Positions 1 to 64,000 of a stretch of DNA of 64,000 bases are shown here, in pieces. The translations under genes were made by a program, and so were the position numbers. The notes under the pieces were generated by a model. That model saw only the letters and a list, made by a program, of their open reading frames with translations. It was not told the origin of the DNA and did not search any database. The stretch covers positions 62,001 through 126,000 of the forward strand of contig CACYQD010000003.1 of the NCBI GenBank assembly GCA_902776475.1, in the 5' to 3' direction. How positions within the stretch are numbered: position 1 is the first letter of the stretch; each line of letters starts with the position of its first letter. This DNA is from an uncultured Prevotellaceae bacterium (lineage in GTDB: Bacteria > Bacteroidota > Bacteroidia > Bacteroidales > Bacteroidaceae).

Positions 1-1062
1 GACTCTCGCCTCGTGCAGCACCCGTTCGGTGAGGGTCTCTGCATCGTCGTAACGGTCGGGGATCTTGCCCCAGAGGAACATGCCCACCTGGGCAGGGTCA
101 TAGGTGCATCCGAGCGTCCGCATGATTTCTTCGGCGATGGCGCGGCGGCGGCCGTAGGTCTCGATGTTGGCCTTTTGATGCCAGGAGTCGTCGTTGGCAT
201 AGGCCTCGGCGGCCGCCAGCTGCAGTCCGCGGAACGTGCCGCTGTCGATGTTGCTCTTCACCTTGAGGATCCAGGAGATGAAGGTGGCGTTGGTGGCGCA
301 TAGGCCGACGCGCCATCCTGGCATGTTGTGGCTCTTGCTCATCGAATTGAGTTCGATGCAGCAATCCTTGGCTCCCTCCACCTGCAGAAGCGACAGCGGG
401 TTGTCGTTGAGGATGAAGGAGTAAGGGTTGTCGTTCACCACCACGATGTTGTGGCGGCGGGCGAAATCCACCAGCCGCTCGTAGGTCTCCCTGCGGGCGT
501 TGCCTCCGGTGGGCATGTTGGGGTAGTTGGTCCACATCAGGCGCACGCCGCTGAGGTCCATCTGTTCCAGTTCTTCGAAATCAGGTTGCCATCCGTTGTC
601 CTCAAGCAGGTTGTAGTTGATGATGCGTGCCCCGAGGATTTTGCTCAGCGACGTGTAGGTGGGGTATCCGGGGTTGGGCACCAGCACGGCGTCGCCGGGG
701 TTGACGAAAGCGAGGGTGATGTGGAGGATGCCCTCTTTGCTGCCGATAAGCGGCAGTATCTCACGGGCTGGGTCGAGGGCGACGCCATACCAGCGGTTGT
801 AGAAACCTGCCATGGCCTGGCGCAGTTCGGGCGTGCCCATCGTGGGCTGGTAGCCGTGGGCGTCGGGACGGCGAGCCACCTCGCAGAGGCGTTCCACCGT
901 CTGGTCCGAGGGGGGCATGTCGGGACTGCCGATGGCCAGACTGATGATGTCGCGCCCTTCGGCGTTGAGCTGTGCCACTTCTTTCAGTTTCCGGCTGAAG
1001 TAGTATTCCTGTACCAGACCGAGTCTCTCGGCAGGTTGTATGTTAGTTGGTCTGTTTTCCAT
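1..1062 (-). CDS. Class I/II PLP-dependent aminotransferase (3' end outside window)
   Basis: Partial gene; the C-terminus lies beyond base 1. The visible 354 residues show a fold-type I aminotransferase: an N-terminal segment ending in LAIGSPDMPPS, a glycine/proline loop (NPGYPTYTS), the WTNYPNMPTGG motif, and SMSKSHNMPGWRVG with the PLP-binding lysine at about residue 243. The start ATG (1060-1062) lies inside the 3' end of pheA, an overlap of 20 bases, so the two are probably translationally coupled. In Bacteroidales an aminotransferase of this type sits beside prephenate dehydratase and transaminates phenylpyruvate and/or hydroxyphenylpyruvate, or aspartate-family keto acids. The aromatic role here is inferred from context; LL-diaminopimelate aminotransferase is the main alternative by sequence type. 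Confidence 0.88.
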   Translation of the reverse strand, partial: MENRPTNIQPAERLGLVQEYYFSRKLKEVAQLNAEGRDIISLAIGSPDMPPSDQTVERLCEVARRPDAHGYQPTMGTPELRQAMAGFYNRWYGVALDPAREILPLIGSKEGILHITLAFVNPGDAVLVPNPGYPTYTSLSKILGARIINYNLLEDNGWQPDFEELEQMDLSGVRLMWTNYPNMPTGGNARRETYERLVDFARRHNIVVVNDNPYSFILNDNPLSLLQVEGAKDCCIELNSMSKSHNMPGWRVGLCATNATFISWILKVKSNIDSGTFRGLQLAAAEAYANDDSWHQKANIETYGRRRAIAEEIMRTLGCTYDPAQVGMFLWGKIPDRYDDAETLTERVLHEARV

Positions 1063-1885
1063 TTTGATATTCTCCTAATATTTTCAGTTCTTTGGTCAGT
1101 GGCGTGATGGCGTCGATGCTCTGCCGGTAGCGCGTCAGGTTGTCGTAGGTGACATCGACGTAGAAGAGGTATTCCCACTCGTGTCCGATGATGGGCAGCG
1201 ACTGGATCTTGGTGAGGTTGATGTTGTAGAAAGAGAGGATGGTGAGCACTTTCGAAAGCGCTCCCTGCTCGTGAGGCAGCGAGAAGACCAGGCTCGACTT
1301 GTCGGCCTTCTCCAGGGGACGGAGGAAGTCAGCCTTGCGGGGGTCGGACACCACCAGGAAACGGGTGAAATTGTGCTTGTTGTCCTCGATGGAGTCCTCC
1401 AGCACCTTCATGCCATAGAGACGGGCGGCCTCGGCATGGCAGATGGCGGCACGGCCGCGCAGCTGGCGTTCCATGATCTCCTCGGCGGCTCCTGCCGTGT
1501 CCTCTGTCTCCACAGCCTTCATTGTGGGGTGCTGTGCCAGAAACTGCCGGCACTGCATCAGCGCCACGGGGTGGGAGTGAATCTCCTCGATGGTGTCCCA
1601 GTCGTCCTCGGGCAGACAGCAGATGCAGTGGCGGATATGGAGCTTGTGCTCACCGACCACCGTGGTGCCGGAGTCGCGCAGCAACTCATAGTTGCGGAGC
1701 AGGCTGCCGGCGATGGTGTTCTCGATGGCCGTCATGCCGATGACGGTGGGGTCGCGCCGGATCTCATCATAGACCTGTTCGAAAGTGGAGCAGCAGATGA
1801 TCTGCACCTGCTCTCCTTCGAAATAGATATGGGCGGCGATGTCGTGAAACGAACCGATGCGCCCCTGGATGGCTATTCTCTTCAT
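1043..1885 (-). CDS. pheA: Prephenate dehydratase
   Basis: 280 residues, the usual length of a monofunctional prephenate dehydratase. It converts prephenate to phenylpyruvate, the committed step to phenylalanine, in the cytosol. The N-terminus reads MKRIAIQGRIGSFHDIAA, the typical start of the periplasmic-binding-protein-like catalytic domain. IENTIAGSLLRNYELL and the KHNFTRFLVV motif (Thr-Arg-Phe) around residue 180 match the active site. A C-terminal ACT domain starts near residue 195 (SSLVFSLPHEQGALSKVLTIL) and normally binds Phe for feedback inhibition. The ATG is 11 bases downstream of the attenuator's T-run and follows GAGAGAAG. It is the first structural gene of the operon and overlaps the aminotransferase start. 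Confidence 0.95.
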   Translation of the reverse strand: MKRIAIQGRIGSFHDIAAHIYFEGEQVQIICCSTFEQVYDEIRRDPTVIGMTAIENTIAGSLLRNYELLRDSGTTVVGEHKLHIRHCICCLPEDDWDTIEEIHSHPVALMQCRQFLAQHPTMKAVETEDTAGAAEEIMERQLRGRAAICHAEAARLYGMKVLEDSIEDNKHNFTRFLVVSDPRKADFLRPLEKADKSSLVFSLPHEQGALSKVLTILSFYNINLTKIQSLPIIGHEWEYLFYVDVTYDNLTRYRQSIDAITPLTKELKILGEYQNGKQTN

Positions 1886-1896
1886 CTTCTCTCAAT

Positions 1897-1927
1897 AAAA
1901 AATCCCGCTTCTTCCGTGAAGCGGGAT
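1897..1927 (-). terminator. Attenuator terminator in the pheA leader
   Basis: Read on the minus strand: a perfect 10-bp stem (ATCCCGCTTC / GAAGCGGGAT) with a 6-base loop, followed by six T, ending 11 bases before the pheA ATG. An intrinsic terminator between promoter and first gene only makes sense if it is conditional. The 5' arm can alternatively pair with an upstream segment (see the antiterminator entry). Confidence 0.9.
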
Positions 1928-1971
1928 GATAAGATACTATGGTTGAAATCTATACGCAACTTCCCGCTTCA
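1918..1971 (-). promoter_or_regulatory. Antiterminator segments of the pheA attenuator
   Basis: In the minus-strand RNA, GAAGCGGGA (complement of 1962-1970) repeats the 3' arm of the terminator and can pair over 9 bp with the terminator's 5' arm (complement of 1918-1927). The leader peptide's TGA stop (1969-1971) sits exactly at the start of this segment. A ribosome that reaches the stop would mask it and allow termination. A ribosome stalled on the upstream Tyr/Phe codons would leave it free to form the antiterminator. The pairing is seen in the sequence; the mechanism is inferred from classical amino acid attenuation. Confidence 0.82.
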
Positions 1972-2025
1972 CAATTCCCTTGCAAAGTAAAAATAGAAGT
2001 AGAAGTATGCGTTAAGAGTTCTCAT
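1969..2025 (-). CDS. Tyr/Phe-rich leader peptide of the pheA operon
   Basis: 18-residue ORF, MRTLNAYFYFYFYFAREL, with four Tyr-Phe pairs in succession, too short for standard ORF calling. It begins about 20 bases after the predicted transcription start and ends at the first base of the antiterminator segment. Alternating Tyr and Phe codons imply that shortage of either charged tRNA would stall the ribosome. That suits an operon feeding both amino acids. The peptide itself probably has no other function. Confidence 0.85.
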   Translation of the reverse strand: MRTLNAYFYFYFYFAREL

Positions 2026-2051
2026 TTGTCGCTTTATGGCTTTGTCGGGTG

Positions 2052-3583
<1,532 letters not shown>

Positions 3584-4069
3584 AAGTCGGCCCCTCACCC
3601 ATCTCTACCTCCTAAAGCAAACCTATCCCTCTCCCCCTGGGAGAGGTTAGGTGAGGGAATTTCTCAATTTGTCCCTCTTTCCTCTTCATTCCCCCTCACC
3701 CATCCTCTCCCTCGAGGGAGAGGGGCAGTTTCCTTTTTGAAATCAGTGCTCTCCTTCCGGAAGACACAGCAAACTTATCCCTCTCCCTTTGGGAGAGGTT
3801 AGGTGAGGGTGGGTTGTTTCCTACGAAAGTCAAGACCAAAATCCCTCTCCCTTTGGGAGAGGTTAGGTGAGGGAATTTCTCAATTTGTCCCTCATCCTCT
3901 TCATTCCCCCTCACCCATCTCTCCCTCGAGGGAGAGGGGCAGTTTCCTTTTTGAAATCAGTGCTCTCCTTCCGGAAGACACAACAAACCTATCCCTCTCC
4001 CCATGGGAGAGGTTAGGTGAGGGCAATTCTTCCCCCCCCTTGTCGGATAACAAATCAGGCAGAATATCC
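3584..4069. repeat. Patch of palindromic intergenic repeats
   Basis: Noncoding stretch made of repeated units CCCTCTCCC(2-3 nt)GGGAGAGG followed by TTAGGTGAGGG, in direct orientation near 3626, 3779, 3840 and 3992 and inverted near 3691 and 3908. Each unit is a hairpin. A larger block of about 140 bases (from AATTTCTCAATTTGTCCCTC through GAAATCAGTGCTCTCCTTCC) occurs twice about 216 bases apart, so the patch also grew by tandem duplication. The same unit recurs at 40725-41166. No gene is visible inside. Confidence 0.88.
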
Positions 4070-4903
4070 TCAGTCCTTTCCTTCAGCGGAGAATTCTCCA
4101 GAGACATCCGACAGCGCATCCGGGTCGATGTCCAGCACCTGGCGCATGTCACGCTCCGCTCCGTCCTTGTCGCCAAGGGCGAGACGGCAAGTGCCACGGG
4201 CCTTGAGGGCCGCGGTGCAGAAAGGATTGCCCTCAATGGCACGGTCGAGCACGTCGATGGCCTGGGCAAACTGTCCCTGGGCCATCAGCACCCGTGACTT
4301 GAACAGGAGCACATCTTCCGCCCCATCAGCGATTTCCATCAGGTGGTCGGCATCTTCCGAGGCTCCCTCCACATCGCCCATGCCCAGAAGAATCTCACCC
4401 CGTTCGAGATAGGCGGCGGCGAAGGACTCATCGAGCATGATGGTCTTGGTCAGCATGGCCACGGCGTTCACCAAGTCGTGCTGTCCCTGGCTGCATCGGG
4501 CATAGAGAAACAGCACCTGGGCGTTGTCCTTGTCGAGGAGCATCGCCTTTTCGCAGACCTCCGCCATGGTGGTGTGGTCCTCCTTCATATAGGCCACATG
4601 AGCCATGGTGATGAGGATGTGGATGTTGTCGGGCTGTGCCTCGGCGAGCAGTTTCAGATGGTCGAAGCCCTCGTCAAATTTCTCCTGGTGCACCAGCACC
4701 TGTGAGAGGTAGTCGTGAATCTCCAGGTCATCCTTGATTTCCAAGGCTCTCTTGAAGCATTTCTCAGCATAATCCACCTGTCCCATGCGCATGGCGCGCA
4801 CACCATCGGACTTGAACACGTCAAACTGCCGTGCCTCTTCCCGCTCTTTCTTTTCCTCTGGAGACAGATCGTCGCCTCCAAACAATGTCTTTAGAAATCC
4901 CAT
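4070..4903 (-). CDS. Tetratricopeptide repeat protein
   Basis: 277 residues without a signal peptide, so probably cytosolic. A charged N-terminus (MGFLKTLFGGDDLSPEEKKEREEARQ) precedes about six TPR-like helix pairs from residue 33 on, for example DGVRAMRMGQVDYAEKCFKR, AAYLERGEILLGMGDVEGA and AALKARGTCRLALGDKDGAE. TPR domains mediate protein-protein contacts; no catalytic domain is visible. It follows the gene at 4905-5486 with one base between, so the two form an operon. The 3' end borders the repeat patch, and the last residues run into it. Confidence 0.85.
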   Translation of the reverse strand: MGFLKTLFGGDDLSPEEKKEREEARQFDVFKSDGVRAMRMGQVDYAEKCFKRALEIKDDLEIHDYLSQVLVHQEKFDEGFDHLKLLAEAQPDNIHILITMAHVAYMKEDHTTMAEVCEKAMLLDKDNAQVLFLYARCSQGQHDLVNAVAMLTKTIMLDESFAAAYLERGEILLGMGDVEGASEDADHLMEIADGAEDVLLFKSRVLMAQGQFAQAIDVLDRAIEGNPFCTAALKARGTCRLALGDKDGAERDMRQVLDIDPDALSDVSGEFSAEGKD

Positions 4904-4904
4904 G

Positions 4905-5486
4905 TTATTTATTCATCATCAGTCGTTCTGCCACATCATTGGTCATCACGTCGGTGCGCAACCACAGCGGCCATTTCACGCGGGTGTTGATATACGGTTC
5001 TCCCACTTTTTTCTGTCGCTCGAAGACAAACTTGGCGTTGATGAAGCCCTCGTTGCCGTCCTTGCCTAAGATATAGCAATAGAGGGTCTGCGCATAGCCC
5101 GTCACCTCACCGTTGGCCTCCACGGTCTCCGTCAGCCATTCGGATTGGGGAATGACACAGGAGTGAACCTTCACGTGGGGGTATTTGCCGCTGAACTCTT
5201 TCAGGCAGAGTGAGCGCAGCGACTCTCCGTCCTCACCTTTATAAAGATTGGTGTCGTAGATGTTCATGTAGTATTTGCCACTGATGCGGCGCAGGCCACT
5301 GCTCTCTGAAGTGAAATCGTTCTCTATTTTCTCCGCTGCCTTGTCCAGCGATTTCTTGGTCTTCTTCCAAAAATTCGACACCCGTTCCTTCAACGGGCCA
5401 TTGCCGGTATCCTTCTTCGTCGCCTGGGCGTTCACCGTGAGCAGGGCAAACAGGGCCAGAAGGGTTGTCATCATGATTTTTCTCAT
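4905..5486 (-). CDS. Secreted protein of unknown function
   Basis: 193 residues from the ATG at 5486, chosen over an in-frame TTG two codons earlier because AAAGGAG lies 8 bases upstream. A signal peptide covers residues 1-21 (MRKIMMTTLLALFALLTVNAQ). A lysine-rich helical stretch (about 30-60, FWKKTKKSLDKAAEKIEND) is followed by a mixed alpha/beta domain with YYMNIYDTNLYKGEDGESL and a C-terminal segment WPLWLRTDVMTNDVAERLM. I recognise no family. It is probably periplasmic or surface-exposed, and co-transcribed with the downstream TPR gene. Confidence 0.75.
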   Translation of the reverse strand: MRKIMMTTLLALFALLTVNAQATKKDTGNGPLKERVSNFWKKTKKSLDKAAEKIENDFTSESSGLRRISGKYYMNIYDTNLYKGEDGESLRSLCLKEFSGKYPHVKVHSCVIPQSEWLTETVEANGEVTGYAQTLYCYILGKDGNEGFINAKFVFERQKKVGEPYINTRVKWPLWLRTDVMTNDVAERLMMNK

Positions 5487-5568
5487 TTCCAATTCTCCTT
5501 TATATTAATCCAATTCTCGTATTAAAAAATAGGTGATGAACCACACATTTGATTCACACATTCTGATG

Positions 5569-5576
5569 CAAAAATA
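5569..5576 (-). promoter_or_regulatory. Putative -7 box for the 5486-4070 operon
   Basis: Minus-strand TATTTTTG matches TAnnTTTG about 83 bases before the start codon. No clear TTTG is seen at the proper -33 distance, so this is a moderate call. Confidence 0.45.
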
Positions 5577-5713
5577 ATGGAATTCCCGTCCCCTGCACTA
5601 TTTTTTAAAGATTATTGTCTTTTTTTGTGAAACTTATCGACTCATCGCAAAAAAATCACTAACTTCGCAGCGCAGGCATGTTGCCGGCTCAACAAATCAA
5701 AAACAATCACTCG

Positions 5714-6052
5714 ATGAAGACAAGAAGCAAAACATTTCAGCTGGAGAAGGATATCCAGTGGGAGAACCCCGCTCCCGGGGTGACGCGCCAGGTCATGGCC
5801 TACGACGGTCAATTGATGCTGGTGAAGGTGAAATTCGAGAAAGGTGCCGTGGGAACTCCCCATACCCATTATCACAGTCAGGCTTCCTATGTGGCCAGCG
5901 GAAAATTTGAACTCACCATCGGCGATGAGGTCATGGTACTCGGTCCCGGCGACGGCTATTACGTGGAACCCGACCAACTCCATGGCTGTGTGTGCCTGGA
6001 GGCCGGCATACTGATCGACACCTTCAGTCCCATGCGGCAGGATTTCCTTTGA
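5714..6052 (+). CDS. KdgF-like cupin (unsaturated uronate ring-opening type)
   Basis: 112 residues, a single-domain cupin. The core runs from MAYDGQLMLVKVKFEKGAVG through HTHYHSQASYVASGKFEL (metal ligands His, His and Gln) to DGYYVEPDQLHGCVC with the fourth ligand His. The C-terminal sequence LIDTFSPMRQDFL is characteristic of KdgF-type proteins, which speed conversion of unsaturated galacturonate or mannuronate monomers to linear keto sugars during pectin or alginate breakdown. No signal peptide, so cytosolic. The ATG at 5714 is preferred over earlier non-ATG starts. It stands alone between minus-strand genes, so the pectin role rests on sequence type and on the PL10/GH51 genes nearby. Confidence 0.75.
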   Translation: MKTRSKTFQLEKDIQWENPAPGVTRQVMAYDGQLMLVKVKFEKGAVGTPHTHYHSQASYVASGKFELTIGDEVMVLGPGDGYYVEPDQLHGCVCLEAGILIDTFSPMRQDFL

Positions 6053-6082
6053 TGACAACCGTCATCCGCGGGGGCTGTTGTG

Positions 6083-6451
6083 TCAGTTCCCGCCTGTATC
6101 AGTAGTGTCCGGACGAAAAACCTGGTTGTTTTTCATCTGGATATGATTGATCAGTTTACGCTCGTCCAGAAAGTCGCTGAGACCGAGATTGTCGAGGTAG
6201 GATTTTGAGATGAACACGCTATCATACAGTTTGTTGACATCAAACAGCAGCGGGTCAAACTCCATCTTGAGTTGGCGGGCTTCCTCATCCGTGAAGAAAT
6301 GCGACGGACTGGCGAGCCGTTGCAGTTTCTCATGGAAAACCTTGGCGCCTTCAGCGCATCTCCGAGCCTTTTTCTTCAGGGCCTGGGTCTTCCTGAACAG
6401 CGCGATAATCAGGATGGCCGTGAAGAGGAAAAACAGAATGATAGGTGTCAT
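6083..6451 (-). CDS. Small single-pass membrane protein, unknown function
   Basis: 122 residues. An N-terminal transmembrane helix (residues 3-18, PIILFFLFTAILIIAL) is followed by a basic, probably coiled-coil segment (RKTQALKKKARRCAEGAKVFHEKLQ) and a soluble helical tail with FFTDEEARQLKMEFDPLL and SKSYLDNLGLSDFL. The tail should face the cytosol. It lies 25 bases after the C10 peptidase gene on the same strand and may be co-transcribed. I do not recognise the family. Confidence 0.6.
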   Translation of the reverse strand: MTPIILFFLFTAILIIALFRKTQALKKKARRCAEGAKVFHEKLQRLASPSHFFTDEEARQLKMEFDPLLFDVNKLYDSVFISKSYLDNLGLSDFLDERKLINHIQMKNNQVFRPDTTDTGGN

Positions 6452-6476
6452 GATGATTTGAATGATGAATCTTTGA

Positions 6477-8741
6477 CTATTGGTTCAGGATAATATTGAC
6501 GATGGCCATAATGTCGGAGACATTGATTGCCGTGTCATTGTTCACATTGGCTTCCTCTTCGTAGAATACGGCCGGTTTAGATCCAAGGATATAGTTGACG
6601 ATGGCCATGATGTCAGAGACGTTGACCTGACCGTCATGGTTCACATCACCAGGTTGATAGGTCGTGTAGATGAATGAGTTGGATGCCAGGAACTTATAAT
6701 CGTTCTCCGAATAATAAGGGAAATAATAGAGATCCGTTTGATACCATTCTCCCTCAGTCAGTCCGTCGTAGGTGAAATTCACGGCGATGGTCTCGTCGGG
6801 TTGGATGTTGATACGGGAGACCATGGCGTAGTCGATGTTGTAGATGCTGTACTGATCGAAGAGAAAAGCGATAATTTCTCTGCAATAGGGTTCGCTGGCC
6901 TTGTTGTGGATGTAGGCCGTCACCTTGTTGCCTGTCACCTTGAAATTGGTCACTTCGAGGTTGGCTTGTCCGGTGGGTGCCGTGCCGATGGTCACCTGGG
7001 TGGTGGCAAGAACTTGTTCTCCTTCCTCGTCGAGCGTCACCCAGAGGTTCCACACGCCGCTGGTGTTGGGCGTGAAATACACATAGGCCGTTCCCGTGGC
7101 TTCGGGTTCCACCATGAGCTGTGTTTTGTTGACAACGCTGCCTTTGCTGGTGGTCTTGGAAGCGAAGAGGTAAATCGGTGCATAGAACTCACCGCTTTTG
7201 TTTTCTACGTTGACCTCCACTTCTTGACTGCTGTTCACCACCAGGTTGCCATTGACGGTGAGCGTGCCGGTGAGGTCGGTTTTGGGTATGGCTGTACAGG
7301 TGATATTATCGCCGTTGACCACTACTTCCACATACTTATAGTTTGGCAGGGTGGAGCGCCACTCCGATGTGCCAGACACACGGCTTACAGGAACCACTTT
7401 GTATGTTCCGTTTGACAAATCCAACCAAGTGGCATCGACCGTGAGAGAAGAATAATACCATCCGGGATCCAGCTTATATCCATCTCCGAACGAGATGAGG
7501 ACTTGTAGGCCATTGTCTGTCACGATGGCCATGCCCAACTCGAAATCGGCGGATTCGGCGCTGTTGTTCTGGGCATCAAAGGTGATGGATGTTCCGTTGG
7601 CCGTGATATAGGATGACTCCATCCAGATGCCTGGCGCGGTTGACTGTCCGGTGGATTTCTGTACACCGATGACGGCATACTGCCTGAAGGTGTAGCCGTC
7701 GTTGGTTGAACTGCCGCCTACGCCGCTGCCGTCGGAGTTGAGGATGGACAGTTTGAAATAACCGTTGAAGGCACCTCCCCAACCCCAGTTGATGTGGTAG
7801 TTGCCCTTGCCGTCGTAACCGTCGCAGACGAAGGCATGACCCACGCTGGAGGAGGCTCCGCTATAGACCACGGGCCGTTGCGCTGCCAACTCTTCATAAA
7901 TGGCCGCGTCCCATTCCGCCATGGTGAACATGCCTCGGCTGATGGTGCGCAGACCTTTGTCATAATCGAAATAGTTGATCAGGGCGGGGGCGACGTCTTG
8001 TGTCTGGGCTTCAGAACCGTACAGGTCATATCCCATCTTCACGCTGCGTCCGCAATAGTGCATCAACGTGGCTACGGCTGTGGCTCCCGCGTCGGTGTCG
8101 TTGCTCGTGTAGGTGTCCCTCATGGCCGACCAGTTGAACTTCACGGGATCGAGGGCGCTGCGCGTAACTCCATTTGTGGTGTATTCAGGGATGGTTTGGG
8201 TGTAGTCCTGTGGCCATTTGTGGTAATACATCACCTGGGCCATGGCTGTGGCTACGCAACCTGTGACACAGTGCTCACCTCCGGAGGTGGGGCAGGCTCT
8301 GTTGTAGGGCGGGGTCTGGTCCCACTTGCAGGTCAGCAACGGCTGTACGGAGGCATGTGTGGGCACCCTCGCCGGTTGGGCATGATGACTGGCCACGGCC
8401 TCGATCTGCTGCGCATAATCCTCCAGCCATGCCTTCATATTCTCTGGCATGCGGTCAGGGATGATATTGCCCTCTTCGGAATAACCGAGGACCGGTTCTG
8501 TGAGATCATCGCCGGAAATGATCACATAGCCGCCATTGCCTTCTGCATTGAAGATGTAATAGGGAGAAGGCTTGCCGGCGGAGGGAGCGTGGGCGGTGAG
8601 GGTAGGGGTTTCCACCAAAGTCAACTGCTTGCCACGTATCTGCTGCCTGGCCTTCTGCAGGGCTTGCTGCATGGTCACGGGGGCCGCCATGGTGGCTGCA
8701 GCCCAGAAAGTCACGAAAAAGGGGAGGAAAAATCTTCTCAT
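6477..8741 (-). CDS. Secreted C10-family (streptopain-like) cysteine peptidase with C-terminal dockerin
   Basis: 754 residues from the ATG at 8741; the longer frame upstream covers the promoter. Order: signal peptide (1-18); Spi-type propeptide (about 20-125, PYYIFNAEGNGGYVIISGDD); C10 catalytic domain (about 135-340) with nucleophile Cys162 in TGCVATAMAQVMYYHKWP and His302 in SVGHAFVCDGYDG, followed by YHINWGWGG; then beta-sandwich modules; then a dockerin-like pair of calcium-binding repeats at the end (DVNHDGQVNVSDIMAIVNYI and a second copy with NVNNDTAINVSDIM). Family members such as SpeB and PrtT are secreted zymogens that cut host or dietary proteins. Dockerin repeats suggest surface anchoring or complex formation, but no cohesin is visible in the window. 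Confidence 0.92.
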   Translation of the reverse strand: MRRFFLPFFVTFWAAATMAAPVTMQQALQKARQQIRGKQLTLVETPTLTAHAPSAGKPSPYYIFNAEGNGGYVIISGDDLTEPVLGYSEEGNIIPDRMPENMKAWLEDYAQQIEAVASHHAQPARVPTHASVQPLLTCKWDQTPPYNRACPTSGGEHCVTGCVATAMAQVMYYHKWPQDYTQTIPEYTTNGVTRSALDPVKFNWSAMRDTYTSNDTDAGATAVATLMHYCGRSVKMGYDLYGSEAQTQDVAPALINYFDYDKGLRTISRGMFTMAEWDAAIYEELAAQRPVVYSGASSSVGHAFVCDGYDGKGNYHINWGWGGAFNGYFKLSILNSDGSGVGGSSTNDGYTFRQYAVIGVQKSTGQSTAPGIWMESSYITANGTSITFDAQNNSAESADFELGMAIVTDNGLQVLISFGDGYKLDPGWYYSSLTVDATWLDLSNGTYKVVPVSRVSGTSEWRSTLPNYKYVEVVVNGDNITCTAIPKTDLTGTLTVNGNLVVNSSQEVEVNVENKSGEFYAPIYLFASKTTSKGSVVNKTQLMVEPEATGTAYVYFTPNTSGVWNLWVTLDEEGEQVLATTQVTIGTAPTGQANLEVTNFKVTGNKVTAYIHNKASEPYCREIIAFLFDQYSIYNIDYAMVSRINIQPDETIAVNFTYDGLTEGEWYQTDLYYFPYYSENDYKFLASNSFIYTTYQPGDVNHDGQVNVSDIMAIVNYILGSKPAVFYEEEANVNNDTAINVSDIMAIVNIILNQ

Positions 8742-8756
8742 AATCGATGTTTTGTG

Positions 8757-8788
8757 CAAAAATAATACTTTCCTCGAAGATTTGCAAA
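8757..8788 (-). promoter_or_regulatory. Promoter of the C10 peptidase gene
   Basis: Minus strand TTTG (8785-8788), 20 bases, TATTTTTG (8757-8764): both elements match the Bacteroidetes consensus. The 5' UTR is only about 10 bases. Confidence 0.75.
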
Positions 8789-8956
8789 TCTTTATGCACA
8801 AAAACGTTATCTCGCTGATCGTGTGCTGCACTGTCAAGTCGTATTTGCTCAGCACCCACTTGGTATGAGTCAAGTTGTTGTAATATTAAAAAATGTTAAC
8901 AGATAATGGCGGCATAATAATATTTTATATCTTTACAATCTCTAATACACCTAATA

Positions 8957-11713
8957 ATGAGACGATTCTTGCTATCAGCAGCTCTTGTCCTCATGGCGCA
9001 TACGGTCTGGGGAGGAGATACGGAAGTGAGGCAGGCCATGCGCCGCGCCACCCAATACATGATGGATGTGGCCTCTTACAACGGAGGTTTCGTGTGGAAT
9101 TACCTGCCCGACTACTCCCGGCAATGGGGCGAATTGGAGGCCAGGCGCACGATGGTGTGGCTGCAGTCTCCCGGTACGCCCGACATGGGAGAGATCCTGC
9201 TCGATGCCTACCACGCCACAAGGGATGAATACTATTATGAGAGTGCCCGCTGCGTGGCGCTCTGCATCATGCAGGGACAGCTGCCCTGCGGAGGCTGGAA
9301 CTATGTGTTTGACCTGGAACCGGAGGACTCACTCCGCGCCTGGTATGCCACCGTCGGCCGACAGGCATGGCGGTTGGAGGAGTTTCAGCATTATTACGGC
9401 AACGCTACCTTCGACGATGAGGCCACTAAGCATTGTGCGGAGTTTCTGCTGAGAATCTATCTGGAGAAGAAGGAAGAGGTCTTCGAGAAACCGCTCCGCC
9501 GGGCCATTGACTTCTTCGTCAAAAGCCAATACGACAACGGCGGATGGCCGCAGCGCTACCCGCTGATGTGTGACCATCCTTTCAAGGGAAAGGCAGATTA
9601 TTCTTCCTTCATCACGCTCAATGACAATGTGGCAGTGGGGAACATCGATTTCCTCTTGCAATGCTATACCTCGCTCGGAATGAGTGAGTTGCGCCAACCC
9701 ATCCTCAAGGCCATGCACCTCCTGCGCGACCTTCAGCAGCCTCAGCCGCTCGCCGGGTGGGCCGACCAATACACGCCGGATGACCTGAAACCGGCCCATG
9801 CCCGGTCGTATGAGCCGCGGGCCGTGAACACCGGTACCACGGTGAACATGATCCTCAAGATGCTGGAGTATTACAAGATGACCGGCGACGGTGATTTCCT
9901 CAAGGGCATACCCGACGCCATCCGCTTTCTGGAGAACCATCAGCTGTCCTCTTCCCTGGCTGACAAGGTGAGGCGCACCCCGCTGCAAGGCGATGAGATG
10001 CTGATGCCCCGGTTCATCAATCCCGACAACGGACGTCCGCTTTATGTGCACCGGAAGGGGTCGAACGTGCGCAACGGTGAATACTACACCGACGAGAACA
10101 CCGATGGCACCATCGCCCACTACAGTTCATTCATGGTGGTGAGCCCCTCGCGCCTCTGGAATGCCTACAATGAGGCGAAGTCGCTGTTGCAGAAGGATTT
10201 GGCGCGTAATTCCGTCCTGAATGACTGCGGCCATAAAGGACCGCTCGACTACTATTATCGGATGGGAAGGGTGGCAAGACCCGGAAGGGAGTTGCCCAGC
10301 ATCGACGAGATTGTCGGTTCTCTCAACGCGGAGGGCTATTGGCCATCAGTGATCCGGCAGGTCAGCCATCCTTATCAGCCCATCCCCTCCAAGATGGAGG
10401 ACACCAGCGATGACAGGACCTATGCCCAGACAATGGTGGGGGACGCGTTTGACACGTCGCCCTACGAAAACCAGGAACTCAGGGGTGTCTCCGTCGGTAC
10501 GTATATCCAAAACATGGCACTGCTGATCCGCAGTCTGAGACCCCAGCAGACAACAGCCTCTGGCCTTAATCCCGAGCGGTTTGTCTCCAGGGTGGAAGGC
10601 AAACCGACCGCCCTCTATACCCTTTCCAACAATGGCATGGAGGCCTGTCTGACCAACTACGGCGCCCGGTTGGTGTCGCTGATGGTGCCCGACAAGGAAG
10701 GAAAACTGGAAGATGTCGTGCTCGGATTCGACAACATCGATGACTATCACCTGCGGAAAAACAATTTCGGCAGTGTGGTGGGACGCTACGCCGGACGTAT
10801 CAAGGGTGGCTCTTTCAACCTCGACGGCAAGACGTTCCAACTGCAGAAGACTGGCGGTGGCAACATTTCCCATGGTGGCTACCCCGGGTTCGCCGACAAG
10901 GTGTGGGACGTGGTGTCTGTCAATGACAGTGTGCTGCGCATGAAGGTGGTGTCGCCCGACGGAGAGAATGGCTTCCCGGGTACGCTCACCCTCTTCGTGA
11001 CCTATTACCTGACGTATGACCATGCCCTGAGAATCAATTATGAGGCGACGACCGACAAACCCACCGTGATCAACCTGACCAACCACACGTTCTTCAACAT
11101 CTCTGGCAATCCTGACCAGACCATACTCGACCAGAAACTGTTTGTCGACAGCAAGTACATCGCCACTTACGACAGTCTGAAGAATGTGGACGGACAGTTT
11201 ATGAAGGTGAGAAACACTCCCTTCGATTTCATGTCGAAAAAGCATTTGAAGGCCATCGGCACCGACATCGATATCTTTGACGAGCAGATGCGCATCACCA
11301 AGGGCTATGACCATGCTTTCGCCCTGCGCCATGCCGGCCAGATCGACAAGCCGGCCGCCGTGGTGTATGACGAGAAGAGCGGGCGGGCACTCATCGTCTA
11401 TACCACCGAACCTGCCCTCCATGTCTATACGGCCAACGGACTCAACGGCAGTCTGGTGGGCAAGAACGGGGTGGCTTATCCGAAACAGTCGGCTATCTGC
11501 CTGGAGACCATGCACTTCGCCGACAGTCCCAACCATGAGGAATTCCCCTCCACCGTACTCCGGCCTGGGGAGACCTATCGCTCGCAGACCACCTATCAGT
11601 TCTCGGGATACACCCACAAGAAGCGCAATCTGCAGAGTTCGATTCTCATGTATGGTGGCGTGGCAAGCCTCACCGGACTGGGCATCTTCGGAGTCATTTC
11701 GCTCACCAAATAA
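8957..11713 (+). CDS. Fusion of PL10-type pectate lyase and aldose 1-epimerase, with C-terminal membrane helix
   Basis: 918 residues. A signal peptide (1-19) leads into an alpha/alpha-toroid pectate lyase of the PL10 type (about 25-340), with GFVWNYLPDYSRQWGE, CGGWNYVFDLEP and NGGWPQRYPL. About 340-530 continues with helical sequence. From about residue 535 a complete GalM-like aldose 1-epimerase follows (NNGMEACLTNYGARLVSLMV), with the catalytic His in NHTFFNISG (His709-710) and the C-terminal Glu850 in AICLETMHF. Residues 894-915 are a hydrophobic helix (ILMYGGVASLTGLGIFGVIS). The protein could cleave polygalacturonate by beta-elimination and interconvert anomers of the products, tethered in the periplasm or on the surface. 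The lyase activity is inferred from motif resemblance. Confidence 0.85.
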   Translation: MRRFLLSAALVLMAHTVWGGDTEVRQAMRRATQYMMDVASYNGGFVWNYLPDYSRQWGELEARRTMVWLQSPGTPDMGEILLDAYHATRDEYYYESARCVALCIMQGQLPCGGWNYVFDLEPEDSLRAWYATVGRQAWRLEEFQHYYGNATFDDEATKHCAEFLLRIYLEKKEEVFEKPLRRAIDFFVKSQYDNGGWPQRYPLMCDHPFKGKADYSSFITLNDNVAVGNIDFLLQCYTSLGMSELRQPILKAMHLLRDLQQPQPLAGWADQYTPDDLKPAHARSYEPRAVNTGTTVNMILKMLEYYKMTGDGDFLKGIPDAIRFLENHQLSSSLADKVRRTPLQGDEMLMPRFINPDNGRPLYVHRKGSNVRNGEYYTDENTDGTIAHYSSFMVVSPSRLWNAYNEAKSLLQKDLARNSVLNDCGHKGPLDYYYRMGRVARPGRELPSIDEIVGSLNAEGYWPSVIRQVSHPYQPIPSKMEDTSDDRTYAQTMVGDAFDTSPYENQELRGVSVGTYIQNMALLIRSLRPQQTTASGLNPERFVSRVEGKPTALYTLSNNGMEACLTNYGARLVSLMVPDKEGKLEDVVLGFDNIDDYHLRKNNFGSVVGRYAGRIKGGSFNLDGKTFQLQKTGGGNISHGGYPGFADKVWDVVSVNDSVLRMKVVSPDGENGFPGTLTLFVTYYLTYDHALRINYEATTDKPTVINLTNHTFFNISGNPDQTILDQKLFVDSKYIATYDSLKNVDGQFMKVRNTPFDFMSKKHLKAIGTDIDIFDEQMRITKGYDHAFALRHAGQIDKPAAVVYDEKSGRALIVYTTEPALHVYTANGLNGSLVGKNGVAYPKQSAICLETMHFADSPNHEEFPSTVLRPGETYRSQTTYQFSGYTHKKRNLQSSILMYGGVASLTGLGIFGVISLTK

Positions 11714-11745
11714 AACTGAAAGTTCGTCAAAAAAGTTTTAATTCT

Positions 11746-11776
11746 TTTGAAGTTGCCGGCCGAACCGGTATCTTTG
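11746..11776 (+). promoter_or_regulatory. Perfect promoter immediately before the 11781 gene
   Basis: TTTG (11746-11749), exactly 19 bases, TATCTTTG (11769-11776). The first ATG of the gene is 4 bases after the box, so the transcript should start at or next to the start codon (leaderless). It lies 32 bases after the stop of the PL10 gene. Confidence 0.85.
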
Positions 11777-11780
11777 CAGC

Positions 11781-12530
11781 ATGATGAAAACCCTGCTGAC
11801 TTTGATTTCGCTGCTCCTCTGCTGTGCGGCTTCCGCCCAGGAGGTGTTGGAAAGCAAGATAGAGACGGTCGAAGAGGAAAAGACCGCCTCCATGCCTGAT
11901 GATACTTATTCGGCCGGTACGACAAGGTCGTATCAGCCGGAGAACTTCTCCTTGCCTGTTTCACGCTGGGAGCATCAGGACTCCCTCCATCTGCCCACCT
12001 TGGGATACGACGGCCGCGTGTTGCCGCTCGCTGCCTACCCCTTTTACCCTTTCGGGTGGTCGTCGTGGAGCCTCCACGAGGGACTGAATGTCAGCCTCGG
12101 CGCATCGGTCTTCGCCCAGTTTGGCAAGCATGCCCGTCATGGAGCCGGATTTGCGCAAAACCTGTCGGCCATGTATGCCATGCCCCTTTCCAAGGACCGC
12201 AAATGGTCCTTGGCTTTAGGCGGTTTTATGAATAATGTGTATTGGAATCATTCTTCCGCTCGGGAAGCAGGACTTTCGGCCGTGCTCGGCTATCAGTTTG
12301 ATGAGCACTGGGAGGCCTTCCTCTACGGACAAAAGTCACTCGTCAGCAGTCCGGGCGTTCCCTATCCGTTGTATGACATGGGAGCCCTTGGCGACAGGAT
12401 AGGGGCTGCGGTGAGGTACAATGTCTCCCCGTCGTTCAGTGTGGAGGTGTCTGTGGAGCACGGCAGCATGCCCCACCGTGACTCCTTCCACGATACCTAT
12501 ATGCAAATGCCTCCCTCAGGCAGGAGATAA
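11781..12530 (+). CDS. Probable outer-membrane or periplasmic beta-rich protein
   Basis: 249 residues. The signal peptide is about 1-19 (LLTLISLLLCCAASAQ). A Ser/Thr/Glu-rich linker (20-70) leads to a region of alternating strands typical of small outer-membrane barrels: LNVSLGASVFAQFG, WSLALGGFMNNVYW, GLSAVLGYQFDEHWEAFLYG and IGAAVRYNVSPSFSVEVSVE. No enzymatic motif is seen. Two ATG codons in tandem open the frame (11781 and 11784); either would be at or beside the predicted transcription start. The function is unknown. Confidence 0.7.
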   Translation: MMKTLLTLISLLLCCAASAQEVLESKIETVEEEKTASMPDDTYSAGTTRSYQPENFSLPVSRWEHQDSLHLPTLGYDGRVLPLAAYPFYPFGWSSWSLHEGLNVSLGASVFAQFGKHARHGAGFAQNLSAMYAMPLSKDRKWSLALGGFMNNVYWNHSSAREAGLSAVLGYQFDEHWEAFLYGQKSLVSSPGVPYPLYDMGALGDRIGAAVRYNVSPSFSVEVSVEHGSMPHRDSFHDTYMQMPPSGRR

Positions 12531-12532
12531 AG

Positions 12533-12690
12533 TTTACTCAAGCATTTGTCTAAACTCCTAAACTCCCACACTCCTAAACTCCTTTCAACTTGAGTTGAGA
12601 TGCTTACTCAAGCATTTGTCTAAACTCCTAAACTCCCACACTCCTAAACTCCCTCACTCCCAAACTCCTTTCAACTTGAGTTGAGATGTT
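12533..12690. repeat. Tandem intergenic repeat (about 70-bp unit)
   Basis: Two copies of a unit beginning TTACTCAAGCATTTGTCTAAA (12534 and 12603), followed by ACTCCTAAACTCCCACACTCC stretches and ending CTTTCAACTTGAGTTGAGATG. The second copy holds an extra 17 bases of the ACTCC-type microrepeat. CAACTTGAGTTG is nearly palindromic. It fills the space between two converging genes and ends at the stop codon of the Sel1 gene. Confidence 0.85.
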
Positions 12691-13814
12691 TATTTGAGGG
12701 TTTTCAGCACGTCTTTCGCATAACTGTCACCCATCACGGCTGCCTTGTTGATCCACTCGCGGCCGGTGTTCTTGTTGCGCTTCACACCATAACCGTAGTA
12801 GTAGCAGATGCCCACGCCCGTCTGGGCGGAGGCGTTGCCTTGAAGGGCGGCTTTCTCCATCCACTTGAAGGCCTCATCATAGTCCTGGGCCATTCCCATG
12901 CCATGGAAAAACATGTTGCCGATGTTGTATTGCGCCTCGGCGTTCCCCTGTTGTGCGGCTTTCAGATACCAGCGGGCAGCTTCCTCATAGTCCTGGTCCA
13001 CATACACCCCGTTGTCATAGTATCGGCCGACGGCCAACTGTGCGGGAGAATAGCCTTTCTCGGCGGACTTGATGAAATAGCTCATGGCCTTCATGCCGTC
13101 TTGGTCCACGCCGATGCCCTGGGCGTACATCTTGCCCACCTCGAACTGTGAGCGGGGGTCTCCGCTGTCTGCCAGGCGGCGGAAATAGTCAAACGCTTTG
13201 GTGTCGTCCTTGTCGACACCCTCACCGCGCAGGTAACAGTAGCCCAGGTTGTAGAGGGCGGCGCTGTTGCCTTGGGCAGCTGCTTTTTCCCACCATTTGA
13301 TGGCTTCCTTATAGTTGAGATCGACGCCTTTCATCTGATAGTAGCATGAACCCAGGTTGAACTGGGCGGGAGCGTATCCCTTGTCGGCGGCCTTGCGGTA
13401 GCATTCGGCGGCTTTGGCATAGTTGCGGTCGAAGTCTTCCGCACCTTCCTCATAGCAGTGCCCCAGACTGTTGAGGGCTTGCAGGTTGCCCTTGTCGGCG
13501 GCTTTGGTGTACCACTTCACGGCTTCCGTCATGCTCTTCGGCACGCCATAGCCCTTCTCATGGCAGAAAGCCAGGTTGAACATGGCCTCCAAATTGCCTT
13601 TGTTGGCTGCCTTGGCAAACCATTCGGCAGCTTCCTGATAGTTGGTCTGGACGCCCTTGCCCGACAGAAGCCGGTTGGCGAGGGCTACCTGGGCCTTGAC
13701 GTTGCCAGCGGCAGCATCTTTGCGCAGACTGGCGATGTTGACCGCATTCTGGGCACTGGTGGTCAGGGTCAGGACCATGAGGGCCAGTGCGGCGATTATT
13801 CCTCTTTTTCTCAT
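12690..13814 (-). CDS. Exported Sel1-repeat protein
   Basis: 374 residues with a signal peptide (1-21, ALMVLTLTTSAQ). Residues 25-374 are about nine Sel1-like repeats of 36 residues, each with the pattern A..G...A...LG..Y..G.GV..D...A..W..KAA..G (for example SALYNLGYCYLRGEGVDKDD). Sel1 repeats form a solenoid for protein binding and often serve in envelope signalling or assembly. It lies 38 bases downstream of the GH51 gene on the same strand and may be read through from it, though the two functions have no obvious link. Confidence 0.9.
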   Translation of the reverse strand: MRKRGIIAALALMVLTLTTSAQNAVNIASLRKDAAAGNVKAQVALANRLLSGKGVQTNYQEAAEWFAKAANKGNLEAMFNLAFCHEKGYGVPKSMTEAVKWYTKAADKGNLQALNSLGHCYEEGAEDFDRNYAKAAECYRKAADKGYAPAQFNLGSCYYQMKGVDLNYKEAIKWWEKAAAQGNSAALYNLGYCYLRGEGVDKDDTKAFDYFRRLADSGDPRSQFEVGKMYAQGIGVDQDGMKAMSYFIKSAEKGYSPAQLAVGRYYDNGVYVDQDYEEAARWYLKAAQQGNAEAQYNIGNMFFHGMGMAQDYDEAFKWMEKAALQGNASAQTGVGICYYYGYGVKRNKNTGREWINKAAVMGDSYAKDVLKTLK

Positions 13815-13852
13815 TCTGGTATGTGGTTATGGCAGGTTTCTTACCCGCCTTG

Positions 13853-16411
13853 TCAGTTTCCTAAATCATATACTCTCAGGGTGTAGGGCGGCAGGATGAG
13901 GTCTCCCTCAGGAGTGGTGCCTTTCCCGCAGGTCACCTGCTGGTCGCCAGGTTGTCCGCTGAACCCCTCATAAGACGTGCCCTGCGGCAGTGAGAGACCG
14001 TCGAGGTGCAGGGTCAGTTCCACGGGCAGCGCGTTGACGACTTTGAGGTAGCGCCGGCCGCTCTTGCTGTCCTCCACCATGCTGGCCACGATACGGTGTC
14101 CGATCCACTCGTCGGCCGTCACCTGGGAGGTGACGTATCGGTCGCCGCTGTAGACGGAGAACAGCCGTTGCGTCTCGTAACTGGGCGTGGTGCGCACTTC
14201 GGTGTTGGAGAAGTAGATCAGGTCGGGGTTCCAGTTGTGGTGCTTGTCCTTGGCCAGCAGCGGGGCATAGGAGGTCATCGCCACGACATCGCCGTTGCGC
14301 TCCACGTTGCACAGGTGGATGGCCTCTGAAAGGGCGGTCTCCACATTGCTGCGCTTGGCGCTGGTGCTGGCGGCATATTCTCCGAGATACACCTTCGGAG
14401 CCGTCCGGTCGTAGTCGTCGTAGTAGTCCTGGTGGTTGATGAACCAGCCCGTGCTCTCGTAGTAATGCTCATCCACCATGTCGATGATGTCGCGGTGCTT
14501 CTTGGCATAGTCCCAGCCCTCGATGTAGTCGGCGGAGGGATTGTGGAACGGACCGACCGTGCCGCAGACGATGATGTCGGGATATTTCTCCTTGATGGCT
14601 TTGCAGATCATGCCGTAGCGCTCCTCGAAAACGGTGGAGATGATGTCCTCGTTGCCGATGCCGACATATTTCAGACCAAACGGGGCCGGGTGGCCGGCGT
14701 CGGCACGCATCTTCGCCCAGCGGCTGGTGGCCGGGTCGCCGTTTGCCCACTCGATCATGTTGAGGATCTCCTCGCAATAGGCCGGCATGTCGGCCATGGG
14801 GATGCCTCCCTGTTGACCGCCGTAGCCATCTTTGTCGGCGGCGGAGTTCTGGCAGGGCACACCGGCGGCCAGAACGGGAAGGGGTTCAGCACCGATGTCC
14901 TCGCAGAACTGGAAATACTCATAGAATCCCAGTCCGCGGGTCTGGTGGTAGTTCCAGATGTTGAAGTCGGGCTTGCGCTCCTCCAGGGGTCCCACGGTGT
15001 GGTTCCAGTGATAGATATTGTCGAGTCCTTGTCCGTGGCTCATGCAACCTCCGGGGAAACGTACGAATTTGGGGCGCAGGTCGGCGATGACCTGGGCCAG
15101 GTCCTTGCGCAGACCGTTCTTCCTGCCGTGGAAGGTCTCCTGCGGGAAGAGGCTCACCATATCGACGGCTACCTTGCCTTTCTTCAGCGGCACGAGGCGC
15201 AGCACGCAGTCCTGTCCGGTGATCTTGGCACGTTGTTTGGGAAGACGGGTGTCGAGCACGGTCTCATATTTCTTCCATCCGGCACCCTGGGTGGTGAGCT
15301 TGCTCTGGGCCAGCACCTCGCCGTTTTTGACGAGTTGCACGAGCCATTTCTTCTTGGCGCAGTCGATGTTGCGCACAAAGAAAGAGAACGCAAAGCATTG
15401 CCCGGGGTCGCTGTCGATGATTCCGTCCCAGCCTTCGTTGGAAATGGGCTCCGACTCCAAAACGGCGTAATGGGGGTTGTTGGCACTCAGCGGGTCGCTG
15501 GTTTCGATCTGGATGGGCTGGGAGGATTGCCAGGCCGTCGTGGCCGACCATTCCTTCCGGTCGCGTGAACTGTATTCGAAATCGCGGTTCTGGATCAGTT
15601 CGGCATACAGGCCGCCGTCGGCGGCATAGCTGATGTCCTCGAAGAAGATGCCGATGAGTTTGTCGCTGATGGCTTTCTTCTCTCCTGGGCGCACGGTGAG
15701 CGTGGCGGTGGCCTTCTTCAGGTCTTTGTAGCGCTCGGTGTCATCGCCCATGCGCTCGGCGCTCATGTCGCCGTCGCGGCGGAGGATCTCATGGTGGGCC
15801 AGCAGCGAGATCAGTTCTCCCTGCGTGACGTCGAAGATCTGGCCGCCATGGCGCTTGCCGCCGATGAGCACGGTGTCGCCGCCCCATGCCAGGTCGCTGA
15901 TGGTGCTCGGCGTATCTTCCGTGAAGGTGCGGAAATCCTTGGAGGCATTGACATAGCGCTTCTCGTCGCCCGAGGCGTAGAAGATGTCGAAAGTGCCGTC
16001 GTCGCCCTCAAACACGATGGGACGGAGACAGTTTTTCGTGGTCATCCTCGGATAGTCCTGGGGGCGCCAGGTGATGAGGTCTGGACTGTAGGCGGCGGCG
16101 AAGCAGGGCGTGTGGTCGTTCAACTGCCATACGGCGCGCCATGTGCCATCGGAGGCTCTCACCATGTTGGGATGGTACATCCGCTTCTCTGCGCCCCATT
16201 GACCGTAGTCGGAGGCGCACAACTGTCCGATCTCCTGCCAGTTTCCCTCGAAGTCGAGGTAAGCGGCATGCAGTCCTGCCCGGTCATCCGGACAATAGAT
16301 GAAGATCTCGCGCGAGATGTTGTCACCCTCCTCCTGGGCTTGTGTGCGGACAGGACTGGTGAGCATGGCTGCGATGGCGAAAGCGGTCCATGCGGTGGTC
16401 TTGATACTCAT
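13853..16411 (-). CDS. Secreted GH51 alpha-L-arabinofuranosidase with N-terminal propeller segment
   Basis: 852 residues from the ATG at 16411, placed just after a good promoter. Signal peptide 1-26. Residues about 30-210 resemble part of a GH43/sialidase-type beta-propeller (YHPNMVRASDGTWRAVWQLN, FAAAYSPDLITWRPQDYP). A GH51 enzyme follows: an N-terminal part with ISDKLIGIFFEDISYAADGG and a carbohydrate-binding-like insert, then the (beta/alpha)8 core with PKFVRFPGGCMSHG, acid/base Glu588 in GIGNED and nucleophile Glu678 in YLGEYAA, then a C-terminal beta domain. It would release L-arabinofuranose from arabinan, arabinoxylan or arabinogalactan outside the cytosol. Confidence 0.92.
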   Translation of the reverse strand: MSIKTTAWTAFAIAAMLTSPVRTQAQEEGDNISREIFIYCPDDRAGLHAAYLDFEGNWQEIGQLCASDYGQWGAEKRMYHPNMVRASDGTWRAVWQLNDHTPCFAAAYSPDLITWRPQDYPRMTTKNCLRPIVFEGDDGTFDIFYASGDEKRYVNASKDFRTFTEDTPSTISDLAWGGDTVLIGGKRHGGQIFDVTQGELISLLAHHEILRRDGDMSAERMGDDTERYKDLKKATATLTVRPGEKKAISDKLIGIFFEDISYAADGGLYAELIQNRDFEYSSRDRKEWSATTAWQSSQPIQIETSDPLSANNPHYAVLESEPISNEGWDGIIDSDPGQCFAFSFFVRNIDCAKKKWLVQLVKNGEVLAQSKLTTQGAGWKKYETVLDTRLPKQRAKITGQDCVLRLVPLKKGKVAVDMVSLFPQETFHGRKNGLRKDLAQVIADLRPKFVRFPGGCMSHGQGLDNIYHWNHTVGPLEERKPDFNIWNYHQTRGLGFYEYFQFCEDIGAEPLPVLAAGVPCQNSAADKDGYGGQQGGIPMADMPAYCEEILNMIEWANGDPATSRWAKMRADAGHPAPFGLKYVGIGNEDIISTVFEERYGMICKAIKEKYPDIIVCGTVGPFHNPSADYIEGWDYAKKHRDIIDMVDEHYYESTGWFINHQDYYDDYDRTAPKVYLGEYAASTSAKRSNVETALSEAIHLCNVERNGDVVAMTSYAPLLAKDKHHNWNPDLIYFSNTEVRTTPSYETQRLFSVYSGDRYVTSQVTADEWIGHRIVASMVEDSKSGRRYLKVVNALPVELTLHLDGLSLPQGTSYEGFSGQPGDQQVTCGKGTTPEGDLILPPYTLRVYDLGN

Positions 16412-16430
16412 ATTGTGGCAATGTTTTGTG

Positions 16431-16461
16431 CAAAGGTAACACAAACTGAGGGCAGAACAAA
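16431..16461 (-). promoter_or_regulatory. Promoter of the GH51 gene
   Basis: Minus strand TTTG (16458-16461), exactly 19 bases, TACCTTTG (16431-16438). The 5' UTR is about 13-16 bases. Confidence 0.8.
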
Positions 16462-16576
16462 AGATTTTAATCTTTTTTAGTTTGGATGCAGCCAGATTGG
16501 GGCGCGGTATGGATGCAGGCTTCTTTCCTTTGTGTTTTTTTAACATTCACTTTCGCTCTATCCGTGCAAAAAGCCT

Positions 16577-16584
16577 TAAATTTG
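16577..16584 (+). promoter_or_regulatory. -7 box for the 16615 gene
   Basis: TAAATTTG matches TAnnTTTG 30 bases before the ATG. No exact TTTG is seen at -33, only TTTC/TTCG. Confidence 0.5.
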
Positions 16585-16614
16585 CAGATGATAACAAACC
16601 TCATTAATTTGCTT

Positions 16615-17289
16615 ATGAAGAAATTATTTACTTTTTGCGTGGCGGTTGCCATGGGCAGTCTGATGGCTTATGCTCAGGACGATGTCTGCCATGATTATGA
16701 GTTCGTGACAGCCGAGGGGACGGTCATCCCTGATGGTTCGAGCATCGTCATCAGCCGTATCGAAAAAGAGGAAGATCCTGAGACGGGTGAGGAGATGGTC
16801 ATGGTCGTGGCTGACTTCACGGTCAAGAACGTGTCTGGAAATAATGATGCTCTTGTGAGGATCGTCAACAATATCACGCGGATTGACAACGGCAGTTACA
16901 ACACTTGCGCCATGGGATTGTGCATCCCGGGCAAGACGGAGCCGGGTGAGTTCTATACCTCACATGCCTCTATCCCTCAGGGCAGTACGGCCGGTGACCT
17001 GCAGACAGAATGGTATCCTGACGCCTATGGGAAATGCATCGTGGAACTGCAACTCGAGATCGGTGAGAAATATGGCTTCAATGACTTCGAGTTCATCGAT
17101 TTCGGACCGAAAATCACCGCTGTGTTCGATTATCCCGATCCCAGCGGCGTGAAGGAGGTCCAGGAGGGGATGGCTGTCTCCGAGGCAGCGCATTTCACAC
17201 TGGATGGCGCCCGCACTTCCGCTTCGCAGAAGGGTGTCCATGTCGTCCGCTACAGCGACGGCAAAGTGCGCAAGGTGATCGTGAGATAA
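16615..17289 (+). CDS. Secreted protein of unknown function with short sorting-like tail
   Basis: 224 residues from the ATG at 16615, with a signal peptide 1-20 (LFTFCVAVAMGSLMAYAQ). The middle is beta-rich (SSIVISRIEKEED, MVMVVADFTVKNVSGN, GKCIVELQLEIGEKYGF), like a single immunoglobulin-type domain. The last residues (ASQKGVHVVRYSDGKVRKVIVR) resemble the short C-terminal tail KG(V/I)Y(I/V)...DG..RK(V/I)..R that many Prevotella and Bacteroides exported proteins share, related to type IX sorting tails. It is divergent from GH51 and followed by a terminator hairpin. The family is not recognised. Confidence 0.75.
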   Translation: MKKLFTFCVAVAMGSLMAYAQDDVCHDYEFVTAEGTVIPDGSSIVISRIEKEEDPETGEEMVMVVADFTVKNVSGNNDALVRIVNNITRIDNGSYNTCAMGLCIPGKTEPGEFYTSHASIPQGSTAGDLQTEWYPDAYGKCIVELQLEIGEKYGFNDFEFIDFGPKITAVFDYPDPSGVKEVQEGMAVSEAAHFTLDGARTSASQKGVHVVRYSDGKVRKVIVR

Positions 17290-17296
17290 AGCCGTG

Positions 17297-17328
17297 GAGG
17301 CGTCACATGGTGGCGTCTCTGCGTTTTT
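17297..17328 (+). terminator. Terminator after the 17289 stop
   Basis: Stem GAGGCGTCA / TGGCGTCTC (9 bp with two G-U pairs) followed after a few bases by TTTTT. The hairpin core (GGCGTCACATGGTGGCGTCTC) is a relative of the GAGACGTCACATTGTGGCGTC element in the 40.7-41.2 kb repeat patch, so a repeat may serve here as terminator. Confidence 0.7.
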
Positions 17329-17345
17329 GTAAACGGGATGCAGAT

Positions 17346-17448
17346 GTCAAAAATAATTGTCAGTGGAGTGCCCGTATCCCTACGGGCGGAAATCCAACTG
17401 ACAATCAACACTATACACAAACATTATGAATTATCTGGTGCAAAGTTA
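17346..17448 (-). ncRNA. Candidate small RNA with own promoter and terminator
   Basis: On the minus strand, TAACTTTG (17441-17448, with ATTG 20 bases upstream) could start a transcript near 17435. About 30 bases on, it folds into a long hairpin: outer stem TTGTCAGT/ACTGACAA continued by TGGA/TCCA, inner stem GCCCGTA/TACGGGC, loop GGGA. AATTATTTTT follows. Flanking genes are on the plus strand, so this promoter-terminator pair serves no annotated gene. A predicted RNA of about 90 bases; a terminator without a dedicated RNA, or a mobile palindrome, is the alternative. Confidence 0.4.
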
Positions 17449-17505
17449 AGGGACTTTTTTTGATCCTGCAATACCAAAAACAAGGTAAATCTAAAACACA
17501 ATATC

Positions 17506-17994
17506 ATGGCTATATCCAAAAACACAATGATGGAAGGTGAGGAGGTCATCTGCGAGGCACGTTTCCACTACATGCTCTACTGGTTGCCCATGCTCCTCGT
17601 CCTGCTCGCTGTGGTGCTGCCCTTTATCAGCATCGGTGAGGACACGTTGAAACTCAGACTCATCTTCAGCGGCGTCTTCCTTGTGCTGGCCGCACTGTGG
17701 TACCTGGTGATCAACAACGGCAAGAAGTTCGTGCTCACCAATAAGCGCATCATCCTCAAGACGGGCATCATCATGCGCAACTCCAAGGAACTCATGCTCC
17801 GCAAGTGCGAGAGCATCAATGTCAGACAGTCCATCCTCGGCCGCATCCTCAATTACGGAGACGTGATTGTCTCTACCGGAGAGGAGAAAGATGTCTTCAA
17901 ATATATCTGGAACCCTATGGGATTCAGCACCAAGGTCAATGAGCAGATCGACAAGATCAGTTCGATGAACAGCCATCCCGAGCAAATCAACTAA
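17506..17994 (+). CDS. Membrane protein with bacterial PH domain (bPH2)
   Basis: 162 residues. Two adjacent transmembrane helices (about 22-42, YMLYWLPMLLVLLAVVLPFI, and 50-68) are followed by a bacterial pleckstrin-homology-like domain (about 70-155) with the typical KKFVLTNKRIILKTGIIMRNSKEL and GRILNYGDVIVSTG. Such YdbS/YdbT-like proteins are cytoplasmic-membrane proteins of poorly known function. It precedes the M48 lipoprotein gene by 16 bases and so belongs to the membrane-maintenance run that continues with NfeD and SPFH proteins. Confidence 0.88.
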   Translation: MAISKNTMMEGEEVICEARFHYMLYWLPMLLVLLAVVLPFISIGEDTLKLRLIFSGVFLVLAALWYLVINNGKKFVLTNKRIILKTGIIMRNSKELMLRKCESINVRQSILGRILNYGDVIVSTGEEKDVFKYIWNPMGFSTKVNEQIDKISSMNSHPEQIN

Positions 17995-18010
17995 CCAAAA
18001 TCATATCAAG

Positions 18011-18910
18011 ATGAAAAAGACAACAAACCTGCTGCTGGTCATCCTGGCAGTGATCCTCGCCTCTTGTGGAGGAACATCACGAACTGTGCCCGTGACAGGA
18101 CGCAAACAAACCGTTTACAGCGACAACGCCACTTTCCTCTCACAAAGCCTGACTGAATATCAAGGCTATGTGAAGAAAGCCAAACTCTCAACCAATGCCA
18201 CCAACACCGCCATGGTGAAAAGAGTGGGACAGCGCCTGGCCAATGCCGTGGAGACCTATCTGACAAACAATGGCTATGCCGACGAGGTGAAGAACTATAA
18301 CTGGGAATTCAATCTTGTGCAGGAAAACCAGGTCAACGCCTTCTGCATGCCCGGCGGAAAAATCGTGGTCTATGAGGGACTGCTGCCTGTCACCCAGACC
18401 GAGACGGCTCTCGCCATCGTACTGGGACATGAGATCGCTCACGCTGTGGCCTACCACTCCTCCGAACAATATCAGAACGAGATCAAGAAACAGACCATCG
18501 GACAGATCGGCGGTGCCGTGCTCTCCGCTGCCGGTATGGGAGCCAACACGGCCAACACCGTCGCACAACTCTATGGACTGGGTTCGCAGATGGCCACGCT
18601 GAAATACTCCCGCGGCCATGAGACCGAAGCCGACCATATCGGACTGATCTTCGCCGCCATGGCAGGATATGACCCCAATGAGGCCATCACTTTCTGGCAG
18701 AGAATGGCACAGTCGAATTCGGGAAGCACTCCCACCTGGCTCAGTACACACCCCTCTGATGCCCAGCGCATTGCCAACATCAAGAAAGTGCTGCCCGAAG
18801 CCCTGAGATATTATAATCAGAGCACTGGAACCACTACGACCAAAAAGGCTGGCACAACCAAGAAGAACGCTAAGACCCCGAAGACCTCGGGCACATTCCA
18901 TGTGAAATAA
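18011..18910 (+). CDS. M48-family zinc metallopeptidase lipoprotein
   Basis: 299 residues. A lipoprotein signal peptide ends at the lipobox ILASC (Cys19). The M48 core holds HEIAHA (zinc ligands His140 and His144, catalytic Glu141) after NAFCMPGGKIVVYEGLLP, and the third ligand in RGHETEADHIG. The WLSTHPSDAQRIANI motif near the end is typical of the LoiP/YcaL/BepA group, which degrade misfolded outer-membrane proteins in the periplasm. The Thr/Lys-rich C-terminus is low-complexity. It is in line with the bPH2, NfeD and SPFH genes, with 12 bases to the next. Confidence 0.93.
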   Translation: MKKTTNLLLVILAVILASCGGTSRTVPVTGRKQTVYSDNATFLSQSLTEYQGYVKKAKLSTNATNTAMVKRVGQRLANAVETYLTNNGYADEVKNYNWEFNLVQENQVNAFCMPGGKIVVYEGLLPVTQTETALAIVLGHEIAHAVAYHSSEQYQNEIKKQTIGQIGGAVLSAAGMGANTANTVAQLYGLGSQMATLKYSRGHETEADHIGLIFAAMAGYDPNEAITFWQRMAQSNSGSTPTWLSTHPSDAQRIANIKKVLPEALRYYNQSTGTTTTKKAGTTKKNAKTPKTSGTFHVK

Positions 18911-18922
18911 AACCTGACGATC

Positions 18923-19372
18923 ATGATAGATTTCCTGACACAAAACGTTTGGCTCATCTGGATCCTCGTTTCTGTCCTCCTCCTGATCCTGGAGTTGTTC
19001 TCAGGCGACTTGTTCATCCTGTGCTTCTCCATCGGAGCCCTCGCATCATCGTTCACTGCCGCACTCGGACTGGGCATCATCCCGCAGTTGATCTCCATGG
19101 CCCTGTGCTCCCTGCTGAGCATCTATTTCATCCGACCTGTCGCCTTGCGGTACCTGCACCGGAATGATGAGGACAGGGTGAGCAACGCCGATGCCATCAT
19201 CGGCCGCACCGGACGGGTGTCGGCCGCCATCGAGGCTGGCGGATACGGACGAGTAGCCATCGACGGCGATGACTGGAAAGCCCAGAGTGCCGACGGGAGC
19301 CAGGTGGAAAAGGATGCCTGGGTGAAGGTCATCGGGCGCGACAGCATCATCATTACCGTAGAGAAAATCTGA
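18923..19372 (+). CDS. Short NfeD-like membrane protein
   Basis: 149 residues, the short NfeD form without the ClpP-like protease domain. Transmembrane helices are at about 10-28 (LIWILVSVLLLILELFSGD), 31-48 and 50-70. The C-terminal OB-fold domain is about 85-149 (DAIIGRTGRVSAAIEAGGYGRVAIDGDDW). NfeD proteins pair with SPFH/stomatin proteins encoded next door, as here (gap of 22 bases), and are thought to organise membrane microdomains and quality control. Confidence 0.9.
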   Translation: MIDFLTQNVWLIWILVSVLLLILELFSGDLFILCFSIGALASSFTAALGLGIIPQLISMALCSLLSIYFIRPVALRYLHRNDEDRVSNADAIIGRTGRVSAAIEAGGYGRVAIDGDDWKAQSADGSQVEKDAWVKVIGRDSIIITVEKI

Positions 19373-19394
19373 CACTTTTTTAAATCCTCATTTT

Positions 19395-20345
19395 ATGTCA
19401 ACAACCGTTATCGTACTGATCGCCATCATCGTACTGGTGCTCGTGATGGCCAAGAAAACACTGGTGATCATCCCGCAGTCGGAGACCAAGATCATCGAGA
19501 GACTGGGAAAATACCATGCCACGCTCCAGCCCGGCATCAATATCATCATCCCGTTCATTGACAACGCCAAGAGCATCATCACGCTCAACCGTGGCAGATA
19601 TGCCTATTCCAACAGCATCGATCTCAGGGAACAGGTGTATGATTTCGACAAGCAGAACGTGATCACCAAGGACAACATCCAGATGCAGATCAATGCACTG
19701 CTCTATTTCCAGATCGTCGATCCCTTCAAGGCTGTCTATGAGATCAGCAACCTGCCCAACGCTATTGAGAAACTGACCCAGACCACCCTCCGTAACATCA
19801 TCGGTGAGATGGAACTCGACCAGACGCTCACTTCGCGCGACACCGTGAACACCAAGTTGCGCGCCGTGCTCGACGACGCCACCAACAAGTGGGGCATCAA
19901 GGTCAACCGTGTGGAACTGCAGGACATCACACCGCCGCAGAGCGTGCTCCAGGCCATGGAGAAACAGATGCAGGCCGAGCGTAACAAGCGCGCCGTCATC
20001 CTCACCAGTGAGGGACAGAAACAGTCGCAGATCCTGCAGTCGGAGGGCGACAAGGCTGCCACCATCAACCGTGCGGAGGCCATGAAACAACAGGCCATCC
20101 TCGAGGCTGAAGGTGTGGCTCAGGCCCGTATCCGGAAGGCTGAGGCTGAGGCCATCGCCATCCAGAAAATCACCGAGGCCGTGGGCGACAGCACCAACCC
20201 GGCCAACTACCTGTTGGCTCAGAAGTATATCCAGATGATGGAAGAACTGGCTTCTGGACAGGAGTCAAAGACCGTCTATCTGCCCTATGAGGCCACCAAC
20301 CTGCTCGGAAGCCTTGGCGGCATCAAGGATTTGTTCAAACAATAA
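19395..20345 (+). CDS. SPFH/Band 7 (stomatin/QmcA-like) membrane protein
   Basis: 316 residues. An N-terminal membrane anchor (3-20, TTVIVLIAIIVLVLVMA) precedes the SPFH domain (about 20-190: VIIPQSETKIIERLGKYHATLQPGINIIIPF, GEMELDQTLTSRD, RVELQDITPP). A long charged Ala/Glu coiled coil (about 190-270, NRAEAMKQQAILEAEGVAQARIRKAEAEA) drives oligomerisation. QmcA-type proteins form large rings in the cytoplasmic membrane and act with NfeD partners and membrane proteases. The M48 lipoprotein gene upstream in the same run fits such a role. Confidence 0.93.
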   Translation: MSTTVIVLIAIIVLVLVMAKKTLVIIPQSETKIIERLGKYHATLQPGINIIIPFIDNAKSIITLNRGRYAYSNSIDLREQVYDFDKQNVITKDNIQMQINALLYFQIVDPFKAVYEISNLPNAIEKLTQTTLRNIIGEMELDQTLTSRDTVNTKLRAVLDDATNKWGIKVNRVELQDITPPQSVLQAMEKQMQAERNKRAVILTSEGQKQSQILQSEGDKAATINRAEAMKQQAILEAEGVAQARIRKAEAEAIAIQKITEAVGDSTNPANYLLAQKYIQMMEELASGQESKTVYLPYEATNLLGSLGGIKDLFKQ

Positions 20346-20357
20346 TCATTGGCTGAT

Positions 20358-21452
20358 ATGAACATATGTATCGTAGCGGGCGCACGGCCCAACTTCGTCA
20401 AAGTGGCGCCCATCATGGCTGCCATCGACAAAGCTCACGCCCAAGGACGTGACGTGGCCTGCCGACTTGTCTATGCCGGTATCGATGCGGACAGCACCCT
20501 CGAGCAATCTCTGTTTGATGACCTGCAGATGCGCAGGCCGGATGTTTTCCTCGGCGTCGATTGCGTCAGTCTCAACGAACTGACCGGGCGCGTGATGGGG
20601 GAGTTTGAGAAATATCTTGAAAACAACCCCACCGACGTGGTCATCGTGGTCGATGACCTGGCTTCCACCATGGCGGCGGCCATCGTCACCAAGAAGCAGG
20701 GCATAAGGCTGGCTCATCTCGTGGCCGGAACACGGTCGTTTGACATCAACATGCCCAAGGAAATCAACCGCCTGGTGATTGATGGCCTATCCGACCTGCT
20801 GTTCACCGCCGGGGAGGGTGCCAGCAACACCGTGACCAGGGAGGGCGTGCAAAGGTCGCAGATCTATCAGGTGGGCAATATCCTGATGGACACCTTGCGG
20901 GCCAACTATGCCCGTTTCCGCCGGCCGAAACTGATGGATGAGCTGCAACTGGAGGAGAAAGGCTATATCGTGTTCACGCTTAACCGGAAAAAACTCATCA
21001 ACGACAGGGAAAACCTGCGCCTGATGCTCAAAGCCTTGTTGGAGGCCGCCGACGGCACTCCTGTCGTGGCGCCGTTGAGAGGCGTGGCGCGCAAAACCGT
21101 GGAGGACTTGCTCGCATCCATCAACCTGCCGCTCGAAAACATTCATCTGGTTGAACCGATGGGCTATCTGGAGTTTGGCTACCTCACCGCCCACGCCAAG
21201 GGCATCGTGACGGATTCCGGCAACGTGGCCGAGGAAGCCACCTTCAACGGGGTGCCTTGCATCACGCTCAACAGCTATACCGAACATATCGAGACGGTGC
21301 GCACGGGTTCCAACGTGCTTGTGGGGGAAGATCCGCAGTGCCTGCGGGAGACCGTCGCAGACATGGTGGCCGGACAATGGAAGAAATGCAGCATCCCCGA
21401 CCGTTGGGACGGCCGTTCCGCGGAGCGCATCGTGCAGATCTTGCTGTCGTGA
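20358..21452 (+). CDS. UDP-GlcNAc 2-epimerase family protein, catalytically degenerate
   Basis: 364 residues from the ATG at 20358. It has the two-Rossmann GT-B-like fold of WecB: GARPNFVKVAPIM at the N-terminus, VVIVVDDLAST, PKEINR, GYIVFTLNRKKLIND and GIVTDSGNVAEEATFNGVPC. Several residues essential in WecB are changed. HVEAGLR is HLVAGTR, so the Glu is Val. The VT.HR.EN histidine is Asn in FTLNRKK. DSGG.QEE is DSGNVAEE. It starts 12 bases after the SPFH gene and is probably co-transcribed. It may act on another sugar nucleotide or have lost activity; WecB itself is unlikely. Confidence 0.8.
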   Translation: MNICIVAGARPNFVKVAPIMAAIDKAHAQGRDVACRLVYAGIDADSTLEQSLFDDLQMRRPDVFLGVDCVSLNELTGRVMGEFEKYLENNPTDVVIVVDDLASTMAAAIVTKKQGIRLAHLVAGTRSFDINMPKEINRLVIDGLSDLLFTAGEGASNTVTREGVQRSQIYQVGNILMDTLRANYARFRRPKLMDELQLEEKGYIVFTLNRKKLINDRENLRLMLKALLEAADGTPVVAPLRGVARKTVEDLLASINLPLENIHLVEPMGYLEFGYLTAHAKGIVTDSGNVAEEATFNGVPCITLNSYTEHIETVRTGSNVLVGEDPQCLRETVADMVAGQWKKCSIPDRWDGRSAERIVQILLS

Positions 21453-21476
21453 GAATAAAGACGGGAGAAACGGCCG

Positions 21477-22004
21477 TCAGATGACGATCTCCATCACACC
21501 GCCAAAAGCGACAAGATGGCGGAAGGCTTCCGCCTCGCTATACAAGCCGGCATAAAGGCCGGCGCTGACAAGAACACCGCCATGGGCGAACACCGCCACA
21601 TGGCGGTATTCTTTTGTGCGGAGTTCATTGAGAAAACTGCTGACGCGATGGTGGAGCATCGGGAAACTCTCGCCGCCGGTGGCCGGCAGGTGCATGTAGT
21701 CGTCATACCATCGCTGCAAAGCCTCGTCGCGGATCTCGTCATACCGCTGCATCTCCCATTCTCCCATGTTCATCTCCATGAGCCGGTCGTCGGCGATGGC
21801 TTCGGGAAAACCACAGTAGGCGGCCAGCATCCGCGCCCGCGTGAGGGGTGAGGTGTAGGCCTGGTCGAAGACCTTGCCTTCCAACCGCCGGCGGGTGGCA
21901 TGGGCCTCAGCCTCGAAGGTGGAGGCCACGGGCACGTCGCTCCAGCCATAGCAGGTGCCTTTGGGCACGGCCACGCTCGTGTGGCGGATCAGAGTGACTT
22001 CCAT
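21477..22004 (-). CDS. cobC: Alpha-ribazole phosphatase-like histidine phosphatase
   Basis: 175 residues of the histidine phosphatase (phosphoglycerate mutase-like) family. The catalytic His8 is in LIRHTSVAVPKG, with SPLTRARMLA, an acidic RLMEMNMGEWE motif and the second His in FAHGGVLVSAG. CobC removes the phosphate from alpha-ribazole-5'-phosphate in lower-ligand assembly of cobalamin. That assignment follows from being the last gene of cobU-cobT-cobS-cobC, with only 3 bases after cobS. Confidence 0.88.
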   Translation of the reverse strand: MEVTLIRHTSVAVPKGTCYGWSDVPVASTFEAEAHATRRRLEGKVFDQAYTSPLTRARMLAAYCGFPEAIADDRLMEMNMGEWEMQRYDEIRDEALQRWYDDYMHLPATGGESFPMLHHRVSSFLNELRTKEYRHVAVFAHGGVLVSAGLYAGLYSEAEAFRHLVAFGGVMEIVI

Positions 22005-22007
22005 GGG

Positions 22008-22814
22008 CTATGTGGAATAATGAAACCAAAGGGCACAGGCGGTGAGATAGACACTCAGTTCGACAAGCAGGAACAAGGCTCCGCAGCAGTCTCCGGTGTA
22101 TCCGCGCAGGGTATGCCAGATCTTCAGATAAAGGAAATACATCACCAGACAGGGGATGAACATCAGCAGTTCCCAGCGGAAGAGCAGTTCGGGTGCCCAG
22201 AACACCAGCGGCAGGATGGGAAGGAGGCCCTGGAGAGCCAGGAGGATGCTGCTGACCATGCTGATGGGACGATAGACCACACGTGCCTTGGCTTCCTCTT
22301 CCTTGCGGGCGTAGGGCATCATCTGGATCAGTTGACTGGCGAGCATCTTGGCAAAGGGGTCTGCGGCCAGGATGAGCAGTGCGGCATGACGGCGCGGAAG
22401 GTTCCACAGACAGAGGAAGAGCAGGGCCAGATAGATCGACAAACCCAGGACGCCGTAGGTGCCGGTGCGGGAATCTTTCATGATGTCGAGCACCCGTTGC
22501 CGGTCGTTTCCGCCACCTCCGAAACCGTCGCAGAAGTCAGCCAGTCCGTCCTCATGCAGGGCACCTGTCAGCAACAGGCGGACGAGGATGGCCAGGATGA
22601 CCGCCACTGGATAGGGAAAGAACATGCCGCCGACATAAAGCGTGGCAGCCATGCACCCGCCGGTCAGCCAGCCCGCCAAAGGCCAGAACTCGACCACGGC
22701 GCGGTAACTCTCCTTGGGAGGCTGATAGATCCTCCAAAGGGGGAGACGGGTGAAAAAGACCAGTGCCGCCCAGGCATTCTGGTACCATTTAGAAGTATTT
22801 AGTGATATTTGCAT
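22008..22814 (-). CDS. cobS: Adenosylcobinamide-GDP ribazoletransferase (cobalamin synthase)
   Basis: 268 residues. An integral membrane enzyme with about six hydrophobic segments that joins adenosylcobinamide-GDP and alpha-ribazole(-phosphate), the last main step of cobalamin assembly. Diagnostic features are ALVFFTRLPL at the start, the conserved LTGALHEDGLADFCDGFGGG (acidic metal-binding motif) near residues 80-100, and MKDSRTGTYGVLGL. The start overlaps the 3' end of cobT by 26 bases, suggesting translational coupling. Confidence 0.94.
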   Translation of the reverse strand: MQISLNTSKWYQNAWAALVFFTRLPLWRIYQPPKESYRAVVEFWPLAGWLTGGCMAATLYVGGMFFPYPVAVILAILVRLLLTGALHEDGLADFCDGFGGGGNDRQRVLDIMKDSRTGTYGVLGLSIYLALLFLCLWNLPRRHAALLILAADPFAKMLASQLIQMMPYARKEEEAKARVVYRPISMVSSILLALQGLLPILPLVFWAPELLFRWELLMFIPCLVMYFLYLKIWHTLRGYTGDCCGALFLLVELSVYLTACALWFHYST

Positions 22815-23835
22815 TCTGAAAGTTGTTCATTTCATTGATCATCCTCACGGCACTCTCCAGGATGGGGTAGGCGCAGAGTGCGCCGGTTCCCTCGCCCAGA
22901 CACAGGCTCAGCTGCAGGATGGGACGTGCGCCGAGATGCTGGAGCAGCAGCCGGTGACCGGGTTCGTTGCCGCAATGGCCGAAGACGGCGTAGTCGAGTA
23001 CGGCAGGGTAGAGCGCGGCGGCTCCGAGCATGCAGGCAGCCATGATGAACCCGTCGACCAGCACGATCATGCGCCTCTCGGCAGCGCGGAGCATGGCTCC
23101 GATGGCTCCCACCATCTCAAATCCTCCGAAATAGCGCAGCAGCATTTCCTTGTCGTTGTCGCCGTAAGTGTCCATATACCGGTTGCGGACTGTCTTGAGG
23201 ATCTCGCATTTGTGGCGGATGCCTTCCTCGTCAAGTCCTGAGCCGGCACCGATGCAAGTCTCGATGGGAAGGTGGCAGAGGATGCTCAGCCAGATGCTGG
23301 AGGGCGAGGTGTTGGCGATGCCCATTTCCCCGATGCAGATGACGTTGCAGCCCTCTTCATGACACCTGTCCACCATTTCCGCTCCTGTCTCTATCGCCTG
23401 GTCAAATTGCTGCGCGGTCATGGCCGGGCCTTCCATGAAATCGCTGGTGCCGAAGGCAATCTTGCGGTTGAGGATGGTGGGATAGGCGGAGAGGTCGTGG
23501 TCAACACCCATGTCGATGATCTTCAGATCGAAGTGATGCTGCCGGCAAAACATGTTGACGCCGCCGCCGCCCTTGCTGAAGTTGATCATCTGTTGCCAGG
23601 TCACCTCACGGGGAGACTTGCTCACGCCATGCCGTTCGATGCCGTGGTCGCCGCCCATCAGGAGATGGCAGGGGTGGGAGAGCGTGGGCGACAGTGTCTG
23701 CTGGATGAGGCAGACTTGCCGGGCGAGGTCCTCCAGGAACCCAAGGGAATGTCGGGGCTTGTTGAGGTTGTCGATCTTCTTGTTGATGGCCTCCACCATG
23801 TCAAGACCGGTAGGTTGGATATGGAAAGTTCTCAT
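22789..23835 (-). CDS. cobT: Nicotinate-nucleotide-dimethylbenzimidazole phosphoribosyltransferase
   Basis: 348 residues, standard length. CobT transfers phosphoribose from nicotinate mononucleotide to the lower-ligand base (dimethylbenzimidazole or an analogue), giving alpha-ribazole phosphate. Typical segments are MGGDHGIERHGVS, GGGGVNMFCRQH, GEMGIANTSPSS with GAGSGLDEEGI, and the catalytic Glu near the C-terminus in CLGEGTGALCAYP. It sits 3 bases after cobU and overlaps cobS. Confidence 0.95.
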   Translation of the reverse strand: MRTFHIQPTGLDMVEAINKKIDNLNKPRHSLGFLEDLARQVCLIQQTLSPTLSHPCHLLMGGDHGIERHGVSKSPREVTWQQMINFSKGGGGVNMFCRQHHFDLKIIDMGVDHDLSAYPTILNRKIAFGTSDFMEGPAMTAQQFDQAIETGAEMVDRCHEEGCNVICIGEMGIANTSPSSIWLSILCHLPIETCIGAGSGLDEEGIRHKCEILKTVRNRYMDTYGDNDKEMLLRYFGGFEMVGAIGAMLRAAERRMIVLVDGFIMAACMLGAAALYPAVLDYAVFGHCGNEPGHRLLLQHLGARPILQLSLCLGEGTGALCAYPILESAVRMINEMNNFQNANITKYF

Positions 23836-23838
23836 CGC

Positions 23839-24369
23839 TTAGCTTTTGATGGTTACTGGTATTCCGCTGACCATGAGCACCACTTCGTCGGCACGGGCCG
23901 CCACATACTGGTTCATCCACCCCTCAAGGTCGGTGAAGCGGCGCTGGAGGGCGTTGGGACTCACCCCGCCCGATCCGATCTCGTTGGTGACGAAGATGAA
24001 CGTCGCGTCCTGGGCGGTCAGACGGTCAAACTCCGCCTTTACTTCAGAGAGCACCTGGTCCACATCGGGCAGGTCGTGCTCGCCGGATGAACCGCTGAAG
24101 AAGAAGTTGGTGCACCACAGGGTGATGCAGTCCACCACCACCACCCGGCGGGTGAAGTCATGGCGGCTGAGGTATTTCTCCTCCTCCACATTGGTCCACT
24201 GGCTGCCGCGCCGCGCCTGATGCATCTCGACACGGTGACGAAACTCCTCATCCCACACATGGGCGGTGGCCAGATAGACGGGGCGCTCGCTCAGTCGGAG
24301 GGCAAGTTGTTCGGCATAGGCGCTTTTGCCCGACCGCTGTCCTCCTGTGATCATGATAATCTTGGTCAT
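23839..24369 (-). CDS. cobU: Adenosylcobinamide kinase / guanylyltransferase
   Basis: 176 residues from the ATG at 24369 (MTKIIMITGGQRSGKSAYAE). The P-loop GGQRSGKS is then at residues 9-16, as in known CobU; longer in-frame starts run into the -7 box. It phosphorylates adenosylcobinamide and transfers GMP, producing AdoCbi-GDP for CobS. Also visible are VVVVDCITLWCTNFFF (Walker B-like) and FVTNEIGSGGVSPN. It is the first gene of the cob operon. No cobalamin riboswitch core is apparent in the 185 bases upstream. Confidence 0.93.
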   Translation of the reverse strand: MTKIIMITGGQRSGKSAYAEQLALRLSERPVYLATAHVWDEEFRHRVEMHQARRGSQWTNVEEEKYLSRHDFTRRVVVVDCITLWCTNFFFSGSSGEHDLPDVDQVLSEVKAEFDRLTAQDATFIFVTNEIGSGGVSPNALQRRFTDLEGWMNQYVAARADEVVLMVSGIPVTIKS

Positions 24370-24374
24370 CAGTT

Positions 24375-24382
24375 CAAAAGTA
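24375..24382 (-). promoter_or_regulatory. Putative -7 box of the cob operon
   Basis: Minus-strand TACTTTTG ends 5 bases before the chosen cobU ATG, so the mRNA would be nearly leaderless. The only TTTG upstream is 14 bases away, too close for a good -33 element. Confidence 0.4.
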
Positions 24383-24557
24383 CGCATATTTTTCACCAAA
24401 CCATGAATTTCTGTTCAAAAAAATGCCGAAAATATGTTCTATAACATAAAATCGGAGGGTTGTCCTTGGCCGTATCAACTTTTTTTTATTATTTTGCATT
24501 TGATATGCTGTCAGGTATGTCATGGTATATTTTTCATAAAACACAGGAATTGATTTG

Positions 24558-25388
24558 ATGAACTCAGCTATGGACGCGATGGAAGAGAAAATGGTCCCGG
24601 AGGAAGGGATGGTGCTGCGTACAGAAGGACTTGTGAAGCGGTATGGAAAGCGCACGGTCGTCAATGATGTCTCCATCAATGTCAGGCAGGGCGAGATTGT
24701 GGGACTGCTCGGACCGAATGGTGCGGGAAAGACCACGTCGTTCTACATGACGACAGGACTCGTGGTGCCCAACGCCGGACATATCTTCCTCAACGACAAG
24801 GATATTACGCAGTTTCCTGTGTATAAACGGGCACGTGCCGGCATCGGATACCTGCCCCAGGAGGCGAGTGTGTTCCGTAAGATGAGTGTCGAGGACAATA
24901 TCCTCTCCGTCCTGGAGATGACCCGTCTCAACCGCCAGCAGCGGATGGAGAAACTCGAGAGTCTCATCGGCGAGTTCAGACTCAACAAGGTGCGCAAGAA
25001 CAAGGGCGACCAACTTTCCGGTGGTGAGCGCCGACGGACGGAAATCGCGCGCTGCCTGGCCATCGACCCCAAGTTCATCATGCTCGACGAACCTTTCGCG
25101 GGAGTCGACCCCATCGCCGTGGAGGATATCCAGCATATCGTGTGGCGCTTGAAATACCGCAACATCGGCATCCTGATCACCGACCACAACGTGCAGGAAA
25201 CCCTCACCATCACCGACAGGGCATACCTGCTCTTTGAGGGGCGTATCCTCTTCCAGGGCAAGCCCGAGGAACTGGCTGAGAACAAGATTGTCAGGGAGAA
25301 ATATCTCAGCAACAGTTTTGTGCTCCGGAAGAAAGATTTCCAGATGCTTGACGAGGAACGAAGGGCCAGAGAGGCCACCGAAAGTTAA
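24558..25388 (+). CDS. lptB: LPS transport ABC transporter ATP-binding protein
   Basis: 276 residues from the ATG at 24558. A second start at 24609 ([15 protein letters not shown]), behind GGAGGAAGGG, would give the usual family N-terminus and is a real alternative. Nucleotide-binding signatures: Walker [11 protein letters not shown]-loop LPQEASVF, signature [13 protein letters not shown], Walker [14 protein letters not shown] and switch His in ILITDHNV. The LSGGERRR and [15 protein letters not shown] sequences are characteristic of LptB, which powers extraction of lipopolysaccharide from the inner membrane. Its LptFG partners are not in the window; an OstA-like protein lies at 35.7 kb. Confidence 0.94.
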
Positions 25389-25439
25389 GGCAAAAAGCAT
25401 TTTTTCACCTTTTTATTAGGTAGTTAGGGGAATTATCTG

Positions 25440-25447
25440 TAATTTTG
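25440..25447 (+). promoter_or_regulatory. -7 box for tig
   Basis: TAATTTTG matches TAnnTTTG, about 63 bases before the tig ATG. There is no clear -33 TTTG. TAGTTAGG just upstream recurs before the clpP promoter. Confidence 0.5.
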
Positions 25448-25509
25448 CAACCCAATTCGCATTTTTCCCCTAAGGAAACCATTATCATTCAACAATACAA
25501 GATCAAAAG

Positions 25510-26871
25510 ATGAAAATTTCATTCGAAAACGCCGACAAGGTCAATGGACTGATGACCCTGACCGTTGAGGCTGAAGATTACAAGAAGCAGGTAGAAGACA
25601 AACTGAAGGAGTATCGTAAGAAGGCCAATGTCCCGGGTTTCAGACCTGGTATGGTGCCCATGGGCTTGATCAAGCGCCAGTATGGCACTGCTGTCAAGGT
25701 GGACGTCATCAACCAAGTCCTCGGACAGGAGATGTACAAATATATCAACGACAATAAAATCAAGATGCTCGGCGAGCCCATGCCTTCCGAGAAACAGGTG
25801 CCTCAGGACCTGGAAGGCGACGGACCCTTCGAGTTCGTGTTCGATATCGCCGTGGCTCCCGAATTCACCATCAGCCTCTCCGATAAGGACAAGGTGACCT
25901 ATTATGACATCCAGGCTGATGACGAGTTGGTCAACAGCCAGATTGACATGATGGCCAGCCGCAGCGGACACTATGAGAAAGTGGAGGACTATGATGAGTC
26001 GATGCGCGACATGCTCAAGGGCGATCTCCGCCAGCTCGACGAGGAGGGCAACACCCTCGAGGGCGGCATCACCGTGGCCGACGCCGTGCTCATGCCCCAA
26101 TATATTAAGGTAGAAGACCAGAAGAAACTGTTTGATGGCGCTCATCTGGGTGACATCATCACCTTCAACCCCAAGAAAGCTTATCCTGAGAGCGATGCCG
26201 AGGTGGCAGGCCTGCTCAAGATGAAGAAAGAGGAAGTGGCTGACCTGACTTCCGACTTCAGCTTCCAGATCACCGAGATCTCACGTTTCGTGAAGGCTGA
26301 GGTCAATCAGGAACTGTTTGACACCATCTTCGGTCAGGGCGTGGTCAACGGTGAGGAGGAGTTCCGCACCAAGATCAAGGAGGGACTCAAAGGACAGTTG
26401 CAGTCTGAGGCCGACTTCCAGTTCCTGACCGACGTCCGCAAATACACCGAGGAGAAGGTGGGCGAACTTACATTCCCCGAGGACCTGCTCCGCCGCGTGA
26501 TGAAGATGAACAACAAGGACAAGGACGACAAGTATGTCGATGAGCATTTCGACGCCAGCATCAAGGAACTCAAGTGGCACCTCATCAAGGAACAGCTCGT
26601 GGCCGCCACTGATGTGAAGATCGATGATAACGAGGTGAAAGCCACCGCCAAGGAGATGGCACGCGCCCAGTTCGCTCAGTATGGCATGAACGACGTGCCC
26701 GATGATTATCTCGAGAACTATGCCCAGGATATCCTGAAAAACAAAGAGCATGTTGATGGCATCATTGACCGTACCATCGACCTCAAACTCACACAGGCAC
26801 TCAAAAGTGTCGTCAAACTGGATGTCAAGAAGGTGACTCTCGAAGAATTCCGCGCTGCAGGAAAAGAATAA
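25510..26871 (+). CDS. tig: Trigger factor
   Basis: 453 residues. The N-terminal ribosome-binding domain has the signature GFRPGMVP (in KKANVPGFRPGMVPMGLIKRQYG, residues about 38-60). The PPIase-like middle domain (about 150-245) lacks a strongly conserved FKBP core, as usual in Bacteroidetes. A long helical C-terminal chaperone domain follows. Trigger factor binds nascent chains at the ribosome exit. It is first in the conserved tig-clpP-clpX arrangement, but separated from clpP by its own terminator and a clpP promoter. Confidence 0.94.
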   Translation: MKISFENADKVNGLMTLTVEAEDYKKQVEDKLKEYRKKANVPGFRPGMVPMGLIKRQYGTAVKVDVINQVLGQEMYKYINDNKIKMLGEPMPSEKQVPQDLEGDGPFEFVFDIAVAPEFTISLSDKDKVTYYDIQADDELVNSQIDMMASRSGHYEKVEDYDESMRDMLKGDLRQLDEEGNTLEGGITVADAVLMPQYIKVEDQKKLFDGAHLGDIITFNPKKAYPESDAEVAGLLKMKKEEVADLTSDFSFQITEISRFVKAEVNQELFDTIFGQGVVNGEEEFRTKIKEGLKGQLQSEADFQFLTDVRKYTEEKVGELTFPEDLLRRVMKMNNKDKDDKYVDEHFDASIKELKWHLIKEQLVAATDVKIDDNEVKATAKEMARAQFAQYGMNDVPDDYLENYAQDILKNKEHVDGIIDRTIDLKLTQALKSVVKLDVKKVTLEEFRAAGKE

Positions 26872-26872
26872 A

Positions 26873-26901
26873 CGGATTTTTTCGAAAAAAAACCGCTTTT
26901 T
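26873..26901 (+). terminator. Terminator of tig
   Basis: Directly after the stop codon: CGGATTTTTTCG / AAAAAAAACCG hairpin followed by CTTTTTA. Confidence 0.7.
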
Positions 26902-26908
26902 ATAGTTA

Positions 26909-26966
26909 GGTTATTGACTTTTTTTCGTATCTTTGTGCTAAGAACTAAAGAAAAAAGTCAATAACC
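26909..26966. promoter_or_regulatory. clpP promoter enclosed by a perfect 16-bp inverted repeat
   Basis: GGTTATTGACTTTTTT (26909-26924) and its exact reverse complement (26951-26966) flank 26 bases that contain the -7 box TATCTTTG (26928-26935) and the predicted start near 26942. The right arm ends in CCTTTT. Read-through RNA from tig could form a terminator-like hairpin, while RNA starting inside the loop would carry only the right arm. Alternatively the arms are an operator. Confidence 0.7.
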
Positions 26967-26998
26967 TTTTATTTATGGTCTGATTTTTGCATGATGAC

Positions 26999-27026
26999 GG
27001 GAGTGGGCAGCGGTGCCACGGCTCCC
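26999..27026 (+). promoter_or_regulatory. Hairpin in the clpP 5' UTR
   Basis: GGGAG...CTCCC enclosing TGG(G)CA/TGCCA with loop GCGG, 42 bases before the clpP ATG. It lies in a 5' UTR of about 125 bases. A regulatory role is possible but unproven; no known riboswitch was recognised. Confidence 0.35.
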
Positions 27027-27068
27027 AGTACCCATGTATGTCAAACCAATATGAAATAGAAACCAGCG

Positions 27069-27734
27069 ATGAACGACTTCAGAAAATTTGCTACAAAGCA
27101 TCTTGGAATCAATGGTATGGTGCTCGATGACGTCATCAGCACCCAGGCCAATTACCTCAATCCCTATATCCTCGAGGAGCGCCAGCTCAATGTCACCCAG
27201 ATGGACGTGTTCTCACGACTCATGATGGACCGCATCATCTTCCTGGGCACACCCATCGACGACTATACGGCCAACACCCTCCAGGCACAGCTCCTCTACC
27301 TTGACTCCGTCGACAGCGGAAAAGACATCTCCGTGTATATCAACTCGCCCGGCGGCAGCGTGACAGCTGGACTCGGCATCTACGACACCATGCAGTTCAT
27401 CTCCAGCGACGTGGCCACCATCTGCACCGGCATGGCCGCTTCAATGGCCGCCGTACTCCTCGTGGCAGGCGCCGAGGGCAAGAGAGCCGCTCTCACCCAC
27501 AGCCGCGTGATGATTCACCAACCGCTCGGCGGCGTGCAGGGCCAGGCCTCCGATATCGAAATCGAGGCCCGTGAGATACAGAAATACAAAAAGGAACTCT
27601 ATACCATCATCGCCGAGCATTCCAAGACCCCGTTCGACAAGGTCTGGGCTGACTCCGACCGCAACTACTGGATGACAGCACAGGAGGCACAGGAGTATGG
27701 CATGATTGACAATATCCTCAAGCGCAAGAAATAA
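27069..27734 (+). CDS. clpP: ATP-dependent Clp protease proteolytic subunit
   Basis: 221 residues. Serine protease subunit that forms a double-heptamer chamber fed by ClpX. Catalytic Ser125 is in GMAASMAAVLLVAG and His150 in SRVMIHQPLGG; the catalytic Asp follows in the usual C-terminal part (FDKVWADSDRNYWMTAQEA). The LYLDSVDSGKDISVYINSPGGSV motif is intact. The N-terminus is about 20 residues longer than in E. coli, as is common in Bacteroidetes. clpX starts 3 bases after its stop codon. Confidence 0.96.
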   Translation: MNDFRKFATKHLGINGMVLDDVISTQANYLNPYILEERQLNVTQMDVFSRLMMDRIIFLGTPIDDYTANTLQAQLLYLDSVDSGKDISVYINSPGGSVTAGLGIYDTMQFISSDVATICTGMAASMAAVLLVAGAEGKRAALTHSRVMIHQPLGGVQGQASDIEIEAREIQKYKKELYTIIAEHSKTPFDKVWADSDRNYWMTAQEAQEYGMIDNILKRKK

Positions 27735-27737
27735 AGC

Positions 27738-28958
27738 ATGAAGAAATGTAGCTTCTGCGGCAGCAGCGAGAAAAATGTCAAACTCCTGATCACGGGAATT
27801 GACGGCTATATCTGCGAGAATTGCGCCATGCAGGCTTACGAGATCGTCCAGACCTCCGGCGTGCTTGCCAAGACCTCTCCCTATAGCACCAAACTTGACC
27901 TGGGGAAATTGCCAAAGCCGCGGCAGATTAAGGAATACCTCGACCAATACGTCATCGGACAGGATGAAGCCAAGCGATTTCTGGCCGTGTCGGTATACAA
28001 CCACTACAAGCGGTTGAACCAGCCCTCCGACAAAGACGGAGTGGAAATAGAGAAAAGCAATATCATCATGGTGGGAAGTACGGGCACGGGGAAAACCCTC
28101 CTCGCCCGCACCATCGCCAAGATGCTCAACGTGCCCTTCACCATTGTCGATGCCACGGTCTTCACCGAGGCCGGATATGTCGGCGAGGACGTGGAGAGCA
28201 TCCTCTCAAGATTGCTGCAGGTGGCAGACTATGACGTGGAGGCAGCCCAGAAAGGCATTGTCTTCATCGACGAGATCGACAAGATCGCCCGCAAGAGCGA
28301 CAATCCCTCCATCACGCGCGATGTCAGCGGCGAGGGTGTGCAGCAGGGACTGCTCAAACTGTTGGAGGGCACCATGGTCAATGTTCCCCCGCAGGGCGGA
28401 AGGAAGCATCCCGACCAGAAATACATCCAGGTCGACACCCGCAACATCCTCTTCATCTGCGGCGGAGCCTTCGACGGCATTGAGCGCAAGATCGCCCAGC
28501 GCATGAACACCCACGTGGTGGGCTACAACTCCGTGCAGAATGTGAGGAATATTGACAAGGAAGAACTCATGAAGTATGTGTTGCCGCAGGACCTCAAGTC
28601 CTTCGGACTGATACCCGAGATCATCGGGCGCCTGCCGGTGCTCACCTACCTCAAATCTCTCGACAGGGATGCCCTGCGCAAAATCCTGGTGGAACCCAAG
28701 AACTCCATCGTGAAGCAGTATGAGAAGCTCTTCGCCATGGACGGCATCAAACTCAAGTTCACCGAGGAGGCGCTCGAATTCATTGTCGACAAGGCCATCG
28801 AATACAAACTTGGGGCGCGTGGACTGCGCTCCATCGTCGAGAGTGTCATGATGGATGCCATGTTTGACATGCCTTCCAAAAAAGTCAAGACTTTTGACGT
28901 GACGCTCGACTATGCGAAACAACAACTCGACAAAGCACATCTCCAGGCCCAGGGCTGA
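27738..28958 (+). CDS. clpX: ATP-dependent Clp protease ATP-binding subunit ClpX
   Basis: 406 residues. The N-terminal zinc-binding domain has paired cysteines [10 protein letters not shown] and CENCAMQ. The AAA+ domain has Walker A GSTGTGKT, Walker [14 protein letters not shown], the RKHPDQKY region, and the IGF-type loop that docks to ClpP near [12 protein letters not shown]. It unfolds tagged substrates and delivers them to ClpP. It is directly co-transcribed with clpP. Confidence 0.97.
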
Positions 28959-29008
28959 CCAGATGACGGGGCGGCATGTGGCCTGCCGCCTGCTGCTTTG
29001 AACAAGAA

Positions 29009-31195
<2,187 letters not shown>

Positions 31196-31233
31196 GACCA
31201 TCTCCCTCTATTACTGTCAGCATGCCAAGGACA

Positions 31234-32815
<1,582 letters not shown>

Positions 32816-32828
32816 AAAGCTTAAAACA

Positions 32829-34247
32829 ATGAGAATAAGAACTTTAATCGCTATGTTGGTCATGAGCACGGCTGTATTCGCCCAGAGCGATCCCGTCATC
32901 ATGACGATCAATGGGGTTCCTGTGTCCCGTTCGGAATTTGAGTATTCATATAACAAAAACAACTCCGAAGGCGTCATCGACAAGAAGACCGTCGATGAAT
33001 ATGTTGATCTCTTCATCAATTACAAACTGAAGGTGGCCGCCGCCCTCGATGCGCATCTTGACACGCTCTCTTCGTTCAAGAGCGAGTTCGCGCAGTACCG
33101 CGACCAGCAGGTGCGCCCCTCCTTCATCACCGATGAGGATGTGGAGAAAGAAGCCATGGAGATCTATACCCGTACACAGCGGTATGTCGATTCACTTGGC
33201 GGACTGGCCAATCCATCGCATATCCTGATCTCGGTGAGCCAGAAGGCTTCCGAGGCCGACCGGGCCAAGGCCAAGACGCGTGCCGACTCCATCTACCAGG
33301 CTTTGAAGGACGGCGCTGACTTCGCCGAGATGGCACGGAAATTCTCTGACGACAAGGGGTCGGCGAAAAACGGCGGCAACCTCGACTGGATACAGCCGGG
33401 ACAGACCGTGACGGAATTTGAGAAGACTGTCTATTCCCTTGAGAAGGGCCAGACGAGCGGTCCGGTGCTTTCGCCTTACGGCTATCACATCATCAAACTC
33501 CTCGACAAGAAGAACTTCCTGCCCTACGACTCCGTCCATGCCGGTATCCTCACCTTCATCGACAGAAGGGGCATCAAAGAGAAAATCATCGATGAGAAAA
33601 TTGATGAGGCTGTCGCCCAGGGAAACCAGTCGCGCGAGCAACTCATGGAGCAGCGTGCCAACGAGTTGTCGAAAAACGACTCTGACCTCGCCAACCTCAT
33701 CCGCGAGTACCACGACGGACTGCTGCTCTTCGAGATCAGCAACAGCGAGGTATGGGACAAGGGCGCCAAGGATGAGGCCGGATTGGCCAACTTCTTCAAG
33801 AAAAACAAGAAACGCTATACTTGGGATGCTCCGCGCTTCAAGGGTATGGCCTATCATGTGAAGGACAAGGCTGATGTCAAGGCCGTGAAGAACAGCGTCA
33901 AGGGACTTGCTTTCGATAAATGGGCTGATAAGTTGCGCACCACTTTCAATGCTGACTCCGTCAAGCGCATCCGCGTGGAGAAAGGCATCTTCAAGAAAGG
34001 TGACAATCCGCTCGTCGACCGCGACGTGTTCAAAGTGAAGGACGCCAAGGTGGTCGCCAACGAGGAATATCCCATCGATGCCACTTTCGGCAAGTTGCTC
34101 AAGGCTCCCAAAGAGTACTCCGACGTGCGCGGACAGGTGGTCGCCGACTACCAGGACATGCTGGAGAAAGAATGGGTGGCCCGGCTGCGCGAGAAATATC
34201 CTGTGGTGGTCAACAAACAGGTTCTTGCGACGGTCAATAAACACTGA
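32829..34247 (+). CDS. Periplasmic parvulin-type peptidyl-prolyl isomerase
   Basis: 472 residues from the ATG at 32829. Signal peptide 1-18 (IAMLVMSTAVFAQ). One clear PpiC/parvulin domain (about 125-235) has SHILISVSQKASEADRAKAKTRADSIYQAL, FAEMARKFSDDKGSAKNGGNLDWIQPGQ and SPYGYHIIKLLDKK. A C-terminal domain of about 200 residues resembles the second, degenerate half of SurA/PrsA-like folding factors. It probably assists folding of outer-membrane or secreted proteins. It starts 13 bases after guaB and precedes surA by 13 bases. Confidence 0.92.
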   Translation: MRIRTLIAMLVMSTAVFAQSDPVIMTINGVPVSRSEFEYSYNKNNSEGVIDKKTVDEYVDLFINYKLKVAAALDAHLDTLSSFKSEFAQYRDQQVRPSFITDEDVEKEAMEIYTRTQRYVDSLGGLANPSHILISVSQKASEADRAKAKTRADSIYQALKDGADFAEMARKFSDDKGSAKNGGNLDWIQPGQTVTEFEKTVYSLEKGQTSGPVLSPYGYHIIKLLDKKNFLPYDSVHAGILTFIDRRGIKEKIIDEKIDEAVAQGNQSREQLMEQRANELSKNDSDLANLIREYHDGLLLFEISNSEVWDKGAKDEAGLANFFKKNKKRYTWDAPRFKGMAYHVKDKADVKAVKNSVKGLAFDKWADKLRTTFNADSVKRIRVEKGIFKKGDNPLVDRDVFKVKDAKVVANEEYPIDATFGKLLKAPKEYSDVRGQVVADYQDMLEKEWVARLREKYPVVVNKQVLATVNKH

Positions 34248-34260
34248 TCTCCAGTAATAT

Positions 34261-35721
34261 ATGACGATTATGAACAAAATGCGCCTTTTCACCATTGCTT
34301 GCCTGATGATGCCGATGCTCGCCGTGAGCGCGGCGGTTGATGACTTTGTCGACAGCAATGACTCCGTGAAGACTACCGCCGACACCTTAGCCAAAGCCAA
34401 GGTGCCTACGTTTCTCGTCAATCCCGCCAGCATCATCGACGAGGTGGTTTGGGTGGTAGGCGACGAGGCGATACTCCGGTCGGATATCGAGGCCATGCGC
34501 CTGCAAGCCGAGGCTGAGGGCGTCAGATGGGACGGCGACCCGGAATGTGTCATTCCCGAACAACTCGCTGTGCAGAAACTGTTTCTGCACCAGGCCGCCA
34601 TCGACAGTATCGAGGTGGCGGAATCTGATGTCAGCCGTGACATCGAGGATCAGATCAACTATTGGATCCAGTTGGCTGACGGATCACGGGAGAAACTGGA
34701 GGAATACCGCAAACAGACCATCGCCCAGATGAGGCAGCAGATGCACGATGAGTTCAAAAACAGGTCTCTCGTGCAGAAAATGAAGCAGCAACTGGTCAAG
34801 GACGTGACGGTCTCACCCGCTGAGGTGAGAAGATATTTCGAGCGCTTGCCCGAGGACAGCATACCTCTCGTGCCCACCACGGTGGAGGTGCAGATCATCA
34901 CCCGACAGCCAAAAGTGTCGGTCGAGGAGGTCAACAGGGTGAAGAATGCCCTGCGTGAATACACCGACCGTGTCAACAAGGGAGAGACCACTTTCGCCAC
35001 CATGGCCCGCCTCTATTCAGAGGATGTCAATTCCGCCCGTCAGGGAGGTGAAACGGGATTCATGCCCAAGTCGGTGCTCGACCCGGCATTCGCCAGTGTG
35101 GCCTTCAATCTCACGGATCCCAACAAGATCTCCAAGATCGTGGAGTCGGAGTTCGGCTACCACATCATCCAGTTGATCGACAAGCGCGGCGAGCGCATCA
35201 ACGTGCGCCATATCCTCCTCAAGCCCAGCGTCTCGCAAGAGGCTCTGGACAAGGCTTCAGCCCAACTTGACTCCATCGCCAATGACATCCGCGACAAGAA
35301 ATTCACCTTCGAGGAGGCAGCCACCTACGTCTCTGATGACAAAGACACCAAAAGCAACCACGGTCTGATGGGCAACCTCACCGATGAGAGGGTGCGGACG
35401 TCGAAATTCCGTATGCAGGACCTTCCCACGGAGGTGGCAAGGGCCGTCGAGCAACTCCAGGTGGGCGAGATCTCCAAACCCTTCGAGATGATCAACGCCA
35501 GAGGCAAGAAAGTGTGCGCCATCATCAAGCTCAAGAGCAGGGTGGAAAGCCACCGTGCCACCATCACCGAGGATTTCCAGACCATGAAGGACGTGGTGCT
35601 CGCCCAGCGGCGCGAACAAGTCATCAAGGACTGGACAATGCAGAAAATCAAAAACACCTACGTGAGAATCAACGACAGATACAAGGATTGTCAATTCCAA
35701 TATCAGGGTTGGGTGAAATGA
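34261..35721 (+). CDS. surA: SurA-like periplasmic chaperone / peptidyl-prolyl isomerase
   Basis: 486 residues. Signal peptide about 1-24 (LFTIACLMMPMLAVSAAV); the start could also be the in-frame ATG at 34270. A SurA N-terminal helical domain (about 60-200: VVWVVGDEAILRSDIEAMRL, PEQLAVQKLFLHQAAIDSIEV) is followed by two parvulin domains. The first is about 205-310 (VQIITRQPKVSVEEVNRVKNALREY, FATMARLYSEDVNSARQGGETGFMP) and the second about 315-420 (INVRHILLKPSVSQEAL). SurA escorts barrel proteins to the BAM complex. Its stop codon overlaps the ATG of the OstA-like gene. Confidence 0.92.
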   Translation: MTIMNKMRLFTIACLMMPMLAVSAAVDDFVDSNDSVKTTADTLAKAKVPTFLVNPASIIDEVVWVVGDEAILRSDIEAMRLQAEAEGVRWDGDPECVIPEQLAVQKLFLHQAAIDSIEVAESDVSRDIEDQINYWIQLADGSREKLEEYRKQTIAQMRQQMHDEFKNRSLVQKMKQQLVKDVTVSPAEVRRYFERLPEDSIPLVPTTVEVQIITRQPKVSVEEVNRVKNALREYTDRVNKGETTFATMARLYSEDVNSARQGGETGFMPKSVLDPAFASVAFNLTDPNKISKIVESEFGYHIIQLIDKRGERINVRHILLKPSVSQEALDKASAQLDSIANDIRDKKFTFEEAATYVSDDKDTKSNHGLMGNLTDERVRTSKFRMQDLPTEVARAVEQLQVGEISKPFEMINARGKKVCAIIKLKSRVESHRATITEDFQTMKDVVLAQRREQVIKDWTMQKIKNTYVRINDRYKDCQFQYQGWVK

Positions 35722-37493
35722 CATCAAGGGCTATCCCATATCGCCATTTAGGCAGGCATGGCTTCATCGCAGTGATGATGCTATGCCTGTTTGGACTATG
35801 CATCCCCCAGAACGCGGAGGCACAGAGAAAGAGAAACCGTCCCGGTGATGAGCGGATCTATCTCGACCATGCCGACTCCCTCTACTTCGACCAGTACAAG
35901 AAGCGCGACACGCAGATTGTGAGAGGACACGTCAAGTTCAGGCACCAGGGCGCGACGCTCTTCTGCGACAGTGCCTATTTCCAGCAACAGGAGAACACCT
36001 TTCGCGCCTTCGGCCATGTGAGGATGATCCAGGGCGACACCCTGGAAATCAAGTGTGACACGGCCTTCTACGACGGACGGGCCGATGTGGAGATGGTCCA
36101 TGCCCAGAGCAACGTTGTCGTCATCCACCGCAAGACTTCCGAACTGCATACCGACAACCTGATTCTCGACCGGAAATTCGATATCGTTTACTATGATGAC
36201 GGAGGCAATTATGCCGACCGTGCCAAAGGGGTGACACTGAGCAGCGACTGGGGAAAATACAACCTCTCCACCAAGGAGGCGGAATTCTTCTATGACGTGA
36301 CCCTGAAAACCAAGTCGCATGTCATCACCACCGACACCTTATTATATTATCCCTCCGATGAGCGGGCCCACGTGCTGGGTGGAAGGACGGTCTATCCTCC
36401 CCAGGGCGGACCTCCCAAGTGGACCAAGTCGAAAATCCATTCCATCCGCGACGGTTATGATGTGGAGACCACCAATTGTTACTTCTACATGAATACCGAG
36501 CGGACCGAACTCTTCGATAAATCGACCATCACCACCGACACCAGGACCATCTCGGGCGACAGCCTCTTCTATGACAGCAACAAAAAGGCCAGCAAAGGCT
36601 ACGGAAGGGTGAAATATGTCGATCAGAAGAACAAAAACCAACTCACGGCAGACGCCGTGGAGTATGATGAGATCACGGGGAAGGGAATAGCCACCAAGAA
36701 TCCGGTCTACCTCGACTACTCCCAGACCGACACCCTCTACCTGCATGCGGATACCATCAGGATGGAGACTTTCTATCTCGACACTGACTCCATGTACCGG
36801 AAAGTGCATTGCTACCGCAAGGTGAGGATGTTCAGAAACGATGTGCAGGCCGTCTGCGACTCCATGGTCATCTGCTCGCTCGACTCCACCCTCACCATGT
36901 ATGGCGACCCCATCGTGTGGAACGCCAACAGGCAGTTGCTCGGTGACAGCATCCGCGTGCTGATGAACGACTCCACCGTGCGCGAGGCGAACATCATGTC
37001 GAAAGCCTTGTCCATTGAAATACAAAATGACCTGAAAAATCCGGAAAAGACTTACTTCAACCAGGTCACCTCCAAAGTCATGAATGCCTATTTCGAGGAG
37101 GGCAAGATGCGCATGAGCGAGGCCATCGGGAGCGTCCAGACCATCTATTATCCCGTGGAGGAGAGCGACAGTTCCATCCTCTTCATGAGCTATCTCGAGA
37201 CCGATACGCTGCGGATGTTCCTCACTCCGGAAAGGAAAATGGAGAAGATCTGGGCGTCAAAGTCGGAGGGGACACTGTATCCCCTGGTCCAGATTCCCGC
37301 AGGCAAGGATTACCTGCCCAACTTCGGGTGGTATGACTATATCCGTCCGGTGAACAAGGATGATATCTATTACATCCCCGGGAGGCATGACAAGTCCTCG
37401 TCGCCGTCCAATGTTGGCGATGCCCCCTACAGCCTGACCAAGCGGATGCGGCAAGTGAGGATAGCCGGCCGACCCGGCAACGACAATCAATGA
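35718..37493 (+). CDS. OstA/LptA-like envelope protein
   Basis: 591 residues from the ATG at 35718, which overlaps the surA stop (ATGA). A signal/anchor is about 15-34 ([20 protein letters not shown]). The OstA/LptA beta-jellyroll region comes next, with repeated strands: [46 protein letters not shown] and [22 protein letters not shown]. LptA-like proteins bridge the periplasm for lipopolysaccharide transport. Bacteroidetes often encode this long form beside surA and mutL. The C-terminal third is less conserved and I cannot assign it. Confidence 0.85.
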
Positions 37494-37503
37494 AAGGAGC
37501 ATC

Positions 37504-39315
37504 ATGAGCGATATTATACAACTGCTGCCCGACTCCGTGGCCAATCAGATCGCTGCGGGCGAGGTCATCCAAAGACCTGCCTCCGTGGTGAAGGAACTGG
37601 TGGAAAACGCCCTCGACGCGGGGGCGCATGAGGTCAACGTGATGGTGGTGGACGCCGGTAGGACGCTGATCCAGGTCAATGACGACGGCAGCGGCATGTC
37701 TGCCACCGACGCACGCCTGTCCTTTGAGCGGCACGCCACTTCGAAAATCCGGAATGCCGGCGACCTCTTCGACTTGCACACCATGGGGTTCCGTGGCGAG
37801 GCGCTGGCCTCTATCGCTGCCGTGGCACAGGTGGAACTGGTCACCCGCTTGCAAAATGAGGAGGTGGGCACGCAGATCTCCATACATGGGTCGCATTTCG
37901 TCGGACAAGAACCTGTCGCCTGTCCGGTGGGCAGCCAGTTCAAGGTGGAAAACTTGTTCTTCAATGTGCCTGCAAGGCGGAAGTTCCTGAAGTCCAACTC
38001 CACCGAACTCAACAACATCCTTACGGCCTACGAGCGCATCGTACTGGTCAATCCCCAAGTGGCATTCTCCCTCCACAGCAATGGCGTGGAGATCTCCCAT
38101 CTTCCGGTGGCCAGTGTCCGGCAGCGCATCCTCGATGTGTTTGGCAAAAGACTCAACCAGGACCTGTTGCCCGTGGGCGTGGAGACTTCCATCTGCAAAA
38201 TCACGGGATTCGTGGGCAAACCGGAGTCGGCCAGGAAAAAGGGGGCTCATCAGTTCTTCTTCGTCAATGGCAGGTTCATGAAACATGCCTATTTCGCCAA
38301 GGCCGTCATGGCACCCTTCGAGCGACTGGTGCCAACGGGTGAACAAGTGCCCTTCTTCCTCTATTTCGAGGTGGCTCCCGGTGATATCGACGTCAATATC
38401 CATCCGACAAAGACTGAGATCAAGTTTGAGAACGAACAGGCCATCTGGCAGATCCTTACCGCTGCGGTGAAGGATGCCGTGGGGAAATTCAACGCGATTC
38501 CCTCCATCGACTTCGACACGGAGGGAAAACCTGACTTCCCCGTCTGGGACCAGCATGCCGGTCAGACGCGGATCCCATCGGTGAAGTCCAATCCCCAGTA
38601 CAACCCCTTCAAGGATGAGCGAAACCGCCGCGCCGCCACGCCTGACAGCCATTGGGAAGATCTTTACGCGCCTGCAGAAACGTCCCAACAGCAGCAAAAC
38701 CTCTTTGAGGATGCCCCGGAAGTGGAGTCGGCCACCGACATCATCGCAGAGAAATCTCCATCTCATTATCAATATAAAGGGCGGTTTGTCATGACTGCCG
38801 TGAAATCAGGACTGATGATCATTGACCAGCACAGGGCACATGTGAGGGTGCTTTTCGAGGAGTATCTCGACAAAATGGCTCAGCACCGGTGGATGACACA
38901 GAAAATGCTCTTCCCCGAGATCCTCAGACTATCCCCAACCGACGCAGCCGTCATGCGGCAGATGATCGACGAACTGTCAGCAGTGGGATTCTCCGTCTCT
39001 GATCTCGGAGGCGACAGCTTCTCGGTCAATGGCGTTCCAGCCGACATCGAAGGCCTCGATGCGGCCTCGATGCTCAACAGCATAGTGGCGGCCGCAAGGG
39101 AAAGGGTGGGGCAGGCGAAAGATGAACTTGGACAGTCGATGGCCCTCTCCATGGCGCGTGGCGCGGCCATTCCTTATGGACAGGTCCTGTCGAATGACGA
39201 AATGGAAAACTTGGTCAACAGACTCTTCTCCTGTTCCAATGTCAACATGACTCCCGACGGAAAACCCATTCTCTGCATCCTCCAGCAAGAGGAAATCGAA
39301 CATTTACTGGGATAA
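37504..39315 (+). CDS. mutL: DNA mismatch repair protein MutL
   Basis: 603 residues. The GHKL ATPase N-terminus is complete ([52 protein letters not shown]), as is the transducer domain (about 215-330). The C-terminal dimerisation domain begins near residue 425. The endonuclease motif DQHA..E....E is altered: from Asp441 it reads [14 protein letters not shown], with Ala changed to Arg and the first Glu to Val. Near the C-terminus the metal-site CPHGRP is replaced by MTPDGKP. It probably lacks nicking activity. It ends the five-gene run. Confidence 0.95.
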
Positions 39316-39334
39316 GACGGGAAAAAATCACGGG

Positions 39335-39359
39335 AAACCCCTAAAATAGGGGGATTTTT
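39335..39359 (+). terminator. Terminator of mutL
   Basis: CCCCTAAAATAGGGG hairpin followed by GATTTTT, 20 bases after the mutL stop. Confidence 0.75.
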
Positions 39360-39413
39360 AACAGAAAAATGAAAATTTCTTAAAAAAAAACAATTACATT
39401 TGAAAAAAAATAT

Positions 39414-39421
39414 TATCTTTG
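39414..39421 (+). promoter_or_regulatory. -7 box of the OmpA-family gene
   Basis: TATCTTTG in a very AT-rich stretch (A-tracts at 39382-39410), giving a 5' UTR of about 60 bases before the ATG at 39488. The A-tracts may act as an UP-type element for strong expression. Confidence 0.65.
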
Positions 39422-39487
39422 CGGCGGAAAATAATGCAAAAGATTAATTCGGATACATTTTTTTGATTCTTTAAAACATAAAAGGTT

Positions 39488-40642
39488 ATGAAAAAACTAT
39501 TAATGGTGCTGGCACTCGTCAGCGTTTCTTTCTCAGCCATGGCTCAGGATGATCCTACACTGAAATACAGTGTGGCCACTAATTCATTCTGGAGCAACTG
39601 GTTCATTCAGGTAGGCGGACAGTGGAATGCATGGTATTCCGCTGAGGAGCACGGAGCAGGTCTTGACCGCAGTCCACTGGAGGACTTCCGTTCAAATCCC
39701 GGTGCTGCTGTCGCTATCGGTAAGTGGTTCACACCTGGTATCGGTCTCCGTACCAAACTGATGGGTATCTGGGGCAAGCAGGTGCGTGCTGATCTTCAGG
39801 GCAATGCCGTTGGCAAATTCAACAAGTTCTGGCTCCTCAACGAGCACGTCTTGTTCAACCTGAGCAATATGCTTTGTGGCTACAACCCCGACCGTGTTTG
39901 GAATTTCATTCCCTTCGCAGGTGCTGGTGTTGGCCGTTCAATGAGCTACAACAGATACGGTATGGACCTCAGCGTGGGTATCCTCAATGAGTTCCGCCTC
40001 AGCCGTAAAGTGTTCCTGAACCTCGAGTTGGGTTGGAACCGTATTGAGACTGACATCGATGGTTTCAATCCTGTTCTTGATCCCGGAAACCGTGGATGGG
40101 ATACACACGACAACCTTCTCTATGCTGAGCTGGGTCTGACCTTCAACCTCGGTAAGGGAACTTGGGACAAGGTGCCCGATATCGCTGCTATCAAGGCTCT
40201 CCATCAGTCACAGATCGACGCTCTCAATGGCCAGCTTGCTGACGCCAATGCTGAGATCGACCGTCTGAACAACCTGATCAAGAACCACAAGTGCCCAGAG
40301 CCTCCGAAGGTTCGCGCTATCGCTCCTCCTGCAACAGTTTACTTCTACTGCGACAAGACCAAGAGCGGTCCTTCCTACTCACGTGACCTCGTTGACGTCC
40401 GTGCTCTCGCTAAGTATGCTATGGAGCAGGGTGCTGATGTGCTCGTGACTGGTTATGCTGACAGCGCTACAGGTAAGCCCGACCACAACCAGTGGCTGTC
40501 TGACGAGCGTGCTAAGACCGTTGTTGAGGAAGTTGTTGGTGTTGGTGTGAACCGCAGCAAGATCACTGCCGTTGGTAAGGGTGGTGTTGACATCCTCTCA
40601 CCGTTCGAGCTCAACCGTCGTGCAACTGTTGAGGTTCGTTAA
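39488..40642 (+). CDS. OmpA-family outer-membrane protein
   Basis: 384 residues. Signal peptide 1-19 (LVSVSFSAMAQ). Residues 20-225 form an eight-stranded-type barrel (SNWFIQVGGQWNAWYS, GAAVAIGKWFTPGIGLRTKLMGIWG, LLYAELGLTFNLGKGTWD). A short coiled coil (about 235-265, IDALNGQLADANAEIDRLNNLI) precedes the peptidoglycan-binding OmpA domain (about 275-384), with VTGYADSATGKPDHNQWLSDERAKTV and LNRRATVEV. It anchors the outer membrane to the cell wall. Codon use favours T-ending codons (GGT, GCT, CGT) more than its neighbours, as in very highly expressed genes, and it has a strong terminator. Confidence 0.95.
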   Translation: MKKLLMVLALVSVSFSAMAQDDPTLKYSVATNSFWSNWFIQVGGQWNAWYSAEEHGAGLDRSPLEDFRSNPGAAVAIGKWFTPGIGLRTKLMGIWGKQVRADLQGNAVGKFNKFWLLNEHVLFNLSNMLCGYNPDRVWNFIPFAGAGVGRSMSYNRYGMDLSVGILNEFRLSRKVFLNLELGWNRIETDIDGFNPVLDPGNRGWDTHDNLLYAELGLTFNLGKGTWDKVPDIAAIKALHQSQIDALNGQLADANAEIDRLNNLIKNHKCPEPPKVRAIAPPATVYFYCDKTKSGPSYSRDLVDVRALAKYAMEQGADVLVTGYADSATGKPDHNQWLSDERAKTVVEEVVGVGVNRSKITAVGKGGVDILSPFELNRRATVEVR

Positions 40643-40664
40643 TCGAGACTTCATTAAAAATCAT

Positions 40665-40701
40665 AAAAAGAGCGCCTCCCATCGGAAGGCGCTCTTTTTT
40701 T
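40665..40701 (+). terminator. Strong terminator after the OmpA gene
   Basis: AAAAAGAGCGCCT / AGGCGCTCTTTTT: 13-bp stem, 9-base loop and a run of seven T. Confidence 0.93.
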
Positions 40702-40724
40702 GCCCTCCTCACCCCCAAAACAGA

Positions 40725-41166
40725 GCAAACCAGTCCCTCTCCCTCCGGGAGAGGTTAGGTGAGGGCATGACAAATAGCCGCCCCAATGTGACGTCTCTAC
40801 ATAAAATATGCCCCCTCACCCGACCTCTCCCGGAGGGAGAGGGGCCATTTGGTTTTTATAGGTGCAAAAAAGTAGAGACGTCACATTGTGGCGTCTCCAA
40901 GCGAAGTAGCGCAATTCAATCCCTCTCCCTCCGGGAGAGGTTAGGTGAGGGCATGACAAATAGACGCCCCGATGTGACGTCTCTACATAAAATATGCCCC
41001 CTCACCCGTCCTCTCCCGGAGGGAGAGGGGTCATGGCTTGTATGGGTGCAAAAAAGTATAGCAATTCAATCCCTCTCCCTTTGGGAGAGGCTAGGTGAGG
41101 GCAAAAAAGTAGAGACGTCACATTGTGGCGTCTCAAAGCGAAGTAGAGCAAACCAATCCCTCTCCT
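40725..41166. repeat. Second patch of palindromic repeats, composite of two families
   Basis: Contains the same unit as 3584-4069 (CCCTCTCCCTCCGGGAGAGG plus TTAGGTGAGGG) near 40733, 40920 and 41070. Inverted copies (CCCTCACCCGACCTCTCCCGG) are near 40812 and 41000. Between them sits a second hairpin element, GTAGAGACGTCACATTGTGG plus CGTCTC, and its inverse ATGTGACGTCTCTAC. A block of about 188 bases is duplicated in tandem. The patch runs up to the trpS stop codon; its last unit is cut off after CCCTCTCC. No gene is visible inside. Confidence 0.9.
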
Positions 41167-42156
41167 TTATCCGATTCTGAAACCGATGATCTTTCTGACT
41201 TCGTTCAGCGTGGCGGCTGCACTCTCGCGGGCTCTCTCAGCACCCCTTCTGGCAATCTGATCAAGCAGGTCCTTGTTGGCGCTGAACTCTGCGATACGTT
41301 CCCGGATGGGCGCGATGGTGGCGACGAGGTCTGCGGCGATGTGCTTTTTCAGGTCACCGTAGCGGATGGAACAGTCCTTCCATTTCTCATCGAAGTAATC
41401 GTAGGCTTCCTGGTCGTTGCATAACTGGAGGAAGGAGAACAGGTTCTCAATGATTTCCGGGCGCTCGCTGTTGGGTTCCTGAGGACCCAGGTCGGTGACA
41501 GCTTTCATCACTTTCTTGCTGATCACCTTGTCTTCGTCACGCAGGTAGATGCAGTTGCCCTCGCTCTTGCCCATCTTGCCGCTGCCGTCCAGGCCTGGCA
41601 CCTTGACCGCCTTGTCGGCAAAATAGAAGTTCTGAGGCTCTGGGAAGAACTCCACACCATAGATGTTGTTGAAACGGCGTGCGCATCTGCGCGCCATCTC
41701 CATGTTTTGTTCCTGGTCCTTGCCCACAGGCACCTTGTTGGCCCTGTGCTGCAGGATATCGGCTGCCATGAGGGTGGGGTAGGTGAGCAGGCCGGCGTTC
41801 ACGTTGTTGGGCTGCTTGCGCGCCTTCTCCTTAAACGTGGTGACACGCTCCAGTTCTCCGAGATACATGTTCATGTTGAAGAAGAGATACAATTCAAGCG
41901 TTTCCTTGACATCGCTCTGGATGTAAATGGGCGCTTTCTCTGGGTCGAGACCACAGGCCAGATACTCTGCCAGGATGGTCCGCGCACTGTTCTGGATGTC
42001 CTCCGGTTTAGGATGGGTCGTCAGGCTGTGCCAGTCGGCAATGAAAAACATGCAGTCATATTCATCTTGCATTTTCACGAAACTCTTCACTGCACCAAAG
42101 TAATTGCCAAGGTGCAGATTGCCGGTGGGCCTGATGCCGCTTACTACTTTTTCCAT
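41167..42156 (-). CDS. trpS: Tryptophanyl-tRNA synthetase
   Basis: 329 residues from the ATG at 42156, consistent with the promoter; a longer frame upstream is noncoding. Class I synthetase charging tRNA-Trp. The HIGH-type motif is PTGNLHLGNYFGA and the KMSKS-type motif GSGKMGKSEGN. FFIADWHSLTTH and VPVGKDQEQNMEMARRCARRFN are typical of bacterial TrpS. The C-terminus (ATLNEVRKIIGFRIG) has normal length although a repeat element abuts the stop codon. Confidence 0.97.
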   Translation of the reverse strand: MEKVVSGIRPTGNLHLGNYFGAVKSFVKMQDEYDCMFFIADWHSLTTHPKPEDIQNSARTILAEYLACGLDPEKAPIYIQSDVKETLELYLFFNMNMYLGELERVTTFKEKARKQPNNVNAGLLTYPTLMAADILQHRANKVPVGKDQEQNMEMARRCARRFNNIYGVEFFPEPQNFYFADKAVKVPGLDGSGKMGKSEGNCIYLRDEDKVISKKVMKAVTDLGPQEPNSERPEIIENLFSFLQLCNDQEAYDYFDEKWKDCSIRYGDLKKHIAADLVATIAPIRERIAEFSANKDLLDQIARRGAERARESAAATLNEVRKIIGFRIG

Positions 42157-42188
42157 TTTTGATACTTGTCCTTGATTGATTTCACATG

Positions 42189-42220
42189 CAAAGGTAGCTG
42201 ATTTACGGTGAATGGACAAA
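42189..42220 (-). promoter_or_regulatory. Promoter of trpS
   Basis: Minus strand TTTG (42217-42220), 20 bases, TACCTTTG (42189-42196). The 5' UTR is about 25 bases. It is divergent from the tRNA promoter. Confidence 0.78.
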
Positions 42221-42235
42221 AAAATCATCGAAAAG

Positions 42236-42267
42236 TTTGGCGGTATGCTGATTAATCCGTACCTTTG
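42236..42267 (+). promoter_or_regulatory. Promoter of the tRNA-Val gene
   Basis: TTTG (42236-42239), 20 bases, TACCTTTG (42260-42267), 18 bases before the mature tRNA end. Confidence 0.8.
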
Positions 42268-42285
42268 CATCGCTTTTGAGCAAAA

Positions 42286-42360
42286 GGGCGTTTAGCTCAG
42301 CTGGTTTAGAGCATCTGCCTTACAAGCAGAGGGTCGGCGGTTCGAATCCGTCAACGCCCA
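42286..42360 (+). tRNA. tRNA-Val (anticodon TAC)
   Basis: 75 bases that fold as a full cloverleaf: acceptor GGGCGTT/AACGCCC with discriminator A, D-arm containing AGCTCAGCTGGTTTAGAGC, anticodon arm CTGCC-TTACAAG-style loop with anticodon TAC, and T-arm GGCGG-TTCGAAT-CCGTC. The 3' CCA is not encoded. It has its own promoter and terminator. Confidence 0.97.
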
Positions 42361-42372
42361 CTTTGGGGTGAG

Positions 42373-42406
42373 TCCCTGTGGTTCTTCGGAATTGCAGGGA
42401 TTTTTT
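42373..42406 (+). terminator. Terminator of the tRNA-Val transcript
   Basis: TCCCTG ... CAGGGA hairpin followed by six T, 12 bases after the tRNA. Confidence 0.85.
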
Positions 42407-42490
42407 CTCACTTTTGCCTTCATCCGAAAATGGTGGCAGTGAATTATGAATTTTTATGTTTTTAGATTAGTATTTACCGTTTATATATTG

Positions 42491-42498
42491 TATCTTTG
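42491..42498 (+). promoter_or_regulatory. -7 box of purB
   Basis: TATCTTTG about 35 bases before the purB ATG; the -33 region has no exact TTTG. Confidence 0.55.
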
Positions 42499-42532
42499 TA
42501 GCCAAATCGCATTGAAACGTAGAAAAAGATAA

Positions 42533-43882
42533 ATGGATAGGCTTGACACATTGACGGCCATTTCGCCCATTGATGGCCGGTATAGAGGAAAAACAGCACT
42601 GTTATCGGGATATTTTTCAGAGTACGCCCTTATTAAATACAGAATCCGCGTTGAAATCGAGTATTTCATCGCCTTGTGTGAGTTGCCCCTGCCCCAACTC
42701 AAGGGGTTTGACACCTCGCTTTTCCCCAAGTTGCGAAACATCTATGAGGGTCTGACAGAGGAAGGGGCCTGGCGCGTGAAGGAAATCGAGAAAGTGACCA
42801 ACCACGACGTGAAGGCGGTGGAATATTATATCAAGGAACAGCTTGATGCCATTGGCGGTTTTGAGCATTACAAGGAATTCATCCATTTCGGCCTCACCTC
42901 ACAGGATATCAACAACACTTCCGTCCCCCTTTCCATCAAAGAGGCTTTGGACCAGGTCATCTACCCCCTGCTCGACGAGCTGGTGGAACTCCTGCGCAGT
43001 TATGCCGAGCAGTGGAGTTCTGTGGCCATGCTGGCCAAAACGCATGGACAGCCTGCCTCACCCACCCGTCTGGGAAAGGAGATCATGGTGTATGTCTATC
43101 GGCTCACCCAGCAGCTCAATCAGCTCAAGGCTTGTCCGATCACGGCCAAGTTTGGCGGGGCGACCGGCAACTTCAACGCGCATCATGTAGCCTATCCCGA
43201 TACAGACTGGCGCGAGTTTGGCAACCAATTTGTTGCAGAGAAACTGGGTCTGCAGCGTGAGGCATATACGACGCAGATCAGCAATTACGATTCGATAGGT
43301 GCCGTGTTCGACGCCCTCAGACGTGTCAACACGATCATCATCGATCTTGACCGTGACTTCTGGATGTATATCTCCATGGAGTACTTCAAGCAGAAAATCA
43401 AAAAGGGTGAGGTGGGGTCAAGTGCCATGCCCCACAAGGTCAACCCCATCGATTTTGAGAACAGTGAAGGCAATCTGGCCATCTCCAACGCGCTGTTGCA
43501 GTTTCTGGCCGCTAAACTGCCTGTCAGCAGGTTGCAGCGCGACCTGACCGACTCCACAGTGCTCCGCAATGTGGGCGTGCCCTTCGGACACACGGTCATC
43601 GCCGTGGAGAGCACCCTGAAAGGGTTGCGCAAACTGATTCTCAACGAGCAGAAACTGGAGGCGGATCTGGAGGACAATTGGGCTGTGGTGGCTGAGGCCA
43701 TCCAGACCATTCTCAGGCGTGAGGCCTATCCCAATCCCTATGAGGCACTGAAGCAATTGACAAGAACCAATGAGAAGATGACGCAGCAGACCATTCACGA
43801 TTTCGTCTGCTCGCTCGATGTGGACCAAGACATCAAAGACCAGTTGTTGGCTATCACGCCGCACAACTATACAGGTATATAA
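42533..43882 (+). CDS. purB: Adenylosuccinate lyase
   Basis: 449 residues of the fumarase/aspartase superfamily. It cleaves SAICAR and adenylosuccinate, releasing fumarate, in de novo purine synthesis. ISPIDGRYRGKTA at the N-terminus, KEFIHFGLTSQDINNTS, the catalytic-His segment AKTHGQPASPTRLGKE and the signature GSSAMPHKVNPIDFENSEGN with the catalytic serine are all present. It has its own promoter and is followed by the pseudouridine synthase gene 48 bases later. Confidence 0.97.
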   Translation: MDRLDTLTAISPIDGRYRGKTALLSGYFSEYALIKYRIRVEIEYFIALCELPLPQLKGFDTSLFPKLRNIYEGLTEEGAWRVKEIEKVTNHDVKAVEYYIKEQLDAIGGFEHYKEFIHFGLTSQDINNTSVPLSIKEALDQVIYPLLDELVELLRSYAEQWSSVAMLAKTHGQPASPTRLGKEIMVYVYRLTQQLNQLKACPITAKFGGATGNFNAHHVAYPDTDWREFGNQFVAEKLGLQREAYTTQISNYDSIGAVFDALRRVNTIIIDLDRDFWMYISMEYFKQKIKKGEVGSSAMPHKVNPIDFENSEGNLAISNALLQFLAAKLPVSRLQRDLTDSTVLRNVGVPFGHTVIAVESTLKGLRKLILNEQKLEADLEDNWAVVAEAIQTILRREAYPNPYEALKQLTRTNEKMTQQTIHDFVCSLDVDQDIKDQLLAITPHNYTGI

Positions 43883-43930
43883 AGCATTTTTTTACTAACC
43901 AGCCGTGAGGCTATAAAACACTTGAGATTT

Positions 43931-45370
43931 ATGGATATCGAGAACGAAAAAAACAAGGAAGAACTGTCACAGGATCAGAATTCAGGTGGCCGTGAAGGTT
44001 ATCAGTCAGGAGGGCAGACCGGCAACTATTCGAGAGATTATCGCGGAGGAACGCGCCCTCAGCGTCCGCGCATTCACACTCAACGAACTTATACGACAGA
44101 ACGCAATTTCGAGGATGAAGGCGGTTTCCGTCCCGAAGGCTTTGGAGCAGGACTCCAGTCGGGTGGCGGACAACGGTCCTATCGTCCGCGTTATAACAAT
44201 AATTCAGGCGACTACCAGCAGGGTGGTTACCAGCAGCGCCAGGGTGGCTATCAGCAGCGCCAGGGTGGCTACCAGCAGCGCCAGGGTGGTTACCAGCAGC
44301 GCCAAGGTGGCTATCAGCAGCGTCAGGGCGGCTATCAGCCCCGTCAACAGGGTGACTACCAGCCTCGTCAGCAGGGTGACTACCAGCCTCGTCAGCAGGG
44401 TGGCTATCAGGCTCGTCAGCAGGGTGGCTATCAGGCTCGTCAGCAGGGTGGCTATCAGCAGCGCCAGGGTGGTTACCAGCAGCGCCAGGGCGGCTATCAG
44501 CAGCGTCAGGGCGGTTACCAGCAGCGCCAGGGTGGCTATCAGCGTGGTGGTTACCAGCAGGGCGGTTATCGCCAGCATGGGAACTACGATCCCAATGCGA
44601 AATACAGCTTGAAGAAGCGCATAGAGTACAAGGAGGAGAACATCGATCCCAATGAGCCGATTCGTCTCAACAAGTTCCTGGCCAATGCCGGAATCTGCAG
44701 CCGCCGTGAGGCAGACGCCTTCATCCAGGCCGGTGTGGTCAAGGTCAACGGCGAGGTGGTGACCGAATTGGGCACCAAGGTGTCGCGCAGCGACGAGGTG
44801 ATGTTCCACGACCAGCCCGTCAGACTGGAGAAGAAAGTCTATGTGCTGCTCAACAAACCCAAGGATTATGTCACCACAAGCGACGACCCGCAGCAGCGCA
44901 AGACCGTCATGGATCTGGTGAAGAATGCTTGCCCCGAGCGTATCTATCCTGTCGGAAGACTGGACCGCAATACCACAGGTGTGCTTCTCTTGACCAATGA
45001 TGGCGATTTGGCCAGCAAACTGACACATCCCAAATTCCTGAAGAAGAAAGTCTATCATGTCTTCCTCGACAAGAATGTCACGGCCCACGATATGAGCCAG
45101 ATCGCTGAGGGCATCACCCTCGAGGACGGCGAGATCCATGCCGATGCCATCGAGTATGCCAGCGAAACCGACAAGAGTCAGGTGGGCATCGAGATTCATA
45201 GCGGCAAGAACCGCATCGTGCGCCGCATCTTCGAGAGCCTGGGCTACCGGGTGATCAAACTCGACCGTGTGCAGTTCGCCGGTCTTACCAAGAAGAATGT
45301 GCGCCGCGGCGACTGGAGATTCCTCACCGAGAAAGAGGTTGACATGCTCCGGATGGGTGCTTTTGAGTAA
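43931..45370 (+). CDS. RsuA/RluB-type rRNA pseudouridine synthase with long Q/G/R/Y repeat N-terminus
   Basis: 479 residues from the ATG at 43931. Residues 1-90 are polar. About 92-220 are repeats of GGYQQRQ with variants GDYQPRQQ and GGYQARQQ, predicted disordered. Then come an S4 RNA-binding domain (about 235-290, IRLNKFLANAGICSRREADAF) and the pseudouridine synthase domain, with catalytic Asp345 in GRLDRNTTGVLLLTNDGDL, and IHSGKNRIVRRIFESLGYRV. RluB/RsuA enzymes modify a single uridine in 23S or 16S rRNA. Bacteroidetes homologues often carry low-complexity N-termini. The tail may add RNA binding or condensate-forming ability. asnS starts 25 bases downstream. Confidence 0.9.
   Translation: MDIENEKNKEELSQDQNSGGREGYQSGGQTGNYSRDYRGGTRPQRPRIHTQRTYTTERNFEDEGGFRPEGFGAGLQSGGGQRSYRPRYNNNSGDYQQGGYQQRQGGYQQRQGGYQQRQGGYQQRQGGYQQRQGGYQPRQQGDYQPRQQGDYQPRQQGGYQARQQGGYQARQQGGYQQRQGGYQQRQGGYQQRQGGYQQRQGGYQRGGYQQGGYRQHGNYDPNAKYSLKKRIEYKEENIDPNEPIRLNKFLANAGICSRREADAFIQAGVVKVNGEVVTELGTKVSRSDEVMFHDQPVRLEKKVYVLLNKPKDYVTTSDDPQQRKTVMDLVKNACPERIYPVGRLDRNTTGVLLLTNDGDLASKLTHPKFLKKKVYHVFLDKNVTAHDMSQIAEGITLEDGEIHADAIEYASETDKSQVGIEIHSGKNRIVRRIFESLGYRVIKLDRVQFAGLTKKNVRRGDWRFLTEKEVDMLRMGAFE
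44205..44573 (+). repeat. Coding minisatellite in the pseudouridine synthase gene
   Basis: About 16 near-identical units of 21-24 bases (CAGCAGCGCCAGGGTGGCTA type) in frame, encoding GGYQQRQ/GGYQARQQ/GDYQPRQQ. Every unit keeps the frame. Differences are mostly third-base changes plus two internal variants, arranged in blocks. The unit number is probably variable between strains. Confidence 0.92.
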
Positions 45371-45395
45371 TAAGAACAACAATTGAAATACAATA

Positions 45396-46799
45396 ATGGA
45401 AGAAATACGTAGGACTAAGGTCGTTGACGTGCTCCAGCGCACGGACTTCGGCTCAGTGGTCAATGTCAAAGGCTGGGTGCGCACGCACCGCAGCAGCAAA
45501 TCAGTGGATTTCATCGCGCTCAATGACGGTTCCACCATCAAGAACGTTCAGGTGGTGGTCGATACGGCGAAGTTTGACCCCGCCCTGCTGAAGCAGATCA
45601 CCACAGGTGCTTGCATCAGCGTGAATGGTTTACTCGTCGAGAGTCAGGGAGCAGGACAGACCAGTGAGGTGCAGTGCCAGGAGATAGAGATCTACGGACT
45701 CTGCGGCAGCGACTATCCCATGCAGAAAAAGGGACAGAGTTTTGAGGTGATGCGCAAAAACGCTCATCTGCGCCTGCGCACCAACACGTTCGGTGCTGTC
45801 ATGCGCATCCGCCATCACATGGCTATCGCCATTCATGACTATTTCCACAAGCATGGCTTCTTCTATTTCCATTCTCCCATCATCACAGGCAGCGACTGCG
45901 AGGGTGCCGGACAGATGTTCCAGGTGACCACCAAGAACCTCTATGACCTGCGCAAGGATGAGGAGGGGAAAATCATCTATGATGATGACTTCTTCGGCAC
46001 ACAGACCTCTCTCACCGTCAGCGGACAGCTGGAGGGTGAGTTGGGAGCCACGGCTCTCGGTGCCATTTATACTTTCGGTCCCACTTTCCGTGCGGAGAAC
46101 TCCAATACACCGCGCCATCTCGCGGAGTTTTGGATGATCGAACCTGAAGTGGCTTTCATCGGACTCGATGAACTGATGGACCTGGAGGAGGATTTCATCA
46201 AGTATTGCGTGCAGTGGGCTCTCGACAACTGCAAGGATGACCTGGAGTTCCTCAACAAGATGATCGACAAGACGCTGATTGAGCGCCTGAAGTCGGTGGT
46301 TGACGGCTCCTTCGTCCGCCTGCCTTACACAGAGGGCATCCGCATCCTGGAGGAGGCTGTGGCCAACGGACACAAGTTTGAGTTCCCCGTCAGTTGGGGC
46401 ATGGACCTGGCCTCTGAGCATGAGCGCTACCTCGTCGAGGAGCATTTCAAGCGCCCTGTCATCATGATCAACTATCCGAAAGACATCAAGGCTTTCTATA
46501 TGAAGATCAACGACGACGACAAGACCGTCCAGGGCACTGACGTGCTGTTCCCGCAGATTGGCGAGATCATTGGCGGCAGTGTGCGTGAGGAGAATTACGA
46601 CAAGTTGATGTCGGAGATTCATCGCCGTGACATCCCGATGAAGGATATGTGGTGGTATCTTGATACCCGTAAGTACGGAACATGCCCGCATGGTGGTTTC
46701 GGACTGGGTTTCGAGCGCCTGATCCTTTTCGTGACAGGCATGCAGAACATCCGCGACGTCATCCCGTTCCCCCGTACGCCGAAGAGCGCGGAATTCTAA
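45396..46799 (+). CDS. asnS: Asparaginyl-tRNA synthetase
   Basis: 467 residues, class II synthetase. An N-terminal OB-fold anticodon-binding domain (about 15-110, [22 protein letters not shown]) is followed by the catalytic core with [21 protein letters not shown] (motif 2 region) and [22 protein letters not shown] (motif 3). [13 protein letters not shown] and [16 protein letters not shown] mark AsnRS rather than AspRS. It attaches Asn to tRNA-Asn. It probably shares a transcript with the gene upstream and ends at a clear terminator. Confidence 0.96.
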
Positions 46800-46824
46800 T
46801 CTCGGCTCCGGCCTTGCTAACCAT

Positions 46825-46853
46825 AGCCTCACACCTCGGTGTGGGGCTTTTTT
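46825..46853 (+). terminator. Terminator of asnS
   Basis: AGCCTCACAC / GTGTGGGGCT hairpin with loop CTCG, followed by TTTTTT. Confidence 0.88.
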
Positions 46854-46869
46854 CGTGGCGTCAGGATAC

Positions 46870-47076
46870 AAAAACGGGACCGCATCTCACGACGCAGTCC
46901 CTAGTCTTGATGAAATAACTAAATGTATGAAATCATTTCATGAAAAACGTCTGCTGAAACTGACATCTTGCGCCCACGTGATGTGGAGCGCAAGGATGTC
47001 TTAATATTAAGTTGAATGATCCTGTGTGTTGATAATAATGAAGTTAGCTCTTATATAATTGATATCTTATATTCAC
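46870..47076 (-). ncRNA. Candidate regulator-controlled small RNA downstream of the susCD locus
   Basis: Minus-strand transcript predicted from the promoter/operator at 47081-47153. About 205 bases with no ORF longer than 14 codons. It contains a strong hairpin (GACATCCTTGCGC / GCGCAAGATGTC, 46962-47000). It ends in an intrinsic terminator: GGGACTGC / GCGGTCCC stem (46876-46901) followed by G and TTTTT (46870-46874). It lies just after the last gene of the locus, in the same orientation. The alternative is the relic leader of a lost susC copy. Confidence 0.5.
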
Positions 47077-47080
47077 AACG

Positions 47081-47153
47081 CAAAGGTAAGCATTTGACGT
47101 GAATGACGGCTTTATTTTCGTCTCAAATCCTTTGTTGGATGTCTCAATCGCCA
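47081..47153 (-). promoter_or_regulatory. Second copy of the susC operator with a -7 box
   Basis: TACCTTTG on the minus strand (47081-47088). On the plus strand, GTCTCAAATCCTTT (47120-47133), 7 bases, GTCTCA (47141-47146): direct repeats 21 bases apart. Sequence, spacing and the 32-base distance to the -7 box equal those upstream of susC. No TTTG lies at -33, as expected for an activator-dependent promoter. It points away from the annotated operon, into the candidate RNA. Confidence 0.7.
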
Positions 47154-47215
47154 ATTTGTTGTCCGGGAGCGGCTTGCTGCAATGGCTATTGCCTGCAGGG
47201 ACTTTGCCAAGCTCC

Positions 47216-48688
47216 CTATTTGCGCACGCCGAAGTTCTCGCGGGATTCGTCGTTGATGACACGGCTGGCCTGATAACTGTCGAAGTGGGTTGGGCCGATG
47301 ATGAAATCCGGCACATTGAAGGAGAGGAACCGCTCACGATAGAAACGGCGCGGATTGCGCTGCGGCAGCATGAAGGCCTTGCTGACACCTCCCTTGGCAT
47401 CGACGTGGCAGAAATAGGGCCGTGTGAAGAGACCGTCATCGCGGCGGGAACTGAAGACGAGCCAGCGCGAGTTTGTGGTCCAGTTGTGGAAAGATTCTGT
47501 GTCTTTGGAGTTGGCTCCAGCCATGGGCCGGCTCTCTCCGGTGGCGAGATCGAGCAGATAGAGGTCGGCTTCATGATGCCAGATGCTGAACTGTCCGTAG
47601 TCGGAGAGGGTGTAGCAAAGGAAACGCCCGTCATAGGAGGGACGGGGGAAGGAGACCGATTTCTGCTGAGCCACGGCATCGACAACGGTGTCTATGTGGT
47701 CGCCGAACTTCCCTGTAGCGGGGTCGAAATCGATGCGGTAGAGGTTGTAGCGGATGGAGTCGAGCTGATGGTTATCCTCAGGGAGGGCCCGGGCCGCACA
47801 GAAATAGAGCGAACGGCCGTCAGCGGAAAAGACGGGATAGGTCTCATAGATTGAGTCTTGCTTGAGTAGGGGCGACAGCAACAGCTCGTTTTTGTCGACG
47901 TCATAGACCTGGAGGTCGGAGGCCTCGTCGAAGACTTCAATCAGGTTGGGGTGCGCACTGTGAAACGTCTGTTTCGTCGTGTTGGTGGAATAGGCGATGT
48001 AGCGGCCCGTGGGATGCCAGTAGGGATAGACACAGAGGCCAAGCGTCTGGTCGGTCTTGGTGTTGTAGGCGGTGATGGAGCCATCGCCCTTGCGCAGCAG
48101 TGTGGCGCCATGTGGGCCACGGATGTGAAGGCTCATTTTGGAAGGGTCGCCGCGGTTGAAGCTATGGCAGTTGACACAGCCCTCAAACTGTGTGTTCTCA
48201 ATCAGCGGACGCTCATCAAAAGAGGAGAGGTCGCGCTCGTAAATGCCCATTTTGCTCCACACCTCATGGCCTGGGGCGATAAGGCGGTAACAGATGCCGT
48301 AGTCGATGCTGTCAGGACTGACATAGAGGGAGAAGGGGCGGTAGGTGTGCCAGCCATCGGCATACTTGGCCGAAACGGTGACGCTGAGCGAGTCTCCCCG
48401 GTTCTGGCTGAGCAGCTGACGCCAGTCGTCAAGGCCGAAATCCACCGATTCCTCGCCCTGGCTATGCAGGTTGTTTCCGTGGCGGTCTGTGATGACAGCA
48501 TCTATGAGCAAGGCCGCGTCATCTGCCATGCTGAAGTTGAGAGGTGCGATATTCACAGGTATGGTGACACCGAGGTAATCGGGATAGATCTGAGGCTGAA
48601 CAGTCTCCTGTCTGGCATCGCTGACGGTTTCTGTGGTGCAGGCAGAGGCCAACAGAAGGCAGAGAAGTGTATATAGAACCTTTTTCAT
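47216..48688 (-). CDS. Beta-propeller lipoprotein with one CxxCH haem motif (copy 2)
   Basis: 490 residues. The lipoprotein signal ends at ASAC (Cys17). The N-terminal part (IYPDYLGVTIPVNIAPLNFS) is followed near residue 170 by GCVNCHSF, a c-type haem attachment motif. TolB/PD40-like propeller blades come after it (YPYWHPTGRYIAYSTN, YPVFSADGRSLYFCAA, FPRPSYDGRFLCYTLS). It should sit in the periplasm or at the surface, anchored by lipid. Its paralogue at 50335-51873 shares these segments. Its ATG overlaps the stop of the membrane protein gene upstream by 4 bases. An electron-transfer or haem-sensing role is possible; no enzyme activity can be assigned. Confidence 0.8.
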   Translation of the reverse strand: MKKVLYTLLCLLLASACTTETVSDARQETVQPQIYPDYLGVTIPVNIAPLNFSMADDAALLIDAVITDRHGNNLHSQGEESVDFGLDDWRQLLSQNRGDSLSVTVSAKYADGWHTYRPFSLYVSPDSIDYGICYRLIAPGHEVWSKMGIYERDLSSFDERPLIENTQFEGCVNCHSFNRGDPSKMSLHIRGPHGATLLRKGDGSITAYNTKTDQTLGLCVYPYWHPTGRYIAYSTNTTKQTFHSAHPNLIEVFDEASDLQVYDVDKNELLLSPLLKQDSIYETYPVFSADGRSLYFCAARALPEDNHQLDSIRYNLYRIDFDPATGKFGDHIDTVVDAVAQQKSVSFPRPSYDGRFLCYTLSDYGQFSIWHHEADLYLLDLATGESRPMAGANSKDTESFHNWTTNSRWLVFSSRRDDGLFTRPYFCHVDAKGGVSKAFMLPQRNPRRFYRERFLSFNVPDFIIGPTHFDSYQASRVINDESRENFGVRK

Positions 48689-50307
48689 TGCTCAGGGTAT
48701 TGGAGTTGTAGTTTGGTATAGTTTTCACGGTCGCCCGTCAGCATATAGTAGGCCTTCAGATACTCATAGGCAAGGTGATTGTCGGTGTTGCTGAGGAAGA
48801 GGCGCTGGAGCATATCTGAGGTCACATGGTCACCGAAGAAAAAATTTTCTTTGTAGGCCATTTGGCGCAGGCGGCCGTATTCGGGATGCTTGGCAATCGC
48901 CTTCTCATCTCCCAACAGGGGCAACGTTTCGTTGGCCCAGTCACGGTAGAAGAGGGTCTTCTTCAGTGCTGTGAGATATTTGCGGGCCACTTCGTAATGG
49001 CCGAGGATCAGATTGGTCTGTGCCAGTCGCTTGTAGCATCGGCCACTTTTCTGGAAGTCGAGAATGGCCTCCTGTGCTTCGAAGACCGTGCGCTGGGCGA
49101 CAGTGATCATCCCCAACTGATAGAAGGCCTCGGCGGTAGGCATAGGACTGGTCGCATCGGTCCCGATATCGGGCAGGAGGCCTAAGAGGCCGTTTTGGTT
49201 ATAGTCAAACAGGTGCTGGGTGAGCAAGCCTCGCATGCCCAGGGCAAGATTCTGCACAGTCACCCCGATCTGGTTGTTGGGCCTATCGGTGTTGATGGTC
49301 TCAAGGATGCGGTTCCATTGCTGATAACGGGCCATAAAATCATATTTCATCACCTTTTCGGCTTTGAAATTGCTGTTTTTCCAAACAATACTGCCCATCA
49401 CGGCGGCCACCACTACAAAAGAGGCAAGGGGTAGGAGATAGGAGGAAGGAATCACGGGGACAGGTTTTTGATTCTGGCCAGAATCAGGCAACCTGTCCCC
49501 ATGATTCTGCCTGTCCCCATGATTCTGCAGCGCACGGGCAATGAGCACAAGGATAAATACAGCCAGGACCGCAAGCCAAAGCACAATAGGTATTGCTGTC
49601 GGGTAGCGATGGTAATGTATGCCGAAACACAGGTTGCTGGATGGCACCGGGAGATAATATGCCAAAATGACAGGCATCAGCAGCAAAAGGATCACGGAGA
49701 CCCGGGTCACATGGACGGTTCCCTGGTTCACGGGGACGGTTCTGGTGATCCATTTTTCTACTGAAACGGCCTGCAGGAGAAAGAACAGCAGACAGACAGG
49801 CCCCACCATCCAGTAAAGCACAGGAATGGCCACAAAGATCAGCACGCGCCACAGCCAATTACGAGGCAACGCATCGAAAAGCCATGCTGCGAGGAGGGTG
49901 AGCAAGACAGCCCAGACACCGCCCAGCAGGGCATTCTCATCGAGCAGGAAGAGCCAGAGCAGAAACGAAGGCACAAAGCTAAGGCCATAGAGCAGTCCTC
50001 CGCTCACCTTTGCCCCTTGGCCCGTTTTTGAATTGATCAGCCGGAGCGTCAGCAGTTGCACTGCCATGAGCAGAACCGCAATGATGAGTGCTCCTATCCA
50101 CGCGTAAAGGAAAAACTGTGTGCAGAACCGCCCCAGCAGGTCAGCCACACCGCCGGGGAGTTTTACAATATCCCACACATAGGCGCAGTCGAAGAGGAAA
50201 AGCTGAAACTGCTCCTGGTAATGCAGGTGATGCGGATAGGCCAGTCCGAAAAAGAGGAGAACGGCCGCACCGAAGAGAATTGTGCATATTGTACGTAAAA
50301 CCTTCAT
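48685..50307 (-). CDS. Polytopic membrane protein with helical C-terminal domain (copy 2, DUF6057-like)
   Basis: 540 residues. The N-terminal half carries about nine hydrophobic segments (for example ICTILFGAAVLLFFGLAYP, YAWIGALIIAVLLMAVQLL, IPIVLWLAVLAVFILVLIA). The C-terminal half (about 320-540) is soluble and TPR-like (AEAFYQLGMITVAQRTVFEAQ, YKRLAQTNLILGHYEVARKY). It shares layout and motifs with the gene at 51918-53666. The loop around residues 260-287 (LQNHGDRQNHGDRLPDSGQN) and that near 185-200 are encoded by palindromic repeats absent from the paralogue. The function is unknown; the family name is my best recollection, not a search result. Confidence 0.75.
   Translation of the reverse strand: MKVLRTICTILFGAAVLLFFGLAYPHHLHYQEQFQLFLFDCAYVWDIVKLPGGVADLLGRFCTQFFLYAWIGALIIAVLLMAVQLLTLRLINSKTGQGAKVSGGLLYGLSFVPSFLLWLFLLDENALLGGVWAVLLTLLAAWLFDALPRNWLWRVLIFVAIPVLYWMVGPVCLLFFLLQAVSVEKWITRTVPVNQGTVHVTRVSVILLLLMPVILAYYLPVPSSNLCFGIHYHRYPTAIPIVLWLAVLAVFILVLIARALQNHGDRQNHGDRLPDSGQNQKPVPVIPSSYLLPLASFVVVAAVMGSIVWKNSNFKAEKVMKYDFMARYQQWNRILETINTDRPNNQIGVTVQNLALGMRGLLTQHLFDYNQNGLLGLLPDIGTDATSPMPTAEAFYQLGMITVAQRTVFEAQEAILDFQKSGRCYKRLAQTNLILGHYEVARKYLTALKKTLFYRDWANETLPLLGDEKAIAKHPEYGRLRQMAYKENFFFGDHVTSDMLQRLFLSNTDNHLAYEYLKAYYMLTGDRENYTKLQLQYPEQ
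49449..49525. repeat. Palindromic repeat inserted in frame in the membrane-protein gene
   Basis: GAATCACGGGGACAGG (49449-49464) and CCTGTCCCCATGATTC (49492-49507) are inverted copies (15 of 16 match) around a perfect palindrome GATTCTGGCCAGAATC (49470-49485). A further direct copy is at 49510-49525. It lies wholly inside the gene at 48685-50307 and encodes a hydrophilic loop. Confidence 0.8.
49690..49750. repeat. Second in-frame palindromic repeat in the same gene
   Basis: GGATCACGGAGACC and GGTTCTGGTGATCC form imperfect inverted ends. The inside holds GGACGGTTC twice. It encodes the loop RTVPVNQGTVHVTR between two hydrophobic segments. It shares the GGGGAC core with the repeat at 49449. Confidence 0.65.
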
Positions 50308-50334
50308 TTTGACAAAGAGTAAGTGGTGAAAAGA

Positions 50335-51873
50335 TCAGAAAAAGACCTGCCTGAACTCATCGACGCTGATCCGGACGGGTTCGACCATGAACTCCGGACG
50401 ATTGTAGCTTTTCAGACGCGTGGTGTTTTGCTCAGGATCTTCCTGCGGCAAGAGGAAGGCTTTTTCGGCCTTTCCGTTATTGAAATAGGAGATATAGACT
50501 CGGCTGAAGTTGCCATCCACTCGACGGCTGGCACACATGATCCAATGGCCGTTGCTCGACCATGTGGGATAGCTCTCGGCAAAGCCTTTGCTGTTGAGGC
50601 GGGTCAGGTCGAGGGGAGAGGCTGCCTCTTGGGCTGGGTCGGTGCCTGGTTTCTGGTCGAGCGGCAGACAGACGATGTCGGCATCGTGGTGCCAGATGTG
50701 AAAGCAGCCATATTGGCCCAAGGCAAAGAGCAGATAGCGCCCGTCGGGGCTGATGCGTGGCAGAGTGGCGCTCTTGTCTTGTGAGGCGGCATCATAGATG
50801 AGTTCCTCTTCGCCGAAGTTGCGAGATGCCACGTCGAACGGGCGGCGATAGAGGTTGTATTGCACCTTCTGGAAGGTAAATCTGATATCCTTGTCACGCA
50901 GCTCTTCTGGCAGCGGAACAGACTTGCAGTAATAGAGGTATTTGCCATCGGGCGACCAGGTGGGGAACACTTCCAACAGCGTGGAGTCGTTGCTGATGAT
51001 GCTCACCGAGTCGGTAGCCACATCATAGAGAATCAGGTCGCTCGCCGAGTCGAAGACCTCCACTTTGTTGGGATGTGCCGTATGAAACACCTGGTGGGTC
51101 TGGTTGGTGGAGAAGGCGATCAGTTTGGCGGTAGGATGCCATGCTGGATAGACTCCGGCGGAGATGGTATAGTCGCGCTTCAGATCTACTTTCGACACTT
51201 TGCCGTCGTTAACAATGACGGTGCCGCCTCGGGTCACACGCGCATGAAAGAGCATGTTGTCGGTCTTGTAGTTCTGATAGCTGTGGCAGTTGATGCACTG
51301 GCCTTGGGGGTCATCGCAGCTGACCTTGTTGTTGAAAATCTGGGTCTCTTCAAACGAGGTGAGGTTGCGCTGGGCAATTTCCATGTAGTCGTAAACGATA
51401 TACGACGGTTCGATGAGGCGATACGACAGATACTCGTCGATGGGCTCTTCGGCCACATGTATCTCAAACGGGCTGAACGACAGCCATTCTCCTTCTTGTC
51501 CATTCCCGGGATCCTGCCTTCCCGTGGCCTTTCCCCAAACCTCGACCTTGATGCTCTTGCCCTTGGCGGCACTGAGCATGTCATGCCATTCCGATTCGGG
51601 TATCTGCACCTTCACTCCTTCGCCGTAGGTCTGCTGCGCACCATCGGGTGTGGTAAGGCGTGCCACGCATGCTTCATACTGGTCGGCTGGGAGCATGAAG
51701 TTGAGCGGCGCAATGTTGCAAGGCACGGTGACATCGCAGTAATCGGGGAAGATGGCAGGCAGGCATTTGGCCTCACGGCTCGAAGAGGGTACTTCGGGGT
51801 GATGCGCACACGATGTCATGAACAGCACGGTGGCTGCCAACAGCAGGAAACAGGAATGGATATATCTTTTCAT
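50335..51873 (-). CDS. Beta-propeller lipoprotein with one CxxCH haem motif (copy 1)
   Basis: 512 residues from the ATG at 51873, which gives a lipoprotein signal (LLLAATVLFMTSC, Cys22). Segments match the copy at 47216: IFPDYCDVTVPCNIAPLNFM, then GQCINCHSY near residue 195, then propeller blades YPAWHPTAKLIAFSTNQT, FPTWSPDGKYLYYCKS and LPRISPDGRYLLFALGQ, each with the PD40 (W/I)SPDG core. The single CxxCH suggests one covalently bound haem c. It lies 44 bases after the membrane-protein gene at 51918. I infer that the two proteins act together, because the pair is duplicated as a unit. Confidence 0.8.
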   Translation of the reverse strand: MKRYIHSCFLLLAATVLFMTSCAHHPEVPSSSREAKCLPAIFPDYCDVTVPCNIAPLNFMLPADQYEACVARLTTPDGAQQTYGEGVKVQIPESEWHDMLSAAKGKSIKVEVWGKATGRQDPGNGQEGEWLSFSPFEIHVAEEPIDEYLSYRLIEPSYIVYDYMEIAQRNLTSFEETQIFNNKVSCDDPQGQCINCHSYQNYKTDNMLFHARVTRGGTVIVNDGKVSKVDLKRDYTISAGVYPAWHPTAKLIAFSTNQTHQVFHTAHPNKVEVFDSASDLILYDVATDSVSIISNDSTLLEVFPTWSPDGKYLYYCKSVPLPEELRDKDIRFTFQKVQYNLYRRPFDVASRNFGEEELIYDAASQDKSATLPRISPDGRYLLFALGQYGCFHIWHHDADIVCLPLDQKPGTDPAQEAASPLDLTRLNSKGFAESYPTWSSNGHWIMCASRRVDGNFSRVYISYFNNGKAEKAFLLPQEDPEQNTTRLKSYNRPEFMVEPVRISVDEFRQVFF

Positions 51874-51917
51874 GGTTCTCTCGCGTTTCGATTTCTTTTT
51901 CAATTTCGACAAGTTCA

Positions 51918-53666
51918 TCATTGGGCATTTACTCCGAAGATGTTGTACCACCAATAGGTGTCTCCCCATTCTTCGCGCATGTTCTCGCCGATATTCTCTA
52001 TTTTCACACCCGACCTGGCCATTTTTTCCAAGGATTCCCAGAATTGTTTGTAACGATTGAAAACAGGCTGTTCGACAGGAAGCATCATCCGTTTTTCTTC
52101 TGGAGACTTATCCATAAACATGATATAAGCCTCCTGTGCATGCAAGGGAAATTTATCATTGGGGTGCAACTTCACATATTTGCGCAGCGCAGCCCAGAAA
52201 CGACCTGAGTCGCGACGGATCATGGAATAGAACAATGCCTGTTCTGAAACCGCTTTGCTGACTGTGTCGGATGCGTGGCTAAAACTATCGATAATATAGC
52301 GTTCGCAGTTGTTCTCAACACCATTGATCTCGTCTGCGAAGGATTTTTGCAGTTCGTTAATCGTGTTCGTGACGGGGGCGGGTTGCCAGTTGCCATAAAA
52401 CAGGTTGTGATGCAGCAGGGTGGTGTAGCGTTCTTCTAATTTCTTTTCTCCTGTAGCACGGGCACAGCGTGAAATCATCTTCATGTAGAAGGGTGAGAAA
52501 CCCGTGGCTACGGCATTTTCATAGCTCAGACGGATGGCATAGTTTGACTTCCCGTAGTTGTAATACACCAAAGGAGAAGCTATGTTCAACAAGCCGATGT
52601 GGAGCGAGTCGGGGTTGTGGACATCCACACCATGGTTGCAGAGCTTGAACGAACGATCAAGCAGCCCTCCTTCGTTTGTCAGGGCAATATTCTTGAGCAT
52701 GACCATTGTGTGGGTGGGCTGTTTGCTCTCTTCTGCTACATGAAGCACCTCCTGCCAGTTGTCGGCTTCAGCATGGCGCACCATGCGTATCTCGTCGATG
52801 TAGTTCTTGTCACTGAACATCAGCGAATAGGTGAAGAGAATGCCTGAAACAGCACATAACACCGGTACAAGTGCCTTGTTTAAATACTTCCCGCACAGCG
52901 GGATGAGTACAGAGACAATGGCCAGTACCCAAAACGGGATAGAGAGTCGCTCACTTGATTCGACAGGTGTCACGAAACGGGGAAAGCCTGCCATCATGAC
53001 ATCAGCGGGATTTTGATCCGAGTAGAGCAAAGCACGCCAGATGTAGGCTGTAAAGACGAGCAGGATGATGCCTATCAGTTCCCGCCAGGTGGGTTTCTCA
53101 GCAAGCACCAGACAGAGTATGAAAAGCAAGGCAAACCATCCCAATACAGGATAGAGGCAAGCGCCCAACAGATACCAGAGAAAATGCCATTTGCGTGGGG
53201 TGCTGCGGGTTGCCCACAAAAGCAGCAGCATGACAAGGAAACCTGCCGACTGGGAAAACCAGTAGCCTCTTATGGTGAAGATATATATCCAATAGCCCAA
53301 ATCAACGATGGATGTGAGCAAACAAGCAATCGGCAGGAGCATCAGGGCTGAGGCATTTCCACTTAACCTAAATGCTTTCGCACCCACCAGGAAAATGAAC
53401 ACCCAGATGGCTGCCAAAACACTTGCACCTAAGGCCGGATAATAGAAGAGTTGTGTGAGCCAAGCGCCCACATACTGCATCAGACCAAAGGGTTTTGAAA
53501 GGAGTGTATGGAAGAAGGGTGCTCCGAAGATGAATTCAGAACGGTCGTGCACCGTATAGAGCACATCCTGATTCATCCACAAGATGTAAACGGCAAATGA
53601 AATGAAAGCCAAAAGACTTACATACAGAAAAACCTTGGATAATTTGTTTCTTCCCATTACTTCCAT
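51918..53666 (-). CDS. Polytopic membrane protein with helical C-terminal domain (copy 1, DUF6057-like)
   Basis: 582 residues. About ten hydrophobic segments occupy residues 10-300 (VFLYVSLLAFISFAVYILW, ASVLAAIWVFIFLVG, LLWYLLGACLYPVLGWFALLF-type helices). A soluble helical domain of about 270 residues follows (ADNWQEVLHVAEESKQPTHT, YAIRLSYENAVATGFSPFYM, EERYTTLLHHNLFYGNW). The shared pattern F..PFF..LL..P.G...Y.G.WLTQ.FYYP..GA near residues 45-85 also occurs in the copy at 48685. No catalytic motif is recognised. Probably in the cytoplasmic membrane. The alternative ATG at 53657 would shorten it by three residues. Confidence 0.75.
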   Translation of the reverse strand: MEVMGRNKLSKVFLYVSLLAFISFAVYILWMNQDVLYTVHDRSEFIFGAPFFHTLLSKPFGLMQYVGAWLTQLFYYPALGASVLAAIWVFIFLVGAKAFRLSGNASALMLLPIACLLTSIVDLGYWIYIFTIRGYWFSQSAGFLVMLLLLWATRSTPRKWHFLWYLLGACLYPVLGWFALLFILCLVLAEKPTWRELIGIILLVFTAYIWRALLYSDQNPADVMMAGFPRFVTPVESSERLSIPFWVLAIVSVLIPLCGKYLNKALVPVLCAVSGILFTYSLMFSDKNYIDEIRMVRHAEADNWQEVLHVAEESKQPTHTMVMLKNIALTNEGGLLDRSFKLCNHGVDVHNPDSLHIGLLNIASPLVYYNYGKSNYAIRLSYENAVATGFSPFYMKMISRCARATGEKKLEERYTTLLHHNLFYGNWQPAPVTNTINELQKSFADEINGVENNCERYIIDSFSHASDTVSKAVSEQALFYSMIRRDSGRFWAALRKYVKLHPNDKFPLHAQEAYIMFMDKSPEEKRMMLPVEQPVFNRYKQFWESLEKMARSGVKIENIGENMREEWGDTYWWYNIFGVNAQ

Positions 53667-53683
53667 ACTTAAAATGTATAATA

Positions 53684-53708
53684 GGCTGACCCAATAAATG
53701 AGTCAGCC
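53684..53708 (-). promoter_or_regulatory. Intercistronic hairpin after the SusCD-lipoprotein genes
   Basis: GGCTGAC / GTCAGCC stem with an 11-base loop in the 74-base gap between the lipoprotein and the membrane-protein gene. There is no U-run. It may be a processing or partial-termination point that sets higher expression of the upstream genes. Confidence 0.5.
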
Positions 53709-53740
53709 CATTATTAATTAACTATACCAATAAGGAATGA

Positions 53741-54457
53741 TTATTCCTCATAGTAAACGCTCGTAAAGGTAGCAGAGCCGTTGGTAATCAAGAGGTTGAG
53801 GTCACGACCTTCACCGCCGTTACCCTTGGCGCACTCCTTGGCAATCTGCTCAGTAAGCTCAACTTCCCACTTCATTCCAGGAGTAAGAGGAATGTTGTCT
53901 TTATACACAGAGCTCCACCAACCATTCATGATACGGGCAGTACAACCATCAGTGGCGTCCTTGACGTCAACAATGAGGGTCTTGAGACCAAAGTAGATGT
54001 CGTCGGAGAGAGTCGGGAAATTCTGACCTTCGCTGTCGCTGAAGCGCAGAGGTGCGGAGTCCCAACCGCCAACGGTGAATTCACCTTCCCAAAGGGTGTA
54101 CTTGGTGAGGGGATCAGTGATCTCGTTGCAGGAAACAGGGAAGTCTAATTTAAGCTCTGTTCCATCTGCACAAAGAGCAGTCAAGACAACTGTATAGTCA
54201 CCCAACTTCATCTTCTTTTTAGCATAGTTGCTGAAGAATTCCTTGCCACCAATATTCCACTTGGCATTGACAGGTGCTGAAGTTGAGCAGGTAATGACAT
54301 TACCATTCTGGCCACTGGCTGCTTTGTCAACAGTGACGGTAGTCTTTGCCTTGAGCTCCTCAAGCGTAATGTTGCCGGCGTTTTTGATATCCTCCGATAC
54401 TGGATCGCAGGCTACAAGCATACATACTGCGGCAAAAAACAAAAATATCTTTTTCAT
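53741..54457 (-). CDS. Lipoprotein encoded after SusD (putative surface binding protein)
   Basis: 238 residues. Lipobox MLVAC (Cys17). N-terminal domain about 30-110 (beta-rich, WNIGGKEFFSNYAKKKMKLGDYTVVLTALC, PKD/Ig-like). The C-terminal beta-sandwich (about 120-238, TLWEGEFTVGGWDSAPLRFSD ... DLNLLITNGSATFTSVYYEE) resembles carbohydrate-binding jellyrolls. In loci of this kind the third gene usually encodes a surface ligand-binding lipoprotein that works with SusCD. It is 21 bases after susD. Confidence 0.72.
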   Translation of the reverse strand: MKKIFLFFAAVCMLVACDPVSEDIKNAGNITLEELKAKTTVTVDKAASGQNGNVITCSTSAPVNAKWNIGGKEFFSNYAKKKMKLGDYTVVLTALCADGTELKLDFPVSCNEITDPLTKYTLWEGEFTVGGWDSAPLRFSDSEGQNFPTLSDDIYFGLKTLIVDVKDATDGCTARIMNGWWSSVYKDNIPLTPGMKWEVELTEQIAKECAKGNGGEGRDLNLLITNGSATFTSVYYEE

Positions 54458-54478
54458 ATATAATGCCTAATTAAAATA

Positions 54479-56365
54479 TTAATAAAGTGTCGTATATTGA
54501 GTTTTGGCATCAGCTGCATCCCAACCGGGGTTCTGCTCCATCTTACCATTCATCAAGGTAATCTGAGACTGAGGCTTAGCCAAGAAACCGTTAGTAGCAA
54601 TGTAGCGCTCGGCCCAAGAACAGGTCATGTGTGCCATCGTACGCTTGTTTGACTTATCGCCAAGGCAGACAATCTGCTTGCCGGCCTGAGCCTGGAGTGC
54701 CTTAGGAGCGTATGAGTCATTGGTGGGCTTGTTGCCAGTCCAACGACGCATGTCGTTGAAGCGGAGACCCTCAAATGCGAACTCCCAACGACGCTCGTTC
54801 TGAACGGCCTTCAGAGAGTAGGGTGTCTGAGGAACACCGGCACGGGCCTGAACCTGGTTCATGTAAGAAGCATCACCAGTGAGCTCGGTAAGCATCAGAA
54901 GCACGTCGGGATAGCGCATCAGATAGAAGTCCTCGAAGTGGTCACCCTGCATCTTGTTGTCGAGTGAACTACCGGTATAACCAGGAGCCTGAGACCACCA
55001 TGTGTCGTTGTTGGCAGCGCAAGCGTCAAGGTTCACCTCAGCATACTTCTTCACGGAATAGCCAGACTCCTCGCAGTCGTCCTTCTCATAGGTGTACTGT
55101 GCAAGCTCGTTGTCGAGGTCGATCAAAGAAGCTTTCTTGCGGAGGTCGGTGTAGTTGCCGGTTCTCTCAGCATCTGTCCAGTCATCCCAGATGTTGCAGG
55201 AAGGAGTACCCTGACCCCAGCCCTGGTTGAACGGATAAGTCAGGTTACGGTCACCATTCTGGTTGGAGGCACCGTTACGCAGACCCCAGAACACGGAGAT
55301 GTAGTTGGAGTACATACGCTGAGCGTTGTAGGTTCCACCAATGGCCCAAGCAGAGGCATTCATAAACTGAATCTGGAAGATTTCCTCAGTGTTGCCGTTA
55401 CCCATACCAGGCTGGTCGAAGCAATTCTCACGCTTCATGTCGGCGATATATTCATAGGCATGGCCTTCGCCATCATGAGCCTCATCCCAGAGAAGACTGT
55501 TGGAGTACTGCCAGAGTGAACGGAAGTCCTCGCAGAGCTTGTAACCACCATTGGCCACGATGTCCTTCAGACCATTGACGACGTCGGCCTGAGTAAGCTG
55601 ACCTGCGGGGCAACCCTCCTGCTCAACGAGAGTAATGGCGGGAGCACCACCGGAAGCGAGCTCACTGACATTCTTATAGAAGCCAGCCCAGAACATGTAA
55701 GCACGGGCAATGAAGCCCTCAGCAACGAACTTGTTGGCATGGCCAGAGCTCTTCTCTGCGCTCATGAGATTCTTGGCAGAAACGAAGTCAGAGAGAATCT
55801 GCGGATAGATGATTTCCTCAGCGCTGACCTGCTGCCACATCTCTTCGGTGATGGTGGTAGAGGTGATTAGAGGCACATCGCCAAACAACTGGGTAAGCCA
55901 CAGGGTGTAGAGACCACGCATGAAATAAGCTTCACCGAGAAGTTGATTGCGGCGTGGCTTCTGATTTTCAGTCCAAGGCACATTGTCGATGGTCTCAATC
56001 GTGTTGTTGGTACGTGCAATACCGCCATAGAGAAGGATGAAAGGAGTCTCATACTGATTCACATTCATCTCTACAAGGTGATGAAGAGATTTCACCTTGT
56101 TGTCCTGCAAACCGCCACTGCCAAAGCAGTCGTCAGACATCACTTCCCACCAGAAGAAAATGTTCTGGTTGTCAGAGTCACCACCACCCATGGTATTCAT
56201 GATACTGTAGGTTGCAGCAATCTCAGCCTCAACATCTGCAGGTTTGCCGGGGAAAGTGGCCTGGGTCAACTGAGTCACACGTGGATCGGTATCCAACATG
56301 TCGTTACAAGCTGTAAACAAAGTTGCTGACAAAACAGCTAACGTTGAAAAAATATATTTCTTCAT
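54479..56365 (-). CDS. SusD/RagB-family outer-membrane lipoprotein
   Basis: 628 residues. Lipobox LFTAC (Cys20) and then NDMLDTDPRVTQ. The TPR-containing SusD fold is visible: an N-terminal region (about 25-330) with ARTNNTIETIDNVPW and LLGEAYFMRGLYTLWLTQLFGDVPLIT, and a C-terminal part with RYPDVLLMLTELTGD and NERRWEFAFEGLRFNDMRRW, the classic family signature. SusD caps the SusC transporter and binds the substrate at the cell surface. It starts 14 bases after susC. Confidence 0.96.
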   Translation of the reverse strand: MKKYIFSTLAVLSATLFTACNDMLDTDPRVTQLTQATFPGKPADVEAEIAATYSIMNTMGGGDSDNQNIFFWWEVMSDDCFGSGGLQDNKVKSLHHLVEMNVNQYETPFILLYGGIARTNNTIETIDNVPWTENQKPRRNQLLGEAYFMRGLYTLWLTQLFGDVPLITSTTITEEMWQQVSAEEIIYPQILSDFVSAKNLMSAEKSSGHANKFVAEGFIARAYMFWAGFYKNVSELASGGAPAITLVEQEGCPAGQLTQADVVNGLKDIVANGGYKLCEDFRSLWQYSNSLLWDEAHDGEGHAYEYIADMKRENCFDQPGMGNGNTEEIFQIQFMNASAWAIGGTYNAQRMYSNYISVFWGLRNGASNQNGDRNLTYPFNQGWGQGTPSCNIWDDWTDAERTGNYTDLRKKASLIDLDNELAQYTYEKDDCEESGYSVKKYAEVNLDACAANNDTWWSQAPGYTGSSLDNKMQGDHFEDFYLMRYPDVLLMLTELTGDASYMNQVQARAGVPQTPYSLKAVQNERRWEFAFEGLRFNDMRRWTGNKPTNDSYAPKALQAQAGKQIVCLGDKSNKRTMAHMTCSWAERYIATNGFLAKPQSQITLMNGKMEQNPGWDAADAKTQYTTLY

Positions 56366-56379
56366 AATCTATTGTCGAA

Positions 56380-59300
56380 TTAGAATTTAATACTTGCACC
56401 AATCAGGTAAGTACGAGATGTCGGGTAAAGACCCAGGTCAATACCAGAAGCCCAACCTGTACCACCACCTGAATTACCTACCTCAGGATCGAGACCCGTG
56501 TAACCGGTGAAAGTAATGAGGTTCTGGGCCTGGACATAGAGACGGAGTTGCTGGAACGGACAAGCTTTCCAAAGATGCTTGAAGTCATAACCGAGAGTCA
56601 CGGTCTTGATCTTGAAGTAGTCAGCATCCTCCATGTAGCGGTTGGAGACCCAAATGGTGCCTGGGTCACCAGTCTTTGAAATACGAGGCTGGGTGTTTGA
56701 GGTGCCCTCACCATGCCAACGGTTCAGGATGGTGGTGTCGTAGTTCTGATCAGGATCATCACCGAATGAACGGTAAGAACGCATGATCTGCATACCGAAT
56801 GCACCAGCACCGTTTACAGCAAAGTCAAGACCCTTCCAGGTGAAACCGAGGTTGATACCAAGGGTGATATCCGGGTTAGGATTACCAATCTCATGACGGT
56901 CGCAAAGGTCACCTTCTGCGTGGGTAATCACACCATCACCGTTCCAGTCATCCCAAATGGGGTCACCAGGTACAGCGTTGTCGAGGACAGCTTTGCCGGC
57001 TGCACGTGCAGCATCAATCTGTGCTTGGTTCTGCCAGATACCGCTATAAGACATACCGTAGAAGTAACCGATAGGCTTGCCTTCCTCAGCACGATAGACG
57101 TACTCAGTACCCTGTGAGAGGACACCGCCGGGACCGTTGATATAGTGGTTCTGGTTGGCGATACGGGTTACCTCGTTCTTGTTGGTTGCAAAGTTCACAC
57201 CGACATTGTAGTTGAAGTCGCTGCCGATTTTGTCGTTCCAGGTAAGAGCAAGCTCGATACCTGTATTCTTCACGTCACCACCATTGATGGCTGCAGGATT
57301 GGTACCGTAGATGGCAAGCAGGTTACCACCGATCAGCCAGTCCTTTGTGGATTTCTTATACCAGTCGAAGTTCAAACCCAAACGGCTGTTGAGGAAGCGG
57401 GCATCGAAACCGAAGTCAAGCTGCTCAGAAGTTTCCCAAGTAAGGTCGGGGTTAGGCACGATGTCTGCATAGGCACCTGTATAAGGAGTACCTGAAGTAG
57501 AAGTCAGCATATCTGAACCGAACTTGTAACCGCTGTCGTTAGCACTGCCAGACAGAGCAATTGTTGCCAGATACTGATACTTGTCGATACGGTTGTTACC
57601 GTTCTGTCCCCAAGATGCACGGATCTTGAAGAAGTCCATCCAGCTCTTGGTGCTCTCCATGAAAGGCTCATTGCTCACTACCCAACCAGCAGAAATTGAG
57701 GGGAAGACACCCCAGCGCTTGCCGTCGGTGAAGATACTTGAACCATCATAACGCAGAGTAGCGGTAGCCATATAGGTCTCATTCCAGTCCCAGCTTACAC
57801 GGCCGAACCAAGAAGCGAGATACTCTTCGTCATTGGGGTTACCTGACAGAGAGGCATCAGTAGCAGCGTTAAGTTTGATGTTGGACAGCCATGCAGAATC
57901 CCAGTTCCTCAGTGTAGCGAGTTGCTCACCGTTGACAACCTTGTTGGAGCCACTCATGTTGAAACTCCAAGCGGTGCTCTGATAAGTCTGACCCACCATG
58001 GCGCTGATCTTGTGACCATTCAGAATAGGAAGATCATAGGTAAGGGTGTTCTCAACAGACCAGTTGGTGCTCAGCCAAGTGTTCTGGCTTACATTATAAG
58101 AATTCACGATAGCTGCACCTTCAGCCGGAGCACGAGGCTCTCCAAAGTTACGATAGGCACCTGATCCCCAGTTGTAGTTAAACTGTGTGCGGAATCTCAG
58201 ACCCTTGATCGGCTGGATAACTGTGAAAACAGTGGCGCTGGTATTGATGTTGCGGCTCTCTGCCTTAGAGTTGAAGCCACCCTTGGAGAGGTTCTCCCAG
58301 GGGTTGCTGAACATTGATGGGTTCCAACCCTGGCCATAACCAGGAGTGCCATCAATATTTTGATAAGAATAGATATCACCATTGTCAGCATACTGCGGCA
58401 CGAGCGGAGAAGTCTGGAGCAAACTGTGGATATAGCTCCAGTACATACCATCCTCAGCCAGGTCGTGATTCTTGTTGTAGCCAATGGAGATGTTCTCACC
58501 GATGGTGATGGCATCGAAGTCCTTAGCCTTCAGGAGCACGTGGTCGCTGTTGATGCGGATGGTGTGGCGCTTGTAGAAAGAAGCCATATCTGCACCCATG
58601 ATACCTTCGTTGCTGGTATAGGTGTAAGACATAGCAAACTTGGAACGGTCTGTACCACCAGTCAGCGTCACAGAATGGTTGTTCTGCACGGCATTCTTGT
58701 TGGTGAATACATCCCACCAGTCGGTACCTTCCCAACCTTGGCCAACCTTGGCGAGGATGTCAGCAGGAACATAATCAGACCAATTCAATGTTGAACCAGT
58801 AGTATTGAAGTTGAACTCGTCAAAGATGGTCATATACTGCTGGGCATTGAGGAGTTGTGGACGCTTGTAAGCGTTTGACCAACCGATAGCTCCATTGTAG
58901 CTGAGCTCAATCTTGCCGGCCTTACCTTGCTTGGTGGTGACGAGGATCACACCGTTGGCAGCACGGGCACCATAGATGGCAGCTGAAGCGGCGTCCTTCA
59001 AGATGTCGATGCTCTCGATGTCAGCGGGGTTGATGCCATCGAGGTTGCCACCTGCAACACCGTCGATCACATACAGAGGCTGTGCATCACCAGTGGTACC
59101 GATACCACGGATGTAAACCTTGTATCCCTTGCCAGGCTGTGCGGATGACTGGGTGATCTGCACACCAGGAGTGCTTGACTGCATAGCCTCGAGTGCGTTG
59201 GTGGTGTTCAGCTTGGCGATTTCATCACCTTTGACCTGAACAGTAGCACCAGTCACCAGTTTCTTCTTCATGGTACCGTAACCGATAACCACCACGTCAT

Positions 59301-59616
59301 TCAGAGATGAAACGTCTTCTCTGAGGGTGACTTGGATGTTGTTACGTCCCTGCACATTGACGGTCTCAGTGACATAACCCACATAAGAGATCAACAGAGT
59401 GGCATTGCTCGAAGCCTCCACACTGAATTTACCATCGAAGTCGGTGACTGCACCAGTCTTGGCACCTTGCACTTGCACAGTTGCTCCAATAATGGGCTCA
59501 CCAGCTTCATCAATTACCGTTCCTTTAACAGTCCCCTGTGCCATAGCTCCCATTGGGAACAAGCAAAGCAGGAACAGCATCATCAACGGCATTCTCATGA
59601 TTTTTGTAATGCTCAT
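56380..59616 (-). CDS. SusC/RagA-family TonB-dependent outer-membrane transporter
   Basis: 1078 residues from the ATG at 59616, which fits the signal peptide (MPLMMLFLLCLFPMGAMAQ) and promoter; the longer frame upstream covers the promoter. Order: carboxypeptidase-like regulatory domain (about 27-105, GTVIDEAGEPIIGATVQVQG); TonB-box region SLNDVVVIGYGT; plug (about 115-235: GVQITQSSAQPGKGYKVYIRG, DAASAAIYGARAANGVILVTT); and a 22-strand-type barrel ending in LIGASIKF, with a terminal aromatic residue as usual for barrels. It imports the ligand captured by SusD with TonB energy. The substrate is not evident, since no CAZyme genes follow. Confidence 0.97.
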   Translation of the reverse strand: MSITKIMRMPLMMLFLLCLFPMGAMAQGTVKGTVIDEAGEPIIGATVQVQGAKTGAVTDFDGKFSVEASSNATLLISYVGYVTETVNVQGRNNIQVTLREDVSSLNDVVVIGYGTMKKKLVTGATVQVKGDEIAKLNTTNALEAMQSSTPGVQITQSSAQPGKGYKVYIRGIGTTGDAQPLYVIDGVAGGNLDGINPADIESIDILKDAASAAIYGARAANGVILVTTKQGKAGKIELSYNGAIGWSNAYKRPQLLNAQQYMTIFDEFNFNTTGSTLNWSDYVPADILAKVGQGWEGTDWWDVFTNKNAVQNNHSVTLTGGTDRSKFAMSYTYTSNEGIMGADMASFYKRHTIRINSDHVLLKAKDFDAITIGENISIGYNKNHDLAEDGMYWSYIHSLLQTSPLVPQYADNGDIYSYQNIDGTPGYGQGWNPSMFSNPWENLSKGGFNSKAESRNINTSATVFTVIQPIKGLRFRTQFNYNWGSGAYRNFGEPRAPAEGAAIVNSYNVSQNTWLSTNWSVENTLTYDLPILNGHKISAMVGQTYQSTAWSFNMSGSNKVVNGEQLATLRNWDSAWLSNIKLNAATDASLSGNPNDEEYLASWFGRVSWDWNETYMATATLRYDGSSIFTDGKRWGVFPSISAGWVVSNEPFMESTKSWMDFFKIRASWGQNGNNRIDKYQYLATIALSGSANDSGYKFGSDMLTSTSGTPYTGAYADIVPNPDLTWETSEQLDFGFDARFLNSRLGLNFDWYKKSTKDWLIGGNLLAIYGTNPAAINGGDVKNTGIELALTWNDKIGSDFNYNVGVNFATNKNEVTRIANQNHYINGPGGVLSQGTEYVYRAEEGKPIGYFYGMSYSGIWQNQAQIDAARAAGKAVLDNAVPGDPIWDDWNGDGVITHAEGDLCDRHEIGNPNPDITLGINLGFTWKGLDFAVNGAGAFGMQIMRSYRSFGDDPDQNYDTTILNRWHGEGTSNTQPRISKTGDPGTIWVSNRYMEDADYFKIKTVTLGYDFKHLWKACPFQQLRLYVQAQNLITFTGYTGLDPEVGNSGGGTGWASGIDLGLYPTSRTYLIGASIKF

Positions 59617-59687
59617 AGAGTTTTTTTTTAAGTTGATAATTATTATAATTAGGTAAAAAGTTTTTTCATTGAAATGACAATTCGGTG

Positions 59688-59760
59688 CAAAAGTATTAAA
59701 ACGCGCATAATGCGGGTTTTTTTCATGTCTCAAATCCTTTACTTTTTGTCTCATGACCTT
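59688..59760 (-). promoter_or_regulatory. susC promoter and direct-repeat operator
   Basis: Minus-strand TACTTTTG (59688-59695), with no TTTG at -33. Upstream, on the plus strand: TGTCTCAAATCCTT (59726-59739) and TGTCTCATGACCTT (59747-59760), direct repeats with a 21-base period (two helical turns). This suits tandem binding of an AraC-type DNA-binding domain such as that of the hybrid regulator next door. The 5' UTR is about 65 bases. An identical arrangement is at 47081-47153. Confidence 0.72.
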
Positions 59761-59850
59761 GTTTTTTGACTTTCAAGGCCAAAGTGATACATAAAATGAC
59801 TACAAAAAAGGCCGTCTCTTTCAGTGTGTTAGGCTGGATTCGCATCTTGT

Positions 59851-62800
59851 TCAGTCCTCTGCATCTCCTTTTTTATGATGCTTTGCAGCATATTCTGACG
59901 GCGACATGCCATACTGGCGCTTGAAGATGGTGGAGAAGTGTGACTGGTTGGTGAAGCCTACGGTATAGGCGATTTGGGTCAGGTTGATCTTGTCTTCCTT
60001 GATGAGTCTGGCGGCTTGTTCCAGACGGATGTTGCGGATGAATTCGCTGGTGGAGACACCGGTGATCTCTTTCATCTTGCGATGGAGCTGTGCACGGCTG
60101 ATGCCTACATCGGAGGCCAACTTCTCCACATTGAAGTCGGAGTCGGAGAGGTTCTCGTTGACGGCTTTCATGATGCGCTCCATGAGCTGGTCGTTGTAAC
60201 CGACCACATCGATGTCCTCACGGCGGTCTTTTTGTTCGAGGGCGCCGGAGAACTTGCCGCGCAACCGCCGCACGTTGTCGATGAGCTTGTCGATGAGCAC
60301 ATGGAGCTCCTCCATGTTGAAGGGCTTGGAGAGGAAGGCGTCAGCACCACCCCTGAATCCTTCCAGGCGGTCGCTCACCTCCGCTTTCGATGTGAGCAGG
60401 ATGACGGGGATGTGGCTCACCTGCGGGTTGCTCTTGATGTTCTTCAGCAGCGACACACCGTCCATCTCGGGCATGATGACATCCGACACCACGAGGTCGT
60501 AGCGCCCTTTCAACAGGGCATCGAGGGCCTCTTTTCCGTCCTGGAAGGTGTCGATGTGATACCACGGACTGAGCTCGCTCTTGATGTAGCCCGACACTTC
60601 GTGGTCGTCATCCACCACCATGATATGCTGGTTGGTGCTGGCTTTCTTGACGACACCGCTGTCTGTCGGCATGTTTTCTTCGCCGGTTTCTATTTCCTCT
60701 GGCTTCAGATGGCTGTTGCCCAAGGGAATACGGACTTCCAGGCAGGCGCCTGTCGGACCGTCGGTGCGGTTGTAGGCTTTGATGGTGCCTCCGTGCAGTC
60801 CCACGATGGCTTTGCTGAGGTTGAGTCCGATTCCGGAGCCTTCGATATGGCTGTGCAGGGAGTCGGCACCCTGATAGAAGCGCTCGAAGAGGCGCCGGGT
60901 GTCTTCATCCTTGAAACCTTGTCCGCTGTCGATGACCTTGATCACGGCCTGGGTGTCGGTCTGCGCAAGCTGGATCTTGATCTCCCCGTTCTCTCTGACG
61001 TATTTGAAGGCGTTGGAGAGCAGGTTGGAGATGACTTTGTCGAAATTGGTGCGGTCGATCCAGACCAGCAGTTTGGGGACATCGTGCTCAAAGGAGTATT
61101 TGATGCCTCTTTGTTCTGCATTGAACTGGAAGAGGGTCTTGATGTTGGTGATGAAGGCCACGAGGTCGGTCTCCCGGCAATGCAGGTGCATCTGTTTCTT
61201 GTCGATCTTCCGCTCGTCCAGGATCTGGTTGACGAGGAGCAGCAGCCGCTGGGCATTGCGGTCAATGGTGTTGATATAGCTTTGACTCTCCTGGTCTTTT
61301 GCCGATTCCCTGAGCTTTTTCAGCGGCCCGAGAATGAGGGTCAGCGGTGAGCGGATGTCGTGGGTGGCATTGATGAGGAATCTCATCTTCTCTTCTTCAT
61401 TCTCTTGCCTGCGGCGCCGCTCGATGAATTTGTGGATGGCGTATACGGCGGCGCACAGGAGGAGGGTGTAGAGCAGGTAGGCCCAGCGGGTGGAATACCA
61501 GGGATGGTCAACGATGATAGTGTAGGTCCTGACGTTCTCTGACATCGCCCCGTTGTTCTCGGCCTTGATCTGGATGACATATTTTCCTGGGTCCTGCTTG
61601 TTGAACGTGATGGCATTGACTCCCTCGTCGGTGTAAAGCCATGCTCCGCCATTGACGCGGTACATGAAACGGATATGGTCGGTGTTCTTGAAGTTGAGCA
61701 GCGAGAACTCCATGGTGAAGGTGTTGTCCTTGTAGGGAATGTGGATCTTGTCTTTCATGCAATACACCCTGCTGCCCTCCACAATGAGGTTGGTGAGATA
61801 GACATCTTCCAACGACTGGGTCTGGGTCGTCACATGGTCGGGGTTGAAGACGGTGAAGCCTTCTTCTGTGCCGAAGGCGATGAACCGGTCGCCTCTCTGC
61901 AGGAATGCTCCCTGCATATACTCATGGGTGGAAAGGCCGTCGCCGTTGATGTAACTGGTGAATTGCTGCTTCTGAGGGTTATATTGCCACAATCCGTTGG
62001 TGGTGCTGATCCACAGCCTCGACTTATGGTCGCATACGATACCGCAGATGAGCTTGTCGTTGAGCGCACTGGAGTGGGGGTAGGGGAGAAGCTGCCTTTT
62101 CGAGCGGTTGAAGAGGTACAGTCCTTCCTCGGTTCCGACCACGATGTTGCCGTCGGCATCCTCACACAGGGCGTTGACTTGACGGCGGCGCAGGAGGTCC
62201 AGTTGGCCGAGGGGTTGGAAGTCGAGGGTCTCAGGGTTCATCACGCTCAGTCCGTCGGCTGTTCCGATCCACAGCAGTCCCTTGCTGTCATACATCAGCG
62301 AGCGTATCCAGGCGTTGATGAGAAATCCCCGGCGATAGACTTTCTCCATCTCGATGACTTTCGTTTCCCCTGTCACCTTATTATATATGTAGAGTCCTTT
62401 GGAATAGACAGAGATAAAGAGGTTGTCTTTGCCGTCGTCGGCCATGCAGAAGATTTGCCCTCCTTCCACGTCAAGGGCTTTGGTGGAGGTCTCGGTGAGG
62501 TAATTGTAGCGGTAGAGCGACCTCGACGTGGCCACCCACAGTTGATCTTGCTTGTCGCGGTAGATGCTGAAAATACCGCTGGGTGACTTGAGACGGCTGA
62601 TCACGCCGCCCCATTGGTTGAAGCGGTAAATGCCGTCGTTGGGCACAGCGCACAGCACCTCATTGTCGTTTCCTGTCGTGATGGAAGATACGCCTGATCC
62701 GATGGAGTGGTTCTGCCCCGAGATGCTCCAGTTGCTGAACGAGGGCTGGCGCTGGTTCATCAGGTAGAGTCCTTTCTTGTAGCAACTGATCCAGAGGTTA

Positions 62801-63756
62801 TGGCTGCGGTCTTCCATGATGTCGTTGATCGTGGAGGTGACCAGGCTGAAACCGTCGGCATTCTCGTTGCCCAACTGTACGAGATGCTTGCTGCCGTTCC
62901 AGTCGCGCAGGATGCCGTTGTCTGAGGTTCCCACGAAGAGATTGCCCTCATGGTCTATCATGGCGCAGTTGATGGTGGCATCTCCGTTGAAGACCTGTAT
63001 CTCAAAATGGGCATCACTGATTTTCTCCGTCGTATAGTCATAGAAGAGAAATCCGCTCTTGCAGGCGATCAGCATCCGGCGCTTGTCGAAGGGGATGAAA
63101 TTCACCGGCGGACCTACAGGCGATGTGAAATCCTTGACCTGCACCTTGCCATCTACGATGCGGTAGCGGGAGAACAGCGTGGTGTGGTCAAGCCGCCAGA
63201 GGTCGCCTCGCTCGTCTTCCACCATCTTATGGAAATAATTGTCTTTTGAACGTTTGGAGTACAATGGATGCGGGACGATTGTCTTGTTTTTCTCGTTCAA
63301 CTTGAAGACGCCGTAACCTGACGTTCCGACGAGGATCTCGCCGTTTTTCAGTTCGATGATCGAATAGACCCGGGGAGTGATGTTGCGCGGGTCGTCGCAA
63401 CGGTATCTGATGAAGTTCCCTGTCTCGTAGTCATAGCGCATCAGTCCTATGGCGGTGCCGATCCACAACCGATGCTTGCTGTCCGAAAACAAACTGCAGG
63501 TGATATTGTCCTCTATGGAAGTGGAGTCATTGCGGTCGTGGTGGAAATTGGTGAAGCGATAGCCGTCAAACATGCTCAGACCATAGTCCGTGGCTACCCA
63601 GATATAGCCGAAATGATCTTGTATGGTGCAGTTGACAAGACTGCTGGGCAGTTTGCCTGATTTATACAACTGCCCATGGTCAGCGGCATTGACCGTACAG
63701 CAGAGCAATGTGCATAAAAGAATATACAGGAATTTGTATTCCTTGACGTTTTTCAT
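59851..63756 (-). CDS. Hybrid two-component system regulator (HTCS)
   Basis: 1301 residues in one chain. Signal peptide 1-24. Periplasmic sensor of Reg_prop beta-propeller repeats (about 40-640; DHFGYIWVATDYGLSMFDG is one). Y_Y_Y domain (about 650-745). Transmembrane helix about 753-778 (WAYLLYTLLLCAAVYAIHKF). Histidine kinase with phospho-acceptor His799 in NATHDIRSPLTLILGPL, and ATPase boxes DKVISNLLSNAFKY and EGSGIGLNLSKAIVGLHGG. Receiver domain with Asp1092 in LVVSDVIMPEMDG. AraC-type HTH at the C-terminus (about 1195-1295, VGISRAQLHRKMKEITG, GFTNQSHFSTIFKRQYG). Such proteins sense a glycan breakdown product in the periplasm and activate the adjacent susCD genes. Confidence 0.97.
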   Translation of the reverse strand: MKNVKEYKFLYILLCTLLCCTVNAADHGQLYKSGKLPSSLVNCTIQDHFGYIWVATDYGLSMFDGYRFTNFHHDRNDSTSIEDNITCSLFSDSKHRLWIGTAIGLMRYDYETGNFIRYRCDDPRNITPRVYSIIELKNGEILVGTSGYGVFKLNEKNKTIVPHPLYSKRSKDNYFHKMVEDERGDLWRLDHTTLFSRYRIVDGKVQVKDFTSPVGPPVNFIPFDKRRMLIACKSGFLFYDYTTEKISDAHFEIQVFNGDATINCAMIDHEGNLFVGTSDNGILRDWNGSKHLVQLGNENADGFSLVTSTINDIMEDRSHNLWISCYKKGLYLMNQRQPSFSNWSISGQNHSIGSGVSSITTGNDNEVLCAVPNDGIYRFNQWGGVISRLKSPSGIFSIYRDKQDQLWVATSRSLYRYNYLTETSTKALDVEGGQIFCMADDGKDNLFISVYSKGLYIYNKVTGETKVIEMEKVYRRGFLINAWIRSLMYDSKGLLWIGTADGLSVMNPETLDFQPLGQLDLLRRRQVNALCEDADGNIVVGTEEGLYLFNRSKRQLLPYPHSSALNDKLICGIVCDHKSRLWISTTNGLWQYNPQKQQFTSYINGDGLSTHEYMQGAFLQRGDRFIAFGTEEGFTVFNPDHVTTQTQSLEDVYLTNLIVEGSRVYCMKDKIHIPYKDNTFTMEFSLLNFKNTDHIRFMYRVNGGAWLYTDEGVNAITFNKQDPGKYVIQIKAENNGAMSENVRTYTIIVDHPWYSTRWAYLLYTLLLCAAVYAIHKFIERRRRQENEEEKMRFLINATHDIRSPLTLILGPLKKLRESAKDQESQSYINTIDRNAQRLLLLVNQILDERKIDKKQMHLHCRETDLVAFITNIKTLFQFNAEQRGIKYSFEHDVPKLLVWIDRTNFDKVISNLLSNAFKYVRENGEIKIQLAQTDTQAVIKVIDSGQGFKDEDTRRLFERFYQGADSLHSHIEGSGIGLNLSKAIVGLHGGTIKAYNRTDGPTGACLEVRIPLGNSHLKPEEIETGEENMPTDSGVVKKASTNQHIMVVDDDHEVSGYIKSELSPWYHIDTFQDGKEALDALLKGRYDLVVSDVIMPEMDGVSLLKNIKSNPQVSHIPVILLTSKAEVSDRLEGFRGGADAFLSKPFNMEELHVLIDKLIDNVRRLRGKFSGALEQKDRREDIDVVGYNDQLMERIMKAVNENLSDSDFNVEKLASDVGISRAQLHRKMKEITGVSTSEFIRNIRLEQAARLIKEDKINLTQIAYTVGFTNQSHFSTIFKRQYGMSPSEYAAKHHKKGDAED

Positions 63757-63826
63757 GAAAGTGACATATACTGTTCAGAGGCGGTCTGTGAAGACAGATG
63801 GCCATACCTCTTCGCATATTGTTCGG

Positions 63827-63858
63827 CAAAGATAGATAATTTCGGTGATTTGTCCAAA
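63827..63858 (-). promoter_or_regulatory. Promoter of the HTCS gene
   Basis: Minus strand TTTG (63855-63858), 20 bases, TATCTTTG (63827-63834). Both boxes are perfect, suggesting constitutive expression. The 5' UTR is about 65 bases. The stretch 63859-63955 holds nothing else recognisable. Confidence 0.78.
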
Positions 63859-63955
63859 TTTTTCCTTCTTTTTTTGGATGAATGGTGTGTGGACCATGTC
63901 TGAATGACCCATGAGGAGCATTTTGAGGCAATAAAAACCGCCAATGGCTGATACC

Positions 63956-64000
63956 TCAAAAATCTATCCTGCATATTTGCTTGACGAAGGCCTCGTCTTG
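63956..64000 (-). CDS. Possible 3' end of a gene entering from the right
   Basis: The minus-strand frame open to the window edge reads QDEAFVKQICRIDF and stops at 63956-63958. It looks like a plausible protein C-terminus on the same strand as the HTCS gene, but 14 codons are too few to be sure or to name it. Confidence 0.3.
   Translation of the reverse strand, partial: QDEAFVKQICRIDF

Follow-up and report, generated by a model that had tools for sequence, protein, structure and literature searches.

The window, by which we mean the whole stretch of 64,000 nucleotides analyzed here, derives from a Prevotella-like gut bacterium and contains a minus-strand locus for sugar uptake that extends from the gene of a hybrid two-component sensor (HTCS) through susC and susD to a predicted small RNA gene, located next to a convergent asnS-like gene. 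The features are listed below by coordinates in the window.

45396–46799, plus strand: asnS-like class II aminoacyl-tRNA synthetase gene (tRNA-synt_2 and OB fold), convergent; same neighbor in the related genome G393
46869–47074, minus strand: predicted small RNA gene, its 5' end placed by the -7 box and its 3' end by the T tract of the terminator; fold z-score -6.8, homologues in four other genomes
46869–46901, minus strand: intrinsic terminator with GUGA loop, 11-bp stem and T tract
46910–46951, minus strand: core marked by conservation and pairing, with antisense block 1 (GACGTTTTTCATGAAA) and hairpin 2 (ATGAAATGATT/loop/AGTTATTTCAT)
46962–47000, minus strand: hairpin 1, GACATC...GATGTC; comparable hairpin in G393
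47081–47088, minus strand: -7 promoter box TAnnTTTG, 31 bases past operator 2
47120–47146, minus strand: operator 2, direct repeat TGAGAC-N15-TGAGAC with 21-bp period; layout before the RNA kept in five of five genomes
47216–56365, minus strand: rest of the operon (susD, 238-aa protein, DUF6057, PD40, DUF6057, PD40)
56380–59616, minus strand: susC, start moved to the in-frame ATG after the promoter
59727–59753, minus strand: operator 1, upstream of susC
59851–63756, minus strand: HTCS gene (Reg_prop, HisKA, HATPase_c, response receiver, AraC-type HTH)
63745–63760, minus strand: predicted target site over the HTCS start codon, perfect 16-bp complement

The start of susC was thus placed at 59616 rather than at 59754. 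No Pfam match was obtained for the 238-aa protein, and no Pfam glycoside hydrolase occurs among the genes between 47216 and 59616 (susC, susD and the two DUF6057/PD40 pairs). The asnS-like gene has its own terminator (46825–46848). Between the last operon gene (47216) and operator 2 no U-tract terminator was found; therefore, read-through from the PD40 gene into the small RNA is possible and could add to its supply.

A composite operator at two sites of the locus

An earlier note on this DNA had claimed that one composite operator occurs both upstream of susC and at 47.1 kb. A scan of the window recovered GTCTCAAATCCTTT-N7-GTCTCA at exactly these two sites (47120–47146 and 59727–59753, 0 mismatches each) and revealed no further match with up to three mismatches. 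Shuffled windows contained 0.00 matches on average (100 shuffles), which agrees with the view of the note that chance is an unlikely explanation. Read on the minus, i.e. transcribed, strand, both sites consist of TGAGAC-N15-TGAGAC with a 21-bp period, followed by 31 bases and a TAnnTTTG box (TACCTTTG at 47088–47081 after the 47.1-kb operator; TACTTTTG at 59695–59688 after the susC operator). The period of 21 bases and the shared strand had been described correctly, whereas the distance to the box, given as 32 bases, is 31 intervening bases. In the whole genome from which the window derives (G000; 3.6 Mb, 55 contigs, 93.6% complete), the 27-base motif matched at the two window sites and, with three mismatches, at one position on contig C20 (C20:39293), which lies between unrelated genes and was rejected as a third operator. 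The extended pattern TGARAC-N15-TGARAC-N31-TAnnTTTG had two exact matches in this genome, both of them the window sites, and two matches with one mismatch.

HTCS binding motifs in print are direct repeats with an average of 21 bp between sites (PMC3878776, accessible part). The promoter of the predicted RNA likewise has a direct repeat of ~21 bp upstream of its -7 box, and its layout fits the printed HTCS sites, from which we infer that the HTCS binds and activates it.

The predicted small RNA gene and its homologues

The predicted minus-strand transcript of 207 nt folds with a z-score of -6.8, and none of 200 shuffled sequences folded as well. According to the earlier note, no gene follows the 47.1-kb operator, and our inspection of all minus-strand ORFs of at least 20 aa between 47074 and 46869 likewise yielded no plausible gene. 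Of these frames, one of 24 aa lies inside this region, a TTG frame of 213 aa runs through the operator and ends at 47044, and a TTG frame of 413 aa, antisense to asnS, begins at 46871. A short peptide encoded by the 24-aa ORF in the core was rejected, as an insertion breaks the frame in G320 (by eye). The note had also described about 205 bases with a 12-bp hairpin that end in a good terminator. The terminator was recovered, with a stem of 11 bp, and is the sole minus-strand terminator found between 47300 and 46700; the single hairpin gives way to three (46962–47000, 46910–46941 for hairpin 2, and the terminator itself). As predicted from the sequence, the element thus combines its own promoter and an intrinsic terminator with the lack of a conserved ORF. 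Comparison with Rfam gave only chance-level matches for the RNA. At gathering score, Rfam matched the window solely at a tRNA gene (42286–42360).

When the stretch was compared by BLAST with 299 genomes of the genus, 12 genomes gave matches with E ≤0.01, of which those in G009 and G086 were strong (1e-18 or better) besides the own genome. A covariance model built from these three sequences and run against 398 genomes of the genus additionally found G393 (88.7 bits) and G320 (51.2 bits), with the next match at 40.3 bits. Model matches with E ≤1 were present in 110 of the 398 genomes, but only the five of at least 51 bits (own, G393, G320, G009 and G086) were counted; the lower ones were dropped by score and by eye. 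Among the best 30 loci, these lower matches (~33–40 bits) mostly share just the GUGA-loop terminator with the element. The match in G030 (39 bits) has no HTCS match in the nearest 12.5 kb and was not retained either. A second model, run against 397 relatives of G320 (E ≤1e-6), gave three matches, all of them previously found. A pattern shaped on the RNA sequences matched four records, own-genome records possibly being left out, in the contigs of 84,980 species; these records are uncultured Prevotellaceae or Prevotella MAGs, one of them from water buffalo rumen. One distant match to a viral contig (25% identity) was irrelevant.

Orthologues of the HTCS (79, 73, 67, and 67% identity) were found in four relatives in addition to the own genome, the next HTCS having 54% identity (up to two candidates scored per genome). 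Among the 398 genomes, those with an HTCS of at least 67% identity and those with an RNA match of at least 51 bits are the identical set of five. The surroundings of the RNA differ within this set. In G393 the RNA adjoins asnS (94.6% identical) at the far end of the locus, as in the window; here the HTCS is 79% identical and susC just 31%, i.e., the transporter (L059, 4042–7398) was exchanged under a kept regulator while the RNA was retained. In the other three relatives, the RNA gene is located just downstream of the HTCS gene, and it is followed by a convergent gene in G320 and by codirectional genes in G009 (DUF6057-PD40-GH95) and G086 (GH95). In the latter two genomes susC is divergent from the HTCS gene, with 45% (over the part fetched) and 79% identity, respectively. 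Hence, susC is a less constant partner of the RNA than the orthologous HTCS. The HTCS itself adjoins GH95 genes in G009 and G086.

Each of the five RNAs is preceded by the operator, the spacing of 31 bases and the TAnnTTTG box (the G009 operator is one base off TGARAC). When one mismatch was allowed, 18 matches of the composite pattern were obtained in the five genomes, compared to one match (in G009) of a reversed control pattern. Six of the 18 are those at the five RNAs and at susC of the window; of the other 12, ten lie 88–188 bases upstream of an ORF start (five of these ORFs susC-like by translation; three directly behind the end of an AraC-type regulator), and the remaining two (L141 and L142) precede a degraded susC start. 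Before an HTCS-adjacent susC, the composite is clear only in the window; it is approximate in G393 (TGACAC/TGAAAC, 32 bases, by eye) and was not seen in G320, G009, and G086. Joint control of susC and the RNA can therefore be proposed for the window, whereas all five genomes share the predicted control of the RNA. The earlier note had proposed a small RNA under the same hybrid regulator as the transport genes. Operator, box, core, and terminator are kept together in the five genomes with an orthologous HTCS. These patterns speak for a real small RNA, which is very probably under the control of the HTCS.

The RNA core of 41 nt, ACGTTTTTCATGAAATGATTTCATACATTTAGTTATTTCAT, is identical in G000, G393, G009, and G086 and diverged in G320. 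In the HTCS gene, the longest identical run across the ten genome pairs is 35 nt, and identical windows of 39 nt do not occur. No part of the HTCS gene thus reaches the conservation of the RNA core. In the terminator stem, four of the 11 pairs changed on both sides across the five genomes with pairing kept. Hairpin 2 shows no covariation (seven of 11 pairs invariant, four broken in one sequence), and the fold z-scores of the homologues decrease from -5.3 (G009) and -4.9 (G086) to -3.4 (G393) and -1.6 (G320, where 13 of 200 shuffled sequences folded equally well). Given the missing covariation in hairpin 2 and the weak fold in G320, the core seems to be held by sequence at least as much as by structure, and such a constraint at the sequence level seems to be what antisense pairing would require. 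The apical loop UCAUACAUUU is predicted to be free and is kept in four genomes. Upstream of the core, G320 has a different 5' hairpin in place of hairpin 1, which is absent in G009 and G086; in these two genomes the promoter sits immediately before the core, without a susC-like part. The 5' part of the window RNA, GAGCTAACTTCATTATTATCAACACA (47024–47049, minus strand), is identical in G393 (L058) and resembles a susC leader by eye.

Complementarity between the RNA core and the HTCS start region

The predicted target site of the core, TTTCATGAAAAACGTC, covers the HTCS start codon (ATG at 63756). In the own genome, exact copies of this site occur at the HTCS start and on the antisense strand of the RNA itself, with no others; allowing one mismatch adds one further site, which falls within a 576-aa ORF, on the opposite strand. 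The Watson–Crick runs between each RNA and its own HTCS start amount to 16, 14, 12, 11, and 15 nt in G000, G393, G320, G009, and G086, respectively (the order used below). The match in G086 comprises 15 bp plus a G-U pair, and the 14-mer of G393 has one other copy (C62), located at the start of no ORF of at least 60 aa. In G009 the pairing is split into two blocks of 11 and 10 bp, and in G320 it involves codons 5–8 of the HTCS (block 1) and the start (block 2). We considered and rejected a compensatory change at the orthologous G320 site, as the alignment puts both start codons together. In 25 homologous HTCS genes from other genomes (51–54% identity), the runs against the window RNA reach only 5–11 nt, so that the match is not a general HTCS feature.

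By core duplex energy, the HTCS ranked 1, 1, 4, 7, and 1 among 301 start regions, which are mechanical ORF starts from the fetched loci and not a proteome; because just five related genomes exist, ranks are not independent across genomes. Of 2000 shuffled cores, 0, 1, 27, 41, and 1 equaled or beat the HTCS duplex. Opening costs were then included with three window settings (24/27, 16/16, and the full-core setting 42/40). With full-core windows the HTCS ranked 1, 3, 2, 2, and 1 of 329, with 16-nt windows 1, 2, 7, 34, and 1 of 329, and with 24-nt windows 1, 2, 2, 141, and 1. Complementarity of the RNA to the mRNA of its predicted activator is thus evident in all five genomes with full-core windows and fails in G009 with the shorter ones, where 140 (24-nt) and 33 (16-nt) of 328 background regions were as good as the HTCS. 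Most of the core is base-paired in its predicted structure, and opening it costs 7–11 kcal/mol in four RNAs and 2–6 kcal/mol in G320. With full-length RNAs, duplex energies overlapped between the five HTCS (-39.3 to -51.4) and the 25 homologues (-24.5 to -53.8), and hence only the core discriminates between them. Moreover, ATGAAAAA-type starts appear to be common and TTTCATGAAA is palindromic, which makes part of the HTCS match cheap.

Within the window locus, the HTCS scored -33.0 kcal/mol and the seven other genes, susC (-15.9 kcal/mol) among them, -12.2 to -21.1 kcal/mol. Of the targets suggested in the earlier note, susC is accordingly a poor one and was rejected, housekeeping mRNAs were represented only among the ~300 start regions of the fetched loci, and the best-supported target was instead the HTCS mRNA. 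A scan of 1.5 kb past the HTCS gene placed the longest match antisense to the start region within the element in G320, G009, and G086; in the same interval past the 25 homologous HTCS genes, no antisense match to the own start exceeded 13 nt. As an HTCS locus without the RNA has a chance match of 13 nt, match length alone is weak in this downstream scan.

Co-divergence was assessed in a 5 × 5 table of RNAs and HTCS with opening costs at the three window sizes. The HTCS of G320 paired best with its own RNA, the sole diverged one, at all sizes (-9.1, -8.4, and -6.9; best other RNA -0.7, -6.4, and -1.8), and so did the HTCS of G393 (-4.8, -6.6, and -6.2; best other RNA -3.3, -5.9, and -5.1). The G009 HTCS preferred its own RNA only with full-core windows. 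For G000 and G086, near ties or slightly better values with another near-identical RNA were obtained at some sizes; these follow from the near-identity of the cores and are no proof of matching. By plain duplex energy, the own core was not the best partner of the G320 HTCS (-23.9, against -27.3 for the G009/G086 core), nor, by a small margin, of the G086 HTCS (-28.0, against -28.5 for the G393 core). We regard the evidence for co-divergence as real, but as resting on one or two genomes.

A putative feedback loop, its alternatives and known systems

In the proposed mechanism, a glycan signal would activate the HTCS, which would bind the TGARAC-N15-TGARAC operator of the small RNA gene and, in the window, that of susC, so that transporter and small RNA would both be made by HTCS-driven transcription. 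The RNA core GACGUUUUUCAUGAAAUGAUUU...AGUUAUUUCAU would then form a duplex with the HTCS mRNA around its start codon (a perfect 16-bp match in the window genome) and block HTCS translation, and a strongly induced regulator would thereby limit its own synthesis. The first half of this mechanism, transcription and activation by the HTCS, is deduced from the layout and the co-occurrence, and the second half, duplex formation in the cell and repression, from the complementarity. The whole loop, an HTCS-activated small RNA that represses HTCS translation in a negative feedback of the OmrA/B–ompR kind, appears to us a probable reading. We also lean, with some caution, toward a broader interpretation: a dedicated sensor-activated antisense RNA may cap HTCS synthesis, and this RNA, not the transporter, may be the most faithful evolutionary partner of the HTCS, with susCD exchanged or moved around a kept RNA and operator.

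Alternatively, a real HTCS-activated small RNA could act mainly on other mRNAs, the HTCS match being incidental or secondary. Some background start regions were within a few kcal/mol of the HTCS or better in single genomes, the free conserved loop is unused by block 1, and the target ranking covers start regions of fetched loci and not whole proteomes. Against this stand the ranks of the HTCS with full-core windows, between 1 and 3 of 329 in each of the five genomes, the uniqueness of the exact 16-mer genome-wide apart from the RNA itself, the far poorer scores of the seven other genes of the window locus, and the fit of the diverged G320 RNA to its own HTCS when opening costs are included. 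We thus consider a different main target unlikely. Less plausible still, and quite improbable in our view, is a leader with an attenuating terminator: transcription would be started by the HTCS, and its extension into the following genes would be controlled at the terminator. This arrangement would suit G009 and G086, where the element lies between the HTCS gene and codirectional DUF6057 or GH95 genes, the stem is ~43 (G009) or ~54 bases (G086, to the second in-frame ATG) away from the start codon, and no other promoter box was seen by eye. However, in three of the five genomes (window, G393, and G320) no codirectional gene follows and the next gene is convergent (ORFs and tblastn), and no antiterminator fold was noticed on informal inspection.

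The earlier note had offered a fossil leader of a deleted second susC as its other explanation. The susC-leader-like 5' part of the RNA and the existence of degraded susC starts behind HTCS-type promoters at L141 and L142 are in keeping with such a remnant, transcribed without function, but only the 5' part has this likeness. The core is conserved beyond any stretch of the HTCS gene, in contrast to what neutral decay would leave, the terminator stem kept its pairing through changes on both sides, and no susC-like part separates promoter and core in G009 and G086; we give this explanation hardly any credence. Extremely unlikely, too, is an element whose main role is to terminate and stabilize the operon mRNA or the HTCS mRNA at its 3' end, the second promoter being minor, since this leaves the kept operator and -7 box and the antisense match unexplained, even though a codirectional PD40 or HTCS gene of the system precedes the element in all five genomes and, in the window, its terminator is the only one found on the minus strand between 47300 and 46700.

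HTCS proteins belong to the major regulators by which gut Bacteroidota sense sugars, and to our knowledge little is known about how their amount in cells is limited. An RNA core that matches the HTCS mRNA start, under an apparent operator of the same HTCS, makes such control directly testable. Among regulatory RNAs that could serve as models, OmrA and OmrB act on multiple targets and are aided by the chaperone Hfq. For these RNAs, work in Escherichia coli and Yersinia describes a two-component regulator that activates a small RNA repressing the regulator's own mRNA; the predicted OmrA/OmrB–ompR pairing in Yersinia overlaps the ribosome-binding site and forms a negative feedback loop (PMC12692685, accessible part). 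The system proposed here resembles OmrA/OmrB–ompR-envZ in that a regulator-activated RNA is predicted to be aimed at the mRNA of its regulator, and differs from it in the phylum and in that a single-locus RNA would address a one-polypeptide hybrid sensor; the likeness drawn here is one of loop design. InvR, which is encoded in the Salmonella island SPI1, pairs at the ribosome-binding site of hilA and represses hilA (PMC11925239, accessible part). The RNA predicted here shares with InvR that it is encoded in the same island as the activator that it would limit. Regulator type and phylum are different, and InvR is activated by HilD/HilC, not HilA, and has been demonstrated experimentally (same source). 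InvR–hilA and OmrA/B–ompR both count as established examples of such a loop.

In Bacteroides thetaiotaomicron, GibS and FopS pair at start codons, FopS being located in sugar-utilization loci. According to the text available, FopS has 14 members with canonical sigma-ABfr promoters and mainly susC-type mRNA targets, and GibS has an unstructured 5' seed (PMC11697453, PMC7366714). By contrast, the RNA described here has one copy, an HTCS-type operator, a hairpin seed, and a regulator as its predicted target, and the window susC pairs poorly with it; this distinction is based on published descriptions. GibS, FopS, and DonS act on the mRNAs of enzymes, transporters, or operons (PMC7366714, PMC11697453, PMC10994844; accessible parts). 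Like DonS-type RNAs of Bacteroides, of which DonS is described as lowering the output of its locus, the predicted RNA is attached to one utilization locus. In these accounts, DonS-type RNAs lie opposite or divergent to the operon, whereas the RNA in the window shares its strand with the HTCS gene, the predicted target, which lies ~16.7 kb away, and is therefore not a cis-antisense RNA of the DonS type. A factor proposed to be an RNA-binding protein or a small RNA sets the amount of Roc, which is 74% identical to a putative HTCS, via the mRNA leader, and three candidate small RNAs were insufficient to raise this amount (PMC10294740, accessible part). We found no small RNA targeting an HTCS mRNA in the literature searched, whose scope excluded most subscription papers.

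Two other kinds of elements were observed in these genomes. L142 (G000:C14:34143–34208) and L141 (G393:C56:8681–8746) each contain a second HTCS-type promoter without an intact gene nearby, followed by a degraded susC-like start (MFVDFRKLF..., by eye) and then by the hairpin CTGCTCTCTTATGCGCAAGAGGGCAG; this element is likely a true susC fossil or a leader RNA, kept in G000 and G393. In addition, an RNA-like element recurs at ~1400–1640 of L033, L035, L037, L040, L046, L049, L051, and L055–L057. It consists of a box like TTAGTATTAGACACATTGTTTTGGTATT and the terminator GGTGCTGCGTCGTGATGACGCGGCACC, some copies are located after susD-like ends (by eye, e.g., in L037), and it looks like a widespread family in the genus.
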